Source of the DNA: Virgisporangium aliadipatigenens
Lineage (GTDB): Bacteria; Actinomycetota; Actinomycetes; Mycobacteriales; Micromonosporaceae
DNA length: 64,000 nt
Assembly (NCBI RefSeq): GCF_016863615.1
Contig: NZ_BOPF01000007.1
Location: 124,001-188,000 of the forward strand
Direction: 5' to 3'
Shown here piece by piece: positions 1 to 64,000 of the stretch; positions within the stretch are counted from its first letter, which is position 1; every line of letters starts with the position of its first letter. The notes beneath the pieces are model-generated. The model searched no databases. It was not told the origin of the DNA and saw nothing but the letters and a program-made list of their open reading frames with translations. Position numbers and translations under genes: made by a program.

Positions 1-896
1 CGGTTCGTGACCCGGGGCGCGCACCCGCCGGCACCGAAGCCGTCGTGGCGGACCTGATGCGGGACGACGGCTGGGCGGCGGCCGCCGAGGGCTGCGACTA
101 CGTGCTGCACGTCGCGTCGCCGGTCCTCACCGGGGACACCGACCCCACCGACCCGCACGCGCTGGTGGGTCCCGCCCGGGAGGGCACCCTGCGGGTCCTG
201 CGGGCCGCCGTCGCCGCGAAGGTGCGCCGGGTCGTGGTCACCTCGTCGGCGGCGGCCGCCAGCGCGCACTCGAGCACCCCCGACGCGGTCACCGACGAGA
301 CCCTCTGGACCGACCCGGACGATCCGGTGCTCACGCCCTACCGGCGTGCCAAGCCGATCGCCGAGCGGGCGGCCTGGGACTTCATCGCCGAGCACGGCGG
401 AGCGACCGAGCTCAGCACCGTCCTGCCCGGTTGGGTGCTCGGCCCCGTGCAGGGCCCGCTGGCCAACCTCGGCTCGTTGCGCCTGGTCGACGACCTGCTG
501 GCCGGCCGGATGCCGGGGCTGCCGCGGGTCGGCGTCGAGGTGGTCGACGTGCGCGACATCGCCGACCTGCACGTGCGGGCGATGACCGACCCGGCGGCCG
601 CCGGCGAACGGTTCCTCGGCACCGGACCGTTCCTCTGGATGGCCGAGATCGCCGAGATCCTGCGGGAACGGCTGGGCGAGGACGCGGCCCGCGTTCCGAC
701 GCAGCCGCTGCCGGACGAGGTGATCCGCCATGCCGCCACCACCGACCCCGACCTCGGCACGCTCATCGCCACCCTGGGACACAAGCGGATCCGCTCCTCG
801 GCGAAGGCGCACCGGCTGCTCGGCTGGACGACGCGGCCCGCGCCGGACGCGGTGGAGGCGAGCGCGCGCACCCTCCTGCAATCGGTCCACCGGTAG
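1..896 (+). CDS. NAD-dependent epimerase/dehydratase-like reductase (5' end outside window)
   Basis: Extended short-chain dehydrogenase of the dihydroflavonol/aldehyde reductase type, expected to be a cytosolic NAD(P)-dependent reductase. The reading frame is open from base 3 with no stop and begins VRDPG, as found just after the second Rossmann strand in this family, so the glycine-rich cofactor loop lies upstream of the window. A GTG at 45 is in frame but is unlikely to be the start. Visible family marks are LHVASPV, the VVVTSSAAA strand with the catalytic Ser, the YRRAK (YxxxK) catalytic pair and LPGWVLGP. The end is intact (TAG at 894-896). Substrate unknown. A divergent or independent MerR gene follows after 69 bases. 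Confidence 0.85.
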   Translation, partial: VRDPGRAPAGTEAVVADLMRDDGWAAAAEGCDYVLHVASPVLTGDTDPTDPHALVGPAREGTLRVLRAAVAAKVRRVVVTSSAAAASAHSSTPDAVTDETLWTDPDDPVLTPYRRAKPIAERAAWDFIAEHGGATELSTVLPGWVLGPVQGPLANLGSLRLVDDLLAGRMPGLPRVGVEVVDVRDIADLHVRAMTDPAAAGERFLGTGPFLWMAEIAEILRERLGEDAARVPTQPLPDEVIRHAATTDPDLGTLIATLGHKRIRSSAKAHRLLGWTTRPAPDAVEASARTLLQSVHR

Positions 897-928
897 CGGA
901 GCGCGTGGACCCTCCGGTCCCGCCGCGC

Positions 929-965
929 TTGACCTTCCAGCGGCTGCGGGGTCGAGGATCGTTCC
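929..965 (+). promoter_or_regulatory. MerR-type promoter with 19-bp spacer, leaderless
   Basis: A TTGACC -35 box (929-934) and a GAGGAT -10-like box (954-959) are separated by 19 bp, the long spacer typical of promoters that MerR proteins untwist. An imperfect inverted repeat (CCTTCCAGC / GCTGCGGGG) fills the spacer. The -10 box ends 6 bases before the ATG at 966, so the transcript is probably leaderless. This suggests autoregulation by the MerR gene; binding is inferred, not shown. Confidence 0.5.
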
Positions 966-1859
966 ATGGAGGAAAGCCCCGACCTGCTCACCATCGGACA
1001 GCTGGCGCGGCGCACCGGCCTGCCGGCGCGGACCCTGCGCTTCTGGTCGGACGAGGGCGCGGTGCCGCCGGTGTCCCGTTCGGCGGGCGGCTACCGGATG
1101 TACGACGCGACGTCCGTCGCCCGGGTCGAACTCGTGCGCACCCTGCGCGAACTCGGCCTCGGCCTGGACGCCGTGTGCCGGGTGCTCGACGGGCGGGCCA
1201 GCGTCGCCGATGTGGCCGACGCGCACGTGGCCGCGCTGGACGCCCGGATCCGTTCGCTGAAGGTGAGCCGGGCCGTGCTGTCCACCGTGGCGAAACGCGG
1301 ATCGAGCGCTGCGGAGACGGCACTGATGAACAGACTGGCGCGGCTGTCGGCCGCCGAACGCGCGCAGATCGTCGAGGAGTTCAAACGGGACGTCTTCGGC
1401 GGCCTCGACGTCGGGCCCGACGTGCGGGAACGCCTCCGGGACCTGCGCATCGACCTGCCCGACGACCCGACGCCCGAGCAGGTGGACGCCTGGATCGAGC
1501 TGGCCGAACTGGTCCACGACCCGGACTTCCGGGCCCGGATGCGCACGTTCCTGGAGCTGTCCACCCGGGCCCCCGGACAGGCCACCCCGCCCGGGGCACG
1601 CGTGTGGTGGGCCCGGCAGGTGGTGAACGCCGTCGCGCGGGCCCGGCGGCGCGGCGTCGGCCCCGACACGCCCGAGGCCGCCGAACTGGTCGCCGAGCTG
1701 CTGCGCGGCGACGACCTGCGGGCCGCGCGGCGGTGTGTCGAGGCCGGCCTCGCGGCGCAGGCGGAGCGCTACCGCGGGCTCGTCTCCCGGGTGCGCGGGC
1801 AGCACGCCGCCCCGGACGCCACGGCGGAGCTCGAGTGGCTGGTCGCCGCGCTGCGCTGA
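966..1859 (+). CDS. MerR family transcriptional regulator
   Basis: DNA-binding regulator of 297 residues. Residues about 7-75 form the MerR winged helix: LLTIGQLARRTGLPARTLRFW, then the GGYRMYD wing and the second helix pair (LVRTLRELGLGLDAV). The remaining 220 residues are helical and lack an obvious cysteine metal site, so a small-molecule or TipAL-like effector domain is more likely than a metal sensor. The size is larger than classic MerR (about 140 residues). The ATG at 966 was chosen because a MerR-type promoter ends directly in front of it. The neighbouring reductase may be its target, which is inference. Confidence 0.9.
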   Translation: MEESPDLLTIGQLARRTGLPARTLRFWSDEGAVPPVSRSAGGYRMYDATSVARVELVRTLRELGLGLDAVCRVLDGRASVADVADAHVAALDARIRSLKVSRAVLSTVAKRGSSAAETALMNRLARLSAAERAQIVEEFKRDVFGGLDVGPDVRERLRDLRIDLPDDPTPEQVDAWIELAELVHDPDFRARMRTFLELSTRAPGQATPPGARVWWARQVVNAVARARRRGVGPDTPEAAELVAELLRGDDLRAARRCVEAGLAAQAERYRGLVSRVRGQHAAPDATAELEWLVAALR

Positions 1860-1860
1860 G

Positions 1861-2145
1861 CGCCGGCGGACGGCCCGTTCGTGCCGACCTCACGCCCATG
1901 CAACCCGAGGGTGGACCCGCCCGGAACGACCGCGGCCTCGGCGTGCTCCTACGTCGCGGGCGTTGCCGCACGCGGCGAGCCTGCGCCAGGCGGTGCGCGG
2001 CGCGCGGGCCCGGCCGATCGTGCCCGGCTACGGGGCGGTCTCCGACGTCATCGTCCGCCACCTCAAGCCGGCGATCCGTCGACCCGACCCGGCGCCGATC
2101 GACGACCGTTTCGCCGCCGCCCCGCAGGCCGCGCTGGTCTGGTAG
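1861..2145 (+). pseudogene. possible remnant of an ABC sugar-binding protein C-terminus
   Basis: The 366 bases between the MerR stop and the next start hold one frame whose last 50 or so codons look protein-like: SLRQAVRGARARPIVPGYGA followed by VSDVIVRHL and a C-terminal tail ending ALVW. The pattern RPx(V)PxYxxVSxxI resembles the last helix of extracellular sugar-binding proteins. There is no convincing start, ribosome site or upstream domain, and the bases before it read as low-quality, Arg/Pro-rich sequence. It is best described as a decayed gene tail; the rest of the interval contains only the leader of the following gene. Confidence 0.3.
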
Positions 2146-2225
2146 ACCCGCTGCGCGAAGGGCGTCACCTCGACGGCGGGCGTGTCGTAACGTCAGGGAA
2201 CGGACGCGAACCGTAGGAGGATGCG

Positions 2226-2561
2226 GTGGCGGAGTTGGAGCACCCCGGCTGGTGCGACCGGGCACACTGCACCGCCACCCGGCCGAGGCCGGAGTACCGC
2301 GCGGGCGAGACGGGCCACCACCGGTCCGCACCGGTGCAGGTCGACGGCGTTCCCTGCCTGGGCGACGTGGTCTTCGACCCGGACCTCAACCCGCTCGTCG
2401 CGCACCTGTCGCAGCCGGCGCCGCCGTGGGACCCGGTGACGTTCCTCAACGTCGGGACGACGGCGGAGCCGGACCTGCTGTCGTTGCCGGCGGCCGGGGC
2501 CCGGGAGGCCCTGCGCCGGCTCGGTGCGCTCGTCGAGGTGGCCGCGGCGGACGGCACCTGA
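2226..2561 (+). CDS. small WC..HC-motif protein (DUF6907-like)
   Basis: 111 residues, GTG start preceded by a strong AGGAGG-type ribosome site at 2213-2220. The N-terminus carries HPGWCDRAHC, with two cysteines and two histidines, followed about 15 residues later by a GHHRSAPV stretch. This arrangement is common in short actinobacterial proteins of unknown function (DUF6907-like), where it may hold a structural metal. The C-terminal half (VTFLNVGTTAEPDLLSLP) looks like a compact alpha/beta fold. No signal peptide or membrane segment is seen. It converges with the glycosyltransferase gene, leaving only 21 bases. Function unknown; family assignment is from memory of the motif. Confidence 0.7.
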   Translation: MAELEHPGWCDRAHCTATRPRPEYRAGETGHHRSAPVQVDGVPCLGDVVFDPDLNPLVAHLSQPAPPWDPVTFLNVGTTAEPDLLSLPAAGAREALRRLGALVEVAAADGT

Positions 2562-2582
2562 CCGCCGCGGCGGGCCCCCGGC

Positions 2583-3683
2583 TCAGGTGACGCGGGCGCG
2601 CAGCGCCGACCACGCGGCCTCCGGGGAGGGCCGGGCGGCGAGCCGGTCCCGGGCGTCCTCGGCGCGGACACGCAGGCTCGGCTCGTCGATCAACGAACGC
2701 ACGGACCCGGCGAGCGGTTCGGGCGTGATGCCGGCGCCGAACGCCGTGACCGCCGCGGCGATCTGCGGCTGGTTCGCGATCCGCGGCACGAACAGCATCG
2801 GCAGCCCGCGCGAGAGCGTCGCGAGGGTGGTGCCGGAGCCGCCGGCCGCCACCACCGCCCGCACCCGGTCGAGCAGCCGGCCGATCGGGGCGAACGACAC
2901 CGCGCGGACCCGCTCCGGGTCGGCCTTCAGATCCTCGGGGGTCGTGGTGAAGCCGGTCGTGACCAGCGCGTTCGCGCCCGCCGCCAGCACCGCGTCGACG
3001 GCGGAACGCAGCAGCTCCAGGTCGTCCACCACGGTGCCGAGCGTGACGAGCACGACCGGCCGGCCGTCGCCGAACGCGGGCAGCCGGACCGGCTCGGCGG
3101 TGTCGTACGCGCTGCTGCTGATCGCGATCCGGGAGTCGTCCGGCTCGACCGGCTGCGTCTCGAGCCACTCCGGCCACAGCTGAACGTTCGCCAGCGGTGC
3201 CGGCACGGTCAGGTCGCGCTGCGCGCCGGCCTCCTCGGCGCCGGCCGCGAGCGCCGGGTCGACGGCGGTCGCCGGGCTGTGCGTGAACCTCACGTGCGGG
3301 ATGCCGAGCTTCGCGGCGACCAGCGGCGTCACGAAGTCCCACATCTCGGCGACGAGCACGTCCGGCCGTTCGCGGGCGACGAGTGCGCTCATCTCGTCGA
3401 ACGTCAGGTCGGCGGCGGTCGTCGTGAACAGCGCGACCGTGGCGGCGAGCAGGTCGGCGTCGTCCCCGCGATCGCTGCGCCACTCCATCGCTTCCGCGTT
3501 CGTCGCGATGAGGGTGGACAGGGCCGGGCCGACCGGGCGCGTCGGCAGGCCGGTCGCGGCGGCGTGCAGGTCGCCGTGCGCGGCGATCACCGCCTCGTCG
3601 CCGTGTGCCGCGACAGCGCGGGCCAGCGGCAGCATCGGCAGCAGGTGGCCGTACGCCGGGAACGTGGTGAACAGGGCCTTCAT
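2583..3683 (-). CDS. MGT-type glycosyltransferase (GT1)
   Basis: GT-B fold glycosyltransferase of about 366 residues, related to macrolide glycosyltransferases that transfer a sugar from a UDP-sugar to a small hydrophobic acceptor. The N-terminus MKALFTTFPAYGHLLPML has the family's acceptor-domain start. The C-terminal donor site reads AAGGSGTTLATLSRGLPM, then ANQPQIAAAV, where the family normally has HGG.GTT and DQ..NA, so two donor-loop residues differ (H to A, D to N). The ATG at 3681-3683 was preferred over an upstream frame extension because the family sequence begins there. It is divergent from a TetR gene across a palindrome, suggesting an inducible detoxification pair. Confidence 0.85.
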   Translation of the reverse strand: MKALFTTFPAYGHLLPMLPLARAVAAHGDEAVIAAHGDLHAAATGLPTRPVGPALSTLIATNAEAMEWRSDRGDDADLLAATVALFTTTAADLTFDEMSALVARERPDVLVAEMWDFVTPLVAAKLGIPHVRFTHSPATAVDPALAAGAEEAGAQRDLTVPAPLANVQLWPEWLETQPVEPDDSRIAISSSAYDTAEPVRLPAFGDGRPVVLVTLGTVVDDLELLRSAVDAVLAAGANALVTTGFTTTPEDLKADPERVRAVSFAPIGRLLDRVRAVVAAGGSGTTLATLSRGLPMLFVPRIANQPQIAAAVTAFGAGITPEPLAGSVRSLIDEPSLRVRAEDARDRLAARPSPEAAWSALRARVT

Positions 3684-3721
3684 GAGGGGAACGCCGCCTT
3701 CGCAGAGTGGGCTATTTTGAT

Positions 3722-3735
3722 CAGAGTCGACTCTG
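3722..3735. promoter_or_regulatory. perfect 14-bp palindrome, probable TetR operator
   Basis: CAGAGTCGACTCTG is perfectly self-complementary and sits midway between the divergent glycosyltransferase (ATG at 3683) and TetR (GTG at 3764) genes. For the TetR gene it overlaps a -35-like TCGACT (3727-3732), 18 bp from a TACGAT -10 box (3751-3756). That -10 box ends 7 bases before the GTG, so the TetR mRNA is likely leaderless. TetR proteins commonly bind such sites in shared intergenic regions. Confidence 0.6.
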
Positions 3736-3763
3736 GCGAACTGTAGCAAGTACGATCTTCGGC

Positions 3764-4381
3764 GTGCGCAAGCCCGTTCCGAGAGGTCGACGAGCCGAAT
3801 ACGCCCAGCACACCAGGCAGGCGATCGTGGAGGCCGCCCGCGCGCTGTTCATCGAGAAGGGCTACTTCGGCACGAAAGTCGAGGAGATCGCCCAGTCCGC
3901 GCGGGTCGCGCCGGCCACCGTGTACGCGGTCGGCGGCGGCAAGAACGGCCTGCTGCGCACGCTCATCGAGTCCGGCACCGGTGCCGAGGAGGTGCCGGTC
4001 ATCCTCGCCCGCATCGAGGAGTCCACCGACCCGGCGGACCTGATCCGCTTCATCGTGCGCGCCACCCGCGAGATGTTCGAGAAGTGGGCGGACCTCATGC
4101 GCCAGGTCGCCGCGGCCGCGCCGCAGGAGCCGACGGTCCGCGAGACCCAGCGGATCGCCCACGCCAGCATGCGCCACGGGCTGGCCCTGACCGCCCGGCG
4201 GCTGGCGACGCTCGACGCCCTGCGCGACGACGTCGACGTCGAGGCCGCCACCGACCTGCTCTGGCTGCACCTGTGCAACGCGGCGTACTTCATCCGGACC
4301 GACGACCTCGGGTGGTCGCTCGACCGCTCCGAGGCGTGGCTCAACGAGGCGCTTCCCCCGGCGCTGCTGCGCCGGCCGTAG
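3764..4381 (+). CDS. TetR/AcrR family regulator
   Basis: 205-residue repressor. The N-terminal helix-turn-helix spans about residues 12-60: QHTRQAIVEAARALFIEKGY, then KVEEIAQSARVAPATVYAVGG. The rest is the helical ligand and dimer domain. The GTG at 3764 was chosen over an ATG at 3707 because the earlier start would place 19 unrelated residues in front of VRKPVPRGRR and would run through the operator-like palindrome. Its stop codon abuts that of the convergent PucR gene with no spare base. Likely regulates itself and the divergent glycosyltransferase. Confidence 0.88.
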   Translation: MRKPVPRGRRAEYAQHTRQAIVEAARALFIEKGYFGTKVEEIAQSARVAPATVYAVGGGKNGLLRTLIESGTGAEEVPVILARIEESTDPADLIRFIVRATREMFEKWADLMRQVAAAAPQEPTVRETQRIAHASMRHGLALTARRLATLDALRDDVDVEAATDLLWLHLCNAAYFIRTDDLGWSLDRSEAWLNEALPPALLRRP

Positions 4382-6022
4382 TCAGTCCCGCGGCGGGGGA
4401 ACGATCCGCAGCTGGAGCATCGCCGCGAACCGGGCCTCCGGATCGGTCAGGTCGATCCCGCCCACCTCGGCGAGGCGGCGCAGCCGGTACCGGAACGTGT
4501 TCGGGTGCACGTACAGGGCGGCCGAGGCCGCGATCACGTCCCCGAACGCGTCGAGCCACGCCCGCAGCGTGTCGACCAGGCAGGCGTGGTGCTTCGCGTC
4601 GTACGCGTACAGCTTCGCGACCGCACCGGTGGGGCCGTCGCCCCGGGTGGCCACGATGTCGCGCAGTTCCAGCAGCAGGCTCTCCACGTGGACGTCGGAG
4701 AGGCGGGCGACCCGCACCGCCGAGCCGGCCCGCAGCACCCGCAGCGCCCGGTCGGCCGCCGCCCGGGAGGCCGCCAGCCCGGCGATGTCCCGCGCCACGG
4801 GTCCGATGCCGACGACCCCGCGCACCCGGTCGCCGACCCGGTCGAGGAACTCCGTCGCGATGCGCAGGCCGCGTTCCTCCCCGTCGGCGTCGCGCATCAC
4901 CGGCACCAGCCCGTAGGTGACGTCGCCGAGCAGCGCGGTGGCGCACCGGGGGTGGATCGCGCTCAGGTGCAACGCCAGCCCGTCGCTGAGCCGCTGCCGT
5001 TCGGTCGTCACGGACGCGTCGGCGTCGACCGCGAGCGCGCCGCGGGTGCCGAGGGCGAGCACCACCACCGGCTGGTCGGCGAGGCCGAGGCGGTTCAGCG
5101 CCTCCCGCGCGCCGGCGCCGCCCTCGAGCGCGGTGGAGAGCAGGTCGGTGCGCAGGCGGCGTTCCACGTCGGCGCCGGCCCGGATCCGCAGCATGTGCAA
5201 CGCCACCAGCCGGGCCGCGTCGCGCAGCGCCTCGGTGCGGTCGGCGCTCAGCGGTTCCCGCACGGCGGCCCAGATCGAGCCCAGCACCTCGTCGCCGGAG
5301 CGCACCGCCATCGCCACGCGTGGCACGTTGAAGTCGTCGAACTTCTCCGGTGCGGGCGGCACGAACACCGGCTCCTCGCTGCGGTACAGGTCGCGGAAGA
5401 CGCCGCGCTCGGCGAGCAGGCGCGCGAACCGTTCGGGTACCTGCCGCCCGAGGATCGTCTCCACGCGGGACGGGTCGGCCTCGTCCTGCCGGCCGGAGAA
5501 CGCCAGCACCCGCGAGCTTCGGTCCTCGATGGTGACCGGCGCGTCCAGTAATGCCGCGACGGCGTTGGCCAGCGCGAACAGGTCACCCGAGGGCATCCCG
5601 GCGATCGTCTCGGAGTCCGCCTCGCCGACGTCCCCCTCGCCGAGCAGCGCGCGCAGCATCGCGGCGAGCTGGGTCCAGGTGGCGCCCCGGGTCAGCCCGA
5701 GCAGCGCCACGCCGGTCTCGTCGACGGCCGTGGTGACCGCGCCGGTCAGCTTCACCGGCGCCCGCAGGATCAGCGCCGCAGCCTGATGCTCGGCCACCAG
5801 CCGCAGCAGCGCCGCCGTGTCGTCGGGGTCGCGCACACCCACGCCCAGGACGATCGCCCGCTGCGGATAGGCCGGCTCCTCCAGCGGGTCGTGGATGACG
5901 ACGCCGCCGATCTCACCCGCCTTGTCGGCGTCGCCGCGCAGCAGTTCCAGCAGCGTGGCGCCGAGATCGTCGAGCACGCGGCCGAGACTTGCCTGGGGTC
6001 GCTGGTTCACCGGTGCCAGCAT
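4382..6022 (-). CDS. PucR/CdaR family transcriptional regulator
   Basis: 546-residue regulator. The first part (to about residue 150) resembles the PucR N-terminal sensing domain. The middle (about 250-420) is the GGDEF-like CdaR domain. The C-terminus carries the PucR-type helix-turn-helix LYVHPNTFRYRLRRLAEVGG. Members usually activate uptake and catabolic genes in response to a nitrogen compound. It is the last gene of the minus-strand peptide/D-amino-acid operon, with only 5 bases between the racemase stop and its ATG, so it is probably co-transcribed and may control the operon; the effector is unknown. Confidence 0.88.
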   Translation of the reverse strand: MLAPVNQRPQASLGRVLDDLGATLLELLRGDADKAGEIGGVVIHDPLEEPAYPQRAIVLGVGVRDPDDTAALLRLVAEHQAAALILRAPVKLTGAVTTAVDETGVALLGLTRGATWTQLAAMLRALLGEGDVGEADSETIAGMPSGDLFALANAVAALLDAPVTIEDRSSRVLAFSGRQDEADPSRVETILGRQVPERFARLLAERGVFRDLYRSEEPVFVPPAPEKFDDFNVPRVAMAVRSGDEVLGSIWAAVREPLSADRTEALRDAARLVALHMLRIRAGADVERRLRTDLLSTALEGGAGAREALNRLGLADQPVVVLALGTRGALAVDADASVTTERQRLSDGLALHLSAIHPRCATALLGDVTYGLVPVMRDADGEERGLRIATEFLDRVGDRVRGVVGIGPVARDIAGLAASRAAADRALRVLRAGSAVRVARLSDVHVESLLLELRDIVATRGDGPTGAVAKLYAYDAKHHACLVDTLRAWLDAFGDVIAASAALYVHPNTFRYRLRRLAEVGGIDLTDPEARFAAMLQLRIVPPPRD

Positions 6023-6027
6023 ATGGC

Positions 6028-7146
6028 TCACCCCACGGGCGTCGCGGCGATCCACTCCGTGGCCACGGTGACCTCGGCGAGGCGGTCCGGCAGCGGGGCC
6101 ACCCCGAGCCCCGGCCCGCTCGGCACGGCGAGATGCCCGTCGACGAGCACGAACGGCTCCGTGATGTCCTCCCGGTAGTAGCGGCCCGACGCGGAGGTGT
6201 CCCCGGGCAGCGTGAACCCGGGAAGCGCGGCCAGGGCGACGTTCGCGGCGCGGCCGAGCCCGGTCTCCAACATGCCGCCGGCCCACACCGGAACGCCGTG
6301 CGCGGCGCACACGTCGTGCACCCGGCGCGCCTCCAGGTAGCCGCCGACCCGGCCCGGCTTGATGTTCACGATGGCGCAGGCGCCAAACGCGATCGCGTCG
6401 GCCGCCGCGCGCGCGGAGACGATGGACTCGTCCAGGCACACCGGCGTGCGCAGCTGCCTCGCCAGCGCCGCGTGCCCGCGCACGTCCTCCTCGTCCAGCG
6501 GCTGTTCGATCAGCAGCAGGTCGAACGGGTCGAGCTTCGCCAGGTGCCGCGCGTCGCCGACGGTGTAGGCGGTGTTCGCGTCGACCTGCAGGAGAACCGC
6601 GTCCCCGAAGCGCTCCCGCACGGCGCGCACCGGCTCGACGTCCCACCCGGGCTCGATCTTCAGCTTGATCCGCAGGTACCCCTCGGCGAGATACCCGGCC
6701 ACGGCGTCGAGGAGCGCGTCGATCGAGGACATGATGCCGACGGAGACGCCGCTCGGCACCCGTTCCCGCACGGCGCCGAGTTCGCGGCCGAACGAGCGTC
6801 CCTCGGCCCGCAGTTCGGCGTCGAGAACGGCGGTCTCCAGCGCGGCCTTCGCCATCCGGTGCCCCTTGAACCGCGCCAGCGCCGGCGCGACGCCGGTGGC
6901 CGGCACACCGGTGCGCAGCGCCGGCACGAGGAAGCGCCGCAACACGTCGGCGGCCCCGTCGACGTACTCCGACGAGTACAGCGGGTCGTTCATCGCCACG
7001 CACTCGCCCCAGCCCTCGGCGCCGTTCGTGACGGCCCGCAGCAGCAGGATCTCGCGCGTCGTCTCCGTCCCGAACGACGTGCGGAACGGCGCCACCAGCG
7101 GCATCCGGATCCGGATCAGCTCGACGCCCTCAAGCTTCAGTGTCAC
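6028..7146 (-). CDS. N-succinylamino acid racemase / o-succinylbenzoate synthase family (enolase superfamily)
   Basis: 372-residue enolase-superfamily enzyme. Counting from the GTG at 7144-7146, the catalytic residues fall at K161/K163 (KLK), D189 (VDANTAY), E214 (LIEQPL), D239 (CLDES) and K263 (NIKPGR). As I recall, these numbers match the Amycolatopsis N-acylamino acid racemase, which supports this start; an AGAGGG ribosome site sits 6 bases upstream. The family racemises N-acylated amino acids and may also make o-succinylbenzoate. The neighbouring GNAT and M20 genes point to N-succinylamino acid racemisation rather than menaquinone synthesis. It overlaps the upstream gene by 17 bases. Confidence 0.9.
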   Translation of the reverse strand: MTLKLEGVELIRIRMPLVAPFRTSFGTETTREILLLRAVTNGAEGWGECVAMNDPLYSSEYVDGAADVLRRFLVPALRTGVPATGVAPALARFKGHRMAKAALETAVLDAELRAEGRSFGRELGAVRERVPSGVSVGIMSSIDALLDAVAGYLAEGYLRIKLKIEPGWDVEPVRAVRERFGDAVLLQVDANTAYTVGDARHLAKLDPFDLLLIEQPLDEEDVRGHAALARQLRTPVCLDESIVSARAAADAIAFGACAIVNIKPGRVGGYLEARRVHDVCAAHGVPVWAGGMLETGLGRAANVALAALPGFTLPGDTSASGRYYREDITEPFVLVDGHLAVPSGPGLGVAPLPDRLAEVTVATEWIAATPVG

Positions 7147-7987
7147 GACTCGCCCTCTCTTCATCGCGGCCCGTGCCGTGCGGATCCTCGCCACCCGTGC
7201 CGGGCGACCCGGAAACCACGTACCAGCCGTTGCGGTCGAATCCGGTGACCCGCGCGCCACCGCCGAGCAGCGGGCCGAGCACGTCACGCACGGCCAGCCG
7301 CCACGCCTTCGCGGCGTCCGGATCCGTGCCCCGCAACGATTCCACGTCCGGCGGCACCGCGACGAGCACCGTTTCCGCGCTGTACTTCGTCGCCATCGGC
7401 AGCCCGTCCTCGGAACGGTCGAGTGCGATCACCGCCCCCGGGATCGCGAGCGCGTCGACGATGCGCGGCGTGCCGGCGGCGGCCGCCTCGACGTGCGGCG
7501 CGCGCAGGTCCCAGCGGATGAGCAGCCGGTCGGAGTCGTCGCTGCCGTTGATGGCGTCGTTCATCGAACCGTAGAAGTTGGGCAGGTACTCGACCGGCTC
7601 GGCGCCCAGCTTCGCCACGTTGAAGTAGGCGTTGCGGCTGATCAGCGGATCGTAGGTCCACGCGATGCTGCGCACCCCGCGGGCCAGGGCCCACGAGCGC
7701 TGGTGCAGCTTCAGGGCGTGCCCGACGCCGCGGTGATCCGGTGCCACGCCGGCGATGTAGCTGTACAGCTCCGCCTCGGCGGGCGGGCCGAAGAAGCCGA
7801 CGCAGGCGCCGATCAGCCGTTCGCCGTCGAACGCCCCGGCGGCGTAGCCGCCCGCCTTCATCAGCGCCTGCAGGATCTCGGCGGTGATCGGCGGGTTGGC
7901 GGGATCGAACTGCCAGATGGAGTCGAACAGGCCGATGGCGCCGTCGATCTCGGCACGGCCGTGCAGCTCCCGGATGTGTGTGGTCAT
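7130..7987 (-). CDS. GNAT family acyltransferase (COG3375-like), probable amino-acid N-succinyltransferase
   Basis: 285 residues, larger than a simple GNAT. The acyl-CoA binding core is at about residues 55-115 (YSYIAGVAPDHRGVGHALKLH), followed by the WTYDPLISRNAYFNVAKLGA segment characteristic of the COG3375 group. These are often beside N-succinylamino acid racemase genes, and in Geobacillus such a protein succinylates D-amino acids from succinyl-CoA. Here it sits directly upstream of the racemase and overlaps the M20 gene by the ATGA tetranucleotide, so the three genes form one cassette. Specificity is inferred from context. Confidence 0.85.
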   Translation of the reverse strand: MTTHIRELHGRAEIDGAIGLFDSIWQFDPANPPITAEILQALMKAGGYAAGAFDGERLIGACVGFFGPPAEAELYSYIAGVAPDHRGVGHALKLHQRSWALARGVRSIAWTYDPLISRNAYFNVAKLGAEPVEYLPNFYGSMNDAINGSDDSDRLLIRWDLRAPHVEAAAAGTPRIVDALAIPGAVIALDRSEDGLPMATKYSAETVLVAVPPDVESLRGTDPDAAKAWRLAVRDVLGPLLGGGARVTGFDRNGWYVVSGSPGTGGEDPHGTGRDEERASRDTEA

Positions 7988-9099
7988 CGGCGGCTCTCGG
8001 TGAGGTCGAGGGCGAGGGCGGTGACGAGCGCCGCCCGGCCCGGCAGTTCGGCGACGAGTACGTGCTCGTGGTCGGCGTGCGCGCCGCCGCCGACCGCGCC
8101 GAGCCCGTCCAGGGTGGGCACGCCGACGCCGGCGGTCAGGTTGCCGTCCGAGCCCCCGCCGACGGCGGCGCGGGTCAGCGGCGGCAGGCCCAGTTCGGCG
8201 GCGAGCGCCACGGCCCGCGCGTACAGGGCCTGCGACGCGGCGGACTCCAGCGGCGGACGGCTCGGGCCGGCGACGACGGTCAGCGTGGCGCCGTCCAGCG
8301 CCGGCCGCAGCGCGTGCAGCGCCGCGTCGATCCGGTTCTGTTCGGCGACCGTGCGGGCCCGCACGTCGATCGCGAAGTCGCCGTGGGCCGGCACGGTGTT
8401 CGTCGACGTGCCCGAGGTCAGCAGCGTCGGCGTGACCGTGGTGCCGGCCGCCGGGTCGGCGAGGCCGCTCACCGCGAGGATCTGGTGCGCCAGTTCGACC
8501 GTGGCGTTGACGCCCTTCTCCGGTTCGAGGCCGGCGTGTGCGGCGCGGCCGTGCGCGTGCACCTCGAAGCGGGCGATGCCCTTGCGTTCCGTCTTCAGCG
8601 CGCCGCCGTCGGCCGACGCCTCGAGGACGAGCGCGGCCACGCACCGCTTGGCCTCTTCCTCGACCAGTTCCCGGGAGCTCGGCGAGCCGAGTTCCTCGTC
8701 GCCGGTGACGAGCAGGGTCACGTCGTCGAGTTCGGTCGCCGCGTACATGGCCATGACCAGGCCGGCCTTCATGTCGAAGCAGCCGGGTCCGCGCAGGATC
8801 CCGTTCTCCACGTGGAACGGTCTGGACTCCAGCGATCCGACCGGCCAGACCGTGTCGTGGTGCCCGAGCAGCAGCACCCCGTCGCCGGTTCCCTTGCGCC
8901 AGCGCAGGTGCGTGACGCCGTCGAGGACGATCCGCTCCGGTTCGCCGCCGAGCAGCGGCGTGCCGAGCGCGGTGACGACGTCGGCGCTGCGGGCCACGGC
9001 GTCGTGGTCGGCCGACGGGGACTCGCAGCGCACCAGCGTCCCGATGCCGGCCAGCATCTCGGGAAGCCGTTCCACCATGCGGTGCAGGAGCGGGTGCAT
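7984..9099 (-). CDS. M20 family metallohydrolase (carboxypeptidase G2/ArgE-like)
   Basis: 371-residue zinc amidohydrolase. Metal and catalytic motifs are visible in order: GHHDTVW (His and Asp), GCFDMKAG (bridging Asp), TGDEELGS (Glu-Glu) and GGAHADHEHV (final His). The dimerisation lid lies between. No signal peptide, so cytosolic. In the racemase cassette its expected job is to remove the N-succinyl (or other acyl) group from the L-amino acid made by racemisation, making D-to-L conversion one-way. Start and stop are coupled to both neighbours (TGATG upstream, ATGA downstream). It could also be a peptidase for short imported peptides. Confidence 0.87.
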   Translation of the reverse strand: MHPLLHRMVERLPEMLAGIGTLVRCESPSADHDAVARSADVVTALGTPLLGGEPERIVLDGVTHLRWRKGTGDGVLLLGHHDTVWPVGSLESRPFHVENGILRGPGCFDMKAGLVMAMYAATELDDVTLLVTGDEELGSPSSRELVEEEAKRCVAALVLEASADGGALKTERKGIARFEVHAHGRAAHAGLEPEKGVNATVELAHQILAVSGLADPAAGTTVTPTLLTSGTSTNTVPAHGDFAIDVRARTVAEQNRIDAALHALRPALDGATLTVVAGPSRPPLESAASQALYARAVALAAELGLPPLTRAAVGGGSDGNLTAGVGVPTLDGLGAVGGGAHADHEHVLVAELPGRAALVTALALDLTESRR

Positions 9100-12000
9100 C
9101 AAGCGACCTTGGGGGTCGCGCGGACACCGAGGTGCATGTACCGCTCGCCGGTGGCGAGGGTGTAGAAGGTGACCGGGATCCAGGTCCGCATGGTGGGCAG
9201 CCGCACCACGTACATGTCCTCGTGGACGGCGACCATCGGCAGCTCCCGGGTCGGCTCCGGTTGCAGCGCGGCCAGTTCGCCGGTGACGGTGATCCGCAGG
9301 AGCGGGCCGTCGGCGTTGTCGAGCACCTCGAGGCGCTGGCTCGCCCGCTCGTAGGTGCCGGCCCGCTCGCCGAGCGACACCTCGACGGGAACCTCCGGCG
9401 GTTCGATCGGTTTCGGCTTCGCCACGCCCGCCAGCTCCGCGAAGATCTCGGTGTACAGGTCCTCGTACAGGTCGTGCGAGTTGTCGCCGTTGGTCAGCAG
9501 GCACACCGCGAAGCCCTGCCCCGGGATCATCTCGAAGTACGCCGACTGGCCGATGGTGTTGCCGCCGTGGCCGACGAGCCGGGTGCCGTCCCACTCGGAG
9601 CGGGCCCAGCCGATTCCCCACGAGTCGCCGAGCGTGTACCGCTCCGGCAGGTCCACCTGGTGGGAGAGCATCGCGGCCACGCTCTCCGCGCTCAGGACGC
9701 GGGTGCCGTCCGCCGCCAGGCCGCCCGTCAGATGCATCCGGGCGAACGCCAACACGTCGCTCACCGTCGAGGTGATGAGCCCGGCCGGTCCCGCCGAACG
9801 CGGGATGCCCCAGACCGGCGCGCGCACCGGTTCGTCGGCGCCGGGCGGCGACACGTGCCCGCAGGCGGCCAGGTGCAGCAGCGCCTCCTCGGGCAGCGTG
9901 ACCGTCTTGGCGAGGCCGAGCGGCTCGAAGATGCGCGTGCGCAGCGCCTCGTCGTAGGTGCCGCCGGTCAGCACCTCGACGATCCGCCCGGCAAGGGTGA
10001 ACCCGGAGTTGCAGTAGGACCAGGTGGCGCCGAGCGGGTGGTTCTGCGCGACGTTCACCAGCGCCGCCACGTACTTCTCGACGGCGTCGTCGCCCCGGCC
10101 GGTGTCGGTGAACACGTCGCCGTCGATGCCGCTGGTGTGGGTGAGCAGGTGTCGCACGGTGACCTGCTTGGTCAGGTCCGGGTCGGACAGGCGCAGGTCC
10201 GGCAGGTAGTCGGAGACCGGCGCGTCGAGGTCCAGTTTGCCTTGGTCGACCAGTTGCATGATGAGCGTCGCGGTCCAGACCTTCGTGTTCGAACCGATCT
10301 GGAACAGCGAGTCGGGTGTCGCCGCGACGCCGGTGTCCTTGTTCAGGACGCCGTAGGCGACGGCGATCTGCTCGTCCGGCTCGCCGACCCGCAGGATGCC
10401 GAGCGCCGCGCCGGGAACCTTGTACCGCGCGGCGAGCGTGTCCAGCCGGCGCTGCCAGTGCCCGGCGTCGATCGCCGGGCGGCCGGAGCCGGTGTGCTGG
10501 GTGACCCACTCGACGGTGCGGCGGTTCCAGTCGCGCCGGTGCGACGGCCGGCCGTCCAGGATGAACGCGTGCGGCGCGTCCGGGTACAGCACCAGACGGG
10601 TCGGCACGCCGCGGGCCCGCAGCGCGGTGTGCCACTGCTGGGCCTGTCCGACCGGACACGTGGCGTCGTCGGTGCCGTGCAGGATGAGCGTCGGCGTGCG
10701 CACACTGTCCACATGGGACAGTGGTGCCATGGCCGCGTAGCGCTCGGGGTCCTCGGCCCGGGCCGCGCCGAACACCAGCGACGAGAAGAGGTGCCCGTCC
10801 TCGGCCGTTCCGGCGAAGCTCTCCAGGTCCACCAGCACGCCACCGGCGACGGCCGCGGCGAACCGGTCGTCGACGCCGGTGAGGTAGCAGGTCATGTAGC
10901 CGCCGTAGCTGTAGCCCGTGACGGCCAGCCGCTCCGGGTCGGCGAGCCCCTCGGCGACCAGTGCGTCGACGGGTTCCAGGAGGTCCTTCGCGTCGACGAG
11001 TCCCCACCCGCCCACGGTGGCCGTGAAGAACTCCTCGCCGTAGCCGTCGCTGGCGCGCGGGTTCAGCAGCAGCACCGTCCAGCCGCGCGAGACCAGTTCG
11101 TCGTGGTAGCGGTGGATCTCGTCGGCGGCGCCGTTCCAGGCGTTGTGCGGGCCGCCGTGGATGTCCAGCAGCAGCGGTCCGGCCCCTTCGCGCGCCGGGT
11201 CGCGCACGACCCAGCCGTGCACCGTGGTGCCGTCGGAGACCGTGAACTCCCGTTCGACCCGCCGGAACGGTTGTGCCGCACCGGTTCCGTACGAGGTGCG
11301 CGCGCGCTCGGCGCCGGTTTCCAGGTCCAGCACCACGATGTCGCCGAACGACTCCGGCGTGCTCAGCACGACCGCGATCCGTTCGCCCGCCGCCGACAGT
11401 CCGCTGACCACCCGGCCGGCGCCGGTGAGCACCGGGCGGATCTCCCCGCCGTCGGCCGGCACCGCGAACACGTGCGTGCAGCCGCGGTCGCGGGCGCAGA
11501 AGACGAGTGTGCCGCCGTCGCCCGCGAGCTGCGGCAGCCCGCCGGGATAGCCCGGCCCGCCCGGCATCACGTTGCGGTCGAACGTCTCGGTGAGTTCGCG
11601 CGTGCTTCCACCGTTCACCCGGGAAGTGAAGATCCTGGAGTGACCGATCGCGGCGGCGAGCGTGCCGACGGAGAGGACGGAATCCCCGTCGGACGACCAG
11701 AGCGCCGGTCCGGCGAACCCGTCCTGCGGACCGACCGGGCGCGGGACGGCGAACGGATCGGTGACGTCGACGACCTGGGTGCCGCCGCGCAGCGTCAGGT
11801 CGGCGTCGGCGCCGATGCTGGCCGGGAACGCGAGCCGGGTCCCGTCCGGCGACCAGGTGGGGGCGCCGGCGTGCCAGTCGCCGGCGGTCACCTGGCGGCA
11901 CTCGCCGGTCGCGAGGTCCAGCACGTGCAGGTGGGTGCGCAGGTCGCCGAAGAAGCCGGTGCCGTCCGCGTGGTACGCGAGCCGGTCGGTGACGATCGGC

Positions 12001-12398
12001 GCGGTGCCGGTGCCGCCGGCCGTGCGCACCGGCGCGGCGAACGCCAGCTTCGTGCCGTCGGGGCTCCACACCGGTGCGCCGGCGCCGAGCGGCAGGGTGG
12101 TGACCGCGGCCGCCTCGCCGGGCAGCGGCAGGATCCAGACCTGCGCCGGCCCGTCCTGGGCGCGCAGGAACGCGATCCGCGTGCCGTCCGGGGACCAGGC
12201 CGGTGCGGTGTCGGCCCGTCCGTGCGTGAGCCGCGCCGGTTCGCCCTCCTCGGCGCCGACCGTCCACAGTGCACGGACGTCGGTGTCGGCGGCGGCGTCG
12301 GTGGTGCGCAGGACATAGACGACGCGGGTGCCGTCGGGAGAGAGTGCGGGCTGCTCCGGTACGGAGAACGTGTCCTCGATGCGCACGTGTCGGCTCAC
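9099..12398 (-). CDS. fusion of S9 prolyl-oligopeptidase-type peptidase with a beta-lactamase-type serine hydrolase
   Basis: 1099 residues with two complete hydrolase units. Residues about 1-380 are a beta-propeller (repeated WSPDGT motifs), and about 390-645 the alpha/beta-hydrolase with nucleophile Ser497 in GYSYGGY and DD and H motifs (HGTDDATCP, DAPHAF). After a short linker, residues about 660-1010 form a class C beta-lactamase/D-aminopeptidase-like domain with S703-N-T-K706, Y795-C-N797 and H944-G-G-N947, followed by an extra C-terminal beta domain. GTG start with AAGGAG 9 bases upstream. No signal peptide, so it probably acts on peptides inside the cell after import. The second domain suggests cleavage of D-residue bonds; this is inference. 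Confidence 0.9.
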   Translation of the reverse strand: MSRHVRIEDTFSVPEQPALSPDGTRVVYVLRTTDAAADTDVRALWTVGAEEGEPARLTHGRADTAPAWSPDGTRIAFLRAQDGPAQVWILPLPGEAAAVTTLPLGAGAPVWSPDGTKLAFAAPVRTAGGTGTAPIVTDRLAYHADGTGFFGDLRTHLHVLDLATGECRQVTAGDWHAGAPTWSPDGTRLAFPASIGADADLTLRGGTQVVDVTDPFAVPRPVGPQDGFAGPALWSSDGDSVLSVGTLAAAIGHSRIFTSRVNGGSTRELTETFDRNVMPGGPGYPGGLPQLAGDGGTLVFCARDRGCTHVFAVPADGGEIRPVLTGAGRVVSGLSAAGERIAVVLSTPESFGDIVVLDLETGAERARTSYGTGAAQPFRRVEREFTVSDGTTVHGWVVRDPAREGAGPLLLDIHGGPHNAWNGAADEIHRYHDELVSRGWTVLLLNPRASDGYGEEFFTATVGGWGLVDAKDLLEPVDALVAEGLADPERLAVTGYSYGGYMTCYLTGVDDRFAAAVAGGVLVDLESFAGTAEDGHLFSSLVFGAARAEDPERYAAMAPLSHVDSVRTPTLILHGTDDATCPVGQAQQWHTALRARGVPTRLVLYPDAPHAFILDGRPSHRRDWNRRTVEWVTQHTGSGRPAIDAGHWQRRLDTLAARYKVPGAALGILRVGEPDEQIAVAYGVLNKDTGVAATPDSLFQIGSNTKVWTATLIMQLVDQGKLDLDAPVSDYLPDLRLSDPDLTKQVTVRHLLTHTSGIDGDVFTDTGRGDDAVEKYVAALVNVAQNHPLGATWSYCNSGFTLAGRIVEVLTGGTYDEALRTRIFEPLGLAKTVTLPEEALLHLAACGHVSPPGADEPVRAPVWGIPRSAGPAGLITSTVSDVLAFARMHLTGGLAADGTRVLSAESVAAMLSHQVDLPERYTLGDSWGIGWARSEWDGTRLVGHGGNTIGQSAYFEMIPGQGFAVCLLTNGDNSHDLYEDLYTEIFAELAGVAKPKPIEPPEVPVEVSLGERAGTYERASQRLEVLDNADGPLLRITVTGELAALQPEPTRELPMVAVHEDMYVVRLPTMRTWIPVTFYTLATGERYMHLGVRATPKVA

Positions 12399-12414
12399 GG
12401 GGCTACTCCTTGCT

Positions 12415-13116
12415 TCACGGGGTGACGGCTTCGAGGAGCTCCCGGGTGTACGGGTGCTCGGGTGCGGAGAGGACGTCGTCTGCGGGACCGTGCTCGACGA
12501 TCCGGCCTTCCTGCATGACGGCGATGGTGTCGCTGACATAGCGCACGACCGCGAGATTGTGGGAGATGAACAGGACGGTGAGCCGCATCCGCCGGTGCAG
12601 TTCGCGGATCAGGTTGAGCACGGTGCCCTGGATGGAGACGTCGAGCGCGGAGGTGATCTCGTCGGCGATGATGACGTCCGGGTCGCCGGCGAGCGCACGG
12701 GCGATCGCGACCCGCTGGCGCTGCCCGCCGGAGAGCTGGTGCGGATACATCCGCGCGCGGTCGGGCGCCAGGTCGACGAGATCCAGCAGCCGCGCCACCT
12801 CGCTCTTGCGGTCCGGGGTGCGGCGGGGGAGGGCCTCGGCGAGCGTGGCGCCGATGCGCATGCGCGGATCGAGGGACGAGTACGGGTCCTGGAACACCAT
12901 CGAGATGCGCCCGCGGGGCGACCCGCCGTCGACGGTGATGCGGCCGCCGGCGAGCGGGACCAGGCCGGCGGCGGCGCGGGCCAGGGTCGACTTGCCGCAG
13001 CCGGAGCCGCCGACGAGCCCGACGACGGCGCCCTCCGGGACGGCCAGGGAGACGTCCCGCACCACGGTGTGCCTGCCGAACGTCACGGTGACCCGATCGA
13101 AGTCCAAGACGCTCAT
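12415..13116 (-). CDS. oligopeptide ABC transporter ATP-binding protein (DppF/OppF-like)
   Basis: 233-residue ATPase powering peptide import. Walker A is GGSGCGKST (about residues 36-44), Q-loop VFQDPYSSLDPRM, signature LSGGQRQR, Walker B DVIIADEITSALD and the switch His in LFISHN. The C-terminus is shorter than usual DppF because it ends at HPYTRELLEAVTP without the extra Opp/Dpp C-terminal cysteine region. Its ATG overlaps the stop of the upstream fusion gene by 4 bases (ATGA), so translation is coupled. Acts with the other half-ATPase carried on the DppC-DppD fusion. Confidence 0.92.
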   Translation of the reverse strand: MSVLDFDRVTVTFGRHTVVRDVSLAVPEGAVVGLVGGSGCGKSTLARAAAGLVPLAGGRITVDGGSPRGRISMVFQDPYSSLDPRMRIGATLAEALPRRTPDRKSEVARLLDLVDLAPDRARMYPHQLSGGQRQRVAIARALAGDPDVIIADEITSALDVSIQGTVLNLIRELHRRMRLTVLFISHNLAVVRYVSDTIAVMQEGRIVEHGPADDVLSAPEHPYTRELLEAVTP

Positions 13117-14972
13117 GACGCTGCCTCGCTCCGCTTCTGCAGGTCGGGCGCTATCACGGCGCCCGCCTTCCAGCACGCCACGCCGGCGACCATCGGCGGG
13201 TCCTCGCGCGCGCAGCGCTCGTCGGCGAGCGGGCAGCGCGGCGCGAACGCGCACCCCTCCGGCAGCGCGGCCGGATCGGCGGGACGGCCCGCGATCGTGG
13301 CGAGCGGCCGGTCCCGCGGCGTGTCCATGTCCGGCACGGCGGCCACGAGCGCGCGGGTGTACGGGTGCCGCGCGGCCGTCGTCAGCGACGCGGCGGGCAG
13401 TTCCTCGACGATGCGGCCGGCGTACATGACGAGCACCCGGTCGCAGACCTGCCGCACCACGGTCACGTCGTGACTGATCAGCAGCAGCGCGACGGCCTCC
13501 CGTTCGCGTAGCTCCCGGAGCAGTTCCAGGACGCTCTTCTGGGTCGTCACGTCGAGCGCGGTCGTCGGTTCGTCGGCGATGACGAGCGCCGGCGTGCCCA
13601 TCAGTCCCATGCCGATCATCGCCCGCTGCCGCATGCCGCCGGAGAACTCGTGCGGCAGCTGCTTGGCGCGCCGCGCCGGATCGGGCACCCGGACCGCCCG
13701 CAGCCGGTCGACGGCCCGCGCCCAGGCGCTCCTGCGGTTCAGGCCCTGGTGCTGCTCGGCCACCTCGGCGAGCTGCCGCCCGATCCGCTGGGTCGGGTTC
13801 AGCGACGTCATCGGGTCCTGGAACACCATCGCCAGCGAGGTGCCCAGCAGTTTGCGGTGCGCGCGCTTGGGCTGCCGCAGGTCCTCGCCCTGGAACTCCA
13901 GCCGGTCGGCCGAGACGTGACCGGGTTCCTCGATGAGCCGCGCCACGGCGAGCGCGGTGAGGCTCTTGCCCGAACCCGACTCGCCGACCACGCCCACCGA
14001 CTCGCCCCGCCCGACGGCGAAACTGATCCCGCGCACCGGTGTCACGGCGCCGTAGGAGACCCGCAGCCCCTCGACGGCGAGCACGGCCGCACCGTCCGAT
14101 GTGGACACCGCGGGCGCCACCGGCGTGCGGTGCGGGCGCGCCGACGGGTTGCGCAGGCCGACGGCGCGGGCGAGCGCCTCGCCGAACAGGTTGAACGCCA
14201 GGCCGGCGACGATGACCGCGATGCCCGGCGCGAGCGCGGCCGACGGGTGCACGTAGATGCCGCCCAGCCCCTCGCCGAGCATGCGACCCCAGTCGTAGCT
14301 GGGGATCTGCACACCCAACCCGAGGAACGACAGCCCGGCGAACGACAGCAGCGCCCCACCGGCGGCCATGGTGGCGTTGACGACCAGCGGCTCGGCGATG
14401 TTCGGCAGCACGTGCCGCACGAGCAGGCGGACGCGGCCCACGCCGGCGATGCGCGCGGCGGCGATGTAGTCCCGTTCGGCGATCCCGGCCACGAGGGTGT
14501 GCACCAGCCGCGCGAACGACGGCGCCGACGCGAACCCGATCGCGAGCAGCGCCCCGGTGGCCCCCACGCCGAAGACCACGGCGAAGAAGAGCGCCAGCAG
14601 CAGTCCGGGGAACGCCACCAGGATGTTGACGAACGCCGTCACCAGCCGCCCGGCGCGGACCCCCGCGGGACTCGTGCCGAACAGCATCGGGGCGGTGCCG
14701 AGCACGATGCCCACGCTGATGCCGATGGCCGTCGCGGCGAGCGCGAGCGAGACGGACAGCCCCGTGGCGACGAGAACGCGCGCGAAGATGTCGCGGCCGA
14801 GGCTGTCGGTGCCGGCCCAGTGTTCCGCCGAGGAGCCCTGCAGGATCTGATCCGTGTCGACGGCGTCGGCCTTCTCGGACCAGACGATCGGTGCCACGAC
14901 CGCCATCACGAGCACCGCGAGCAGCAGCACGCCGGCGGCGATCGCGGTCGGGTTGAGCCATCTGCGCGGCAC
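13113..14972 (-). CDS. ABC peptide transporter permease-ATPase fusion (DppC-DppD)
   Basis: 619 residues joining two subunits that are usually separate. Residues about 1-270 are a DppC-type permease with an N-terminal membrane helix, further hydrophobic segments and the EAA-type loop (IAAARIAGVGRVRLLVRHVLP). From about 290 it is a DppD-type ATPase: Walker A GESGSGKS, VFQDPMTSLNP, signature FSGGMRQR, Walker B ALVIADEPTTALD, then the Opp/Dpp C-terminal region with the CAFAPRCPLADERC cysteines. GTG start, one base after the DppB stop. The fusion fixes the stoichiometry of one membrane and one ATPase half. Confidence 0.92.
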   Translation of the reverse strand: MPRRWLNPTAIAAGVLLLAVLVMAVVAPIVWSEKADAVDTDQILQGSSAEHWAGTDSLGRDIFARVLVATGLSVSLALAATAIGISVGIVLGTAPMLFGTSPAGVRAGRLVTAFVNILVAFPGLLLALFFAVVFGVGATGALLAIGFASAPSFARLVHTLVAGIAERDYIAAARIAGVGRVRLLVRHVLPNIAEPLVVNATMAAGGALLSFAGLSFLGLGVQIPSYDWGRMLGEGLGGIYVHPSAALAPGIAVIVAGLAFNLFGEALARAVGLRNPSARPHRTPVAPAVSTSDGAAVLAVEGLRVSYGAVTPVRGISFAVGRGESVGVVGESGSGKSLTALAVARLIEEPGHVSADRLEFQGEDLRQPKRAHRKLLGTSLAMVFQDPMTSLNPTQRIGRQLAEVAEQHQGLNRRSAWARAVDRLRAVRVPDPARRAKQLPHEFSGGMRQRAMIGMGLMGTPALVIADEPTTALDVTTQKSVLELLRELREREAVALLLISHDVTVVRQVCDRVLVMYAGRIVEELPAASLTTAARHPYTRALVAAVPDMDTPRDRPLATIAGRPADPAALPEGCAFAPRCPLADERCAREDPPMVAGVACWKAGAVIAPDLQKRSEAAS

Positions 14973-14973
14973 G

Positions 14974-15927
14974 TCAGCTCTCCCGGATCGTCGAACGCGG
15001 GTCGAGCAGCGCGAGCGCCACGTCGACCACGAGGTTGATCAGCAGGACGCCGATCCCGTACACGAGCACGATGCCCTGCACGACCGGGTAGTCCTTGGAC
15101 AGGATCGACTGCACGATGGCGTACCCGAGGCCGGGCCAGGCGAAGACGTTCTCGACGAGGACCGTGCCGGCGACCAGCGCGCCGAGCATGAGGCCGGCGA
15201 CGGTGATGGTGGCGGTGAGGGCGTTCGGCAGCGCGTGGCGCAGGTAGATCGTGCGCGCCTTGAGCCGTTTGGCCCGCGCCGTGCGGATGTAGTCGGCGTC
15301 GAGCACCGACACCATCTCCACCCGCACGATGCGCCCCAGAACGGCGGCCAGCCCGAGCGCGAGCGACAGGACCGGCAGCACGTAGGTGGCCGTGCCGCCG
15401 CGCCCGGCCACCGGCGCCCACGCCAGCTGCACGCCGAACACCGCCACGAGCCCGACGCCGAGCAGGAAGTCCGGCACCGTGGCGAGCACGACGCTGCCGG
15501 AGACGTACGTGGTCTCCGCCCAGCGCCGCCGCCCGCCGCGGGTGAGGATCGCCATCCCCACCCCGGTCGGCACCGCGAGCGCGACAGCGGCCAGGAACGC
15601 CAGCCCGGCGAGGGAGGCGGTGGCGGGCAGCCGGTCGCCGATCACGTCCGCGACCGGCAGCCCGCTCACCATCGAGTCCCCCAGGTTGCCGGTGAACAGG
15701 TCGCGCAGGTAGTGCCAGTACTGCAACCACAACGGGTCGTTCAGGCCCAGCGACTGGCGTCGGGCCGCCACCAGGTCGGCGGAGGCGGTCATGCCGAGCG
15801 CGGCACGCACCGGGTCCCCGGGCACCAGGTGGATCATCAGGAAGCTCGCGGTCACGAGCACCCAGAGGGAGACGAGCAGGCGGCCGGTCCGCCGGAGAGC
15901 GAACCGCCGCCACGCGCCGTCAGCCAT
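14974..15927 (-). CDS. oligopeptide ABC transporter permease (DppB/OppB-like)
   Basis: 317-residue inner-membrane protein with about six hydrophobic segments. The N-terminal helix LLVSLWVLVTASFLMIHLVPGDP is the usual OppB start; the periplasmic loop and GLPVADVIGDRLPAT follow, and the cytoplasmic coupling loop is YIRTARAKRLKARTIYLRHA. Ends with VDVALALLDPRSTIRES, typical of the family. Start ATG shares one base with the stop of the binding-protein gene (TGATG). Forms the channel together with the permease half of the adjacent fusion protein. Confidence 0.93.
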   Translation of the reverse strand: MADGAWRRFALRRTGRLLVSLWVLVTASFLMIHLVPGDPVRAALGMTASADLVAARRQSLGLNDPLWLQYWHYLRDLFTGNLGDSMVSGLPVADVIGDRLPATASLAGLAFLAAVALAVPTGVGMAILTRGGRRRWAETTYVSGSVVLATVPDFLLGVGLVAVFGVQLAWAPVAGRGGTATYVLPVLSLALGLAAVLGRIVRVEMVSVLDADYIRTARAKRLKARTIYLRHALPNALTATITVAGLMLGALVAGTVLVENVFAWPGLGYAIVQSILSKDYPVVQGIVLVYGIGVLLINLVVDVALALLDPRSTIRES

Positions 15928-17462
15928 CAGCCGACCATCCGGATCGAGCTGGGCCAGATGTTGCCACCGCTGAGTTCGAACGTCGCGCCCTTGCCGAAGG
16001 CCGGCGCCACCGAGTTGGCGAACGGGACCACGTCGACCCGCTGGAACAGCGCCTTCTCGGCCTCCGCCCACTTCGCGCAGCCGTCGGTGCCGTTCATCGC
16101 GGCGGCCTCCTTCACCAGAGCGTCGTACTGCGGGTTCTGGATGCTGGAGAAGTTCGTGCCGTCCGGCGCCGAGGGACCCGACAGGAACGGGACGATCTCG
16201 CTCGGCAGGCTCGCGTTGAGCGGGATGAGCGCCGCCGTCCAGGAACCCTGCCCGCCGACCACGACGGTGCCGATCTCGGTCTCGCTGACGCCCTTCACGG
16301 TGACGTCGACGCCGATGCCGCTCCACACCTTCTGCATCAGCTCGGCCGCCGCCTGCATGCCCGGCCCGGCGCTGGAGGTGTACAGCAGCGTCACGGCGAT
16401 CTTCTGTCCGCCGAGCGCGGTCTTGGCCGCCGCCTCGTCGTGCGCCGGCAGGTTGCCGGTGAGCGTGTCGCCCTTGCAGGCCCCCATGCCGTCCGGGATC
16501 AGCCCGTTGGCGGGCTTGCCGGTGTTGCCGGTGACGACCAGGGAGAGCTGCTTGAGATCCAGCGCCTGGGTGAGCGCCTTGCGGATCTCGAGGTTCGCGG
16601 TCGGGTTCCCGGCCTTCTGGTTGAACCAGAGTTCGCCGAGCATCGCGGTCGCGTCGCGCTGGAAGAGCTTCTGCCCCTGCAGCCGCTGCTTGTCGGGGCC
16701 CACGAGCTGGACCGCGTTCGCCCCGCCGGACATGACGAGGTTGGCGGCCGTGGTCTCGTTGGTGACGATCTTGATGACCACCTTGTCGGGCAGCCCGCGC
16801 TGGTCGGTCTTCCACTCGCCCGGGCCCCACGCGTAGTCCTTGCGGCGGGTCAGGGTGTAGTGGTCGTTCGGGACGGCCTCGGTCATCGTGAACATGCCCG
16901 TGCCGACCGCGCCCTGCTTGAGCTGGTCGCGGCTCTGCATGCCCTTCGGGCACACGATCTGGAGCCCGGCGACCTGCCGGATGAGGAACGCGCTCGGCTG
17001 CGCCGCCGTGACGGTGACCGTTCCGGCCGCGTCGTCGCCGGTCGCGGTGGTCCCGGGCGGAACGAACACCCCGATCCGGCTGGACTCGTTCTTCGGATCG
17101 CCGACGAAACTGATGTTGGCCGCGACGTCGCTCGCCTTGAGAGCGGTGCCGTCGGAGCAGGTGATGTCCTTGCGCAGGGTGAAGGTCGCCTTGCCGGTGT
17201 CGCCCTCCCACTTCTGCGCGAGGTTGGGGACGAGGTCGCCCTTCTCGTTGACGGCGAGGAGGGAGTCATAGAGGAACCGGTCCACCTCGAACGCCGGGGA
17301 GAGCGAGGTGAAGTGCGGATCCAGCGTGCCCGGGTCGGCGCCCAGCACCATCGTGAAGGTCTTTCCGTCGACGAGCCCTTGCCCGCCATCCGAGCCGCCG
17401 TCGCCGCACCCGGCGAGGAGGAGGCCCGTCACGACTACGGCTATCGCCGCACCGCTTCTCAT
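15927..17462 (-). CDS. peptide ABC transporter substrate-binding lipoprotein (SBP family 5)
   Basis: 511-residue secreted receptor. The N-terminus is a lipoprotein signal with lipobox LLLAGC at about residues 14-19, so it is anchored to the outer face of the membrane. The mature part begins with the family-5 pattern VLGADPGTLDPHFTSLSPAF and contains the LVPNLAQKWEGD segment. It binds the imported peptide and hands it to the DppB/DppC channel. First gene of the minus-strand operon, with a 330-base divergent gap upstream. Ligand (peptide versus another solute) is not determined by sequence; the downstream peptidases favour peptides. Confidence 0.92.
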   Translation of the reverse strand: MRSGAAIAVVVTGLLLAGCGDGGSDGGQGLVDGKTFTMVLGADPGTLDPHFTSLSPAFEVDRFLYDSLLAVNEKGDLVPNLAQKWEGDTGKATFTLRKDITCSDGTALKASDVAANISFVGDPKNESSRIGVFVPPGTTATGDDAAGTVTVTAAQPSAFLIRQVAGLQIVCPKGMQSRDQLKQGAVGTGMFTMTEAVPNDHYTLTRRKDYAWGPGEWKTDQRGLPDKVVIKIVTNETTAANLVMSGGANAVQLVGPDKQRLQGQKLFQRDATAMLGELWFNQKAGNPTANLEIRKALTQALDLKQLSLVVTGNTGKPANGLIPDGMGACKGDTLTGNLPAHDEAAAKTALGGQKIAVTLLYTSSAGPGMQAAAELMQKVWSGIGVDVTVKGVSETEIGTVVVGGQGSWTAALIPLNASLPSEIVPFLSGPSAPDGTNFSSIQNPQYDALVKEAAAMNGTDGCAKWAEAEKALFQRVDVVPFANSVAPAFGKGATFELSGGNIWPSSIRMVG

Positions 17463-17792
17463 GCGACTGAACCCTGCCGCTGAGCGCGCGCGGTGTCTTT
17501 GTCCGTGCGCACCACTCGGGACGCCTGTGTTCGTACCGCACACCAGATCATGACGCTGAGAAGGCACGACGTCGACGATAAGTGATGGGGTCGTCAACGG
17601 CAGCCCGGTCGGGCCGTAACCGATGGCCATCCGGCCATGTCGATCAACAGCGGGGCGAATCGGAAACCGCACGACCGTTCCGACCAACCCTGACCGGATC
17701 GGCGAAAGCCGCCGAAAGCGCTCCCACGGCGGTGCCGCATCCGCCACTGTCGTTCCAGATCCCGGCCCTACGACACCGCAACGGAGTCTGCA
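17463..17792. other. divergent intergenic region, operon promoter zone
   Basis: 330 bases with no convincing gene, between the start of the minus-strand peptide operon and the plus-strand glycosyltransferase. A CATGAT-like -10 for the minus strand is possible near 17547-17552. A TACGAC box near 17770 and an ACGGAG ribosome site at 17781-17786 precede the GTG at 17793. Short repeated words (GCCGAAAGC twice near 17702-17719) were noted, but no clear inverted repeat was found. Confidence 0.4.
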
Positions 17793-18788
17793 GTGCCCAC
17801 CAGCACCCGCGAATGGACCGCCCCGATCGCCCGCGCGGTCGTCGACCCCGACCGCACCCGTCCCGTCGGCAAGCTGCCGCCGCAGCGCACCGCGGGCCGC
17901 GAGCACGACCGGCGCCGCATCGTCGCGCTCGTCCCCGCCCGCGACGAGGCCGCCGGCATCGCCGCCACCATCGCCGCGCTGCAGCGGCAGTGGTCGCCGC
18001 CGATCGACCGGATCGTCGTGGTGCCCAACAACTGCACCGACGACACCGCGCGACGGGCCCGGGCGGCCGGCGCGGAGGTGCACGAATACCCCGGCCGCAA
18101 CCCGCACCGGAAGGCCGGCGCGCTCAACTGGGCCCTCGCCCGGATGCTGCCGCACCTGCGCGACAACGACCTGGTGCTGGTCACCGACGCCGACTCGGTC
18201 CCGCATCCGGACTTCACCCAGCACGCCGTGCGGGCCGTCACGCGACCCCGCCGCGGGCACCGGTGGCGCCGGCCGGTCGGTGCGGCATGCGCCTGCGGTC
18301 ACCCGGCCCGCGCCGGCCGGATCCTGCCGGAGCGGTGGTGGCGCGACGGGTACCCGCGCCCGCGCCGGGCCCCGGTGCTGTCCGGTGCGGCGACCGTGTT
18401 CACGGTGCGGCTGCTGCGGGAGATCCTCGACGCCCGCGGCGACGGCCGGCTCCCCGGCTACTCGGGCGAGATCTACCACCGCGACACGGCCGCCACCGAC
18501 ATCGAACTCACGTTCGCGGTGCAGGCGCTCGGCTACCGCCCGGTCGCACCCGCGAAGGCGGTCGCCACCTCGGACTCGACGCCGTCCCGGCGGGCGCCGC
18601 GCGAGCGTCGGCTGCGCCGGCAGCGGGGAGTGCTCGACGCCCTGCGCCTCTACGGCGCGCCGCGGGGCGCCGCACGGAACCGGCTGCGGCGGGCGGCCGT
18701 CCGGGTGGGCTCGCTGCTGGCACCGACCTACCTGGTCTTCCTGGCGGCGTTCGTGGCCGCCGGATCGGTGCGGCGCCGCCGCCGGTGA
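17793..18788 (+). CDS. family 2 glycosyltransferase, possibly frameshifted in the middle
   Basis: 331-residue GT2 enzyme, GT-A fold. N-terminal IVALVPARDEAAGIAATIAA nucleotide-binding start, VVVPNNCTDDT, NPHRKAGALNWAL and the metal-binding VTDADSV are present, as are VLSGAATVF, the acceptor-side TDIELT and the processivity-like RLRRQRG (usually RxxRWQRG). Between about residues 150 and 190 the sequence becomes Arg/Cys-rich and loses the expected G.VGG..., QRNEY block. One neighbouring frame there reads RDPAAGTGGAG, which fits better. A C-terminal hydrophobic helix (LLAPTYLVFLAAFVAAG) may tether it to the membrane. GTG start with ACGGAG upstream. Confidence 0.75.
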   Translation: MPTSTREWTAPIARAVVDPDRTRPVGKLPPQRTAGREHDRRRIVALVPARDEAAGIAATIAALQRQWSPPIDRIVVVPNNCTDDTARRARAAGAEVHEYPGRNPHRKAGALNWALARMLPHLRDNDLVLVTDADSVPHPDFTQHAVRAVTRPRRGHRWRRPVGAACACGHPARAGRILPERWWRDGYPRPRRAPVLSGAATVFTVRLLREILDARGDGRLPGYSGEIYHRDTAATDIELTFAVQALGYRPVAPAKAVATSDSTPSRRAPRERRLRRQRGVLDALRLYGAPRGAARNRLRRAAVRVGSLLAPTYLVFLAAFVAAGSVRRRRR

Positions 18789-18842
18789 CCGGGGTGGCGA
18801 TCCCGCGGCCGGGGCACCGCCGCGCCCGACGCCACCCGGAGC

Positions 18843-18875
18843 GCGGCGCCCGTCCGACGAACGGGCGGGCGCCGC
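18843..18875. terminator. strong hairpin between convergent genes
   Basis: A 13-bp stem (GCGGCGCCCGTCC with GGGCGGGCGCCGC, one G-U pair) around a 7-base loop lies between the glycosyltransferase stop (18788) and the cyclase stop (18882). There is no T-run, as usual in actinobacteria. Probably a two-way terminator. Confidence 0.6.
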
Positions 18876-18881
18876 TTCGGT

Positions 18882-19763
18882 TCAGAACACCGCGATCGGG
18901 TTCACCGGCAGCCCGGTCGTCCCGGCGATCCGCGGCACCGCGACGACGAGCTGGAACGTCCACCGCCCCAGCCGCGCGCACGTCGCCGCCAACGCCCCCG
19001 GATCGGCGCCGTCGATGAGCGGGATCGCCAGCCGCCCCAGGGCGAGGAAGTGCAGCGCGCCCGGAACGTCACCGGGCAGCGGCGGGCGCGCGTCGCCGAT
19101 GTCGCCCGCGTAGACGGAGATCCCGTGCTCGTGCATCCAGCGCACGGCGTCGGACGTCATGCCCGGCAGCGGCTGGTCGCCGTCCACGACCCGGTCCCAG
19201 CCGCCGCGAACGATCAGCGCGTCGCCCGGCAACACCTCGACGCCCGCCCGTTCGGCCGCCGCGTCGAGGTCCGCACCGGTCACCGGGTGTCCCGGGGCCA
19301 GCCGCCCGTCGGGAGCCAGGTCGAGCAGCACGCCCCGGGTCAGGATCCCGTCGGCGTAGACGTCCGCCGCGCCGTGCCGCACACCCGTCGGACCCGAACT
19401 GTCGGCCGCGTCGACGCCCGGGTACACCTTGCCGCCGGCCACCCAGTGGCCCATCGCGTCCAGGTGGGTGACCTCGGGGTGATGCGTGGTCACGACCATC
19501 ACCTCGGCCATGGCCGGTGCGCCGACCCCGGTGAACAGCATGGCGGTCTGCACCGCCGTCGTGGCCGCCGTGGTGGGCGCCATCGGCCCGCCGGTCAGCG
19601 GGAAGGGCGTGGTCAACCGGGCGATCGACACCGTCAGGCCGGTCCGGGCCTCGGCGGCGCCGCGGGCGCGCGCCTCGTCGGTGATGAGGTTGACGGCGCC
19701 CCGCTCGTCGGTGTCCCCCCACCGTCCCCAGTTGCTGGGGAATTCGTGCGCTGTCGCGGTCAT
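18882..19763 (-). CDS. cyclase family protein (kynurenine-formamidase-like metal hydrolase)
   Basis: 293 residues of the Cyclase/KynB-like fold, which hydrolyses amides or lactones with a divalent metal. The metal motif is seen as HHPEVTHLDAMGHW (family form HxGTHxDxxxH), with GDALIVRGGW and AGDIGDARPPL further on. The N-terminus FPSNWGRWGDTDERGAVNLI is typical of the larger cyclase subgroup. Start ATG at 19761-19763 has GAAGGAG just upstream. No signal peptide. It is divergent from the STAND ATPase gene, which may regulate it. Substrate unknown. Confidence 0.85.
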   Translation of the reverse strand: MTATAHEFPSNWGRWGDTDERGAVNLITDEARARGAAEARTGLTVSIARLTTPFPLTGGPMAPTTAATTAVQTAMLFTGVGAPAMAEVMVVTTHHPEVTHLDAMGHWVAGGKVYPGVDAADSSGPTGVRHGAADVYADGILTRGVLLDLAPDGRLAPGHPVTGADLDAAAERAGVEVLPGDALIVRGGWDRVVDGDQPLPGMTSDAVRWMHEHGISVYAGDIGDARPPLPGDVPGALHFLALGRLAIPLIDGADPGALAATCARLGRWTFQLVVAVPRIAGTTGLPVNPIAVF

Positions 19764-19871
19764 GGTTCTCCTTCGAAATAGACGCGAACCCCATGGTCGG
19801 CGCGGTGGCCGCCGGTTTCCCGCCCGTTCGGTGCCCACGCGGTGCCCGATCTTTCATCGGCGGCGGTCGGT

Positions 19872-19884
19872 TAGGGTCTGGCGC
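19872..19884 (+). promoter_or_regulatory. leaderless -10 box of the STAND regulator gene
   Basis: TAGGGT (19872-19877) ends seven bases before the ATG at 19885, and there is no ribosome site in between. This is the leaderless arrangement seen repeatedly in this window, and it decides the start over longer upstream extensions of the frame. Confidence 0.5.
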
Positions 19885-21873
19885 ATGGCACTGCTCGGCG
19901 AGGCGTTGGAGGAGTTGCGGCGACAGTCGTTCACCGGCCGCGACGCGGAGGTCGCGCAGTTCCGGGAGGCCGTGCGCGGGCCGGGCGTGACCTTCGTGCA
20001 CGGCCCCGGCGGGGTGGGCAAGACCATGCTGCTCGACGTCTTCGCGCGGGTCGCGGTCGAGGCGGGCCGCCGTCCGGTCCGGGTCGACGCCCGCCACCTG
20101 ACGCTGGGCGCCGACGCGCTGCCCACACCGGTCGACGCCGACCGCCCCGCGCTGTTCATCGATACGTATGAGTTGTTGGAACCGGTGGACGACTGGGTGC
20201 GCGACACCTACCTGCCGTCGCTTCCCGGTGACTGTCCGGTGGTGATCGCCGGCCGGCAGCCGCCCCGTCCCCGGTGGCGCGCCGACCCGGCGTGGCGCGT
20301 GCTGACCCGTGTCATCGCCCTGGGCAACCTGCCGGCCGACGACGCGCGGGCCTACCTGAGCGCTCAGGACGTTCCCGTCGCGATGCACGAACGGCTCCTC
20401 GCCATCAGCGGTGGGCATCCCCTCACGCTGTCGATGCTCAGCGACGCGGTACGCCGGGGCGTCACCCCGCGCACCCTGGCCGACCTGCCCGACGTGGTGG
20501 GCGCGTTGATCGCGAACCTGGTCGACGAGGCGCCGAGCCCCCGGCACCGGGCGGCGCTGGAGGTCTGCGCGCACGTGCCGGCCACCACGGAGGACCTGCT
20601 GCGCGACATGATCGGCGGCGACGTCGGTGAGGTGTTCGCCTGGCTGCGCGGCCGGCCGTTCGTCGACGAGTGCCCGTACGGGCTGTATCCGCACGACGTC
20701 GTCCGGGCCGCCCTCGACGCCGACCTGCGCTGGCGGGACCCCGCGCGCTACTCCGACATGCTGCGCCGCAAGCTCACCGTGTTCCTCGACCGGGTGCTCG
20801 CGACACCGCACGAGCAGACCCGGCTTGACCTGCTCGCACACACGGTCGTCCTGAACGCCTCCCGCTCGCACATCGCCGCGTTGAGCGAACTGCCCCCGTC
20901 GTTGCGCGCGTACGCCGACGGGCTGCGCGAGGGCGACCGCGCGTCGATCCTCGAGATGACGGCGGCGTGGCAGGGCGCGGCGCAGGCCGACCTGGTGGCG
21001 CACTGGCTGGACCGGCGCCCCGAGGCGTTCCGGGCGTTCCGCGGCGCGACCGGCGACCTGTGCGGCTATACGGCCTGCCTCCAGGTGACCGAGGCCGATC
21101 TGGGCGCCGATCCCGGCGTCGACGCGATGTGGCAGTACGTGTCGAAGCACGGTGCGCCGCGACCCGGGGAAGCAGTGCGGATCTGGCGCTTCTTCCTCGA
21201 CCGCGAACACGGCCAGCGCCCGTCACCGTCGCTGACCCTCTTCGTCGCCTGCCAGATGCTGGACATCATCCAGCTGGGCGGCGACAGGGGGTGGAGCCTG
21301 GTGTCCGCGTTCGAGGACCCCGAACGGTGGACGCCCGCCATGGAGTTCCTCGACTTCTGGCCGGCGACCGCCGCGGACTTCACCGTCGGCGGGTCGCGTT
21401 ACCCGGTGTTCGCGCACGACTGGCGCCGGGCCGGGATCACCGAGTGGGCAACAGCCATGCACGCCCGCCAGCTCGGCGCGCCGGCGCGGCCCCCGGGGGA
21501 CGGCATCGAGGCGCCGGTGCTGTCGGAGTGCGAGTTCGGCGACGCGGTGCGCGCGGCCCTGCGCCAGCTGCACGCGCCGGACCTGCTGCGGCAGAGCCCG
21601 CTGCTGGACTCCCGCATGATCCGCCGGAACACCCGTCCGGGCACCCCGGCCGTGCGGACGCTGCGGGAGCTGGTCGAGGCCGGCGTCGCGGCGCTGGAGC
21701 CGGCCGACCGGGAACTGCTGACCCGGACGTTCCTGCGACCCGACACCACCCAGGAACGGGTGGCGGCCGCGCTGCACCTGTCGTTCAACACCTATCGGCG
21801 GCACCGCGACAGGGCGGTGACCCGCCTCGCCGCATGGCTGTGGGCGCACGAGATCGGCGACCCCGGGTGCTGA
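19885..21873 (+). CDS. STAND-type ATPase regulator with C-terminal HTH
   Basis: 662 residues. Walker A GPGGVGKT at about residues 38-45 and a Walker B-like ALFIDTYELL at about 90 define a signal-transduction ATPase domain. A large helical middle follows. The last 70 residues (LEPADRELLTRTFLRPDTTQ, then ERVAAALHLSFNTYRRHRDR) form a sigma-4/LuxR-like helix-turn-helix. Such proteins act as large ATP-dependent transcription switches. The ligand is unknown. It is divergently arranged with the cyclase gene across about 120 bases. The ATG is set by a leaderless -10 box. Confidence 0.82.
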   Translation: MALLGEALEELRRQSFTGRDAEVAQFREAVRGPGVTFVHGPGGVGKTMLLDVFARVAVEAGRRPVRVDARHLTLGADALPTPVDADRPALFIDTYELLEPVDDWVRDTYLPSLPGDCPVVIAGRQPPRPRWRADPAWRVLTRVIALGNLPADDARAYLSAQDVPVAMHERLLAISGGHPLTLSMLSDAVRRGVTPRTLADLPDVVGALIANLVDEAPSPRHRAALEVCAHVPATTEDLLRDMIGGDVGEVFAWLRGRPFVDECPYGLYPHDVVRAALDADLRWRDPARYSDMLRRKLTVFLDRVLATPHEQTRLDLLAHTVVLNASRSHIAALSELPPSLRAYADGLREGDRASILEMTAAWQGAAQADLVAHWLDRRPEAFRAFRGATGDLCGYTACLQVTEADLGADPGVDAMWQYVSKHGAPRPGEAVRIWRFFLDREHGQRPSPSLTLFVACQMLDIIQLGGDRGWSLVSAFEDPERWTPAMEFLDFWPATAADFTVGGSRYPVFAHDWRRAGITEWATAMHARQLGAPARPPGDGIEAPVLSECEFGDAVRAALRQLHAPDLLRQSPLLDSRMIRRNTRPGTPAVRTLRELVEAGVAALEPADRELLTRTFLRPDTTQERVAAALHLSFNTYRRHRDRAVTRLAAWLWAHEIGDPGC

Positions 21874-21901
21874 CCGTCGGGGTGGATCGCGCTGCCCACT
21901 T

Positions 21902-22471
21902 TCAGGGTCGACCCGCCGGATCGAGGCGGCCTCGGCTCCACGACCGGATCAGGGCGGCCAGGTCGGTGCCGGCCGGTGGCTGGAAGAGGCTGATGTTGAG
22001 GGCCAACGGGGTGCCGAAGCGCTCGGCCGTCTCCCGCATGTCCCGCCGCTCGTCCTCGTCGAGTCCCGCGAGCACCGCTTCGGGGTCGCGCGGCCGAAAG
22101 AGCAGGAACGTGGAACCGGCCGGCGAGCGCGTCGTGTCGACCGCGGTCAGGTCGTCCCACGCGAGGCGCAGCGCGAAGCCCGCTCGACCGTCGGGGCCCA
22201 GCTCCAGCCCGTCACCCGTCATCCGGGCGGCAGGCGCCGCCGCCACGACCGCGGCCGGACCGGACGACTGCATGATCCAACTGACGATGGCCCACAGCGC
22301 CGCGAGCCCGAGGATCGGAACAATGACGAAAAGGGGTAGAAGTACGGCCGTCGGCACGTCGAGGTCGGCCACCTGCACACCGGCGAGGGCGAGCAGCGAC
22401 AGAGCCCACCCCGGGTAGACCCAGCGACGCCAGGCACGGCGCCGCACAGCGAAGACGACGGATTCCGGCAC
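21902..22471 (-). CDS. small two-helix membrane protein of unknown function
   Basis: 189 residues. Two hydrophobic segments near the N-terminus (YPGWALSLLALAGVQV and AVLLPLFVIVPILGLAALWA) are followed by a soluble domain of about 120 residues with a PH-like beta pattern (GRAGFALRLAWDDLTAVDTT, then STFLLFRPRDPEAVL). The GTG at 22469-22471 has a TAACCT -10 box seven bases upstream, suggesting a leaderless start; an ATG nine codons earlier is possible. Likely a bPH-type membrane-associated protein; no partner is evident. Converges with the STAND gene. Confidence 0.6.
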   Translation of the reverse strand: MPESVVFAVRRRAWRRWVYPGWALSLLALAGVQVADLDVPTAVLLPLFVIVPILGLAALWAIVSWIMQSSGPAAVVAAAPAARMTGDGLELGPDGRAGFALRLAWDDLTAVDTTRSPAGSTFLLFRPRDPEAVLAGLDEDERRDMRETAERFGTPLALNISLFQPPAGTDLAALIRSWSRGRLDPAGRP

Positions 22472-22584
22472 GCAGGTCAGGTTACCGTCCCGGCGCATGT
22501 CGCCAGGGTCCGGCTGAAACTCGCCGCCGCGCACCCGTCGGCGCGGAGCGCCCCTGGCGTGCGCCGAGCTCAAGATCTGATTTC

Positions 22585-23562
22585 TCACCCGGTGCCGTCC
22601 CGGTAGCGGGCGGCGATCGCGGCGGCCCGCTCGTGCAGGGCGCTCCGCAGCCACTGCGGCTCCAGGGCCTCGGCGTCGGTGCCGAGCTGCCACAGCGCCC
22701 ACTCGGCGTGCCGCCGGTCCTGGAACGTCACCGCCATCCGCAGCCGGCCGTCGCCGTCGGGCTCCGCGGAGCGCACGGTGAGCGCGGTGTCGACCAGTTC
22801 CTCGCGGCGGGCCTCGGTCACCCGCACCAGCACGCCGACCGGGTCGCCGCCGGTGCGGAAGCGGGTGCTGCGCTGCTGCCAGGTCCGGTCGAGGTCGACG
22901 CGCTCGGGTCGCCGCGCCGGTTCGGCGAGCTGGTGCGCGGCCAGGATCCGGGACAGCCGGTAGGTGCGGTCCGCGCCGTCCCGCGTGGCCAGCAGGTAGC
23001 CCTGCTCGCGAACGGTGACCAGCCCGATCGGGTCCACCGTTCGCCAGCGCGGGGTGGCGCCCACGGCCGCGTAGCGGATGCGCAGCCGGTGTCCGGCGAA
23101 GACCGCGCGCCGGATCTCGGCCATCGTGCCGTCCGGAACCTCCTCGGCGATCAGCCGGCGGGACAGCAGGTCGATCGCCGGGTCGATGAGCAGCCGTTCG
23201 GCCGCGGCGGCAGCGGTGTCCCGCTGGCTCTCGGGCAGGGCGTCGACGACCTTGCGCAGCGCTGAGGCGAGCGACGGCCCCAGCCCGAACGCCCGCGCGC
23301 CACGCCGCGACCCGGCGACGAGCAGCGCGAGCACCTCGTCGTGGTTCAGCCCGGTCAGTTCGGTCTGGAAGCCGGGCAGCAGCGCGAATCCGCCGTGCCG
23401 GCCGCGTTCGGCGTAGACCGGAACGCCGGCCGCGGAGAGCGCCTCGATGTCGCGCAGCACGGTGCGGGTGGAGACCTCCAGCTCCCGCGCCAGCGCCGGC
23501 GCGGTCAGCCGGCCGCGCCGGCGCAGCAGCAGCACCAGCGACACCAACCGGTCGGCGCGCAC
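22585..23562 (-). CDS. YafY/WYL-domain transcriptional regulator
   Basis: 325 residues. The N-terminal DeoR-like winged helix (ADRLVSLVLLLRRRGRLTAP, then ELEVSTRTVLRDIEALSAAG) is followed by GVPVYAERGRHGGFAL, and a WYL ligand domain spans about residues 140-215 with the WCX-like C-terminus after it. WYL proteins sense small ligands or nucleic-acid ends. The GTG start follows a CATGAT box by six bases (leaderless). It is divergent from the RidA gene with a TGACA...TGTCG palindrome between them, the classic arrangement in which YafY-type repressors control the divergent enzyme gene. Confidence 0.87.
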   Translation of the reverse strand: MRADRLVSLVLLLRRRGRLTAPALARELEVSTRTVLRDIEALSAAGVPVYAERGRHGGFALLPGFQTELTGLNHDEVLALLVAGSRRGARAFGLGPSLASALRKVVDALPESQRDTAAAAAERLLIDPAIDLLSRRLIAEEVPDGTMAEIRRAVFAGHRLRIRYAAVGATPRWRTVDPIGLVTVREQGYLLATRDGADRTYRLSRILAAHQLAEPARRPERVDLDRTWQQRSTRFRTGGDPVGVLVRVTEARREELVDTALTVRSAEPDGDGRLRMAVTFQDRRHAEWALWQLGTDAEALEPQWLRSALHERAAAIAARYRDGTG

Positions 23563-23582
23563 CCGCAGATCATGCCAGCAAT

Positions 23583-23602
23583 ACCTGACACAGGATGTCG
23601 TG
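23583..23602. promoter_or_regulatory. probable YafY operator
   Basis: ACCTGACACAGGATGTCGTG carries the inverted halves CTGACA and TGTCGT and lies between the divergent WYL regulator and RidA genes. Sites of the form CCTGACA-N-TGTCAGG are common next to YafY-type regulators. Binding is inferred. Confidence 0.45.
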
Positions 23603-23640
23603 ATTCGCTGCGAGGCTCGTCCGCGACGAAGGGAGCCGCG

Positions 23641-24042
23641 ATGGCATTGGAACGTACGGTGGTCGACCCGTGGGCGTGGTCGGCGCAGTGGGGCTACCAC
23701 CAGGGCGAGGTGGTCGCCGGGCAGACCCGGACGCTGTTCTGCGCCGGACAGGCCGCGATGGGCGGCGACGGAAAGCCGCGGCACGCGGGCGACATGGCGG
23801 CGCAGGTGGCGTCGAGCCTCGACAATCTGGCCGCCGTGCTCGACGGGGCCGGCATGTCGCTGGCGAACCTCGTCCGGCTCACCGTCTACACCACCGACGT
23901 GGACCTGCTCCTCGCGCACTACGGGGTGCTGGCGGCGCGATTGGGGGCCGCCGGCGCGGCGCCGCCCACTACGCTGCTCGGCGTGACGAGGCTGGCGATC
24001 CCCGACCTGATGGTCGAGCTGGAAGGGACCGCGGTCGCGTGA
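23641..24042 (+). CDS. RidA family protein
   Basis: 133 residues, Rid/YjgF fold trimer, which deaminates reactive enamine/imine intermediates or a related substrate. Motifs: LFCAGQAAMGGDGKP near residues 32-46, DNLAAVLDGAGMSLANLVRLTVYTTD, and TTLLGVTRLAIPDLMVELEGTA. The usual RidA Arg of the (V)R(V)E end is replaced (VELEGTAVA), so it belongs to a diverged Rid subgroup. GAAGGGAG ribosome site at 23628-23634. Start of a two-gene unit with the DUF488 gene and probably controlled by the divergent WYL repressor. Confidence 0.88.
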   Translation: MALERTVVDPWAWSAQWGYHQGEVVAGQTRTLFCAGQAAMGGDGKPRHAGDMAAQVASSLDNLAAVLDGAGMSLANLVRLTVYTTDVDLLLAHYGVLAARLGAAGAAPPTTLLGVTRLAIPDLMVELEGTAVA

Positions 24043-24542
24043 CGCCGTCCCGGCGCGCGCCCGCGGTGGCCACCATCGGCGTCTACGGCTTCGACGAGGA
24101 GTCGTTCCTGCGGGCGCTCGAGCGGGCGGAGGTCCGTCTGTTGCTCGACGTCCGTCAGCGCCGCAATGTCCGTGGTCCCGAGTATTCCTGGGCGAACGCC
24201 GTGCGCCTGCAACGCGCGCTCACCGATTCCGGCGTCGCCTACCGCCACGTCAAGGAACTGGCACCGACGACCGCATTGCGTCAGGTGCAGTACGCGGAGG
24301 ACGACCGCCGGGGCGTCGGCAAGCGGGATCGCGACGTGCTGGCGGCCGGCTACGCCGACGGCTACACGCGCGAGATCCTCGACCCGTTCGACCTCGACGG
24401 GTTGGTGGCCGGCCTGCCGCGGGACGCCACGAGCGCGCTGTTCTGCGTCGAACGCGACCCGGAGGCGTGCCACCGTTCGCTGGTGGCGCGGCGCCTGCGC
24501 GACGGGTTCGGCCTGGCCGTCACGGACCTGCGCCCGGGCTGA
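24039..24542 (+). CDS. DUF488 family protein
   Basis: 167 residues, recognised by IGVYGFDEESFLRALERAEV, LLLDVRQRRNVRGPEYSW, YRHVKELAPT and the CVERDPEACHRSLVARRL motif with conserved Cys and His. DUF488 proteins are small, cytosolic and of unproven biochemical function. The GTG start overlaps the RidA stop by 4 bases (GTGA), so translation is coupled and the two share a promoter. Confidence 0.85.
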   Translation: MTPSRRAPAVATIGVYGFDEESFLRALERAEVRLLLDVRQRRNVRGPEYSWANAVRLQRALTDSGVAYRHVKELAPTTALRQVQYAEDDRRGVGKRDRDVLAAGYADGYTREILDPFDLDGLVAGLPRDATSALFCVERDPEACHRSLVARRLRDGFGLAVTDLRPG

Positions 24543-24551
24543 ACGACGCGT

Positions 24552-24582
24552 GGCGGCGGACCGACGATGCCGGTCCGCCGCC
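24552..24582. terminator. 11-bp hairpin between convergent genes
   Basis: GGCGGCGGACC pairs perfectly with GGTCCGCCGCC around a 9-base loop, ten bases after the DUF488 stop and before the convergent membrane protein gene. No T-tract. Likely a shared terminator. Confidence 0.6.
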
Positions 24583-24625
24583 GCGTTCGACCGCGTGATC
24601 CGCCTCGGCGCCCCGTCACGGACGG

Positions 24626-25297
24626 TCAGCCGGGCTGGGTGACCGCCGGGGCACGTTCCGCCGGTCGGGCCCGCCGGCGCCGCGCCGGCGCCACCGCCGA
24701 CACGGTGACGATCGCGCACCCGACCGCGAGCGCGATGTCGCGGTGCGGGTCCCAGACGTCGCCCTGCTGCCCCACGTACGACTCCGTCGCGTCGGGGGCG
24801 AGCGTCAGCGCCACCCCGAACTCGAACAGCTCGTAGAACGCGCTCGTCGACAGCACGATCTCGACGGCGCGCAGCGCGGCCCACCGGTCGCGCCCCGGCC
24901 GCCGCTCGACCAGCAGGCCGAACGCGATCGGGCCGACGCACGCGCCGTAGCAGGCGTGCACCAGCCGGTCGAAGTGGTTGCGTTCCCAGCCGAACGTCTC
25001 CGACAGCGACACCCCGGACAGCACCCGGCTCCAGTCGTCGTACGGCACGAACGAGTAGATCCAGCGCGCCGCCACCACGTGCACGGTGAGGAACCCGAGC
25101 CCGAGCAGCAGCGACGACGTCGGCAGCACCCGCCGCGCGTAGCCGACGACCAGCCCGGCCAGTGCCAGCACCGTCAGCGAGTTGTGCAGCGCCTGCTCGA
25201 CCGGCCAGCGCGGATCCCACCAGGTCGCCGCCCAGCCGACGCAGAACAGCCCGATCGCCCACCACCCGGCGCGCCGGGTCCCCGTGTCGTGGCGCAT
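24626..25297 (-). CDS. DUF2238 family integral membrane protein
   Basis: 223 residues with about six membrane helices (GWWAIGLFCVGWAATWW, LTVLALAGLVVGYA, LLLGLGFLTVHVVAARWIYS, and others). The conserved polar motifs of this family are present: HVVAARWIYSFVPYDDW, ERNHFDRLVHACYG, FYELFEFGVA and GQQGDVWDPHRDI. The biochemical role is unknown. The ATG at 25295-25297 was chosen by family start; no strong ribosome site is seen. Confidence 0.82.
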   Translation of the reverse strand: MRHDTGTRRAGWWAIGLFCVGWAATWWDPRWPVEQALHNSLTVLALAGLVVGYARRVLPTSSLLLGLGFLTVHVVAARWIYSFVPYDDWSRVLSGVSLSETFGWERNHFDRLVHACYGACVGPIAFGLLVERRPGRDRWAALRAVEIVLSTSAFYELFEFGVALTLAPDATESYVGQQGDVWDPHRDIALAVGCAIVTVSAVAPARRRRARPAERAPAVTQPG

Positions 25298-25371
25298 GTC
25301 GATGAGACTGCCGGCGCGGGGTCGCCGCTCCGACGCGGGAACGTCACATCCGCGCGACGATCCGCTCGCCG

Positions 25372-25971
25372 TCAGTGGTGCCGCGCGGCGAGTTCCCGGA
25401 CGCCCTCGTCGGGATCGTCGAGGAGCCGCCCGGCGACGGCCCGGACCCGCGCGGCCGGTACGCCGGCGATGCCGTCCGCCGCGAGCGCGTGGAACGCGTA
25501 CCAGCGCGTGTCGGCGTCGCTGTCGGCGCAGAGGCGTTCCAGGGTGTCGAGCGCGTCGTCGGTGATGCCGTCGTCGTCGACGAGCCCGGGGACGGCCGCC
25601 GCCACCCCGAAGCGCACGCCGTCGTCCGGGTGCGCCGCGAATGCCAGCACCTCGTCGAGCGCCGCACCCGCGCACTGGTAGCCGAGCGCGGAGATGATCC
25701 AGCGCAGCACCGCGGCGTCGGACTCGACGGCCAGCCGGGCCCGCAGCGCGGGGATCACCTCGTCGCGGAACGGCCGCAGCCCGGTGCCCGGCGCCGGCGG
25801 ACCCAACTCGCGCAGCACCCGCGCACCCAGCCGGCGGTGGGCCGGGTCGGCGTCGCCGAGCAGGGCGATCGCCGTGTCGAGCACCTCACGGGTCGGCTGT
25901 TCGTGCAGCGCCACGAGGGCGGACAGGCCGGCGTCGTCGTCGGCGAGCGCGGCCGCGAAGAGCGGGTTCAC
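25372..25971 (-). CDS. HEAT-repeat-like protein
   Basis: 199 residues made of short helical pairs of the HEAT/PBS lyase type (AHRRLGARVLRELGP, AAVLRWIISALGYQ, DGVRFGVAAAVPGLVDD, ADTRWYAFHALAAD). Such repeats mediate protein binding. The GTG start overlaps the stop of the upstream gene by GTGA. No catalytic residues seen. Function unknown, probably linked to the large helical protein encoded just upstream. Confidence 0.7.
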   Translation of the reverse strand: MNPLFAAALADDDAGLSALVALHEQPTREVLDTAIALLGDADPAHRRLGARVLRELGPPAPGTGLRPFRDEVIPALRARLAVESDAAVLRWIISALGYQCAGAALDEVLAFAAHPDDGVRFGVAAAVPGLVDDDGITDDALDTLERLCADSDADTRWYAFHALAADGIAGVPAARVRAVAGRLLDDPDEGVRELAARHH

Positions 25972-27794
25972 AGCGGCCGGTAGGCGCACCGCGCCCCGGT
26001 GTCGACCGTCGTGGACAGGTGCTCGCCGATCACCGCGTCCGCCTCGGCCACCCGTCCGATCGCCCGCCGGATCGCCCGGCCGACCGCGAGGCGGGCCCGT
26101 TCGGCGTTGTCGGTGAACTCGCGCGTGCGCCCGCGCAGCCCGGTGGCGGCGCCCAGTTCGGCCAGGATCCAGTCGCGCTCGGCGCGCAGCGCCCCGGCCC
26201 GGCCGTCGCCGTCGGGCAGGTCGGCGAGGCGCGCGTCGAGGCGGGCGAGCCGCTGCCGGTACTGCTGCACGGCCGCGCGGTCGAGCACCTGCTGCGCCGC
26301 CTGCCGGGGAGCCGCGGGCGGCGCCGCGCCGCGTCCGGTGAACGCCTCGGCGCCGGCCGCCAGTTCGGACGCGGGGATCTCGGAGCCGGGGTTGGCGAGC
26401 AGGACGGCCAGGTGCAGCATGCCCACGCTGTGCGCCACGACCGCCTCGCGGCTGCCGAGCGTGACCCGCCAGCGGCGGCCCTCCCGCACCAGCACCGGCC
26501 GGGCGCCGGGCACCTTGTCGAGCGTGGTCAGGCGTTCGCGGGACAGGCGTGCGGCCGGCCCGTGGCCGAGGGCGAGGTTGCGTTCGACCGACTCGCGCAG
26601 GTGCGTGACGGCGCGGTCGCGGTCCCCGGTCGTCAACGCGGCGGTGCCCAGCATGTGGTGCACCGAACCGAAGCAGGCGATGGCGAGGCTGGCCATGGCC
26701 GGCAGTTCCGCGTAGGGGAGCAGGAGCGCGTAGGCCTGCGCCGCGGTGTCCACGTCGCCGAGCAGGTACGCCGCCTCGGTCACCCCGCACATGGTCAGCA
26801 GCCACGTGCTCGAACGCGGCAGTTCGGCCCAGTCCCGCCCGCGCAGCCGGTACAGGGCCGACTCGGCGGTCTCGCGGTCGCCGGCGTACGCGGCGGAGAC
26901 GGCCAGCGCCGCGAAGAACGAGTTGTCGACCGCGCTCAGCGTCGGCGAGTGGACCAGCCCGTTGAGCATCGGCAGCAGTTCGCCCAGCCGCCCCTCGAAC
27001 CAGTGCACCGCCACCATCTGCGCCCCGAACCAGCCGGTGGCGTCGATGTCGCCGGCCTCCGCCCCGAGGGCGGCGCTGCGCTGCGCCAGAGCGCCGGCCT
27101 CCTCGAAGCGGCCGGCCCGCACCGCGAGCATCACCTCGACGGCCGACACGACGAACCCCACGGCGAGATGGTCCCGGGTGGCCAGTTGGGCGCGCAGCTC
27201 GACCAGGCGGCGTTCGGCGTGCGGGTCGCCGGCGAGGAACAGGTCGACGGTGCGCCACAGCAACCCCATCAGCAGGTCGCCGCGGCGCCCGGTGCGCACG
27301 CTCGTCGCCACCAGCTCGTCGGCGAGCGAGGCCCGCAACGCGCCGTGGTCCGGCCCGAGCACGCAGTGGTGCGCGAGACTGAGCGCCTCCGCCCGCGCCA
27401 CCGGATCCCCGCTGTGCCGCGCCTCGTCGAGGGCGGCCAGCGCCGCGGTGTGCGTTCCCCCGTGGTAGTCCTGCTCTCCGGCGAGGCGGACCCGCAGCCG
27501 CAACGCGAGCGTGGACGCGGGATCGAGGCGCGCCACCGCGTCGCGCAGCCGGGTCAGGTGCACGGTCGAGGCGACGGTGTCGCGGTGCTCGTGCACCCAG
27601 AGGCCGCCCATGCCGAGCGCCGCCCGCGCCATGGTGTCGACGTCGCCGTCGCGCTCGGCCGCGTCGTACGCGTGCGCGAAGAGGCGGCGACTGACCGTCA
27701 GGTTTCCCTCGGCGACCTGGCTGTGCACGGCGGCCGCGAGTGCCGCGCGGGCATCGGCCGGCGTGGCGTGGTCGCGATCGAGCAACCCGGTCAC
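25968..27794 (-). CDS. large helical regulator-like protein lacking an ATPase domain
   Basis: 608 residues, mostly helical TPR-like repeats (about 20-420). The C-terminal 170 residues have the signature seen at the end of many actinobacterial AAA/AfsR-like proteins (HSVGMLHLAVLLANPGSEIP; AERARLAVGRAIRRAIGRV; EHLSTTVDTGARCAYRP). Here no Walker motif precedes it, so it is a stripped-down relative. The GTG at 27792-27794 was chosen because a TACCCT -10 box is about 30 bases upstream and GGGGA precedes it; an ATG at 27851 is in frame. Coupled to the HEAT protein gene. Function unknown. Confidence 0.6.
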   Translation of the reverse strand: MTGLLDRDHATPADARAALAAAVHSQVAEGNLTVSRRLFAHAYDAAERDGDVDTMARAALGMGGLWVHEHRDTVASTVHLTRLRDAVARLDPASTLALRLRVRLAGEQDYHGGTHTAALAALDEARHSGDPVARAEALSLAHHCVLGPDHGALRASLADELVATSVRTGRRGDLLMGLLWRTVDLFLAGDPHAERRLVELRAQLATRDHLAVGFVVSAVEVMLAVRAGRFEEAGALAQRSAALGAEAGDIDATGWFGAQMVAVHWFEGRLGELLPMLNGLVHSPTLSAVDNSFFAALAVSAAYAGDRETAESALYRLRGRDWAELPRSSTWLLTMCGVTEAAYLLGDVDTAAQAYALLLPYAELPAMASLAIACFGSVHHMLGTAALTTGDRDRAVTHLRESVERNLALGHGPAARLSRERLTTLDKVPGARPVLVREGRRWRVTLGSREAVVAHSVGMLHLAVLLANPGSEIPASELAAGAEAFTGRGAAPPAAPRQAAQQVLDRAAVQQYRQRLARLDARLADLPDGDGRAGALRAERDWILAELGAATGLRGRTREFTDNAERARLAVGRAIRRAIGRVAEADAVIGEHLSTTVDTGARCAYRPL

Positions 27795-27878
27795 TGGAGA
27801 TCCCCACGAATCACCGGCGCAGGGTATGCCAACAAGGGAAGCCGGGACCACATCCTTTACCGTCGATCGGGATGGCGA

Positions 27879-29405
27879 CTATTGGGTAGTCCTTTCGGCG
27901 CGGCTGTGCCGCGGGTTCGACCGCTTCGCGTTCAGCCGCGCGACGAGGGCCGGGGTGACGCCCTTGTACGCGGTCGGGTCCACCGGGTTGAGCCAGTGCG
28001 ACGCCCGGACCCGCTTGCTGATGTTCAGGTCGAGGTCGTCGAGCACCTCGTCGATGTTCTTCAGGGAGAACGGAATGATCTTCGTGCCGCGGCAGTGGTG
28101 CCGATCGGTCGCCACGTCCATGAACGCCAGCTGCGCGGCCACCTGACGGCGCAGCACGTCCGGTTCGGGAACGGGCACCGCGCCGGCCAGGTGCGCCGCG
28201 ATCCACACGGCGGCCATCTCGGCGTTGAGCGGGCTGAAGAACGAGGAGTTGTATCCGTTGAAGTACAACCCGTCCACGCCGATCGGGAGGATCTGGCGGT
28301 ACAGCAGGAAGTTCCCGCGCTCGTCGAAGATCTGCGACCGGGAGTGGGAATCGAGGAACGGCACCCCCTGCGTGAACCCGGTCGCGCACACCACGAGGTC
28401 GGCGGGAAGCGTCGTCCCGTCGGAGAGGTCGGCGTGCGGCCGGCCGTCGATCACGCGCAGCCGCGCGACGGTGGTGTCGCGGTGCACGACGATGGCACCG
28501 CTCTCGACGCCTTCGAAGAAGCCCTCGGTGGCCAGGCCGATGGCGCCCTTGACGATGTCCTCCATGGTCCCGCGCGGCACCAGTCCCAGCTTCGCCAGCT
28601 TGAACTGCCGCTTCGACACGCTGCCGACGGAGTTCAACATGTTGCGGCGCACCGGATTGCCGACCCCGTGCAGGAACTTCTCGAACCCGCGCAGCCGGTG
28701 ATACTTGAACAGCGCCTCGCCCATGCGGGTCAGCAGCAGCATCTTGAAGTTGAGCACGCCGGCGATCTTCCGGGGCACCTTCCACAGCAGCTGCCGCGCG
28801 ATGACGTGCGTGCCGGCGGCGACCTCGCTCACCGGCACGGTCACGTCGCACGCGGACTTGCCGTAGCCGACGACGAGCACGTGCTTGCCGCGGGCCACCT
28901 CGGCGTCGTGCAGCTGGGTGCCGGCCATGACCCGACCGCCCGCGGCGGTGTATTCGTCGATGCCCTCGAACGCGGGCATGTTCGGTTCGCAGAAGACCCC
29001 GTTGGCCACGACGAGCCGGTCCACGGTTTCCCCACCGAGAGTGCCGTCGTCGGCGTCTTTCAGGGAGAGCGACCAGCGTCCGTCGCCGGTCGGGGTCGCG
29101 GCGGTCACCAGCGTGTGCAGCCGCAGATGTGGTTCTATCTTGAACTCCGTGGCGTACGCCTCCAGCCACGACTGCACCTGTGCGCCGGTGGGCCACTCGG
29201 GAAACTCCCGCGGCAGCGGGAAGTCCGACAGCCCGTAGGTCGACCTGGCCGACTGTGTCGTGAGGCCCGGGTACCGCCGGGTCCGGCTCCAGACGCCCCC
29301 CACGTCCGGCGCCGAGTCGAAGACCACGACCTCGTGCCCCGCCTGGAGCAGCGTCTTCGCGGTGGCCAGCCCGGCGACGCCGGCCCCGATGATGCCGACG
29401 CGCAT
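27879..29405 (-). CDS. flavin-containing monooxygenase (FMO/Baeyer-Villiger type)
   Basis: 508 residues. The FAD Rossmann motif is GIIGAGVAGLATAKTL at the N-terminus and the NADPH motif is VLVVGYGKSACDVTV at about residue 180. The FATGY-like motif appears as VVCATGFTQGVPF. The Baeyer-Villiger fingerprint FxGxxxHxxxW is not intact (FEGIDEYTAAGG), so a group B FMO acting on a carbonyl or heteroatom substrate is the safest call. It follows a cupin gene by 2 bases and is probably co-transcribed with it. An IclR-site-like palindrome is in their promoter, linking the pair to the aromatic operon. Confidence 0.85.
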   Translation of the reverse strand: MRVGIIGAGVAGLATAKTLLQAGHEVVVFDSAPDVGGVWSRTRRYPGLTTQSARSTYGLSDFPLPREFPEWPTGAQVQSWLEAYATEFKIEPHLRLHTLVTAATPTGDGRWSLSLKDADDGTLGGETVDRLVVANGVFCEPNMPAFEGIDEYTAAGGRVMAGTQLHDAEVARGKHVLVVGYGKSACDVTVPVSEVAAGTHVIARQLLWKVPRKIAGVLNFKMLLLTRMGEALFKYHRLRGFEKFLHGVGNPVRRNMLNSVGSVSKRQFKLAKLGLVPRGTMEDIVKGAIGLATEGFFEGVESGAIVVHRDTTVARLRVIDGRPHADLSDGTTLPADLVVCATGFTQGVPFLDSHSRSQIFDERGNFLLYRQILPIGVDGLYFNGYNSSFFSPLNAEMAAVWIAAHLAGAVPVPEPDVLRRQVAAQLAFMDVATDRHHCRGTKIIPFSLKNIDEVLDDLDLNISKRVRASHWLNPVDPTAYKGVTPALVARLNAKRSNPRHSRAERTTQ

Positions 29406-29407
29406 GG

Positions 29408-29872
29408 CTACGCGCCTGCCGGCGGCAGCTGGAGCTCGATGCCGAACTCCTCCATGATCGGCTTCAGCGTCGCCATGTCCTTCGGGCCGGGCGGCAGCTC
29501 ACCGAGGGCCTGGTAGTACGCCTCGAGCCCGGCGGGGGAGACGACGGAGATGACCCGTGCCTCGTCCCGGTACGGGTTGCGGAACGTGTGCACGACGTTG
29601 CGCGGCAGGTAAAGATAGTCGCCGAACTCGAGCGTGAACTCGTCGCCGCCGAGCGTCACGTCGAGGCGCCCGGCGAGGCAGATGAACGACTCGTCCTCGC
29701 GGGTGTGCAGGTGTGCGGGCGGGCCGTTGGTCTCCGGCGGGATCGCGTACTCGAACAGCGAGTATGCGTCGCGGGTCGCCTGACCGTTCGCCTTCATCGT
29801 GATGTTCAGGCCGATCGCGGGGATCTGGGTCCCTTTGCGCGAGGCGAGCATGTAACCACCGCCAAGGCTCAC
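29408..29872 (-). CDS. cupin domain protein
   Basis: 154-residue single-domain cupin. Motif 1 reads HLHTREDESFICLAGRLDVT with two His and one Glu for metal, and motif 2 GDYLYLPRNVVHTFRN with the final His. The GTG at 29870-29872 has AGGAGG seven bases upstream, which decides the start over an upstream in-frame ATG. First gene of a two-gene unit with the flavin monooxygenase. Could be a quercetinase-like or isomerase-type enzyme or a binding protein; substrate unknown. Confidence 0.83.
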   Translation of the reverse strand: MSLGGGYMLASRKGTQIPAIGLNITMKANGQATRDAYSLFEYAIPPETNGPPAHLHTREDESFICLAGRLDVTLGGDEFTLEFGDYLYLPRNVVHTFRNPYRDEARVISVVSPAGLEAYYQALGELPPGPKDMATLKPIMEEFGIELQLPPAGA

Positions 29873-29946
29873 GGGGTCCTCCTGTCGTCCGGGGGGTGTG
29901 CGCTGGCTCACAGACTGCGGCTTCGTGGACCCCGACCCTAGCGGCC

Positions 29947-29965
29947 GTCCCGCTCAGCGGGACTC
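29947..29965. promoter_or_regulatory. palindromic site A, probable IclR operator at the cupin/FMO promoter
   Basis: GTCCCGCTCAGCGGGACTC contains 8-bp arms (GTCCCGCT/AGCGGGAC) around one base. On the minus strand it overlaps the expected -35 region of a TAGGGT -10 box (29936-29941) that serves the cupin/monooxygenase unit. It matches site B at 30715-30733 in 18 of 19 bases. Confidence 0.55.
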
Positions 29966-29970
29966 GAATG

Positions 29971-30735
29971 TTACCGGCTTGTGTACGCGCGGGACGCGGC
30001 CGCGGCGGCCAGCCGCACCGCCGGACCCGCCCGGTCGGCGCGCACCAGGGCGGTCGGCCCGGTCACCGAGACGGCGGCCACCACCCCGCCGAGCGGTCCG
30101 AAGATCGGCGCGGCGACGCAGGAGATCCCGATGTTGCCCTCTTCGCGCTCGACGGCCAACCCCCGGTCCGGGATGGCGGCCAGCTCGCGGCGCAGCGCGG
30201 TGGCGGTGGTGAGCGTGCGCGGCGTGCGCTTCTCCAGGCCGGCGTCGATCACCTGCTGCACCGTGGCGTCGTCGCTGTAGGCCAGGATGGCCCGCCCGAG
30301 GGCCGAACAGTGCGCCGGCAGGAGCGCTCCCACCTGGGACAGCATCGGCATCGGCCGGTGTCCGGTGATCTTGTCGACGAGCAGCACCTGGGTGCCGCTG
30401 AGCACGCCGAGCTGCACCGTCGTGCGGGTGGCGTTGTAGAGGTCCTGCAGGAACGGCAGCGCCGCCTCGCGCAGTTCGTGGCGGACCGGCACCAGGCCGG
30501 AGATCTCGAAGAGCCGGTTGCCGATCCGGTAGCGGTCGGCCGGCTTGTCCAGCCAGCCCAGCTCGATCATCTTGGTGGCGGTGCGGTGCGTGGTCGAACG
30601 CGGCAGCCCGCAGCGCGTCACGAGCGCCGCGAGCGTCAACTCGCGATGGTGCTCGTCGAACGCCCCGAGGATCGCCGCGGCGCGGTCCAGTCCGCCCAGC
30701 CCCGCCGAACCGGTGTCCCGCTCACCGGGACTCAC
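29971..30735 (-). CDS. IclR family transcriptional regulator
   Basis: 254 residues. N-terminal winged helix at about residues 14-75 (LDRAAAILGAFDEHHRELTL, then RCGLPRSTTHRTATKMIELG), followed by the IclR GAF-like ligand domain (QLGVLSGTQVLLVDKITGH; HCSALGRAILAY; GNIGISCVAAPIFG). IclR proteins often bind aromatic-acid effectors. GTG start. Divergent from the SDR-cupin-hydrolase-dioxygenase operon with a 9-bp inverted repeat between. A near-identical palindrome lies in its own first codons and at the cupin/FMO promoter, so it probably controls all three units. Confidence 0.88.
   Translation of the reverse strand: MSPGERDTGSAGLGGLDRAAAILGAFDEHHRELTLAALVTRCGLPRSTTHRTATKMIELGWLDKPADRYRIGNRLFEISGLVPVRHELREAALPFLQDLYNATRTTVQLGVLSGTQVLLVDKITGHRPMPMLSQVGALLPAHCSALGRAILAYSDDATVQQVIDAGLEKRTPRTLTTATALRRELAAIPDRGLAVEREEGNIGISCVAAPIFGPLGGVVAAVSVTGPTALVRADRAGPAVRLAAAAASRAYTSR
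30715..30733. promoter_or_regulatory. palindromic site B, inside the first codons of the IclR gene
   Basis: GTCCCGCTCACCGGGACTC, 6-bp arms around CTCAC, differs from site A at one base of 19. It covers codons 1-7 of the IclR gene, a position suited to autoregulation by road-block. Confidence 0.5.
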
Positions 30736-30749
30736 GGTATGGCCCGTCG

Positions 30750-30780
30750 TGTCATGGCAGTCAGGCTAACCGCCATGACA
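30750..30780. promoter_or_regulatory. 9-bp perfect inverted repeat over the SDR start codon
   Basis: TGTCATGGC (30750-30758) and GCCATGACA (30772-30780) are exact reverse complements, 13 bases apart. The right arm contains the ATG of the SDR gene (30775-30777), and the whole element sits between the divergent IclR and SDR starts. It may be a second regulator site or an mRNA hairpin. Confidence 0.5.
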
Positions 30781-31521
30781 ACCGCTCTGGTCGGTGGCGG
30801 CGCGACCGGCATCGGCTTCGCGACCGCGGAGTGCCTCGCCCACGCCGGCCATCGCGTGGTGCTGTTCGGCCGCCGCGAAGAGGCCCTCGCGAAGGCCGCC
30901 GCGCTGCTGCCCGGCGACGTGCACACGGTCGTCGGCGACGTCTCCGACCTGGATTCCACCCCACGCATCCTCCACGAGGCCGGTCCGGTCGACGTCCTCG
31001 TGCTCAACGCCGGCGGCCCGCCGCCGGGGCGCATCCTCGACGTCGACGACGATCGCTGGCAGGCGGCGTTCGACCTGCTGCTGCGCGGGCCGCTGAAGCT
31101 CGCGCGGCTGGCGCTGCCGCCGATGGCCGAGAACGGCTTCGGCCGGGTCGTCTTCGTCACCTCCACGGCGGTCCGCCAGCCGCAGCCGGACCTGGCCGCC
31201 TCCGTGGTGCTGCGGGCGGCCGTGACGAGCGCGGCGAAGCTGCTCTCCCGGGAGTTCGCCGGGCTGGGCGTGACGGTCAACTGCGTGGCGCCCGGCCCCA
31301 CGGCCACCGACCGCCGGCGCGACATTCTCGCCGCGCGGGCCCGCCGCAGCGGTGCGTCGTTCGACGACGTGGACGCCGCCGACGTGGCCGTGGTGCCGGC
31401 CGGGCGGGCCGGTCGCCCGGAGGAGATCGGCGCGGCCGTCGCCTTTCTCGCCTCGCCTGCCGCAAGCTACGTCAACGGGACCGTGCTCACGGTCGACGGC
31501 GGAAGAACGGAGACCCCGTAA
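30775..31521 (+). CDS. atypical SDR family oxidoreductase
   Basis: 248 residues with the short-chain dehydrogenase fold: TTALVGGGATGIGFATAE cofactor loop, VVGDVSDL, VLNAGGPPPG, VNCVAPGPTATDR and VNGTVLTVDGG. The catalytic region reads TSTAVRQPQPDLAASVVLRA, so the usual Tyr of YxxxK is Leu and the Lys position is Arg. A known subgroup lacks this Tyr, so it may use other chemistry or be non-reductive. First gene of the upper aromatic operon; its stop overlaps the next ATG by one base (TAATG). Confidence 0.85.
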   Translation: MTTALVGGGATGIGFATAECLAHAGHRVVLFGRREEALAKAAALLPGDVHTVVGDVSDLDSTPRILHEAGPVDVLVLNAGGPPPGRILDVDDDRWQAAFDLLLRGPLKLARLALPPMAENGFGRVVFVTSTAVRQPQPDLAASVVLRAAVTSAAKLLSREFAGLGVTVNCVAPGPTATDRRRDILAARARRSGASFDDVDAADVAVVPAGRAGRPEEIGAAVAFLASPAASYVNGTVLTVDGGRTETP

Positions 31522-32024
31522 TGGCGCAGGCCGGGCCTGACTTCAGCATGGCCGAGTTCCTCGGCGCGATCTCCGCGGTGGTGCGGCCGAGTGCCGCCCG
31601 CCCGATCGTGGTGCACGACCATGAGTTGGAACGCCTTCCGGCCGCGCAGGTGCACAACCCCACCGAGCTGCGCATCGCCGGCAAGCTGCCCACCAGCACG
31701 TTCGAGATCTTCCGGCAGACCATCCCGCCGGGGCTCAGCTCGGACATGCAGCGGCACTACCACGAGACCGTGCACTACGTCATCTCCGGCCGGGGGCACA
31801 CCGAGGTCGAGGACGACGTCGAGGAGTGGGCCACGGGGGCGTTCGTCTACACGCCGCCGTGGACCTGGCACCGGCACTACAACGACAGCGCGGACGAGCC
31901 GGTCGAGTTCCTCACCATCGAGAACTCCCGCCTGCTGAGCCTCTTCGGCGTCGCCCGCCGCCAGAGTGCCGGGCTGTCCACAGTGGAGGAAGCGCGGAAC
32001 CGCTTCAAGGAGGAGCACTCATGA
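31521..32024 (+). CDS. cupin domain dioxygenase-like protein
   Basis: 167 residues. Cupin motif 1 is RHYHETVHYVISGRGHTEVE with several His and a Glu, and motif 2 is GAFVYTPPWTWHRHYN. It resembles cupins next to ring-cleavage genes, sometimes related to gentisate 1,2-dioxygenase half-domains. Cytosolic. Translationally coupled on both sides (TAATG before, ATGA after). Role in the aromatic operon is unknown; it may act on a ring intermediate or bind it. Confidence 0.8.
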   Translation: MAQAGPDFSMAEFLGAISAVVRPSAARPIVVHDHELERLPAAQVHNPTELRIAGKLPTSTFEIFRQTIPPGLSSDMQRHYHETVHYVISGRGHTEVEDDVEEWATGAFVYTPPWTWHRHYNDSADEPVEFLTIENSRLLSLFGVARRQSAGLSTVEEARNRFKEEHS

Positions 32025-32911
32025 CGGGGATCCCCGAGCACATCAGCATCTGGGCCGAACTGTCCACAGTGGACCACGAACTGCGCCACGTGGACGTGCC
32101 GCTGGGCGGTGCCGTCGTGCGCACCCGGGTCCTGCGGGCCGGGGCGGGGCCCGACCTGGTCCTGCTGCACGGCACCGGCGGTCACCTGGAGGCGTACGCG
32201 CGGGACATCGCCGGCCTGGCGCGGGACTTCCGCGTGACGGCCTACGACATGGTCGGCCACGGCTGGTCGGACACGCCGGACCGGCCGTACACCATCGACG
32301 TTCTCGCGGATCATCTGATCGGTCTGCTGGACGCGCTCGGCATCGAGCGGGCGCACCTGTCGGGGGAGTCCCTGGGGGGTTGGGTCGTCGCCTGGACGGC
32401 CGCCCACCACCCCGCGCGGGTCGACCGCCTGGTCCTCAACACCCCCGGGAACATCGCGAACAAGCCCGAGGTGATGGCCCGGATGCGCGACAGCACCATG
32501 GCCGCCGTCACCGACCCCAGCGACGCGACGGTCCGGCGGCGGGTGGAGTTTCTCTTCCACCACAAGGAAATGGTCACCGACGAACTGGTGAACCTGCGCC
32601 GCGCCGTCTACAGCCGACCCGGCTTCGTGCGCGCCATCACCAACACGCTCGTGCTCCAGGACCCGGTGGTGCGCAAGGACTTCGCCTGGCGCCGCGAGTG
32701 GGTGTCCACAGTGGCGGCGCCGACGCTGCTGCTGTGGACCGAACACGACCCGACCGGCGGGCTGGACGAGGCGGCGCTGCTGCTGGAGTGGCTGCCCGAC
32801 GCGCGCCTGCACGTGATCGCCGACGCCGGCCACTGGCCGCAGTGGGAGAAGGTCGACGAGTACCTGAACGCCCACCGCGACTGGCTCCTGCTGGGGAAGG
32901 ATCCCTCGTGA
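32021..32911 (+). CDS. meta-cleavage product hydrolase (alpha/beta hydrolase, MhpC/BphD-like)
   Basis: 296 residues. Oxyanion region LLHGTGGHLEAYARDI, nucleophile Ser in GESLGGW, acidic residue in LLWTEHDPTG and His in IADAGHWPQWE complete the triad. Enzymes of this type hydrolyse the C-C bond of the ring-fission product to 2-hydroxypenta-2,4-dienoate plus a carboxylic acid. It lies directly before the extradiol dioxygenase gene (GTGA overlap), so the two consecutive steps are co-translated. Contains two TCCACAGTGG words (32063, 32705). Confidence 0.9.
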   Translation: MTGIPEHISIWAELSTVDHELRHVDVPLGGAVVRTRVLRAGAGPDLVLLHGTGGHLEAYARDIAGLARDFRVTAYDMVGHGWSDTPDRPYTIDVLADHLIGLLDALGIERAHLSGESLGGWVVAWTAAHHPARVDRLVLNTPGNIANKPEVMARMRDSTMAAVTDPSDATVRRRVEFLFHHKEMVTDELVNLRRAVYSRPGFVRAITNTLVLQDPVVRKDFAWRREWVSTVAAPTLLLWTEHDPTGGLDEAALLLEWLPDARLHVIADAGHWPQWEKVDEYLNAHRDWLLLGKDPS

Positions 32912-33837
32912 CGGAGATTCTCGGTTTCGTGGGGATGTCGCACTCGCCGTTCGCGACGCTGCTGCCGCCGGCGGCGGTCGGCGAGCCGGGCGGCGCGTTC
33001 CTGGCCGACGCGGCGCGCGTGGCGAACGCCGTGCGCGCCCTCGCCCCCGACGCGCTGGTCGTCATCGGCCCCGACCACTTCCACGCGAACTTCTACGACC
33101 AGATGCCGCCGTTCGTCCTGGGGGTGGAGGAGGCGACCGGCTTCGGCGACTTCGGCAGCACGGCGGGGCCGTTGCCGGTCGCCTCGGGACTGGCGTGGGC
33201 GGTGCGCGACGGATTGACCGACGCGGGGTTCGACGTGTCGCTGTCGTACTCGCTGACCGTGGACCACGGCGTGGTGCAGTCCTACGAGATGGCCGGCGGG
33301 GCGGGGATCCCGGTGGTGCCCTTCGTGCTGAACACCGCCGCCCCGCCGCTGCCCTCCCTGGCCCGCTGCGTGGCGCTGGGGCAGGCGCTCGGCGCCGCGA
33401 TCCGCCGCGCACCCGGCGCGGGCCGCGTGCTCGTGGTGGCCAGCGGCGGCCTGTCCCACTGGCTCCCCTCGAACGACCCCCGCGACCCGTCGGTCGTGGG
33501 CGAACGCCGCGACTCGCTGATCCACGGGCGCAAGGACGCGCGGGCGTTCGCGGCGGTGCGGGAGCCCCGGGTGCGCGCGATGGCCGGCAATCCGGACGCC
33601 CGGGTCAACGCCGACTGGGACCGGTGGTTCCTGCGGCAGCTGCGCACCCTCGACCTCGAACCGATCGTCGCGCTGGGCCACGAGAAGCTGGAACACGAGG
33701 CCGGCAGCGGCGGGCACGAGGTGCGGGCGTGGCTCGTGGGGCACGCGGCCGTCGGCCTGCCCCTGGTGTGGGACAGCTACGAGCCGGTCCCGGAGTGGAT
33801 CACCGGCATGGGCATCGGCACCACGTTCCCGGTGTAG
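32908..33837 (+). CDS. class III extradiol ring-cleavage dioxygenase (LigB/MhpB-like)
   Basis: 309 residues. Iron and catalytic motifs of the LigB superfamily are visible: GMSHSP, VIGPDHFHANF, LTVDHGVVQSYEM and SGGLSHWLPSNDP. The length and order match 2,3-dihydroxyphenylpropionate 1,2-dioxygenase. It opens a catechol-type ring next to the hydroxyls to give the substrate of the adjacent hydrolase. Last gene of the upper operon. The true catechol is unknown; a phenylpropionate-like or other side-chain catechol is plausible. Confidence 0.9.
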   Translation: MTEILGFVGMSHSPFATLLPPAAVGEPGGAFLADAARVANAVRALAPDALVVIGPDHFHANFYDQMPPFVLGVEEATGFGDFGSTAGPLPVASGLAWAVRDGLTDAGFDVSLSYSLTVDHGVVQSYEMAGGAGIPVVPFVLNTAAPPLPSLARCVALGQALGAAIRRAPGAGRVLVVASGGLSHWLPSNDPRDPSVVGERRDSLIHGRKDARAFAAVREPRVRAMAGNPDARVNADWDRWFLRQLRTLDLEPIVALGHEKLEHEAGSGGHEVRAWLVGHAAVGLPLVWDSYEPVPEWITGMGIGTTFPV

Positions 33838-33844
33838 GGCGGGT

Positions 33845-34420
33845 TCACAGCTTGCCCGTCGTGCGGCGCACGCGGTGTCCCAGGTGCGCGCCGACGTCCG
33901 CGACGAACGACGGGGCGAGCGGCGGCCAGTTCCAGAACTCCAGCGCCAGGTTGCCGAAGGCCCACGGCAGGTCGTCCCACGCCCAGTCGTTCATCGCGAC
34001 GAACGCTCCACAGTGGACACACGCGAACCCGTCCGACGCGCCGCGGTGCCACTCGTCCACGGCGTCCCAGAAGCGGCTCCACTGCGCCGATGGGCCGTCG
34101 TCGTCGCTCCGGTCGGCGACGTGGCAGTGCGGGCAGGCGACGCGGTAGACGTCGGGGCCGGCGAAGAAGACGGTGCGACCGGTGACGACGCGCAGGCCGT
34201 TCGTGCGCAGGCGGGTGAAGAGGCGGTCGTCGGGCTCGGTGACGACGGTGCGCCAGCGGGCACCGGGGGCGTGGCCGAAGGGCTCGCCGAGCACGCAGTC
34301 CGACGGCGTCGCGACGACGATCTGCGCCGCGACGAGCCGGGCGAGGAGCGTGTGCCCGAGTTCCGCCGCCTCCGCGGCCGTGGCGTCGAGGTCGACGATC
34401 TTCTGGAACGACTCACCCAC
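33845..34420 (-). CDS. zinc-ribbon-containing protein of unknown function
   Basis: 191 residues. Two Cys pairs, ACPHCHV and FACVHCGAF, about 40 residues apart look like a split zinc ribbon. The C-terminus is Trp-rich (NDWAWDDLPWAFGNLALEFW). GTG at 34418-34420 has TACGCT six bases upstream, a leaderless start. No membrane segment. It is divergent from the 59-residue peptide gene and only 7 bases from the dioxygenase stop. Family not recognised. Confidence 0.65.
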   Translation of the reverse strand: MGESFQKIVDLDATAAEAAELGHTLLARLVAAQIVVATPSDCVLGEPFGHAPGARWRTVVTEPDDRLFTRLRTNGLRVVTGRTVFFAGPDVYRVACPHCHVADRSDDDGPSAQWSRFWDAVDEWHRGASDGFACVHCGAFVAMNDWAWDDLPWAFGNLALEFWNWPPLAPSFVADVGAHLGHRVRRTTGKL

Positions 34421-34533
34421 GGCCGGAGCGTATCGAGGTGTGCGTCCCGCCGCCGGCCGGCGCATTGCTCGCATTTCGGCGAAAACAGGTTCGCGTCCCG
34501 GTAGCTTCGGTAGTAGTCAGCGGTCGGTCAGAC

Positions 34534-34546
34534 GAAAGGACGACAC
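34534..34546 (+). promoter_or_regulatory. ribosome site of the 59-residue peptide gene
   Basis: GAAAGGA at 34534-34540 lies six bases before the GTG at 34547, a normal spacing that decides this otherwise inconspicuous start. TAGCTT near 34502-34507 is a possible -10 box upstream. Confidence 0.5.
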
Positions 34547-34726
34547 GTGGCAGTCACCATCGACACCGTCACCATCGACGCCAAACCGCCCCGCACCGTC
34601 CGGCAGCCGGAGGAGTACCGGCCGCCCATGATCGAGGCGCTCGGCTCCCTGCGCAAGCTCACCAAGGGCGCCGGGCCCGGTGGCATGCCGATCGTGATGC
34701 AGACGGGCGGAATCCCCGGCATGTGA
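34547..34726 (+). CDS. putative RiPP precursor peptide with lasso-type leader motif
   Basis: 59-residue peptide, GTG start, TGA at 34724-34726. The middle carries Y24-xx-P27-x5-G33-x4-L38-T39-x-G41 (EYRPPMIEALGSLRKLTKG), the leader pattern that lasso-peptide precursors present to their RRE recognition domain. The tail after Gly41 is AGPGGMPIVMQTGGIPGM: Gly, Pro and Met rich, without Cys, Asp or Glu. The first 20 residues (TIDTVTIDAKPPRTVRQ) are polar. No lasso cyclase or protease is nearby; the adjacent convergent gene is a DUF692/MNIO-type enzyme, a family known to modify peptide precursors. A pairing is therefore plausible but not shown. Chance coding is unlikely because the motif is exact and the ribosome site is good. 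Confidence 0.65.
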   Translation: MAVTIDTVTIDAKPPRTVRQPEEYRPPMIEALGSLRKLTKGAGPGGMPIVMQTGGIPGM

Positions 34727-34734
34727 CCGTCGCC

Positions 34735-34801
34735 GGCCGCGGGTCACCATCCCCGCGGCCGAGCGATCCGGCCGGCCCTCGCCCGCGAACGGGGGCCGGC
34801 C
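34735..34801. terminator. two hairpins between the peptide and MNIO genes
   Basis: GGCCGCGGG (34735-34743) pairs with CCCGCGGCC (34752-34760), and GGCCGGCCC (34770-34778) pairs with GGGCCGGCC (34793-34801). One likely ends each of the two convergent transcripts. Confidence 0.55.
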
Positions 34802-34804
34802 GCC

Positions 34805-36370
34805 TCAGTCTCCGGTGCAGCAGCGCGCCGAACCGCACTCCACGGGACCGGTCTCGTCCGCCTGCACCGCCACGACGCCGCCGCTGCGGCCGAAGCGCCC
34901 GTCGCCCAGGTAGGCCAGCGTCACCTTCGCGCGGAACCCCTCCGGTGAACCGTCCACTTCGGACAGACCCTCGATCGCGGCGTCGATGTCGACGCCCCAG
35001 TGGCGTTCCGGCGCGACCGGCTCGTCGGCGACGCAGGCGTTCATCCACGACTCGCAGTCGAGCAACTCCTGCAGCAGTGGCGTGTCCGGCAGCAGCGAAC
35101 GCATCGCGCGGGCCGCCGTCGCCGCGCTCAGCGGGGCCGTCCCGTCCAGGGTGGCGATGAGGCGGTCGTGGAGGCGTTCGACGCTCCAGCCGCGCAGCCG
35201 CTGGATCCAGCCGGCCGTGGCAGGGTAGTACGCCGCGATGCCGGTGCCGAGCGCGAGCAGTCTCGAGCGGCGGTCGTAGTCCCAGCGGCGGCGCTCGTTC
35301 ACCGCGAACACGTCGGCGAGGTCGGGGCCGGCGTGCACAAGGCGTTCCCCCGACAGTGGCCGATCGGAGTGCAGAACGTCGAACAGGCCCACGGACAGCG
35401 ACCGGACGCGGGCCCGGCTGCTCGTCAGGTCCGGCAACGGCGGCCGCGCGGGAACCACACCGGCCAGCCACGACGCGACCGACGGGCGGGAGCGTACGGC
35501 GGCGAGCCGCTGCAGCGCGCGCTCGGGACGGCGGGCGCCGAACAGCTCCAGCGCGATCGCCCGCAGGTGCGGCGCCGTTTCGACGACCTCGTCGATGAGG
35601 TCGAGACAGACCGACACGACGTCGTGATCGCCGTGGTCGTCGTGATACACGAAACCCTCGCGCACCAGGTCGATCCGGCCGCCCGCGAAGTGGATCTCGG
35701 TAACGCTGTCCCAGGGGAGGCGGTGCAGGTCCGCGGTCGGCGAGGCGCCGCGCGCCACCTGGTAGCTGAGCACGTGGCCGACGTCGACGCACATGCCGCA
35801 GCCGGTCGCCTCGCAGAGCCGCGCGAAGAAGTCGAACGCGTGCATGTCCCCGGCCACGTACGTCATCGGCGGGAACTCCGCGTTGAACGGCCGGCCGAGC
35901 ACCTCCTGCACGAAGCGGATGTTCGCCGTCGCGACGACCAGCGTCTCGGCGGTCAGCGGCAGCGGCATGAAGTGCGGGTAGACGTGCCGTTCGCTCATCA
36001 GCCACACGCCGAGGTCCTCGGTGACCCACGGCGCGTCGGCGATCGTGAGCAGCTCGCGCAGTTCCGTCAGATCGTCTTCGGTAGGCGGTTGTGCGTATAC
36101 CGGATTCACATTGGTGCTGTGCACCAGGACGGTCGCCGCGCCGGCCAGCTCCCGCACGCCGCGCCGCCGGAAGCCGGCCGCCTCCCGCTCCGCGCGTTCG
36201 TGCGCGCGCAGGTACGGTGCCGGACCGCGGTGGCGGGAACTCGGCGCGGTGATCTCGAAGAAGTCGACAGCCCCGTCGGCCAGGTACGCGGGGTGGAAAT
36301 CCGCCGGGTTGACGCCGACGCCGAGGCCCTTCAGGGGAACGTCGCGGAAGTAGTCCGGTCCGAAGTCCAT
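34805..36370 (-). CDS. DUF692/MNIO-type multinuclear iron oxidase-like protein with extra C-terminal domain
   Basis: 521 residues, far longer than ordinary DUF692 proteins (about 280-300). The N-terminal 290 residues follow the TIM-barrel MNIO pattern: GLGVGVNPADFHP, FFEITAPS (E39), VLVHSTNVN (H84), WVTEDLG (E118/D119), FNAEF (E165), CVDVGH (D196, H199), EIHFAGG (H227) and YHDDHGDHD. These are the expected iron ligands of MbnB/TglH-like enzymes. Residues about 300-521 are an unrecognised, mostly helical domain ending in a Cys-rich tail (CGSARCC). The ATG at 36368-36370 follows TAGAGT by six bases (leaderless). It converges with the peptide gene; likely a RiPP-modifying enzyme. Confidence 0.75.
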   Translation of the reverse strand: MDFGPDYFRDVPLKGLGVGVNPADFHPAYLADGAVDFFEITAPSSRHRGPAPYLRAHERAEREAAGFRRRGVRELAGAATVLVHSTNVNPVYAQPPTEDDLTELRELLTIADAPWVTEDLGVWLMSERHVYPHFMPLPLTAETLVVATANIRFVQEVLGRPFNAEFPPMTYVAGDMHAFDFFARLCEATGCGMCVDVGHVLSYQVARGASPTADLHRLPWDSVTEIHFAGGRIDLVREGFVYHDDHGDHDVVSVCLDLIDEVVETAPHLRAIALELFGARRPERALQRLAAVRSRPSVASWLAGVVPARPPLPDLTSSRARVRSLSVGLFDVLHSDRPLSGERLVHAGPDLADVFAVNERRRWDYDRRSRLLALGTGIAAYYPATAGWIQRLRGWSVERLHDRLIATLDGTAPLSAATAARAMRSLLPDTPLLQELLDCESWMNACVADEPVAPERHWGVDIDAAIEGLSEVDGSPEGFRAKVTLAYLGDGRFGRSGGVVAVQADETGPVECGSARCCTGD

Positions 36371-36386
36371 CAAAACACTCTAAACT

Positions 36387-36400
36387 GGACATGCCTGTCC
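36387..36400. promoter_or_regulatory. inverted repeat upstream of the MNIO gene
   Basis: GGACA (36387-36391) and TGTCC (36396-36400) flank TGCC, immediately upstream of the leaderless TAGAGT box of the MNIO gene. Candidate operator; the regulator is unknown. Confidence 0.35.
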
Positions 36401-36465
36401 GGCTCCGGAAATGCCCGGTGCCGGGAGCGCCCTCGCGGCAGCTCCCGGCACCGGCGGTCCCCGCG

Positions 36466-38055
36466 TCAGGCGTACGTCTCGAACTCCGCCACCTTCGGCG
36501 TGCCGGTCGCGCTCGTGATCTCGAACGTGACCTTCTTCAGCGACGTGCGCGGGATCGTGACGGCGGCACCCGCGCCGCTGCCGGAGGCGAGCACCGCGCC
36601 GGTGTCCCCGTTGAGGACCCGCCACGCGCCGATGGTGCCGGCCGAGCCGGACGCCTCACGGATGGCGATGGAGCCCACCGTCGTCGCCGAGCCCCACTTG
36701 ATCGAGATCGAACCGGTGCTGCCGCTCGGCGACCAGATCGTGCCGAGGCTGCCGTCCTTGACGTTGCCGTAGCTGGTGCCGCTCGCCTTGCTCGAACCGT
36801 CCGCGCCCGCGCCGGAGGCGAGGCTTAGGTTGCTGCCGGAGGGCTGGCTCGGGCCGGCCGAGGGCGGCGGGCTGCTCGGCGCCGGACTGCTCGGCCGCGG
36901 GCTCGACGGGCCGGCGGTGGGACCGGTCGTGGGGCCCTGGGTCACCGCGCAGGTGCCGGTCGACGTCTTCAGGCCGGTCCTGTCGCCGGCCGTCTGGCGC
37001 ACGATGTTCGGCACGCAGGAGGCGCTGTCGAGCGTGAACGCATACGGAATACTGACGGTCGTGTTCGACGTCGGATTCGGTCCGGCCGGGTTGTTCTCGC
37101 TGCCGGGCGCGGACCAGGTGACGTTGTCGAAGACGTTCCCGCCGACCTGCCAGTAGCCGGCCGCGTCGGTGTAGAAGGTGCCGAGGACGTCCTTGGAGTC
37201 CTCGAAGTAGTTGTTGTCCACCTTGGCCTTCGCGCCGGCGCGGGAGTTGATCCCGGACTCGTTCAGGTTCAGGTAGTGGTTGTTGTACATGTGCGCCACG
37301 CCGCCGCGCAACAGGGGCGTCCGCGAGTCGATGTTCTCGTACAGGTTGTGGTGGAACGTCACGAAGCCGTTGGACGTGTCACTCTCGCTGGAGCCGATCA
37401 GCCCGCCGCGCCCGGAGTTGCGCAGCGTGCTGTAGGAGAGCGTGACGTACTGCGTGTCGTCCTTCATGTCGAACAGCCCGTCGTAGCCCGCGTCCTCGCC
37501 GCCGGAGGCCAGCAGCGTGGCGTGGTCGACCCAGACGTTGCGCACCGTGCTCTCCATGCCGATGGCGTCGCCGCCGTTGGAGGTGGGGGAGCCGGACTTC
37601 TTGACGTTCTGCACGGTGACGTTCTGGACGATGATGTTGCTGGAATCGCGGATGTGGATGCCCAGTTGGTCGAAGACCGCACCGTTGCCCACGCCGACGA
37701 TGGTGACGTTGCTGATCTCCTTGAGTTCGATCCGGTCGGCGGCGGTGTTGCAGCCGGCGCCGGAGACCTTCGTCGTGTTGCCGTGGTTGATGGTGCCCTC
37801 GACCTGGATGATGATCGGCGTGCTGCTGCTGGCCCGGTTGCACAGGGCGGTGTGGATCGCCGTGCCGGTGGTGGCGCGCACGGTCGCACCGCCGGCCCCG
37901 CCGGTGGTGCCGCCGTTCACGGACGCGAAGCCGGTGGCTCCGGCCGCCGCCGCGGACGCCTCCGGAATCGACAGCGCGACGCCGACGGTGGCCGCGACGG
38001 CCGTCCCGGCGACCGCGACCGCGATCTGGAGCCGTCGTGCGACTGGTTTCCTCAT
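36466..38055 (-). CDS. secreted pectate lyase (PL1) with C-terminal discoidin-like domain
   Basis: 529 residues. Signal peptide with Arg-rich start and hydrophobic stretch, cut near SIPEASA-A. The PL1 parallel beta-helix spans about residues 40-340 with VWVDHAT, DMKDDTQYVTLSYS and RTPLLRGGVAHMYNNHY, the conserved substrate and calcium-binding motifs. A Pro/Ser-rich linker (about 360-400) joins an F5/8-type carbohydrate-binding-like domain. It splits polygalacturonate by beta-elimination outside the cell. Ribosome site AGGTAGG. A LacI-type palindrome sits at the transcription start. Confidence 0.92.
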   Translation of the reverse strand: MRKPVARRLQIAVAVAGTAVAATVGVALSIPEASAAAAGATGFASVNGGTTGGAGGATVRATTGTAIHTALCNRASSSTPIIIQVEGTINHGNTTKVSGAGCNTAADRIELKEISNVTIVGVGNGAVFDQLGIHIRDSSNIIVQNVTVQNVKKSGSPTSNGGDAIGMESTVRNVWVDHATLLASGGEDAGYDGLFDMKDDTQYVTLSYSTLRNSGRGGLIGSSESDTSNGFVTFHHNLYENIDSRTPLLRGGVAHMYNNHYLNLNESGINSRAGAKAKVDNNYFEDSKDVLGTFYTDAAGYWQVGGNVFDNVTWSAPGSENNPAGPNPTSNTTVSIPYAFTLDSASCVPNIVRQTAGDRTGLKTSTGTCAVTQGPTTGPTAGPSSPRPSSPAPSSPPPSAGPSQPSGSNLSLASGAGADGSSKASGTSYGNVKDGSLGTIWSPSGSTGSISIKWGSATTVGSIAIREASGSAGTIGAWRVLNGDTGAVLASGSGAGAAVTIPRTSLKKVTFEITSATGTPKVAEFETYA

Positions 38056-38094
38056 CTCGCCTACCTTTGCCTGGGGTCCGGAAAGCATGGAGGG

Positions 38095-38147
38095 GGAAAG
38101 CGCTTTCCTTGCCCGGCAGGCTAGGCGGATCTCGACCGGTGCGGCAA
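38095..38147 (-). promoter_or_regulatory. pectate lyase promoter with LacI-type operator
   Basis: On the minus strand, TTGCCG (38142-38147) and TAGCCT (38118-38123) are 18 bp apart. Just downstream of the -10 box lies the perfect 14-bp palindrome GGAAAGCGCTTTCC (38095-38108), the central-CG form bound by LacI/GalR-family regulators. Its position at about +10 to +23 suits repression by road-block and relief by a pectin-derived sugar. Confidence 0.65.
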
Positions 38148-38185
38148 GATCGCGCCCGTTTCGAGGTGGTATGCCGTGAAATCTT

Positions 38186-39187
38186 TCAGGAAGTTTTGAG
38201 ATCCAGGGCGATGTCCACGAGCAGGTCCTCCTGACCGCCCACCAGCCGCCGCCGTCCCGCTTCGGCGAGGATCGATCGCACGTCCACCCCGTACCGCCGC
38301 GCGGCGACCTCCGCGTGCCGCAGGAACGACGAGTACACCCCGAAGTACCCCAGCGTCAGCGTCTCCCGGTCCACCCGCACCGGCCGGTCCTGCAACGGCC
38401 GCACCAGATCGTCGGCGGCGTCCTGCAGGGCGAACAGGTCGCAGCCGTGCTCCCACCCGGACAGGTTCGCCACGGCCACGAACGCCTCGATCGGCGTGTT
38501 GCCCGCACCGGCCCCGTGCCCGGCGAGCGAGGCGTCGACCCGCGTCACGCCCTCCTCGACGGCCACGACGGAGTTCGCCACGGACAGCGACAGGTTCTCG
38601 TGCGCGTGGATGCCGACCTCGGTCGCCGGGTCGAGCGCGTCGCGGTAGGCGCGCACGCGGTCGCGGACGCCGTTCATGGTGAGCCGCCCGCCGGAGTCCG
38701 TCACGTACACGCAGTGCGCCCCGAACGACTCCATCAGCTTCGCCTGGGCGGCCAGTTCCTTCGCCTCGGCGAGGTGCGACATCATCAGGAAGCCGGCCAC
38801 GTCCATGCCGAGCCCGCGCGCCGTCGCGATGTGCTGCGCGGCGACGTCCGCCTCGGTGCAGTGCGTGGCGACCCGCACCGAACGCACCCCGAGCGCGTGC
38901 GCCGCCCGCAGGTCCCGCACGGTGCCGATCCCGGGCAGCAGCAACGTGGTCAGCCGCGCGCGGGTGCACGCGGCCGCGGCGGCCTCGATCCAGGCGGCGT
39001 CGGCGTGACTGCCCGGCCCGTAGGTGAGCGAACCCCCGGCGAGCCCGTCGCCGTGCGCCACCTCGATGCCGTCCACGCCGGCGGCGTCGAGCGCGGCGAC
39101 GATGCGCGTGACGTCGGCCGGTGCGATGCGGTGCGAAACGGCGTGCATCCCGTCCCGCAGCGTCACGTCCTGGACGAAGAGTTTCAT
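38186..39187 (-). CDS. mhpE: 4-hydroxy-2-oxovalerate aldolase
   Basis: 333 residues, HMGL-like TIM barrel that splits 4-hydroxy-2-oxovalerate into pyruvate and acetaldehyde. Motifs: [53 protein letters not shown] and [14 protein letters not shown] with metal-binding His residues, and [20 protein letters not shown]. It pairs with the acetaldehyde dehydrogenase encoded just upstream (ATGA overlap), which channels the toxic aldehyde. Last gene of the lower operon. The mhpE name is given by role; it is equally close to DmpG-type enzymes. Confidence 0.92.
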
Positions 39188-40110
39188 GCGTCGGCCATCC
39201 GTTCCGCCACCCGCAGGGCGGCCGCCGTCATGATGTCGAGGTTGCCGGCGTACGCGGGCAGGTAGTGCGCGGCACCCTCGACCTCCAGGAACACCGTCAC
39301 CTGATGGGTGGGCGCCGTGCGGTTGCCGGGATGCAGCAGGGTGTCGACCGGCGCCTCGATCGGCGTGATCTGGACCTCCTGCTTGAGCCGGTAGCCCGGC
39401 ACGTAGGAGGCGACGGTGTCGACCATCGCGTGCACCGACTTGCGGATCGCGGCGTGCACCACCGGGGACGGGTCGTCGATGAGGGCGAACACCGTGTCGC
39501 GCATGACGAGCGGCGGTTCGGCCGGGTTGAGCACGATGACGGCCTTGCCGCGACGGGCGCCCCCGACCGACTCCACCGCCCGCGCGGTCGTCTCGGTGAA
39601 CTCGTCGATGTTGGCCCGCGTTCCCGGACCGGCCGAACGGGACGCGATCGACGCGACGATCTCCGCGTACACCACGGGCGTGATCCGCGAGACGGCAGCC
39701 ACGATCGGCACGGTCGCCTGTCCGCCGCAGGTCACCATGTTGAGGTTGCGCGCGTCCAGGTGCGCGTCCAGGTTGACGGCGGGCACCACGAACGGCCCGA
39801 TCGCCGCCGGCGTCAGGTCGACCAGCCGCACGTGGGTGTCCGCGAGCGCGGCGGCGTTCTCCTTGTGCGCGGCCGCCGACGTCGCGTCGAGCACGATGCG
39901 GATGTCGTCGAAGTGCGACATGGCGACGAGCCCGCCGATGCCCTCGGCCGTGGTCGGAACGCCGAGCCGGCCGGCCCGCGCGAGCCCGTCCGAGGCGGGG
40001 TCGATGCCGACCATCGCACCCATCTCCAGGACGTCGGAGCGGCGCAGCACCTTGAACATGAGGTCGGTGCCGATGTTGCCCGACCCGATGACCGCGACCT
40101 TCGTCCTCAT
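39184..40110 (-). CDS. mhpF: acetaldehyde dehydrogenase (acylating)
   Basis: 308 residues. N-terminal NAD-binding [18 protein letters not shown], the catalytic Cys in [13 protein letters not shown], and [16 protein letters not shown] and [17 protein letters not shown] typical of DmpF/MhpF enzymes. It converts acetaldehyde, NAD+ and CoA to acetyl-CoA and forms a channelling complex with the aldolase. Coupled by 4-base overlaps to both neighbours. Length is normal. Confidence 0.92.
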
Positions 40111-40934
40111 CGGACACCCCGCGCGCCGTCGTCCGCCGCCGGCGCGAAGGCCGTGGCGACCTCGCCGATGCCGGAAAGCGTGGCAGTGACCCGCATTCCG
40201 GGCCGGACCGGCACCATGGGCCCGAGCGCGCCGGAGAGCACCACCTGTCCGGCGCGCAGCGGGTCGCCCAGGTCCCGCGCCGCCCGGGCCAGCCACGCCA
40301 GGGCGGCGAGCGGATCCCCGAGGCACGCCTTCCCCGAACCCTTCGAGACGACCTCCCCGTCGACCACCATCTCCATGACGGTGTCCACGGGCTCCACAGT
40401 GGACAGTGTGACCGAGGTGGTGCCGAGCACGAACAGCCCGCTGGAGGCGTTGTCCGCGATGGTGTCCGCGATGCGGATGTCCCACCCGGCGATCCGGCTG
40501 TCCACGATCTCCAGCGCCGGCACCAGGTACTCCACCGCGTCGCGCACCTGGGCCGGGCCGAGGTCGCCGTCGTGCAGGTCCGCCCCGAGCACGAACGCCA
40601 CCTCCGCCTCGATGCGCGGCTGGAGCAGGCGTCCGGTCGGGACGAGGGCGAGCGCGCTGACGTCCATGTCGTCGAAGAGCACGCCGAAGTCGGGGCGGTC
40701 GACACCCAGCTGCGCCTGTACGGCCGGCGCGGTCAGCCCGATCTTGTGCCCGACGACGCGGGCGCCGCCGCGCAGCCGTTCCTCGGTCAGGTGGCGCTGT
40801 ACCGCGTAGGCGACGTCGATGTCGTCGGCGCCGATGAGGTCGCGCACCGGGGGACAGGCGGTCACGTCGCGGGCGGCGTCGCGCAGGCGCCGCGCCGCGT
40901 GGACGACCGGCCCGTGCTCGGAGGTGGAAGTCAT
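40107..40934 (-). CDS. mhpD: 2-keto-4-pentenoate hydratase
   Basis: 275 residues of the fumarylacetoacetase-like hydratase fold. [32 protein letters not shown] and [21 protein letters not shown] contain the metal-binding Glu and Asp residues. It hydrates 2-hydroxypenta-2,4-dienoate to 4-hydroxy-2-oxovalerate, the step between the upper operon hydrolase and the aldolase. First gene of the lower operon; ATG at 40932-40934 (a GTG three codons upstream is possible). An IclR-type palindrome lies about 45 bases upstream. Confidence 0.91.
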
Positions 40935-40978
40935 GGCGCCCACCCTGCCGTCCGGCCGGTCCGGTGCTCCAGCGCGAA

Positions 40979-40990
40979 GTTCCGCGGAAC
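40979..40990. promoter_or_regulatory. perfect 12-bp palindrome, probable IclR operator
   Basis: GTTCCGCGGAAC lies between the IclR stop (40996) and the hydratase start (40934), in the expected promoter of the lower meta-cleavage operon. Its left part GTTCCGCGG recurs at 41796-41804 in front of the IclR gene. Sites with TTCCG...CGGAA halves are typical for actinobacterial IclR regulators. Confidence 0.55.
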
Positions 40991-40995
40991 GGAAC

Positions 40996-41739
40996 TCACT
41001 CCAGGAGCCCTTGCCGGCGCGCGAGCGTGGCGGCGATCCCGGCCGCGGCGGCCTTCACCGCGGTCGCGTGCTTCTGCGGCTGGAACCGCGTCACCGGCCC
41101 CGCCACGCTGACCGCCGCGACGGCGAGATCCCGTCGGTCGAGCACCGGTGCGCCCACGCACACGATCCCGACGGCGGACTCCTCGAACTCGAACGTGACG
41201 CCCTTCTCCACCGCCTCGTCGAGCTGTCCCCGCAGGATGCGCGGCGCGGTGATGGTCCGCGGCGCCAGCCGGGCCAGCGGCCCCTTCAGGAACGACGTGC
41301 GCACCGCCGCCGGCGCGAAAGCCAGCAGCGCCTTGCCGATCGCCGTCGCGTGCAACGGCATCCGCCCGCCGAGCCGGGACGGCGCCTTCGCCTGCCGGTG
41401 CCCGCCCATCTTCGCCACGTACACCACCTCGGCGCCCTCGCGCAGTCCCAAGTGGACGGTCTCGTGGGTGCGCTCGTACAGGTCCTCCAGGAACGGCGTC
41501 GCCACCTCGATGAGCCCGCGTTCGACCGAGGCCCGCATCCCCAACTGGAACAGGTGCCCGCTCAGGTGGAACTTCCCGTCGACCCGGTCGAGCAGCCGCG
41601 CGGCGACCAGCTCGGCGGTGAGCCGGTGCAGCGTCGCCTTCGCGAGCCCGGTGCGCCGCTGCAGTTCGGCGAAGCCCACGCCGCGGTCGTCGGCCGTGAA
41701 CGCGTCCAGGATCGCCGACACCTTCGCGATGACGCTCAC
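40996..41739 (-). CDS. IclR family transcriptional regulator
   Basis: 247 residues. Winged helix at about 4-65 (AKVSAILDAFTADDRGVGFA, then RRTGLAKATLHRLTAELVAA), then a GAF-like effector domain (HLGLREGAEVVYVAKMGGHR; HATAIGKALLAF; ESAVGIVCVGAPVLD). GTG at 41737-41739 has TATGGT six bases upstream, a leaderless start. It sits just upstream of, and in the same direction as, the hydratase-dehydrogenase-aldolase operon with an IclR-like palindrome between, so it most likely controls that operon. Confidence 0.9.
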   Translation of the reverse strand: MSVIAKVSAILDAFTADDRGVGFAELQRRTGLAKATLHRLTAELVAARLLDRVDGKFHLSGHLFQLGMRASVERGLIEVATPFLEDLYERTHETVHLGLREGAEVVYVAKMGGHRQAKAPSRLGGRMPLHATAIGKALLAFAPAAVRTSFLKGPLARLAPRTITAPRILRGQLDEAVEKGVTFEFEESAVGIVCVGAPVLDRRDLAVAAVSVAGPVTRFQPQKHATAVKAAAAGIAATLARRQGLLE

Positions 41740-41835
41740 CCGCGCACCATACGCGGCACGGATCGCGCACTAGTGGTCGTCCGGGTAACTCGGGCGTTCC
41801 GCGGCTGATGCAGGATCTCGCCCTAGGCTGAACGG

Positions 41836-42660
41836 ATGAGTGCACCTCTGCCCGTTTCCCTCTCGGAGCGGGCCGGCCTCGTGGGCGGCGCCGGAGCGGT
41901 CCGCGCGGCGTTCGTCGGCCGGCGCGGCCGGCTGCTCGACCTCCTGGACGCGCTGCCGGCGGCCGACTGGGCGCAGCCGTCGCGCTGCGCCGGATGGACG
42001 GTGCACGACGTGGTGCGCCACCTGGTCGACGTGGCGCGCCTGCACGTCGACCAGCTCGGCACCGGCGGCACCGCGTTCGACGCCGAGGCGTTCCACCCGG
42101 CGCGCAGCCCCGCGCAGTGGATGGTCGCCTCCGAGCGGGCCACCCCGGCGCAGACCCTCGACGACCTGCGTGAGCTCACCGAGGTCGAGGCGAAGCTCCT
42201 CGCCGAGCGAGCCGACGAGTCGCGGGCCGGGCTCTGGCGCGGGCCGTCGCGACGTCCGCTGCACCCCACGACCTTCTCGCTCCACCTGCACTGGGACGCC
42301 TGGTTGCACGAGCGCGACATCACCGTTCCGCTGGGAGTGCGGCTCCCGCCGGACCACCTCGGCACCCACCTGGCCGTCCTGTACGGGCTGCTGCTGGCCG
42401 CGACGCCGGCGCGAATGGCCGGAGTTCGGCTGGAGACCTCCGTGCTGCTCGACGGCGGCCCGGCGGAGTGCTACGCCATCTCCCACGGCGCCTCCGGCAT
42501 CGTGGTCTCCGCCGACACGGCGCCGGAAGCGCCGCTGCGATCCCGGGCCGATGCGCTGCTGGACGCCCTGATGGGGCGCGGGCCGGCGTTGCACACCGTT
42601 CTCGAGGGGCCGGCCGAGCTCGTCGCGACGCTAGACCTGCTCCGGAAGTTCGCCACCTGA
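41836..42660 (+). CDS. maleylpyruvate isomerase family mycothiol-dependent enzyme
   Basis: 274 residues. The DinB/MDMPI four-helix fold is marked by WAQPSRCAGWTVHDVVRHLVDVARLH (first metal His), FSLHLHWDAWLHERD (further His residues) and an SCP-like C-terminal part. In actinobacteria such enzymes use mycothiol as the cofactor for isomerisation or detoxification. TAGGCT six bases before the ATG indicates leaderless expression. Its last 30 bases overlap the 3' end of the convergent pyridoxamine-oxidase-like gene. The placement beside aromatic catabolism fits but the substrate is unknown. Confidence 0.84.
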   Translation: MSAPLPVSLSERAGLVGGAGAVRAAFVGRRGRLLDLLDALPAADWAQPSRCAGWTVHDVVRHLVDVARLHVDQLGTGGTAFDAEAFHPARSPAQWMVASERATPAQTLDDLRELTEVEAKLLAERADESRAGLWRGPSRRPLHPTTFSLHLHWDAWLHERDITVPLGVRLPPDHLGTHLAVLYGLLLAATPARMAGVRLETSVLLDGGPAECYAISHGASGIVVSADTAPEAPLRSRADALLDALMGRGPALHTVLEGPAELVATLDLLRKFAT

Positions 42661-43149
42661 CGTGCGTGCGGCGCGGCGGCGGGCCAGCTCCTCGATCGCG
42701 CTCGGCAGGGTGGTCTCGAAGTCGATGAGCTTCGCCCAGGTCGGCGTGACGACGATGCGGACCATCCCGTCGTAGAGCGAACGCACCTCGGCCTCCCACA
42801 CGACCCGCTGTTCCGGCGTCATCGCGTAGGTGCCGTTCATCCGCAGGTACTCCTCCGGAATACCGTCGACCACATCCAGCTCGACCCGGCCGCGGATGAG
42901 CAGGATCTTCGGCGGGTGGACCTCGGTGTCGATCGTCAGCGCCACCGTCGGGTTCGCGCGCAGGGCCGGCAGCTTCGGGGCGTTCTTCGTGGTGCACAGC
43001 ACGATGTGGGTGCCGTTCCAGGTGAAGGCGATCGGGATGCTGCGCGGCGTGCCGTCCTTGGCGAGATAGGCCAGGCGGGTCAGGTCCCGGGCCAGTAGTT
43101 CCCGGCTGAGCGGCCGGTTCAGGACCTCGGTGATCTCGTTCGGCTGCAT
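42631..43149 (-). CDS. pyridoxamine 5'-phosphate oxidase family (FMN/F420-binding split barrel) protein
   Basis: 172 residues. The split beta-barrel pattern is ARDLTRLAYLAKDGTPRSIP, IAFTWNGTHIVLCTTKNAPK, ALRANPTVALTIDT and ILLIRGRVELDVVDG. Such proteins bind FMN or F420 and reduce small substrates or sense flavins. ATG with GAAGGAG nine bases upstream. Antisense overlap of 30 bases with the MDMPI-like gene. Exact cofactor unknown. Confidence 0.83.
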   Translation of the reverse strand: MQPNEITEVLNRPLSRELLARDLTRLAYLAKDGTPRSIPIAFTWNGTHIVLCTTKNAPKLPALRANPTVALTIDTEVHPPKILLIRGRVELDVVDGIPEEYLRMNGTYAMTPEQRVVWEAEVRSLYDGMVRIVVTPTWAKLIDFETTLPSAIEELARRRAARTSGGELPEQV

Positions 43150-43308
43150 GGTGGACGCTCCTTCGTCGGTCCGGCTCGTGCCACTGGGACGGAGCCGGCC
43201 GGCCGTTCTCGACAACCGCGCCGGCTTGCGTCTCGCGGCGACCGTCGACAAGTCGCGAGCAAGCCGGGTGCGGCACCGTCGTGCGGGTCCGGCCACCAGA
43301 GGGGAACC

Positions 43309-43664
43309 ATGAGCGCCGTCGTCCGCATGCGGCGGGTCCACGCGGCGCACGGCGGACCGCTGCGCCGCTACCTGCTGCGGTTGACGACGGGCGACCCGTA
43401 CGTGGCGGACAACCTGGTGCAGGAGACGATGCTGCGCACCTGGACGACCTGCCGGCCGAACCCGCGAAGGTGCGGCCGTGGCTGTTCGTCCTGGCCAGAC
43501 GGGCGTTCGTCGACGTGACCCGCAGGCGCCTGGTGCGGGACGCCCGGGCGGCGGTGTCCGACACCCGCACCGTGCGTACCGCGCTGGCCGCCCTCAGTGA
43601 CGAGCACCGGAGGGTTCTCGTCGAACTCTTCTACCACGACGTCGCGCCCCGCGAACTCGCCGTC
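43309..43664 (+). pseudogene. frameshifted ECF sigma factor remnant
   Basis: The start (ATG at 43309 with GAGGGG upstream) reads as sigma region 2: GGPLRRYLLRLTTGDPYVAD then NLVQETMLRTW. At about 43445-43465 the family sequence jumps to the neighbouring frame: KVRPWLFVLARRAFVDVTRR, and later SDEHRRVLVELFYHDVAPRELA, the start of region 4. Shortly after the latter, the sequence becomes a glycosyltransferase in the same frame, so region 4 is cut off. A real functional sigma factor cannot be made. Confidence 0.7.
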
Positions 43665-44652
43665 CAGCGGGACATGCGGCAGCTGGCCCCGGGCGCGGAC
43701 GTCGTGGTGGGAACGCGGCTGGTGGAGGAGGAGGTGTCGTCCCTGGCCGAGTGGTGCCGGGTGCCGTTCGTGGCGATGCACTACGCGCCGCTGCGCACCA
43801 ACGACGCCTTCGCCTGCTGGTGACCCGCCGCCGGCTGCCCGCACGGCTGAACCGGCTGACCCACGCGCTGTTCGAACGCCAGGCGTGGCAACACAACGCG
43901 CTCGACCTGCGCGCCTTGCGGGCGGAACTCGGCCTGCCGCCCGCGCTCGCACCGGCGGCGGCCCGGCTCGACCGGGCCGGCATGCCGGAACTCCAGGCGT
44001 ACAGCCCGCTCCTCGTGCCCGAACTGGCGCAGTGGAACCCGCGCCGGCCCCTGGTCGGCAACGTGCTGCTGTCGGCGAAGCAGCGCGCGGGGATCGGCGA
44101 GGGCGTGCCGGACCCGGAACTGCTGGCCCGGCTCGACGCCGGCGAGGCGCCCGTCTATTTCGGCTTCGGCAGCATGCCGGTGCTCGACGGCGCGCGGATC
44201 CTGCGGACGGTACGCGACGTGGCCCGGCAACTGGGGGTGCGCGCCTTGGTCGCTGCCGGCTGGAGCGACCTTCCGGCCGACGCCTCCGGCGACGACCTGC
44301 GGGTGGTCGGCGAGATCGACCACGACGCGGTGCTGTCGAGGTGCCGCCTCGCGGTGCATCACGGCGGCGCCGGGTCGACGGCCGCGTCGCTGCACGCGGG
44401 CTGCCGACCCTTGTGTGCGCAGTCTTCTCCGATCAACCCTTCCGGGGAACGGTGGTGCGCCGGCACGGCGTCGGCGACACCTTCCGGTTCACCGAACTGT
44501 CGACGCGTCGCCTGGTGCGCACGATCGGCCCGCTGCTCGGGGCGGGTCCGGCCCGCCGCGCCGCGCTCCTGGCACAGCGGCTGCTCGAGGAGAACGGCGC
44601 CAGCGCGGCCGCGACCGTCGTCGAACGCACCGCCGCGGGCCCCGGGGTGTGA
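43665..44652 (+). pseudogene. frameshifted, N-terminally truncated glycosyltransferase (GT1) remnant
   Basis: Begins inside the sigma remnant's frame with DMRQLAPGADVVVGTRLVEE and AEWCRVPFVAMHYAPL, then shifts frame near 43800-43823 (RRRLPARLNRLTHALFERQ, AYSPLLVPELAQWNPRRPLV, VYFGFGSMPVLDG, HHGGAGSTAASLHAG) and again near 44400 (LPTLVCAVFSDQPF to the end). The donor-binding HHGGAGST and DQP motifs are split between frames and the N-terminal acceptor domain is missing. Probably the product of a deletion fusing two genes followed by decay. Confidence 0.72.
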
Positions 44653-44680
44653 GTCCCGAGGCCCGCGGCACGTCAGATCC

Positions 44681-47600
44681 CTACAGCGCGCGGCACTGGT
44701 CCACGCGCGGCCCCCGCACGTCGTTCGGCAGGCCGTTGCCGGTCGGCGGCGGGGCGTTGAAGCTGCACGACAGCGGACCCTCCACTGTGGACGCCGCGAC
44801 CGTGTTCGCCGTGCCGCGGTTGGTGAGCACCAGCGCGGCACCGGCGACGCGGCTGGACTCCAGGGCCACCTCGCCGGTGGAGGCGGTGACGAACGCCGAA
44901 CCCTCCACGGTGGACCCGACGAGCACGACGTCCTTCGCGCCGGCCGTGGCGAGCGGCCCCTTGACGGTGGCGCCGTTCGCCAGGAGGGAACCGCCACCGG
45001 TGACCGTCACCGGACCGGTCACGACCGCCCCGGGGGCGAGGCACGTGACGCCGCCGGTGACGTTGAGCGCACCGGCGTGGGTGCCGCCGACCGTGGACGT
45101 GCACGCCGGGGCCGGCGTGGCGAGCAGCTCGAACTCGGCCAGCGAGCCACCGGTGAAGGTGATCCGGTAGTGCGCGTAGCGGCCGGGGTTCTTGACCGAG
45201 AACGGCCTCGTCTGTTTGCGCCAGGCGAAGGACTCACCGGTGCGCTCGTCCACCGTGGTCCACCGGGTGCCGTCGTACGAACCCTCCAGCTTCCATCCGG
45301 TCGGGTCGTCGGTGCCGGCGCCCGACGTGAGCGTGTACCGGGTGACCCGTTCGGCGCCGGCGACGTCCGTGCTCAGCGTGGTGACCGGGGCGGCGGTGGC
45401 GGAGTCGTTGTCGAACAACGGTCCCGTGCCGGTCGACACGTCCCGCGCCGGGCGCGGGCTCTCGCCGTCCGGCGTGATCGACAGCGGGGCGTCGCCGGCG
45501 CCGGTGCCCCAGGCCGACGGCTTGTCGCCCATGGTGAAGTCGAGCGTGGCGCCCTTGGCCAACAGGTCGTGCGGCAGGTACGTCCGGTCGTAGGACTTCC
45601 CGTTGATCCGCAGCTTCTGCACGTACACGTTCTCGGCGCTGTTGTTCGGGGCGTTGACGACGAGCTTCTTGCCGTTCTCCAGGTGGACCGTCGCCTTCTT
45701 GAACAGCGGCGAGCCGACCGCGTAGTACGGGCTGCCCATCTGCAGCGGGTAGAAGCCGAGCGCGCTGAAGACCTGCCACGCCGACATCTCGCCGTTGTCC
45801 TCGTCGCCCGGGTAACCCTGGCCGATCTCGCTGCCCAGGTAGAGCCGCGACGTCGCCTCGCGCACCTTCTGCTGCGTCTTCCACGGCTGGCCGGCGTAGT
45901 CGTACATGTAGAGGATGTGGTGCGACGGCTGGTTGCTGTGGCCGTACTGGCCCATCCGCACGTCGCGCGCCTCCAGCATCTCGTGGATGATGCCCGGGTA
46001 GGAGCCGTAGTACTTGCCGGTCTCCGGGTCGGCGAAGAACGCGTCGAGCTTCTTCGCCAGGCCGTCCTTCCCGCCGTAGAGCGCGGCCAGGCCGGCCCCG
46101 TCCTGCGGCGCGTGGAACGCCATGTTCCAGCCGTCGGTCTCGGTGTAGTCGTAGCCCCACACGCGCGGGTCGTACTCGGCCGGCGTGCGGCGCCAGTTGC
46201 CGGCGCTGTCCTTGCCCTGGAAGAAGCCGACCCCCGGGTCGAACATGTTGACGTAATTGAGTGCCCGGTCCCGGAAATATTGGTATTCGGTCAGGAACCG
46301 CTGCTTCTGCGGGTCGTCCGGACGGGCCGCCTCGTACCGCGCCTTCGCCATGTTGGCGATGCCGAAGTCGTTGATGTACCCGTCCATCGCCCACGACATC
46401 GCCTCGCCCGTCACGTCCAGCGGCGTGTAGCCGAGGAACGTCGAGCGCGCCAGCCCCTTGCGTCCCACGTTGTCGTTCGGCGGGGTGACGGTGGCGTTCT
46501 TGACGGCGGCGTCGTACGCGGCGCTCACGTCGAAGTTGCGCACACCCTTGAGGTAGGCGTCGGCGAAGGCCACGTCCGAACTGGTGCCCACCATCAGGTC
46601 GGCGTAGCCGGGCGAGGACCAGCGGGAGATCCAGCCGCCGTCCTTGTACTGCTGGACGAAGCCGTCGATCATCTCGCCCGCGCTGCGCGGCGCGAACAGC
46701 GTGTACGCCGGCCACGTGGTGCGGTACGTGTCCCAGAAGCCGTTGTTGACGTACACCTTCCCGTCGACCACCGGCGCGCCGGTCTCGGTCGGGCCGGACG
46801 GCGGCGTCGTGGTCGCGGACTGCACCGCGTGCTTCCACACCGGCGCGGTGCGCGTGCCGACGTTCTCGTGTCCCGAGTTGGGGTAGAGGAACAGCCGGTA
46901 CAGGTTGGAGTAGAGCGTCGTGAGCTGATCCTGGGTGGCGCCCTCGACGGTGATGACGCCGAGCTGCTTGTCCCACAGTTGCCGGGCCCGGTCCCGCACG
47001 CTCTCGAGCGTGTCCGATGTGGACAGTTCCAGCTCCAGGTTGTGCTTGGCCTGCGCCGTGGAGATGAGCGACGTGGCGATGCGCATGGTCACCGACTTCT
47101 GCGCCGACGTGTCGAAGGCGACGTAGCCGGTGGAGACCCGGTTGCCGGCCGGGAGCATGCCGCTGCCGGTGAACGAGCGGTCGAACGTCGCGTAGACGTA
47201 CAGCCGCGTGGCGCCGGTCGACCCGCCGCTTCGGACATCGGACCAGCCGGTCACCACGCCGGTCGACGGGTCGATCGTCAGCGACGAGCCGTCGTCGACG
47301 TTGTCGAAGACGAGGCTGCCCTCGTTGCCGGTGAAGGTGAAGCGGAACAGGGCCGCGTGGTCGGTCGGCGCCAGTTCGGTCCGCAGGCCGTTGTCGAAGG
47401 TGACGCCGTAGTAGTGCGGCTTCGCCGTCTCGTTCTCGTGGCCGAAGGCGAGCGCCCGGGCGCCCCGGTCGGCGTTCGGCACGGCCGCCCCCTGCGGCAT
47501 CACCTGGAACGTCTGCCGCTCACCCATCCACGGGCTGGGCTCGTGACTGGCGGAGAACGCCTCGAGCGTCGGCCGGTTGTCGCCGTTGTTGGCCCGCTGC

Positions 47601-48934
47601 CACTGGTAGAGCCAGTCGGTCGAACCGGCGTGCATCACCGGCGTCCAGAAGTTGAACCCGTGCGGGACGGCCGTGGCCGGGAAGTTGTTGCCCCGGGAGA
47701 AGCCGCCGCTGGCGTTGGTGCCCCGGGTGGTCAGCACGTGGTCGGCGAGGCTGCCCGTGGGCGCCTTCGGCGCGGTGCCGACGCGGATGTCGTCGTACCA
47801 GGCGCGGAACTGCGTCGGCCCGGCCGGCGCGTCGTACCCGACGAGGATGCGGTCGATCCGCTTGCCGGCCGCGACGGCGCCGATGAGCGACCGCTTGGCG
47901 TTCCACTGCTGGGTGTACAGCGTCTTGGAGTCGCCCTGCCCGCGCGGGCTGAGCGTGGCGCCGTGCTGGTCCTCGGCGTTCAGCGCGGACAGGTACGTCC
48001 CGTCGGTGAACGCCAGGTCGACGGCCGTGTACGTGGCCGGATAGCGCAGGTCGTCGGCGGTGAACTCGGGGAAGACCAGGTAGGACAGCTCGGTGTCGCG
48101 CGCGACGGGGATGTCGACGTCGAACACCCTGTTGTACGAGTACGCCCGCCCTTCGGTGAGGTGCCGGCCGGCGATCTGGAACGCCCGCAGCCCGGTGTAC
48201 CCCACGCCGGGTTTCGCGGTGGGGGAGCCGGCGGGTCCCTTTCCGGTGGCGCTTCGCATGTCACTCGGCGGGGGCGGCGTGGTGTCCCCGTCGGACAGCT
48301 GCCACTCCGCGAGCTGGATCAGGTCGGTGTTCGTGCGGGCGATGTCGAGCCGGTAGTACCGGTACGCCGTCGTGTTCTCGAAGCGGAACTCCCGCAGCTG
48401 GAACCGGCCGGTAAAGGCCTCACCCGTGCGGGTGTCCACAGTGGACCAGGTTTCGCCGTCGTTCGACGCGAGGACGCGCCAGTCGACCGGGTCGCGCTCG
48501 GGCGCGTCGTTGGCGGAGGTGAGCGCGTAGTGCACGACGGCCACCGGCTCGCCGAGGCGCACCTGCGCCCACCCGGAACGCTGGAACGTCAGCCACTTCG
48601 ACTGCGGGTCGCCGTCGACCAGGTTCTCCTTGACCTCGCCGGCCTCGACGAACTCGCCGCTGGCGGTGATCTGGTCGACCTTGTCCATGATGTTGCCGGG
48701 GATCTTGTCGGAGAACGCCCCGTCGACGCCCTGCACGCGCTTGTTGCCCGCGGCGTCGGTGTCGACGGTGTCGCTCCACGTGGGCTGTGGGTCGGCGGCC
48801 TCGAACGACGACGCGAACGCCGTGCCGGGCGCCGGAGCGCGCTGCGGGACCTGCGCGGCTGCGGTGCCCGATCCCGCGAGCATCACCGCCGCCCCGGTGA
48901 GGAGAGCCGTTGCCCAGTGCGGTTTTCGTAGCAC
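44681..48934 (-). CDS. secreted GH92 family glycosidase with discoidin-like and repetitive C-terminal domains
   Basis: 1417 residues. A signal peptide ends near SGTAAAQ. Residues about 90-200 and 1230-1310 look like F5/8-type carbohydrate-binding domains; the GH92 core (about 370-1130) has NNGFWDTYRTTWPAYTLFAP, GWISRWSSPGYADLMVG and GDEDNGEMSAW. GH92 enzymes are calcium-dependent exo-alpha-mannosidases. The general-acid Glu seen in the second GH92 here (SETNIMTG) has no counterpart (YADLMVG), while the base region is kept. The last 100 residues are a Gly/Thr/Val-rich repetitive tail. GTG start with AAGGGA upstream. Head-to-head with the other GH92 gene. Confidence 0.9.
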   Translation of the reverse strand: MLRKPHWATALLTGAAVMLAGSGTAAAQVPQRAPAPGTAFASSFEAADPQPTWSDTVDTDAAGNKRVQGVDGAFSDKIPGNIMDKVDQITASGEFVEAGEVKENLVDGDPQSKWLTFQRSGWAQVRLGEPVAVVHYALTSANDAPERDPVDWRVLASNDGETWSTVDTRTGEAFTGRFQLREFRFENTTAYRYYRLDIARTNTDLIQLAEWQLSDGDTTPPPPSDMRSATGKGPAGSPTAKPGVGYTGLRAFQIAGRHLTEGRAYSYNRVFDVDIPVARDTELSYLVFPEFTADDLRYPATYTAVDLAFTDGTYLSALNAEDQHGATLSPRGQGDSKTLYTQQWNAKRSLIGAVAAGKRIDRILVGYDAPAGPTQFRAWYDDIRVGTAPKAPTGSLADHVLTTRGTNASGGFSRGNNFPATAVPHGFNFWTPVMHAGSTDWLYQWQRANNGDNRPTLEAFSASHEPSPWMGERQTFQVMPQGAAVPNADRGARALAFGHENETAKPHYYGVTFDNGLRTELAPTDHAALFRFTFTGNEGSLVFDNVDDGSSLTIDPSTGVVTGWSDVRSGGSTGATRLYVYATFDRSFTGSGMLPAGNRVSTGYVAFDTSAQKSVTMRIATSLISTAQAKHNLELELSTSDTLESVRDRARQLWDKQLGVITVEGATQDQLTTLYSNLYRLFLYPNSGHENVGTRTAPVWKHAVQSATTTPPSGPTETGAPVVDGKVYVNNGFWDTYRTTWPAYTLFAPRSAGEMIDGFVQQYKDGGWISRWSSPGYADLMVGTSSDVAFADAYLKGVRNFDVSAAYDAAVKNATVTPPNDNVGRKGLARSTFLGYTPLDVTGEAMSWAMDGYINDFGIANMAKARYEAARPDDPQKQRFLTEYQYFRDRALNYVNMFDPGVGFFQGKDSAGNWRRTPAEYDPRVWGYDYTETDGWNMAFHAPQDGAGLAALYGGKDGLAKKLDAFFADPETGKYYGSYPGIIHEMLEARDVRMGQYGHSNQPSHHILYMYDYAGQPWKTQQKVREATSRLYLGSEIGQGYPGDEDNGEMSAWQVFSALGFYPLQMGSPYYAVGSPLFKKATVHLENGKKLVVNAPNNSAENVYVQKLRINGKSYDRTYLPHDLLAKGATLDFTMGDKPSAWGTGAGDAPLSITPDGESPRPARDVSTGTGPLFDNDSATAAPVTTLSTDVAGAERVTRYTLTSGAGTDDPTGWKLEGSYDGTRWTTVDERTGESFAWRKQTRPFSVKNPGRYAHYRITFTGGSLAEFELLATPAPACTSTVGGTHAGALNVTGGVTCLAPGAVVTGPVTVTGGGSLLANGATVKGPLATAGAKDVVLVGSTVEGSAFVTASTGEVALESSRVAGAALVLTNRGTANTVAASTVEGPLSCSFNAPPPTGNGLPNDVRGPRVDQCRAL

Positions 48935-48970
48935 CCGCGCATCCCTTCGGATCGATGCGTACTCGGCGCC

Positions 48971-49067
48971 AGGAAACTCCTGACGCCCACCGCTGTCAAC
49001 CGATTCGCGATAGATGCCCCTTAATTTGCGAGATCTATTTACAGCAATGTGTCCGGCGCGTTAGGTT
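48971..49067. promoter_or_regulatory. divergent promoter of the two GH92 genes
   Basis: Minus strand: TTGACA (48994-48999), 17 bp, TTTCCT (48971-48976). Plus strand: TTTACA (49038-49043), 18 bp, TAGGTT (49062-49067), ending nine bases before the ATG at 49077. The gap is unusually AT-rich and has ATAGAT and ATCTAT arms 17 bases apart (49010-49015 and 49033-49038). Confidence 0.5.
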
Positions 49068-49076
49068 CGTTGACTC

Positions 49077-52000
49077 ATGAGAGCGCTCTCCGCCGTCCTC
49101 AGCGCAGCCGCCGTCACGGCCGCGCTGCTCGCGGTCCCACCGCCCGCGACGGCCGCCACCGATCCCGTCGACCTCGTCAACCCGTTCATCGGGACGCAGA
49201 ACTTCGGCAACACGTTCCCCGGTGCCAGTGCGCCGTTCGGCATGGTGCAGGTGAGCCCGGACAACGGTGGGCAGGGCGGCTACGACTACGCCCGCGATTA
49301 CGTCTACGGGTTCAGCCAGACGCACCTGTCCGGCGTCGGGTGCGGCGTCGCCGGCGAACTGCCGGTCATGCCGACCACCGGCGCCGTGGCATCGTCCGAT
49401 GTGGACAGTTACCGCTCCAGGATCAGCCACGCCGACGAGCAGGCCTCGCCGGGCTACTACCGGGTCGGCCTGTCGACGTACGGCATCACCGCCGAGCTGA
49501 CCGCCACGCCGCGCACCGGCTGGCAGCGCTACACCTTCCCGGCGGGCGGGGCCGGCAACATCCTGTTCAACACCGGCCGCGCCAACCAGACCGTGTTCGA
49601 CTCCGAGGTGCACGTCGTCGGCGACCGCACCGTCGAGGGCCGGATCACCGCCGGCAACTTCTGCGCCGGCAAGGACCGGCACACGCTGTACTTCACCGCC
49701 GTGCTCGACCGGCCGTTCGCCTCGTACGGCACGTGGCGCGGCGGCACGCTGTCGGCCGGCAGCCGCGACGCGGCCGGCGACGGCGGCAACGGCGCCTGGG
49801 TCAGCTTCGCGGCGGGCGAGGACCGCGACGTCGTCATGAAGGTCGGCGTCTCGTACACCGGCCTCGCCGGCGCGCGGGCCAACCTGGCGGCCGAGACCGG
49901 GGAGTCGTTCGACTTCGACGCCACCCGGGGCGCCCTGCGCGAGACGTGGGCGAAGCAGCTGTCCGCGGCCACCGTCGACGGCGGCAGCCACGAGCGGCGC
50001 GTCGCCTACTACACGGCGCTGTACCACTCGCTGCTGCACCCGAACGTCGCCGGCGACGTCGACGGCCGCTACGTCGGCTTCGACGGGCAGCCCCACCAGG
50101 CGAACGGCTGGACGCCGTACCAGAACTTCTCCCTCTGGGACACCTACCGCCCGCAGAACCAGCTGCTGGAGATGCTCGTCCCGCAGGTGGCCCGCGACGT
50201 AGCCCTCTCCGTCGTGGCGATCGGCCGGGACGGCGGATGGCTGCCCCGCTGGGCCCTCGCCAACAGCGAGACGAACATCATGACCGGCGACCCGGTGACG
50301 CCGTTCCTCGTGGAGGCGTGGTCCAAAGGGCTGCTCGCCGGCCACGAGCAGGAGGCGTACGCGCTGCTGCTGCGCAACGCCACGAGCACGCCGCCCGCCG
50401 ACTCGCCGTACAACGGCCGCAGCGGCGTGGAGTACTACAAGGAACGCGGCTACATCCCGTCCGGGCTGGCGCTCGGCACGGACTGCGCGCACAAGGGCGG
50501 CGACAACGACTGTGTCCACCCGGCCTCGGCCACCCTGGAGTACGCCGCCGCCGACGCCGCCCTGGCGCTGATGGCCGAGGGCCTGGGCCACCGCGCCGAC
50601 GCGAAGATGCTGGCCGGGCGTGGCCAGTGGTACCGCAACCTGTGGGACTCCTCGATCCAGCAGTTCCGGCCGCGCACCGTCGACGGCACGTGGGTTACGC
50701 CGTACGAGCCGGTGGCCGCCGGGCACCAGTTCCACGAGGGCGGGGCTTACCAGTACCAGTGGCTGGTGCCGCAGGATCCCGCCGGGCTGGTGGAGCTCAT
50801 GGGCGGGCGGCGGAAGACGGAGCAGCGGCTGGACGCGTTCTTCGCCTACGACAAGCTGCTGCGGGACCCGGCCGGGACGGTGCGTTCGGACTGGATCACC
50901 GCGCCGTACGACTACTACGGCAAGCCGACGTACAACCCGAACAACGAGCCGGACCTGCTGGCGCCGTACCTGTACCACTGGGCCGGCGCACCGGCGAAGA
51001 CGGCGACGGTGGTGCGCGCCGCGATGACCCTCTTCACCACCGGGGCCGACGGGATGACCGGCAACGACGACCTGGGCACCATGTCGGCGTGGTACGTCTT
51101 CTCGTCGCTGGGCCTCTACCCGACGATGAGCGGCGCCAACTTCCTTGCCGTGTCGAGCCCGCAGTTCCCGGGCGCCACCGTCCACATCGGACGGTACGGC
51201 AAGCAGGGCGGCACGTTGAACATCCGCGCGCCGGGGGCCGGTGACAGCAACCGCTACGTGCAGCGTCTGACGTTCGACCGCAGGAACATCACGAACAACT
51301 GGCTGGGATGGGCGGACCTCGCGCGCGGCGGGACCCTCCAGCACACGCTCGGCACCCGCCCCTCGGCCTGGGGCACCGGCCCGGCCGCGCAGCCGCCGTC
51401 GGTCAACAAGGCACCCGGCGACAACCGCGTCAGCCTCAACGTCGCGATGCGCCCGAAGGCGGCGGTCGTGCCGACCGAGGGGACCGCGCAGCCGGTGCGC
51501 CTCGACGTCGACGTGCTCGGCCAGGCGCCGTCGGGTCTCGTGGCGGTGGCCTCCGTCAAGGCGCCGCAGGGCTGGACGACCGACGTGCAGCCGTCCCGAC
51601 TGATCGCGATACCGTCGCGGGGCCTGCCGACGCAACGCTCCCTCGCGGTCACCGTCACCGTGCCGGCGAACACGCCCGTCGGCCGCTACCCGGTGGACGT
51701 CGAGGTGGGCGCGCTCGGCCTGCCGACCCAGACCCGCCGGGTCGACGTGGAGGTGCGCGCGCCGGCCGCGTGCGCGTTCGTCCAAAGTGGACGGTGCGGT
51801 GTGGACCTGCGCACGGACCTCAACAACGACGGCACCGCCACGGTGGCCGCCTCGGCGGAGGGCAACTTCGACGGCGGCGGCTGGAGCTACGACGCCGACC
51901 TGCTGCCGCCGGCCGGAGCGGTCACCTGGGACGGCGTCCCCTACCTGGCACCGGATCCGACCGGCACCGCCCCGAACTTCGTCGAGGCCCGCGGTCAGAC

Positions 52001-52322
52001 CCTGCTCCTGCCGGCGCACGGCGCGGCCGGGCTGCACCTCGTGCTGACCTCGCACAACGGGCCGGTCGCGTCGTCGTTCACGGTCGGCTACACCGACGGG
52101 TCGACGGCCGAGGTGCCGTTCGAGGTGGCCGACTGGTGCGGCGACCCGACCGCCGGCAGCAGCACGGTCCTCGCGATGCCGCACCGGATCCGGGCGGGGC
52201 AGGGCGTCGACGGGCCGCCGGTGAAGCTCTTCGCGATCGCGCCGGCGACGGAGAAGGCGGTGCGCACCGTGCGCCTGCCGGACGACCCGCGCCTGCACAT
52301 CTACGCAGTGACCGTCGGATGA
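49077..52322 (+). CDS. secreted GH92 alpha-mannosidase
   Basis: 1081 residues with a signal peptide ending near PPPATAA. The GH92 N-terminal domain begins DLVNPFIGTQNFGNTFPGAS; the catalytic half has QNFSLWDTYRPQNQLLEML, GGWLPRWALANSETNIMTGD with the expected acid Glu, and GNDDLGTMSAWYVFSSLGLY with the base Asp pair. C-terminal residues (about 785-1080) contain a NEW3-like beta domain and a further beta sandwich, probably for binding glycans. It should release mannose from alpha-mannosides outside the cell. Shares a divergent promoter with the other GH92 gene. Confidence 0.93.
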   Translation: MRALSAVLSAAAVTAALLAVPPPATAATDPVDLVNPFIGTQNFGNTFPGASAPFGMVQVSPDNGGQGGYDYARDYVYGFSQTHLSGVGCGVAGELPVMPTTGAVASSDVDSYRSRISHADEQASPGYYRVGLSTYGITAELTATPRTGWQRYTFPAGGAGNILFNTGRANQTVFDSEVHVVGDRTVEGRITAGNFCAGKDRHTLYFTAVLDRPFASYGTWRGGTLSAGSRDAAGDGGNGAWVSFAAGEDRDVVMKVGVSYTGLAGARANLAAETGESFDFDATRGALRETWAKQLSAATVDGGSHERRVAYYTALYHSLLHPNVAGDVDGRYVGFDGQPHQANGWTPYQNFSLWDTYRPQNQLLEMLVPQVARDVALSVVAIGRDGGWLPRWALANSETNIMTGDPVTPFLVEAWSKGLLAGHEQEAYALLLRNATSTPPADSPYNGRSGVEYYKERGYIPSGLALGTDCAHKGGDNDCVHPASATLEYAAADAALALMAEGLGHRADAKMLAGRGQWYRNLWDSSIQQFRPRTVDGTWVTPYEPVAAGHQFHEGGAYQYQWLVPQDPAGLVELMGGRRKTEQRLDAFFAYDKLLRDPAGTVRSDWITAPYDYYGKPTYNPNNEPDLLAPYLYHWAGAPAKTATVVRAAMTLFTTGADGMTGNDDLGTMSAWYVFSSLGLYPTMSGANFLAVSSPQFPGATVHIGRYGKQGGTLNIRAPGAGDSNRYVQRLTFDRRNITNNWLGWADLARGGTLQHTLGTRPSAWGTGPAAQPPSVNKAPGDNRVSLNVAMRPKAAVVPTEGTAQPVRLDVDVLGQAPSGLVAVASVKAPQGWTTDVQPSRLIAIPSRGLPTQRSLAVTVTVPANTPVGRYPVDVEVGALGLPTQTRRVDVEVRAPAACAFVQSGRCGVDLRTDLNNDGTATVAASAEGNFDGGGWSYDADLLPPAGAVTWDGVPYLAPDPTGTAPNFVEARGQTLLLPAHGAAGLHLVLTSHNGPVASSFTVGYTDGSTAEVPFEVADWCGDPTAGSSTVLAMPHRIRAGQGVDGPPVKLFAIAPATEKAVRTVRLPDDPRLHIYAVTVG

Positions 52323-52333
52323 GGGGGAGACCG

Positions 52334-52636
52334 ATGAAGGCAAGACTGGCGATCGTGGGGGCACTTGCGGTGGGTGGGCTCGTCGTGAGCGCCGCACCCG
52401 CCCAGGCCGCCACCGGTGTACTGGTGATCGAAGAAGGTACGTCGTCGACGGTATACCGCGATCCGGCGCCGCGCTGCTACACCCGCGCCGCGGCGCGGGA
52501 CGTGCAGGTCCGCAACAACACCGACTCCCGGATCCGGCTCTACCGCACCGCGGGGTGCTCGGGCGCGCCGACCGAGACGGTGCAGCCGGGCGGCTTCACC
52601 ATCTCCCTCGTGGGGAGCTTCTACGTAGTTACGTAG
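52334..52636 (+). CDS. small secreted protein (paralogue 1)
   Basis: 100 residues with a signal peptide (MKARLAIVGALAVGGLVVSA, then APAQA-A). The mature 75 residues have two cysteines, an NNTDSRIRLYRTAGCSGAP core and end VQPGGFTISLVGSFYV. The next gene has the same plan (NETNVAVRLYRGTWCTGTP, VPPGGYTTTPSDSFYV), so they are tandem paralogues. Similar to short I36-type inhibitor-like or crystallin-like exported proteins, but the family is uncertain. Starts 11 bases after the GH92 stop and may be co-transcribed. Confidence 0.75.
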   Translation: MKARLAIVGALAVGGLVVSAAPAQAATGVLVIEEGTSSTVYRDPAPRCYTRAAARDVQVRNNTDSRIRLYRTAGCSGAPTETVQPGGFTISLVGSFYVVT

Positions 52637-52692
52637 AAATTACGCGGCGTGGCTAGCGTCGGTGGCACCGAACAACGGGGAGGAGCCACAGC

Positions 52693-53001
52693 ATGCGCAA
52701 GCTCACGCGCGCCGCACTCGTCGGGGCGGTGACCGTCGCCGCGGTCGCCGCCACCGCCGTACCCGCCTCGGCCGCCTTCGGCCGGATCTACTTCCGGGTC
52801 GGCACACTGTGGGTGGCCACGGCCAACCCGGCGGCCGGCTGCCACGGCGTCGACAACGGTCCCATCACCGCGCTCCGCAACGAGACCAACGTCGCGGTCC
52901 GCCTGTACCGCGGGACCTGGTGCACGGGGACGCCGGTCGCGACCGTGCCGCCCGGCGGGTACACCACCACGCCGTCGGACAGCTTCTACGTCCCGTCCTG
53001 A
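52693..53001 (+). CDS. small secreted protein (paralogue 2)
   Basis: 102 residues, signal peptide cut near AVPASA-A, two cysteines (GCHG, WCTG) and the same VRLYRG...VPPGGYT pattern as the preceding gene. GGGGAGG ribosome site about 10 bases upstream and a TAGCGT box at about 52658. A duplication of paralogue 1 with about one third identity by eye. The end overlaps the convergent YchJ-like gene by 16 bases. Role unknown. Confidence 0.75.
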   Translation: MRKLTRAALVGAVTVAAVAATAVPASAAFGRIYFRVGTLWVATANPAAGCHGVDNGPITALRNETNVAVRLYRGTWCTGTPVATVPPGGYTTTPSDSFYVPS

Positions 53002-53384
53002 CGGATCTCGCCGTCCACGTAGACCCACCGACCCTCGTGGCGGGCGAAGCGGCTGCGCTCGTGCAGGCGGCCGCGTCGCCCGCCGCTGCGGTGATGCGCC
53101 CGGAACTCCACCGTCCCCTGACTGTCGAACAGTCCACCGTCGGCGGTATCCAGAATCTCCAGGCGCAGCCACCGCTGCTCCGGATCGAACTCCAGCCGGC
53201 GCGGCCGGGTCCGCGGATGCCATGACCGCAGCAGGTATGCGGCGTCACGTACCGCGAACGCGCTGTAGCGGGAACGCATCAGCGCCTCGGCCGTCGCCGG
53301 CACGTCGGACCCGTCGTGGAAGCGGCCGCAGCAGTCGGGGTAGGGGTCGCCGAGACCGCACGGACAGAGCGAAAGGTCGGGCAC
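52986..53384 (-). CDS. YchJ family (UPF0225) protein
   Basis: 132 residues. The N-terminus is an SEC-C-like zinc motif (CPCGLGDPYPDCCGRFHDG), followed by ALMRSRYSAFAVRDAAYLLRSWHP and a NTF2-like domain ending in RFARHEGRWVYVDGE. These are family hallmarks. GTG start six bases after a CAGAAT box, a leaderless arrangement. Divergent from the DUF3224 gene. Molecular role unknown. Confidence 0.88.
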   Translation of the reverse strand: MPDLSLCPCGLGDPYPDCCGRFHDGSDVPATAEALMRSRYSAFAVRDAAYLLRSWHPRTRPRRLEFDPEQRWLRLEILDTADGGLFDSQGTVEFRAHHRSGGRRGRLHERSRFARHEGRWVYVDGEIRQDGT

Positions 53385-53413
53385 CGGACCATTCTGCCGT
53401 TAGGGTCTCGGGG

Positions 53414-53821
53414 ATGAGAGCAGCAGGTACGTTCACCGTCTCCGGGTTCACGCCGGCCGCCGTCGCCCCGGTGCCGCCGATCGCGACCGCCGTCCCGGTC
53501 GGCGTCGCCACCATGGAGAAGGCCTTCGCGGGCGAGGTCACCGGCCGCTCCGCGACCCTCTTCACCGCGGCCTACGACCAGGAGTCCGGCGTCGGCACCT
53601 ACGTGGCCATGGAGTCCTTCGAGGGAACGCTCGCCGGACGCGAGGGCGCCTTCAACTTCGTCCACTCGGCGACCACCCTGGGCGGGGACCGCCGCCACGA
53701 GCACTTCGTCATCGTGCCCGCGAGCGGCACCGGCGAACTGGGCGGCATCAGCGGCACCGGCGGCCTGGCGATCGACGAGGACGGCACGCACCGGATCTGG
53801 TTCGACTACGAACTGGCCTGA
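53414..53821 (+). CDS. DUF3224 family protein
   Basis: 135 residues of a small beta-barrel (allene-oxide-cyclase-like) family. Motifs: FAGEVTGRSATLFTAAYD, GVGTYVAMESFEGTLAGREG, FNFVHSATT, HEHFVIVPASGTGELGGISG and IWFDYEL. No signal peptide. TAGGGT seven bases before the ATG supports a leaderless start. Function unknown; probably binds a small hydrophobic ligand. Confidence 0.85.
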   Translation: MRAAGTFTVSGFTPAAVAPVPPIATAVPVGVATMEKAFAGEVTGRSATLFTAAYDQESGVGTYVAMESFEGTLAGREGAFNFVHSATTLGGDRRHEHFVIVPASGTGELGGISGTGGLAIDEDGTHRIWFDYELA

Positions 53822-53883
53822 GGCGCCGGGCGAGGTACACATGGGGCGGGAAGAGTTTCTGTCCGCCCACCGGAAGGGGCCCC

Positions 53884-54645
53884 GTGCCGGACATCGTGGT
53901 GATCGGCGACGTCGGCGGCTGCGCGGCCCAGCTCACCCGCGCGGTCGCGCCCTTGGTCGACGACCCCGACACGGTGATCATCCAGGTCGGTGACCTCGTC
54001 GACCGGGGCCCCGACAGCCGCGGCGTCCTGGACCTGGTGCGGGCCCGGCAGGAGATCGCGCCGGAGCGCTGGATCCAGCTCGTCGGCAACCACGAGGCGC
54101 AGTACCTGGGCGGCGAACCGTTCTGGCCGACGCGGCTGGACGAGGACGCGGCGACGCTGCTGCGCACCTGGTGGCTGAAGGAGTGGCTGCGGGTGGCGGC
54201 CGCCGTGCGCACCCGCGAGGGCGAGGAACTGCTGATCTGCCACGCCGGCATGACGGTCGCCACGTGGCGCGCGCTCGGCGAGCCGGTCACCGCGGCCACC
54301 GCCGCCGACCTGCTCAACACCCGCCCCGAGGAACTGCTCTGGGACTCCCGGGGCGGCCCGCTGTGGGCCGAGGCGGCGTCCGACCTGTACGGGTCGTGGC
54401 TGGACGCGCCGGTGGTGGTGCCGTTCGGGCAGGTGCACGGGCACTCGACGGTCGTGAGCTTCGCGCGGCGGGCGTGGCTGTGCCCGGGCCGGATCCGGCA
54501 GCGCACGACGGTGGACTGGGCGGCGCGGCACACCTTCACCCGGATCCGCACGGCGCGCTTCATCGGCGTCGACCCGAAGCACGGCCGATTCGGCACCGAT
54601 CACTGGGCGCCGCTGACCCTTCCCGATGCCACCCTGCTCGCATGA
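53884..54645 (+). CDS. metallophosphoesterase (PPP-type phosphatase fold)
   Basis: 253 residues. Metal motifs are visible: VIGDVGG (usual GDxHG; His replaced by Val-Gly), VGDLVDRGPDS, LVGNHEA and, later, HAGM and GQVHGHS. The core matches bacterial serine/threonine or diadenosine tetraphosphatase-like enzymes. GDVGG lacking the first His is a common variation in actinobacterial members. GTG start with GAAGGGG upstream. Substrate unknown. Confidence 0.85.
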   Translation: MPDIVVIGDVGGCAAQLTRAVAPLVDDPDTVIIQVGDLVDRGPDSRGVLDLVRARQEIAPERWIQLVGNHEAQYLGGEPFWPTRLDEDAATLLRTWWLKEWLRVAAAVRTREGEELLICHAGMTVATWRALGEPVTAATAADLLNTRPEELLWDSRGGPLWAEAASDLYGSWLDAPVVVPFGQVHGHSTVVSFARRAWLCPGRIRQRTTVDWAARHTFTRIRTARFIGVDPKHGRFGTDHWAPLTLPDATLLA

Positions 54646-54679
54646 TCACGCAACGGCGTCGCCGGACGACGCAACGTCG

Positions 54680-54693
54680 ATCCGAAATCGGAT
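54680..54693. promoter_or_regulatory. small inverted repeat upstream of the Roadblock genes
   Basis: ATCCGA and TCGGAT flank AA at 54680-54693, within the 161-base gap between the phosphatase gene and the Roadblock pair. A GTCGATCC word recurs at 54676-54683 and 54733-54740. Possible regulator site; nothing else was recognised in the gap. Confidence 0.25.
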
Positions 54694-54806
54694 TCACGGA
54701 TGATTTCCCTAGTCCGCACGGGCAGACACTGCGTCGATCCTTGCTGTGATCGACCGGTCACGTGAAAGGCTGCGACCTGCGATAAGGCCGGCTTCAGCGG
54801 GAGGCA

Positions 54807-55181
54807 GTGTTGACGAACATCGACGTCACATTGAAGAACATCATGAGCATCGAAGGGGCGATCGCGGCCGCCCTCGTGGACTACACGAGCGGTATGACGC
54901 TCGGCGTCCTGGGCGGCGGACCCGATCTCGACATCACCGTCGCGGCGGCGGGAAACACCGACGTCGTCCGCGCGAAGCTGCGCACCATCCAGCTCCTCGG
55001 CCTCGGCGAGGGCATCGAGGACATGCTGATCACGCTCGACACGCAGTACCACATCATCCGGCCGCTGCGCGGCGCCAACGGCCAGGGCCTCTTCCTCTAC
55101 CTGGCGCTGTCGAAGTCGCGCTCCAACCTCGCGTTGGCCCGGCATCACCTGCGGCTGGCGGAAGAGAAGCTGGAGCTGTGA
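54807..55181 (+). CDS. Roadblock/LC7-domain-like protein
   Basis: 124 residues. The alpha/beta Roadblock pattern is seen as NIMSIEGAIAAALVDYTSG, VAAAGNTDVVRAKLRTIQ and IEDMLITLDTQYHIIRPL, FLYLALSKSRSNLALARHHL. Such proteins regulate small GTPases of the MglA/Ras type. The start is either GTG at 54807 or TTG at 54810; GGGAGG at 54799-54804 sits better for the latter. Coupled to a second Roadblock gene by GTGA. No GTPase gene is present nearby, which is unusual. Confidence 0.75.
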   Translation: MLTNIDVTLKNIMSIEGAIAAALVDYTSGMTLGVLGGGPDLDITVAAAGNTDVVRAKLRTIQLLGLGEGIEDMLITLDTQYHIIRPLRGANGQGLFLYLALSKSRSNLALARHHLRLAEEKLEL

Positions 55182-55663
55182 CGGCCCGGGGCCGGCGGAC
55201 CGAGGCCGGGGCCGCGCTGCCCCGGCGCAACGAACGCCTCGCGGACGACGCGCCCCCGCACCCGGCGGCGGAGACCCGGCCGGTGCCGGTCGAGGGGCCG
55301 CTCGCGACGGCACGGGGACTCCTCTCCGACCTGCAGCTGGCCGTGCCGGGGGTGCGCGGCTGCGTGCTCGCCGGCGTGGACGGGCTGCTCATCACCCACA
55401 ACCTGCCGGGCGGGCGGGACGCGCACGACGTGTCCGCGCTCGCCGCCACGACGGCCGGACTCGGGCGCCAGAGCGGGATGGCGCTGGGGCAGGGCGGCTT
55501 CCGGGACGCGACGATCCGCAGTCTCGGCGGCTACTTCACGGTGTATCTGATCGGCGGGCACGCGCTCCTGGCGGTGCTCGGCGACGACGGGCTCAACGTG
55601 GCGCGGCTGCACATCGAGGCCGTTCCCGTGGTGGAGAAACTGGCGGATCTGCTTCCCCGTTGA
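55178..55663 (+). CDS. Roadblock/LC7-domain-like protein with long N-terminal tail
   Basis: 161 residues. About 50 N-terminal residues are disordered (Arg, Pro, Glu rich); the domain follows (LLSDLQLAVPGVRGCVLAGV, then DGLLITHNL; ALAATTAGLGRQSGMALGQG; FTVYLIGGHALLAVLGDDGL). Probably heterodimerises with the protein encoded just upstream (4-base overlap). The pair likely relays a signal to a GTPase encoded elsewhere; direct evidence is lacking. Confidence 0.78.
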   Translation: MTARGRRTEAGAALPRRNERLADDAPPHPAAETRPVPVEGPLATARGLLSDLQLAVPGVRGCVLAGVDGLLITHNLPGGRDAHDVSALAATTAGLGRQSGMALGQGGFRDATIRSLGGYFTVYLIGGHALLAVLGDDGLNVARLHIEAVPVVEKLADLLPR

Positions 55664-55694
55664 CAGGGGTCGATGAATTAGATCAGATTGCCGG

Positions 55695-57260
55695 GTGCTT
55701 CGCAGACTTGTGGCCCTCGGGTGTGTGCTGTTCGGATTTCTGATCACGGGTGCCGGCCCGGCGCGGGCCGAGCCGGCGGTGCCGGTGCCCGTGGAGTTCG
55801 GCAGCGACTGGGACGATCCGCGCACGGCCGCGCCGCCCGTAGAGCATCCGCGCGGGCGTTCCTGCACGGTGCAGATCGTCGACACCGAGTTCCGCGACTT
55901 CACGCCGTACACGTCGACGTTCACGCCGCCGGCCGCGTGCCGGGGACCGTGGCAGAAGGTGGTGCTGCGCCTCGACGGCGCGGTCGCCGGCCGCCAGTAC
56001 GACCGGCTCGGCTACCTGCGCATCGGCGGCGTGACGGTGTTCAAGACGTCGACCCCGGAGCCTTCCGTCGACGGTATACAGTGGACGGTCGAGAAGGACC
56101 TCACCGGATACGCCCCCTTGCTGTCCGCGCCGCAACCGGTCGAGATGCTCATCGGGAACGTCGTCAACGACACCTACACCGGCATCCTCGACGTGCGGGT
56201 GTCGCTGACGTTCTACCCGGGGCGCCCGCCGGCCGGCGAGGCCGACACCGTGCTCGGGCTGGCCGGCCAGCACAACGAGGGCACCTCGCTCGTCGGCGAC
56301 CTGACCGTGCCGCGCAACACCGAACGCCTCGTCGCCGACGTGTACGCCACCGGCTCCGGCGGCGGCTGCGAGGAGTTCTGGTACCTGACGACGCCGACCG
56401 GCGCGCCCTACTCGTGCCCCGCCGACAACGGGCCGCACCGCGAGGTGCAGGTGCGCATCGACGGGGTGCTCGCCGGCGTGGCGGCCCCGTACCCGCACAT
56501 CTACACCGGCGGCTGGTCCAACCCGTTCCTCTGGTACGTGCTGCCGGCGCCGCGGGCGTTCGACATCCAGCCGGTGCGCTACGACCTGACGCCGTTCGTG
56601 GGGCGGCTCACCGACGGGCTGCCGCACCGGGTGTCGGTGTCGGTCCTCGGCGTCCCCGAGGGGCAGACAGGGTGGGACGTGCCGACGACGTTCCTGGCGT
56701 GGCGGGACGCCCGGCGCGGTGTGGTCACGGGCGCGCTGGTGGAAAGCGGCGACCGGGACGCCACCAACTCCGCCGTGTACGCGCCGGGGCACTCGGTGGC
56801 CACGACCGCGTCGCACTCCTTCTCCGCCGCCGGTTACGTGGACACGTCGCACGGCCGGGTCTTCACGTCGGTGTCGCGCTCCGTCGGACACCGTTCGACC
56901 CATCGGTGGAACGACGACGAGACCTCCGACTCGCTCTCCGCGACCTGGACGGATTCGTCCACTGTGGACGTCCGGCCCGGCCGGAAAACCACGGTCGATC
57001 GTCGCTACGGGATGGACGGCACGGTCACCATCGACGCCGCCGACCGGCTCACCACGACGATCGCGCTCAGCGACGGCTGGACGAGCGGCCCCACCACGAT
57101 GCTCGACACGTACACCGGCGAGGCCTCCTGGCTGCTGAACGTCCCCCGCGACCAGCGCCACGCCACCGGCACCTCCACCGAGCGGTACCGCCTGCACGGC
57201 CCCGGCGTCCGCTACGACCGCACCATCTCCGTGACGAACGGCATCGTCACCCGCTGCTGA
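55695..57260 (+). CDS. secreted peptide-N4-asparagine amidase A-like (PNGase A) protein
   Basis: 521 residues, signal peptide ending near GAGPARA-E. The family's jelly-roll domains are indicated by TVQIVDTEFRDFTPYTSTFT, GPWQKVVLRLDG, YDRLGYLRIGGVTVFKTSTP, IQWTVEKDLTGYAPLL and IGNVVNDTYTGI in the first half, and GWSNPFLWYVLPAPRAFDI, PHRVSVSVLGV and a C-terminal beta domain in the second. PNGase A removes N-glycans from glycoproteins. It fits the two GH92 mannosidases nearby. GTG start. Its end overlaps the convergent moeA by 14 bases. Confidence 0.85.
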   Translation: MLRRLVALGCVLFGFLITGAGPARAEPAVPVPVEFGSDWDDPRTAAPPVEHPRGRSCTVQIVDTEFRDFTPYTSTFTPPAACRGPWQKVVLRLDGAVAGRQYDRLGYLRIGGVTVFKTSTPEPSVDGIQWTVEKDLTGYAPLLSAPQPVEMLIGNVVNDTYTGILDVRVSLTFYPGRPPAGEADTVLGLAGQHNEGTSLVGDLTVPRNTERLVADVYATGSGGGCEEFWYLTTPTGAPYSCPADNGPHREVQVRIDGVLAGVAAPYPHIYTGGWSNPFLWYVLPAPRAFDIQPVRYDLTPFVGRLTDGLPHRVSVSVLGVPEGQTGWDVPTTFLAWRDARRGVVTGALVESGDRDATNSAVYAPGHSVATTASHSFSAAGYVDTSHGRVFTSVSRSVGHRSTHRWNDDETSDSLSATWTDSSTVDVRPGRKTTVDRRYGMDGTVTIDAADRLTTTIALSDGWTSGPTTMLDTYTGEASWLLNVPRDQRHATGTSTERYRLHGPGVRYDRTISVTNGIVTRC

Positions 57261-58566
57261 GCAGCTCCACCGGGGTGTCGCCGTCCCAGCGCGGCGGCAC
57301 CACGGCGAGGGCGTCGGCGAGCGCGGCGCCCCACAGGGTGCCCGGCCGGTCGTGCCCGACGGGGACCACGCCGTCGCCGTCGTAACGCACCGGCACCACT
57401 CTCGTGTCGCGCGGGTGGCTCGGCAGGTCCCGCCCGCGCGCCGTCCGCGGCCTGCGGGGCGCCCGGCCGGCGAGCCGTTCGACGACCGGCACCAACAGCG
57501 TGACGGCCGCCACGAGCGCCGCGAACGGGTTGCCCGGCAGCCCGACGACGGCCCGCCCGTCCGGCAGCGCGGCGAACAGCTGCGGGTGCCCCGGACGGCA
57601 CGCGACGCCGCTGACGAGCACGCTCGCGTCGACGTCCTTGAGCGCGGCGCGCAGGTGGTCCGCGGCGCCCACCGACGTCGCCCCGCACACCACCACGACG
57701 TCGGAACCCTTGTCCCGCAACGCCTCCGCGAGCGCCGCGCGGTCGTCGCCGAGCCGGGTCCCGAACCGCGGGTGCCCACCGGCCCGCGCGATCAGGCCGG
57801 GCAGCAGGGGACCGATGGCGTCGCGGACCCGGCCCGGCTCGGGGAGCCCGCTCGCGCGCACCTCGCGGCCGGTGACGATGACGCCGACGCGGGGCCTCGG
57901 GCGCACGCGCACGGTGTCGTATCCGGTGGCGGCCGCGAGGGCCAGTGCCGCGGGCGTGAGCGCGGTCCCTTCGGCCAGGAGAACGGTACCGGCGGGGTAG
58001 TCCTCGCCGGTGCGCCGGATGTGCCGCCCGCCGTGCGCGCGACCTTCCCGGCCGGTCTCGCCGACGGGCCGGCTCTCGATCTTCATGCCGTCCCCGGGCA
58101 GCACGACGGCGTCCTCGTACGGCAGTACCGCGTCGGCGCCCGGCGGCACCACGGCGCCGGTGGCGATCTCGACGGCCGTGCCGGGCGGCAGTATGCGGAC
58201 GCCGGGCTGCGGTATGCGGGCGCCTGGCTCGGCGGCGGTGACCGACTGCGGGATGAGGGCGTCGGGCTCGAAGAGCACGCCGGTCCCGGCGGTGCGGGCG
58301 CCGTGCCCGGGCGGGGTGCCGGGTTCCGCGGGTCCGGCGGCGCCGGGGGTGGGGTCGCCGGCGAGGACGCGGCCGACGACGCGCCACGGCCCGGGGCCGG
58401 CGACGGCATAGCCGTCCATGGCCGACGAGTCGTAGGACGGCGACGGCACCAAAGCGGTGAGCGGCCCGGCGAGCGCGTACCCGAGCGCCTCCGCCAGCGG
58501 CACGTCGACCGGCGACCCCGGCGTCCCGTACGACGCGGCGACCCGTCGGGCGGAACCCCACTCCAT
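57247..58566 (-). CDS. moeA: molybdopterin molybdenumtransferase MoeA
   Basis: 439 residues. Domain I begins with ALGYALAGPL and SSAMDGYAVA; the MPT-binding domain contains VGVIVTGREV, GATSVGAADHLRAAL and GLPGNPFAALVA, all MoeA hallmarks. It inserts molybdate into adenylylated molybdopterin. An insertion of about 30 residues (GAAGPAEPGTPPGHGARTAG) in domain II is longer than usual. ATG with AGGGAG five bases upstream. Divergent from the oxalate carrier gene; it may supply cofactor to a formate dehydrogenase. Confidence 0.93.
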   Translation of the reverse strand: MEWGSARRVAASYGTPGSPVDVPLAEALGYALAGPLTALVPSPSYDSSAMDGYAVAGPGPWRVVGRVLAGDPTPGAAGPAEPGTPPGHGARTAGTGVLFEPDALIPQSVTAAEPGARIPQPGVRILPPGTAVEIATGAVVPPGADAVLPYEDAVVLPGDGMKIESRPVGETGREGRAHGGRHIRRTGEDYPAGTVLLAEGTALTPAALALAAATGYDTVRVRPRPRVGVIVTGREVRASGLPEPGRVRDAIGPLLPGLIARAGGHPRFGTRLGDDRAALAEALRDKGSDVVVVCGATSVGAADHLRAALKDVDASVLVSGVACRPGHPQLFAALPDGRAVVGLPGNPFAALVAAVTLLVPVVERLAGRAPRRPRTARGRDLPSHPRDTRVVPVRYDGDGVVPVGHDRPGTLWGAALADALAVVPPRWDGDTPVELLSSG

Positions 58567-58595
58567 AGCCACTCCCTGGACAGCGATACGGGCCG

Positions 58596-58637
58596 ATGGT
58601 ACACAGTGAAGCAGGTCGCATACAGCATACAGTGTGC
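58596..58637. promoter_or_regulatory. divergent moeA/MFS promoter with regulon motif copy 1
   Basis: CATACAGCATACAGTGTGC (58619-58637) lies just before the AGGAGG of the MFS gene and matches 16 of 19 bases with the motif at 60720-60738. TACAGT within it may be the -10 box for the MFS gene. On the other strand TACCAT (58596-58601) is a possible moeA -10 box. A further ACACAGTG word at 58601-58608 may be a half-site. Confidence 0.55.
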
Positions 58638-58649
58638 AGGAGGCTCGAC

Positions 58650-59963
58650 ATGCCTACCGTTCCCCGCGACACGCGCGACATCCACGACTACTACGGCCGG
58701 CGCTATCGCGTCGGCGAGCGCGACGTCGACCTGACCGGCCGCCCACGCGAGTGGATGCTCGGCCTCGCCTGGATCTCGATGTTCGCGATCAGCCTGTTCC
58801 AGTACGGCTTCGGCGCGGCCGTTCCGGCCCTCGCGCGCGAACGGGGCTGGAGCGTGGGGGAGGCGCTCACCGTCCTGGCCGTGTGGGTGGTGTGCCAGGC
58901 CGGGGTGTCGTTCCCGGCGACCTGGCTGTACCGCCGGGTCGGCCCGCGGGTGCCGCTGCTGGTGGCGGCGGTGCTGTGCGCCGTGGCGCTGCTGGCCCTC
59001 GCGCACGACGCCGGCCCGCCGGTGGTCACGTACTCCGTTCTCGGCGGGGTGGGCTGCGGGACCGTGTACGCCACGTGCATCGGCGCCGTGACCCAGTGGT
59101 TCCCCGAACGGGTCGCCACCCGCGTCGGCTTCGTCAGCGGCGCGTTCGGCTACGGGGCGCTGCCGTTCGTGGTGCTCGTGTCGTTCGCGGATCCGGCGGT
59201 GGTGCTGGACGCGGCGGCCGTGCTCGTGCTCGTCGCGATCGGCGTGAGCGGCCTGCTGCTGTCCCGCCCGCCGGCGAACTGGTGGCCCGCGCACATCGAC
59301 CCGCACCGCTTCGCCCTGGACCGCCGGGTCAACCGCAGCATCCCCAACAACGTGCCGGCGGCGCGGGCGTTCCCACCGTGGGCCGCGGTGCGCAGCGGGA
59401 TGCTGCCGCTGATGTTCGTGGTGGTGGTGCTGACCGCCACGATGGCGCTGTTCGACGTCGCCTACCTCGCCGCGCACGCCGACGCGACGCCGGCCTTCAC
59501 CGCGGCCTCTCTCGGCACGCTCGCCGTGGCGGCCGGCCTGGGCCGGGTCTGGACGGGTTCGCTGTCGGACCGGCTCGGCCGCAAGCGGGTGCTCGCGCTG
59601 GCGCTGGTGCTCGGCGGGACGGCCCAGTTCGGGCTGCTGGCCGCGGTGCGCGGCGGAACGCTGGCCGCCGTCGTGCTCTTCGCCGGCCTCGCCGGTGCCG
59701 GTACCAGCGCCGGCTACTCGCTGCTGGTGAGCCTCGTGCGGGACTGGTTCGGCGACGACGCCACGCTGGCCAACTACGGCATCGTGTACACCGGCAAGGC
59801 GTTCGGCGGGGTGGCCGGCGTCTCGCTCGCGGGCGCCTACGCCGGTGCGCCGAGCACCGTCCCGGCCTTCCTCGTCGCCGGCGGCCTGGGCCTGCTCGCG
59901 GCGGCGCTGACCGCGCGGCTGCACCAGCCCGGCCGGCGCGTGCTCTCCGTCCCCGGGGCGTAG
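58650..59963 (+). CDS. OFA/OxlT-like major facilitator transporter
   Basis: 437 residues, 12 membrane helices by eye. The first loop after an N-terminal tail is WISMFAISLFQYGFGAAVPA, and the OxlT/OFA-type helix GGVGCGTVYATCIGAVTQWF with FPERV is recognisable. A central cytoplasmic loop (SRPPANWWPAHIDPHRFALD) separates the two halves. Likely imports oxalate or formate-like small dicarboxylates because it is followed by carbonic anhydrase and formyl-CoA transferase genes and shares a promoter motif with the latter. AGGAGG ribosome site at 58638-58643. Confidence 0.87.
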   Translation: MPTVPRDTRDIHDYYGRRYRVGERDVDLTGRPREWMLGLAWISMFAISLFQYGFGAAVPALARERGWSVGEALTVLAVWVVCQAGVSFPATWLYRRVGPRVPLLVAAVLCAVALLALAHDAGPPVVTYSVLGGVGCGTVYATCIGAVTQWFPERVATRVGFVSGAFGYGALPFVVLVSFADPAVVLDAAAVLVLVAIGVSGLLLSRPPANWWPAHIDPHRFALDRRVNRSIPNNVPAARAFPPWAAVRSGMLPLMFVVVVLTATMALFDVAYLAAHADATPAFTAASLGTLAVAAGLGRVWTGSLSDRLGRKRVLALALVLGGTAQFGLLAAVRGGTLAAVVLFAGLAGAGTSAGYSLLVSLVRDWFGDDATLANYGIVYTGKAFGGVAGVSLAGAYAGAPSTVPAFLVAGGLGLLAAALTARLHQPGRRVLSVPGA

Positions 59964-59965
59964 CG

Positions 59966-60682
59966 GTGGCGCCCGAGCCGCCGGCGCCCGCGGCGGTGCC
60001 GTCGTCCACGGCCGTGCCGGTGCGCGAGACGATGCCGGTGTCGGGGCCGCGACCGGCGCCAGCGTCGCCGCTGACGCCGCTGCCGGCGGCCGGGTCGCCG
60101 TCGGTGGCCCAGGGTGCGCTGGCGCGGCTGCTCGCCGGCAACGAACGCTTCGCCGCCGGCGCCTCCGTCCACCCGCACCAGGACGCCGCGCGCCGTAACG
60201 CGGTGGCCGGCGAGCAGGCGCCGTTCGCGGCGGTGGTCGGCTGCTCCGACTCGCGGCTGCCGGCCGAGCTCATCTTCGACTGCGGGCTGGGCGACCTGTT
60301 CGTGGTGCGCACCGCCGGGCACACCATCGGCCGCGAGACGCTCGGCAGCGTCGAGTACGCCGTGACGGTGTTGCGCGTCCCGCTCGTGCTGGTGCTCGGC
60401 CACCACGCCTGCGGGGCGGTGCGCGCCGCGTGCGACCTGGTGGCCGCCGGGACCCCGATCTCGCGGAACCTGCGCGCGGTGGTGGACGCGATCGTGCCGC
60501 ACGCGCGGGCCGCCGCCGAGGTGGACGACGTGGTGGAACTGCACGTGGCGGCCACCGTGCGGCGGTTGTCCGCGGCGGTCGCGGGGGAGCGGTGCGCGTT
60601 CCACGGGATGGTCTACGACCTGCGGACCGGCCGCGTCGCGTCGGCTATCGACACGGTTCGAAAAGGTCTCCTCACCCTCTAG
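59966..60682 (+). CDS. beta-carbonic anhydrase
   Basis: 238 residues. About 45 residues of Pro/Ala-rich tail precede the catalytic domain, which has the zinc ligands in VVGCSDSRLPAEL (Cys and Asp-Arg dyad) and LVLGHHACGAV (His and Cys). It interconverts CO2 and bicarbonate. The GTG at 59966 is two bases after the MFS stop, so the genes are coupled; an ATG at 60031-60033 would give a shorter form. CO2 released by oxalate decarboxylation offers a rationale. No signal peptide. Confidence 0.9.
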   Translation: MAPEPPAPAAVPSSTAVPVRETMPVSGPRPAPASPLTPLPAAGSPSVAQGALARLLAGNERFAAGASVHPHQDAARRNAVAGEQAPFAAVVGCSDSRLPAELIFDCGLGDLFVVRTAGHTIGRETLGSVEYAVTVLRVPLVLVLGHHACGAVRAACDLVAAGTPISRNLRAVVDAIVPHARAAAEVDDVVELHVAATVRRLSAAVAGERCAFHGMVYDLRTGRVASAIDTVRKGLLTL

Positions 60683-60719
60683 ACACACGGTTGTTACGTA
60701 GGTCACGATGGGCCTACCA

Positions 60720-60738
60720 CATACGGTATACAGTCTGC
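60720..60738. promoter_or_regulatory. regulon motif copy 2 upstream of the CoA-transferase gene
   Basis: CATACGGTATACAGTCTGC, 16 of 19 identical to copy 1, between the carbonic anhydrase stop and the CoA-transferase ATG at 60770. GGTATACC-like symmetry suggests a GntR-family operator; TACAGT may be the -10 box. No GntR gene is in the window. Confidence 0.55.
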
Positions 60739-60769
60739 GATCCGCGATAGAACCTGTGGGAGTTGACCG

Positions 60770-61999
60770 ATGAGCAAAGCGCTGGAAGGCATCCGCGTCC
60801 TGGACATGACGCACGTCCAGTCAGGCCCCTCGTCCACGCAGATTCTCGCCTGGTTGGGCGCCGACGTCATCAAGCTCGAGGCGCCCGGCACCGGGGACAT
60901 CACCCGCAGCCAGCTGCGCGACCTGCCCGACGTGGACAGCCTCTACTTCACGATGCTCAACTGCAACAAGCGGAGCATCACGCTCAACATGAAGAGCCCC
61001 GAGGGCAAGGAGGTCTTCACCTCCCTCGTGGCGGGCGTCGACGTCCTGGTGGAAAACTTCGGTCCCGGCGTCGTCGACCGGTTCGGCTTCTCGTGGGAAC
61101 GCCTTCAGGAGATCAACCCCCGCCTGGTGTACGCGAGCATCAAGGGCTTCGGCCCCGGCCGCTACGCGAAGTTCAAGGCGTACGAGGTGATCGCCCAGGC
61201 GATGGCCGGCTCGATGAGCACCACCGGCTTCGAGGAGGGCCCGCCGACGGCCACCGGCGCGCAGATCGGCGACTCCGGCACCGGCATCCATCTCGTGGCC
61301 GGCATCCTCGCCGCGCTGTACCAGCGCACCCACACCGGACGCGGCCAGCGTGTGCAGGTCGCCATGCAGGACGCCGTGCTCAACCTGTGCCGCGTCAAAC
61401 TGCGCGACCAGCAGCGCCTCGCGCACGGCCCGCTCACCGAGTACCCCAACTCGCACTTCGGCGAAGAGGTGCCGAGGTCGGGCAACGCCTCCGGCGGCGG
61501 ACAGCCGGGCTGGGCGGTCAGGTGCGCGCCGGGCGGCCCCAACGACTACATCTACGTCATCGTGCAGCCGGTCGGCTGGAAGCCGCTCGCCGAGCTGATC
61601 GGCCGTCCCGAGCTGGCCGACGATCCACAGTGGAACACCCCGCAGGTGCGACTGTCCAAACTGGACAAGATGTTCGCGCTCGTCGAGGAGTGGACGGAGA
61701 AGCACACCAAGTGGGAGGTGATGGACGCACTCAACGCGTTGAACATCCCCTGCGGGCCGATCCTGTCCACGAAGGAACTCATCGAGGACGAGACCCTGGC
61801 GGAGCTCGGTTCCGTCGTCGAGGTGCAGCACCCCACGCGAGGGACGTTCAAGACGGTCGGCTGTCCCATCAAGCTCTCCGACTCGGCCGTCGACGTCGCA
61901 CGCTCACCGCTGCTCGGCGAGCACACCGAACAGGTACTGGGGGAGTTCGGCTACGACCCGGCCCGGGTCGGCGAGTTGCGCGCCGCCGGTGCGCTGTAG
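60770..61999 (+). CDS. frc: formyl-CoA:oxalate CoA-transferase (CaiB/BaiF family III)
   Basis: 409 residues. The N-terminal [34 protein letters not shown] and [17 protein letters not shown] are CaiB/BaiF marks. [13 protein letters not shown] is the glycine-loop hallmark of formyl-CoA transferase, and the catalytic Asp lies in [11 protein letters not shown]. It moves CoA from formyl-CoA to oxalate, making oxalyl-CoA and formate. No oxalyl-CoA decarboxylase gene is visible in the window and it may lie beyond. The gene starts its own transcript behind motif copy 2. Other family members act on other acids, so the substrate is an inference. Confidence 0.88.
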
Positions 62000-62016
62000 A
62001 AGCGGAGACCTGACCA

Positions 62017-64000
62017 ATGACGCAGCAGCGCTACGACCGCGACGCCGTGCGGGCGATTCTCGACCGCGTGCGGGAGGAGGGGCGCAGTGCCCTGACGGCC
62101 CCCGAGGGGCGCACGGTCGCCGAGGCCTACGGGATCGACACCCCGAAGGAGGGCCTCGCGGAGACCGCCGACGCGGCCGTCGCCCTGGCAACGGAGGTCG
62201 GCTACCCGGTCGTCATGAAGATCGTGTCGCCGGACATCCTGCACAAGACCGAGGCCGGCGGCGTGCTCGTCGGGATCGGCGACGACGCGGGCGCGGCGGC
62301 GGCGTTCGCGTCCATCGTGGACAACGCCCGCGCCTACGACGCCGACGCGCGCGTCACCGGGGTGCAGGTGCAGCGGATGCTCTCCGGCGGGCACGAGGTC
62401 ATCGTCGGCGCGGTCACGGATCCGGCGTTCGGCAAGGTGGTGGCGTTCGGGCTCGGCGGGGTGCTGGTCGAGGTGCTCAAGGACGTGACGTTCCGGCTGG
62501 CGCCGACCGACGCCGAGACCGCCCGTTCGATGGTGGACGGGATCGCCGCCGCCGAGATCCTGCGCGGCGTACGGGGTGCCGCACCGGCGAACAGGGACCT
62601 GCTGGCGTCCGTCATCCAGCGCGTCTCGGACCTCGTGAACGACTTCCCGGAACTGTCCGAAGTGGACCTGAACCCGGTGCTCGCCACCGAGGACTCGGCC
62701 GTCGCCGTGGACGTGCGCGTCATCGTGGACCCCGCGGCGGCGGTGCGGCCGACGGCGTTCACCCAGGAGGAGATCCTGGCGTCGATGAACCGCATCATGC
62801 GGCCCGCGTCGATCGCGGTCATCGGCGCCTCCGCGGAGGCCGGCAAGATCGGCAACTCCGTCATGCGGAACCTGGTCGACGGCGGCTACCGGGGCGAGAT
62901 CTACCCGATCAACCCGAAGGCCGCGGAGATCCTGGAACGCAAGGCGTTCGCCAGCATCTGCGACGTGCCGGGCGACGTCGACGTGGCGGTCTTCGCCATT
63001 CCCGCGAAGTTCGTCGCGAAGGCGCTGGACGAGGCCGGCCGCAAGGGTGTGGCCGGCGCGATCCTCATCCCGTCCGGCTTCGGCGAGACGGGCAACCACG
63101 AACTCCAGGAGGAGGTGGTCGAGGTGGCCCGCCGGCACGGCGTCCGGGTGCTCGGGCCGAACATCTACGGCTACTACTACACGCCGCAGCGCCTCTCGGC
63201 GACGTTCTGCACACCCTATGACGTGCGTGGTGGTGTCGCGCTGTCGTCGCAGAGCGGCGGTATCGGCATGGCGATCCTGGGCTTCAGCCGTTCCACCGAA
63301 ATGGGCGTGTCCGCGATCGTGGGGGTCGGCAACAAGGCCGACATCGACGAAGATGACTTGTTGACGTTCTTCGAACACGACGACGACACCCGACTGATCG
63401 CCATGCACCTGGAGGACCTGAAGGACGGCCGCGCCTTCGCCGAGACGGCGAAGCGGGTCTCGGCCCGCAAACCCGTCATCGTCCTGAAGGCCGGACGCAC
63501 CGACCAGGGCGCGAAAGCGGCGAGCTCGCACACCGGCGCGCTCGCCGGAAACGACAAGGTGTACGACGACATCCTGCGCCAGAGCGGCGTCATCCGCGCG
63601 CCCGGCCTGGGCGACATGCTCGAATACGCCCGCGGCGTGCCGCTGCTGCCCACGCCCACGGGGGAGAACGTCGTCATCATCACCGGCGCCGGCGGCTCCG
63701 GCGTGCTGCTCTCCGACGCCTGCGTCGACAACGACCTGACGCTTATGAGCATCCCGCCCGACCTCGACGAGGCGTTCCGCGCGTACATCCCACCGTTCGG
63801 CGCGGCCGGCAACCCGGTGGACATCACCGGCGGCGAACCGCCGTCCACCTATCGCAACACCATCGCGTTGGGTCTGTCCGACCCGCGGATCCACGCGTTG
63901 ATTCTCGGCTACTGGCACACCATCGTGACCCCGCCCATGGTCTTCGCCGAACTCGTCGTCGACGTGGTCCAGGAGTTCCGGGCCAAGGGTGTGCACAAGC
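62017..64000 (+). CDS. NDP-forming acyl-CoA synthetase (acetate-CoA ligase family), 3' end outside window
   Basis: 661 codons visible and still open at the end. Order of domains: ATP-grasp first (about 20-230, with GYPVVMKIVSPDILHKTEAG and GFGLGGVLVEVLKDV-like residues), then the CoA-binding Rossmann domain (SIAVIGASAEAGKIGNSV), then ligase-CoA domains (VALSSQSGGIGMAIL) with the phospho-His in ASSHTGALAGND and GENVVIITGAGGSGVLLSDA. It joins an acid to CoA with ATP or makes NTP in reverse. GGAG ribosome site 9 bases upstream and 17 bases from frc, so co-transcribed; may activate oxalate- or formate-related acids. Confidence 0.88.
   Translation, partial: MTQQRYDRDAVRAILDRVREEGRSALTAPEGRTVAEAYGIDTPKEGLAETADAAVALATEVGYPVVMKIVSPDILHKTEAGGVLVGIGDDAGAAAAFASIVDNARAYDADARVTGVQVQRMLSGGHEVIVGAVTDPAFGKVVAFGLGGVLVEVLKDVTFRLAPTDAETARSMVDGIAAAEILRGVRGAAPANRDLLASVIQRVSDLVNDFPELSEVDLNPVLATEDSAVAVDVRVIVDPAAAVRPTAFTQEEILASMNRIMRPASIAVIGASAEAGKIGNSVMRNLVDGGYRGEIYPINPKAAEILERKAFASICDVPGDVDVAVFAIPAKFVAKALDEAGRKGVAGAILIPSGFGETGNHELQEEVVEVARRHGVRVLGPNIYGYYYTPQRLSATFCTPYDVRGGVALSSQSGGIGMAILGFSRSTEMGVSAIVGVGNKADIDEDDLLTFFEHDDDTRLIAMHLEDLKDGRAFAETAKRVSARKPVIVLKAGRTDQGAKAASSHTGALAGNDKVYDDILRQSGVIRAPGLGDMLEYARGVPLLPTPTGENVVIITGAGGSGVLLSDACVDNDLTLMSIPPDLDEAFRAYIPPFGAAGNPVDITGGEPPSTYRNTIALGLSDPRIHALILGYWHTIVTPPMVFAELVVDVVQEFRAKGVHK

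Follow-up and report, generated by a model that had tools for sequence, protein, structure and literature searches.

A lasso-type leader peptide and an MNIO enzyme in Virgisporangium aliadipatigenens: probable detached tailoring arm of a cyclase-less RiPP system

We believe that the 59-residue peptide and the MNIO (DUF692) enzyme encoded next to each other in Virgisporangium aliadipatigenens probably form a detached tailoring arm. The system to which it would belong is an actinobacterial RiPP pathway that lacks a cyclase, is similar to the LPPs described below and has its cluster split over the genome. Both genes lie in the window, the 64-kb stretch of contig C7 that was analysed here, and their features are collected in Table 1. 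The preliminary description of this DNA had presented a two-gene pair; the precursor and the MNIO are indeed real, but they probably do not work as a two-gene system of their own. Relatives of the precursor occur with a wider gene set elsewhere, and in Jidongwangia harbinensis this set and the MNIO gene form one block.

Table 1. Positions of the precursor and enzyme features in the window.
Feature	Position	Strand	Basis
Precursor peptide gene, 59 aa, GTG start	34547..34726	+	NF033521 above cut-off; match to six-homologue profile
Ribosome-binding-like AAAGG and 7-base spacer ahead of GTG	34535..34546	+	Sequence; consensus by eye
Leader recognition motif Y-x2-P-x5-G-x4-LT-x-G	34616..34669	+	Sequence; NF033521 match, residues 24-41
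Core segment AGPGGMPIVMQTGGIPGM	34670..34723	+	Alignment of 7 precursor units
MNIO (DUF692) enzyme, 522 aa, TTG or ATG start	34805..36373	-	PF05114 102 bits; model nearest TglH 8hci_B
C-terminal enzyme part: helical domain and beta-wing, TglI/DUF2063-RRE-like	34808..35494	-	AlphaFold2, Foldseek, VIA

The short, GTG-started gene of 59 codons, preceded by AAAGG seven bases upstream, is genuine. Its product joins a lasso-type leader, YRPPMIEALGSLRKLTKG, to a core that ends in TGGIPGM; as first described, the whole 59-mer is free of Cys, and the core lacks Asp, Asn and Phe as well. The exact leader pattern claimed for it is present, with a single occurrence over all six frames of the window (mean 0.01 and maximum 1 in 100 Markov resamples), and the leader scores 22.6 bits against the NCBIfam model NF033521 (lasso_leader_L3), above the curated cut-off of 19. 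No site in the whole 10.3-Mb genome matches NF033521 better (E 0.0013), and the cut-off is exceeded at one further place, on contig C25; 7 of 14 control genomes gave matches at E up to 10, none of them above the cut-off. A profile of six homologues, with the window peptide left out, recovered that peptide at E 1.5e-18. Together, the genome-wide search, the resampling of the pattern and the left-out profile rule out a chance ORF. In the plasmid collection, tblastn with the peptide gave no match at E up to 1.

Homologues of the 59-mer are found near the two closest relatives of the enzyme (64-65% identity), both in genera that NCBI places in the Micromonosporaceae, and beside these the peptide frame is conserved at the protein level. 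In Pseudosporangium ferrugineum the peptide (L029 11641-11826, plus strand) follows the MNIO gene by 86 bp, and in Jidongwangia a tandem of two leader-core units (L031 about 7876-8151, plus strand) precedes it by ~1.9 kb. The expectation that every relative of the enzyme would have such a peptide was dropped, however, since a profile search covering 16 sequences found none in the stretches searched for five of the eight enzymes read (that of the window among the eight), namely that of Streptomyces bambusae (58%) and four at 48-50%, and a hunt by eye through gaps at the S. bambusae locus turned up nothing convincing. Precursors also occur apart from any MNIO: on contig C72 of the V. aliadipatigenens genome (L045 9819-10025), on contig C4 of Pseudosporangium (L061 near 8993) and on contig C24 of Jidongwangia (217.9 kb; L064 near 7956, minus strand). 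Taken alone, the peptides from C72 and C24 fall below the NF033521 cut-off of 19, at 13.8 and 18.7 bits; the C72 precursor has the shared segment LTKGAGPGGxPIVMQTG.

Across seven precursor units, twelve columns are invariant (Y24, P27, L32, G33, L35, L38, T39, G41, G43, P44, G46 and T53 in window numbering), of which G43, P44, G46 and T53 lie in the core. The leader takes the form YxPPxxxxLGSLxxLTxG in most of the seven, and the core carries the motif G[AS]GPxG. By the Nei-Gojobori method over 34 codons, in segments chosen for being conserved, dN is smaller than dS in all 21 pairs, though in the window-L061 pair the two are barely apart (0.40 and 0.42). The C-terminal ending TGG(G)IPG is found in all three MNIO-linked units and in none of the four others, one of which is unit 1 of the tandem gene in Jidongwangia, so that both core types are joined in one gene there. 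Since the ending is limited to the MNIO-linked units, a small sample of three, this distribution points to TGG(G)IPG as the candidate target motif of the enzyme.

Members of the MNIO superfamily bind two or three irons and carry out O2-dependent oxidation, an unusual chemistry on peptides for which many of the known enzymes take Cys as the target and require a separate partner protein. The convergent neighbour of the precursor gene had been read as such an enzyme, and rightly, with 102 bits against PF05114 (cut-off 25, E 4.3e-29). A gap of 78 bp separates the two genes, which do not form an operon. The enzyme remains below the NCBIfam equivalog cut-offs for characterised MNIOs, at 85 of 310 bits for BufB, 52.2 of 360 for HvfB, 47.9 of 400 for ApyH, 20.5 of 600 for ChrH and 16.8 of 325 for MbnB. 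An AlphaFold2 model of the whole enzyme, built on a five-row alignment and of moderate quality (pLDDT 69), has a TIM-barrel of the TglH/MbnB type; its top Foldseek match is TglH (8hci_B, E 1.4e-12), and MbnB complexes are in the first ten. The reasoning that a peptide without Cys offers no substrate for thiol-based MNIO chemistry is sound, yet MNIOs acting on Asp, Asn, Phe and homocitrulline have been reported in the available parts of three papers (PMC11002830, PMC12257519, PMC13174530).

The C-terminal 229 residues, modelled alone from a seven-row alignment, gave a pLDDT of 77.7. In a Foldseek search of 350,542 PDB chains with this model, TglI took ranks 1 and 2, with weak E values of 0.06 and 0.08, and the next match stood at 0.88. 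VIA-align, which was given Foldseek's own candidates and itself notes that helical models often reach such Z scores by chance, returned a Z of 8.7 for TglI with a large rmsd (9.6 over 161), 6.4 for the DUF2063-RRE protein NGO1945 (3dee; rmsd 3.3 over 108), and 5.5-5.6, near the NGO1945 value, for two chains of the radical SAM enzyme TokK. A PDB profile search with the domain gave matches that were judged meaningless. The Pfam DUF2063 signature is absent, as at E up to 1 the full-length enzyme matches PF05114 and no other family; according to the accessible text of PMC12452194, that signature is also missing in type 2 partners. Because a blind fold search returns TglI, the partner of the very TglH that the N-terminal half resembles, a fused partner is likely, and on these models the enzyme is probably a natural fusion of an MNIO and a TglI-like partner domain, with weak scores. 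Binding of the leader by the C-terminal domain would be consistent with a TglI-like fold.

Such a fused design would recall TglHI (PDB 8hci/8hi7), the barrel being nearest TglH and the C-terminal part nearest TglI; the differences are that TglHI is made of two chains where here there is one, and that the window peptide is Cys-free. An artificial HvfB-HvfC fusion is active, with product formation higher than that of the co-expressed pair, and MovX and ChrH are reported to carry additional C-terminal domains in the same chain (available parts of PMC13419390 and, for MovX and ChrH, also PMC12636315), so that fusion in an MNIO has some precedent. The likeness to ChrH does not extend to its equivalog cut-off, and that to MovX concerns the reported domain layout.

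An enzyme that seems to carry its own partner or RRE-like domain could in principle dispense with further genes. The fused MNIO alone would then recognise and modify the 59-mer, housekeeping proteases and exporters would finish the product, and whatever is made at C72 would be separate. Partner-free MNIOs have been reported, DybH and MovX among them (PMC12636315, as far as its accessible text goes), and every locus of the family has its own precursor. We nevertheless consider this arrangement unlikely, though it deserves more weight than the other alternatives below, on account of the gene set at the Jidongwangia locus. There (L031) the order is ABC transporter, PqqD, P-loop protein, tandem precursor, NTP_transf_5, methyltransferase-like gene and MNIO, which unites the two arms at one locus and, in the tandem gene, the two core types. 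A small gene that follows the MNIO gene looks cupin-like by eye.

The same set, with its own precursor and without the MNIO, is found on contig C72 of V. aliadipatigenens, at identities to Jidongwangia of 59% (ABC), 49% (PqqD), 69% (P-loop protein), 49% (nucleotidyltransferase) and 54-57% (methyltransferase-like), and it is found likewise, again with a precursor and no MNIO, on Pseudosporangium C4. An M28 peptidase gene is present at two of the clusters, those on C72 and C4. Against PF05402 (cut-off 23.4), the PqqD-type RRE scores 54 bits at C72 and 55.9 bits in L031, and no such domain is found at the window locus; the NCBIfam lasso-PqqD cut-off is reached by neither the L031 nor the L061 protein. 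In L031 the nucleotidyltransferase reaches 84 bits against PF14907 (NTP_transf_5; cut-off 31.2) and the transporter 104 bits against ABC_tran, and the methyltransferase assignments stay under their Pfam cut-offs (16.6 of 27 and 18.9 of 21.2 bits). The P-loop protein itself has no significant match in Pfam, NCBIfam (HprK) or the PDB, where profile hits were judged meaningless. The label HprK-like comes from its 34% identity to a protein encoded in the lasso cluster on contig C12 of V. aliadipatigenens; that protein in turn matches HprK models below cut-off, PF07475 among them (20.6 bits, cut-off 33.3). The 209-aa neighbour of the window pair (33845-34474, minus strand) was rejected as a cluster member, having no family above cut-off and no match in L028-L032, L045, L046 or L061-L065.

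The genomic distribution of the P-loop protein also argues against a pair that acts alone. At E 1e-40 it occurs in 3 of 354 family genomes, exactly the three that carry the MNIO clade of about 65% identity. A hand calculation that ignores relatedness puts the chance that three random genomes all fall among the five MNIO genomes at ~1.4e-6; two of the three belong to one genus in the genome set, and the pairing is known from these three genomes only. At E 0.01, no match to the P-loop protein was found in the genomes of S. bambusae or Streptomyces sp. ADI95-17, nor in the S. europaeiscabiei plasmid record.

Given the lasso-type leader, one might also suppose that the 59-mer becomes a true lasso peptide through the action in trans of the cluster on C12, where PqqD, cyclase-family and B2-family matches are grouped at 169-176 kb, with the MNIO as a tailoring enzyme. 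A lasso ring requires Asp or Glu at core position 7-9. Neither residue occupies these positions in the window and C72 cores, although position 7 is Glu in the TGGGIPG cores of Pseudosporangium and Jidongwangia. The claim that no lasso cyclase lies nearby was borne out on contig C7, and the absence of matches to PF00733 (cyclase family) and PF13471 (B2 family) extends to C72 of the same genome, to Jidongwangia C109 and to Pseudosporangium C4 and C21; a true lasso peptide was accordingly rejected for the cluster. Pseudosporangium has the peptide-enzyme pair and yet no B2 match above cut-off anywhere in its genome, and the lasso-like set of Jidongwangia, near 510 kb on C24, is far from the precursor on that contig. 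We regard manufacture by C12 as the least probable of the alternatives, and a very remote one.

The enzyme is rare. No full-length match was found among 60 relatives (partial matches in 24), nor was there any match beyond its own genome in an order sample of 396 other genomes (E 1e-20) or a class sample of 393 (E 1e-50). Genome contigs yielded the relatives in Pseudosporangium (L029, 64%), Jidongwangia (L031, 65%), S. bambusae (L030, 58%) and Streptomyces sp. ADI95-17 (L032, 48%); among 268 enzyme-match records in the plasmid collection one was full-length (L028, S. europaeiscabiei, 48%). Within the family, 5 of 354 genomes have the MNIO: the V. aliadipatigenens genome itself (G000), G809 and G813, whose matches share their coordinates with those of Pseudosporangium and Jidongwangia, and, at 49-50%, G789 and G817. 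A CC[ST]G[DEQ] tail is kept in all eight enzymes read, that of the window included. The homologues at 48-50% (L028, L032, L073 and L074) lie in another conserved set, made up of ABC-F, MFS, YcaO, MBL hydrolase and MNIO genes, in which the YcaO protein of L032 has a nitroreductase domain besides; these sibling clusters also encode a short conserved peptide with the end ANSRCQ. At least two RiPP-like systems are thus served by MNIOs of this subfamily.

The sibling MNIOs in these unrelated clusters, together with the convergent layout, the short core and the few genomes concerned, might suggest a decayed or moonlighting pair, in which the precursor would be left over from the C72 family and a different substrate would be the one on which the MNIO acts. 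The strong conservation of leader and core, and the presence of the peptide near the two closest enzyme relatives as well, make this improbable in our view, if slightly less so than a lasso peptide made in trans.

The split, cyclase-less system that we prefer has its closest parallel in the linear polyphosphorylated peptides (LPPs), the products of a cyclase-less set that makes linear Ser-phosphorylated peptides and is said to be restricted to Bacillota, with the leader consensus YxxPxVLxHQxIxFETxxS and removal of the leader by an SpI-type peptidase; the text of that paper, as far as available, makes no mention of MNIO or DUF692 (PMC13381572). In common with the LPPs, to judge from the same partial text, are the missing cyclase, the YxxP leader, a discrete RRE, an NTP transferase, an MsbA-like (ABC) transporter and the possible presence of a lasso cluster in the same genome; an HprK-like kinase would be a further shared element, its assignment here being distant. 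What differs is the phylum, here Actinomycetota, the leader YxPPxxxxLGSLxxLTxG with its G[AS]GPxG core, which departs from the LPP consensus, and the addition of MNIO, methyltransferase-like, M28 peptidase or formyltransferase genes. Because the leader consensus differs and no SpI-type peptidase was seen among the part of the ORFs that was scanned at C72, C4 and C109, we do not file the system as an LPP; by analogy, the best reading is that it works like an LPP with an oxidising arm added.

Two other groups offer more limited parallels, each drawn from the accessible parts of the sources. The lasso peptides paeninodin and pseudomycoidin are tailored by a similar set of kinase and nucleotidyltransferase (PMC8498205), whereas the present loci give no match to the cyclase or B2 families, and neither a ring acid in the window core nor a C-terminal Ser is present. 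The aminopyruvatides and the biphenomycin-like MNIO RiPPs resemble the present case in that a residue other than Cys is the target (PMC11002830, PMC12257519); in contrast to the fused enzyme, their partners are separate, and the Asp or Phe that they target is absent from the window core. The combination of a lasso-type leader with an MNIO had been thought uncharacterised, and our literature search, outside of which lay most subscription journals, found no example of it.

We infer the following scheme, in which leader binding by the fused domain, the target residues, action in trans and the order of the steps are all provisional. The leader (YxPP...LGSLxxLTxG) would be bound by an RRE, be it the fused TglI-like domain, the PqqD-type protein of C72, or both. 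The fused MNIO would then oxidise the core, most likely inside the TGG(G)IPG segment, and the P-loop kinase-like protein, nucleotidyltransferase and methyltransferase-like protein of C72 would modify the same peptide in trans, the natural guess being that the invariant core Thr is phosphorylated or glycosylated. The peptide would finally be exported by the C72 ABC transporter. Chances are about even that all of this amounts to a new Micromonosporaceae RiPP subclass, linear and with a lasso-type leader, phosphorylated or glycosylated by a split cluster that is encoded partly in trans, and with a Cys-free TGG(G)IPG segment oxidised by an MNIO-partner fusion.

A single-chain MNIO acting on a core free of Cys, Asp, Asn and Phe would extend the chemistry of these enzymes, and the fused design should ease enzyme assays. 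If the scheme is correct, an MNIO that oxidises Gly, Thr, Ile or Pro would have a type of substrate outside the MNIO reactions met in the literature, as far as its available text goes. Clusters split over the genome would mean that the oxidising arm is missed by cluster-based genome mining. If true, the system also suggests an actinobacterial counterpart of the LPP-like, cyclase-less RiPPs with YxxP leaders that have been reported as restricted to Bacillota.

The genes around the precursor/MNIO pair (window 29896-41000), read off translations only, comprise an SDR, a cupin, a hydrolase and a dioxygenase on one flank and an aldolase and an aldehyde dehydrogenase on the other; to judge from sequence, an aromatic meta-cleavage pathway seems to be divided between the two flanks. 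At the C-terminus of the MNIO, a CC[ST]G[DEQ] tail is kept in eight of the eight enzymes compared, in a region where model confidence is low.

A formyltransferase lies beside the P-loop protein (the HprK-like kinase candidate) or the YxxP precursor at four loci (L062, L063, L029 and L064), as judged by a PF00551 match at three and by 73-76% identity for L064. Variant peptides in the host's own contig C34 and in Jidongwangia C120 have YVPP or YVRP leaders, with PKA[IL]G close to the end. Near the C34 P-loop gene (L063 14640-16028), MauE, an S26 signal peptidase and an ORF for a small Cys-rich peptide are adjacent. On contig C25 of the same host, an asparagine-synthase-family gene immediately precedes a small frame whose leader (YTPPRLERYGNVGVLTAGG) is of the lasso type; a search of this contig gave no match to PF13471, the lasso B2 family.

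The own-genome C72 cluster lies near Wzz/ParA-type and CDP-alcohol phosphatidyltransferase genes; the clusters of the linear polyphosphorylated peptides (LPP) of Bacillota, too, reportedly adjoin capsule loci (PMC13381572).

Coordinates of features at the pair and related loci
Feature	Locus	Position	Strand	Remark
CC[ST]G[DEQ] tail	window	34808-34850	-	C-terminus of the MNIO
Pectate lyase	window	36466-38088		PF00544; adjoins pair
Formyltransferase-accompanied locus	L062	5984-7936
Formyltransferase-accompanied locus	L063	7575-9398
Formyltransferase-accompanied locus	L029	11823-12713
Formyltransferase-accompanied locus	L064	6895-7725
Asparagine-synthase-family gene	L065	3529-5325		own C25
Lasso-type-leader frame	L065	about 5385-5510		own C25
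CDP-alcohol phosphatidyltransferase	L045	1247-2725		near C72 cluster
Wzz/ParA-type gene	L045	3165-4685		near C72 cluster
ANSRCQ mini-peptide	L028	7707-7820	-	conserved among four loci
ANSRCQ mini-peptide	L032	7794-8003	-	conserved among four loci
ANSRCQ mini-peptide	L073	12177-12347	+	conserved among four loci
ANSRCQ mini-peptide	L074	11742-11909	+	conserved among four loci

The S. europaeiscabiei plasmid cluster (L028 11629-14449) also carries acyl-protein synthase and acyl-CoA reductase genes, adjoined by a peptide of 53 aa that contains four FPFR repeats. In L028, L032, L073 and L074, an ABC-F/MFS/YcaO/MBL/MNIO cluster encloses genes for conserved mini-peptides ending in ANSRCQ; these look like a further family of RiPPs, and self-resistance may go with it.
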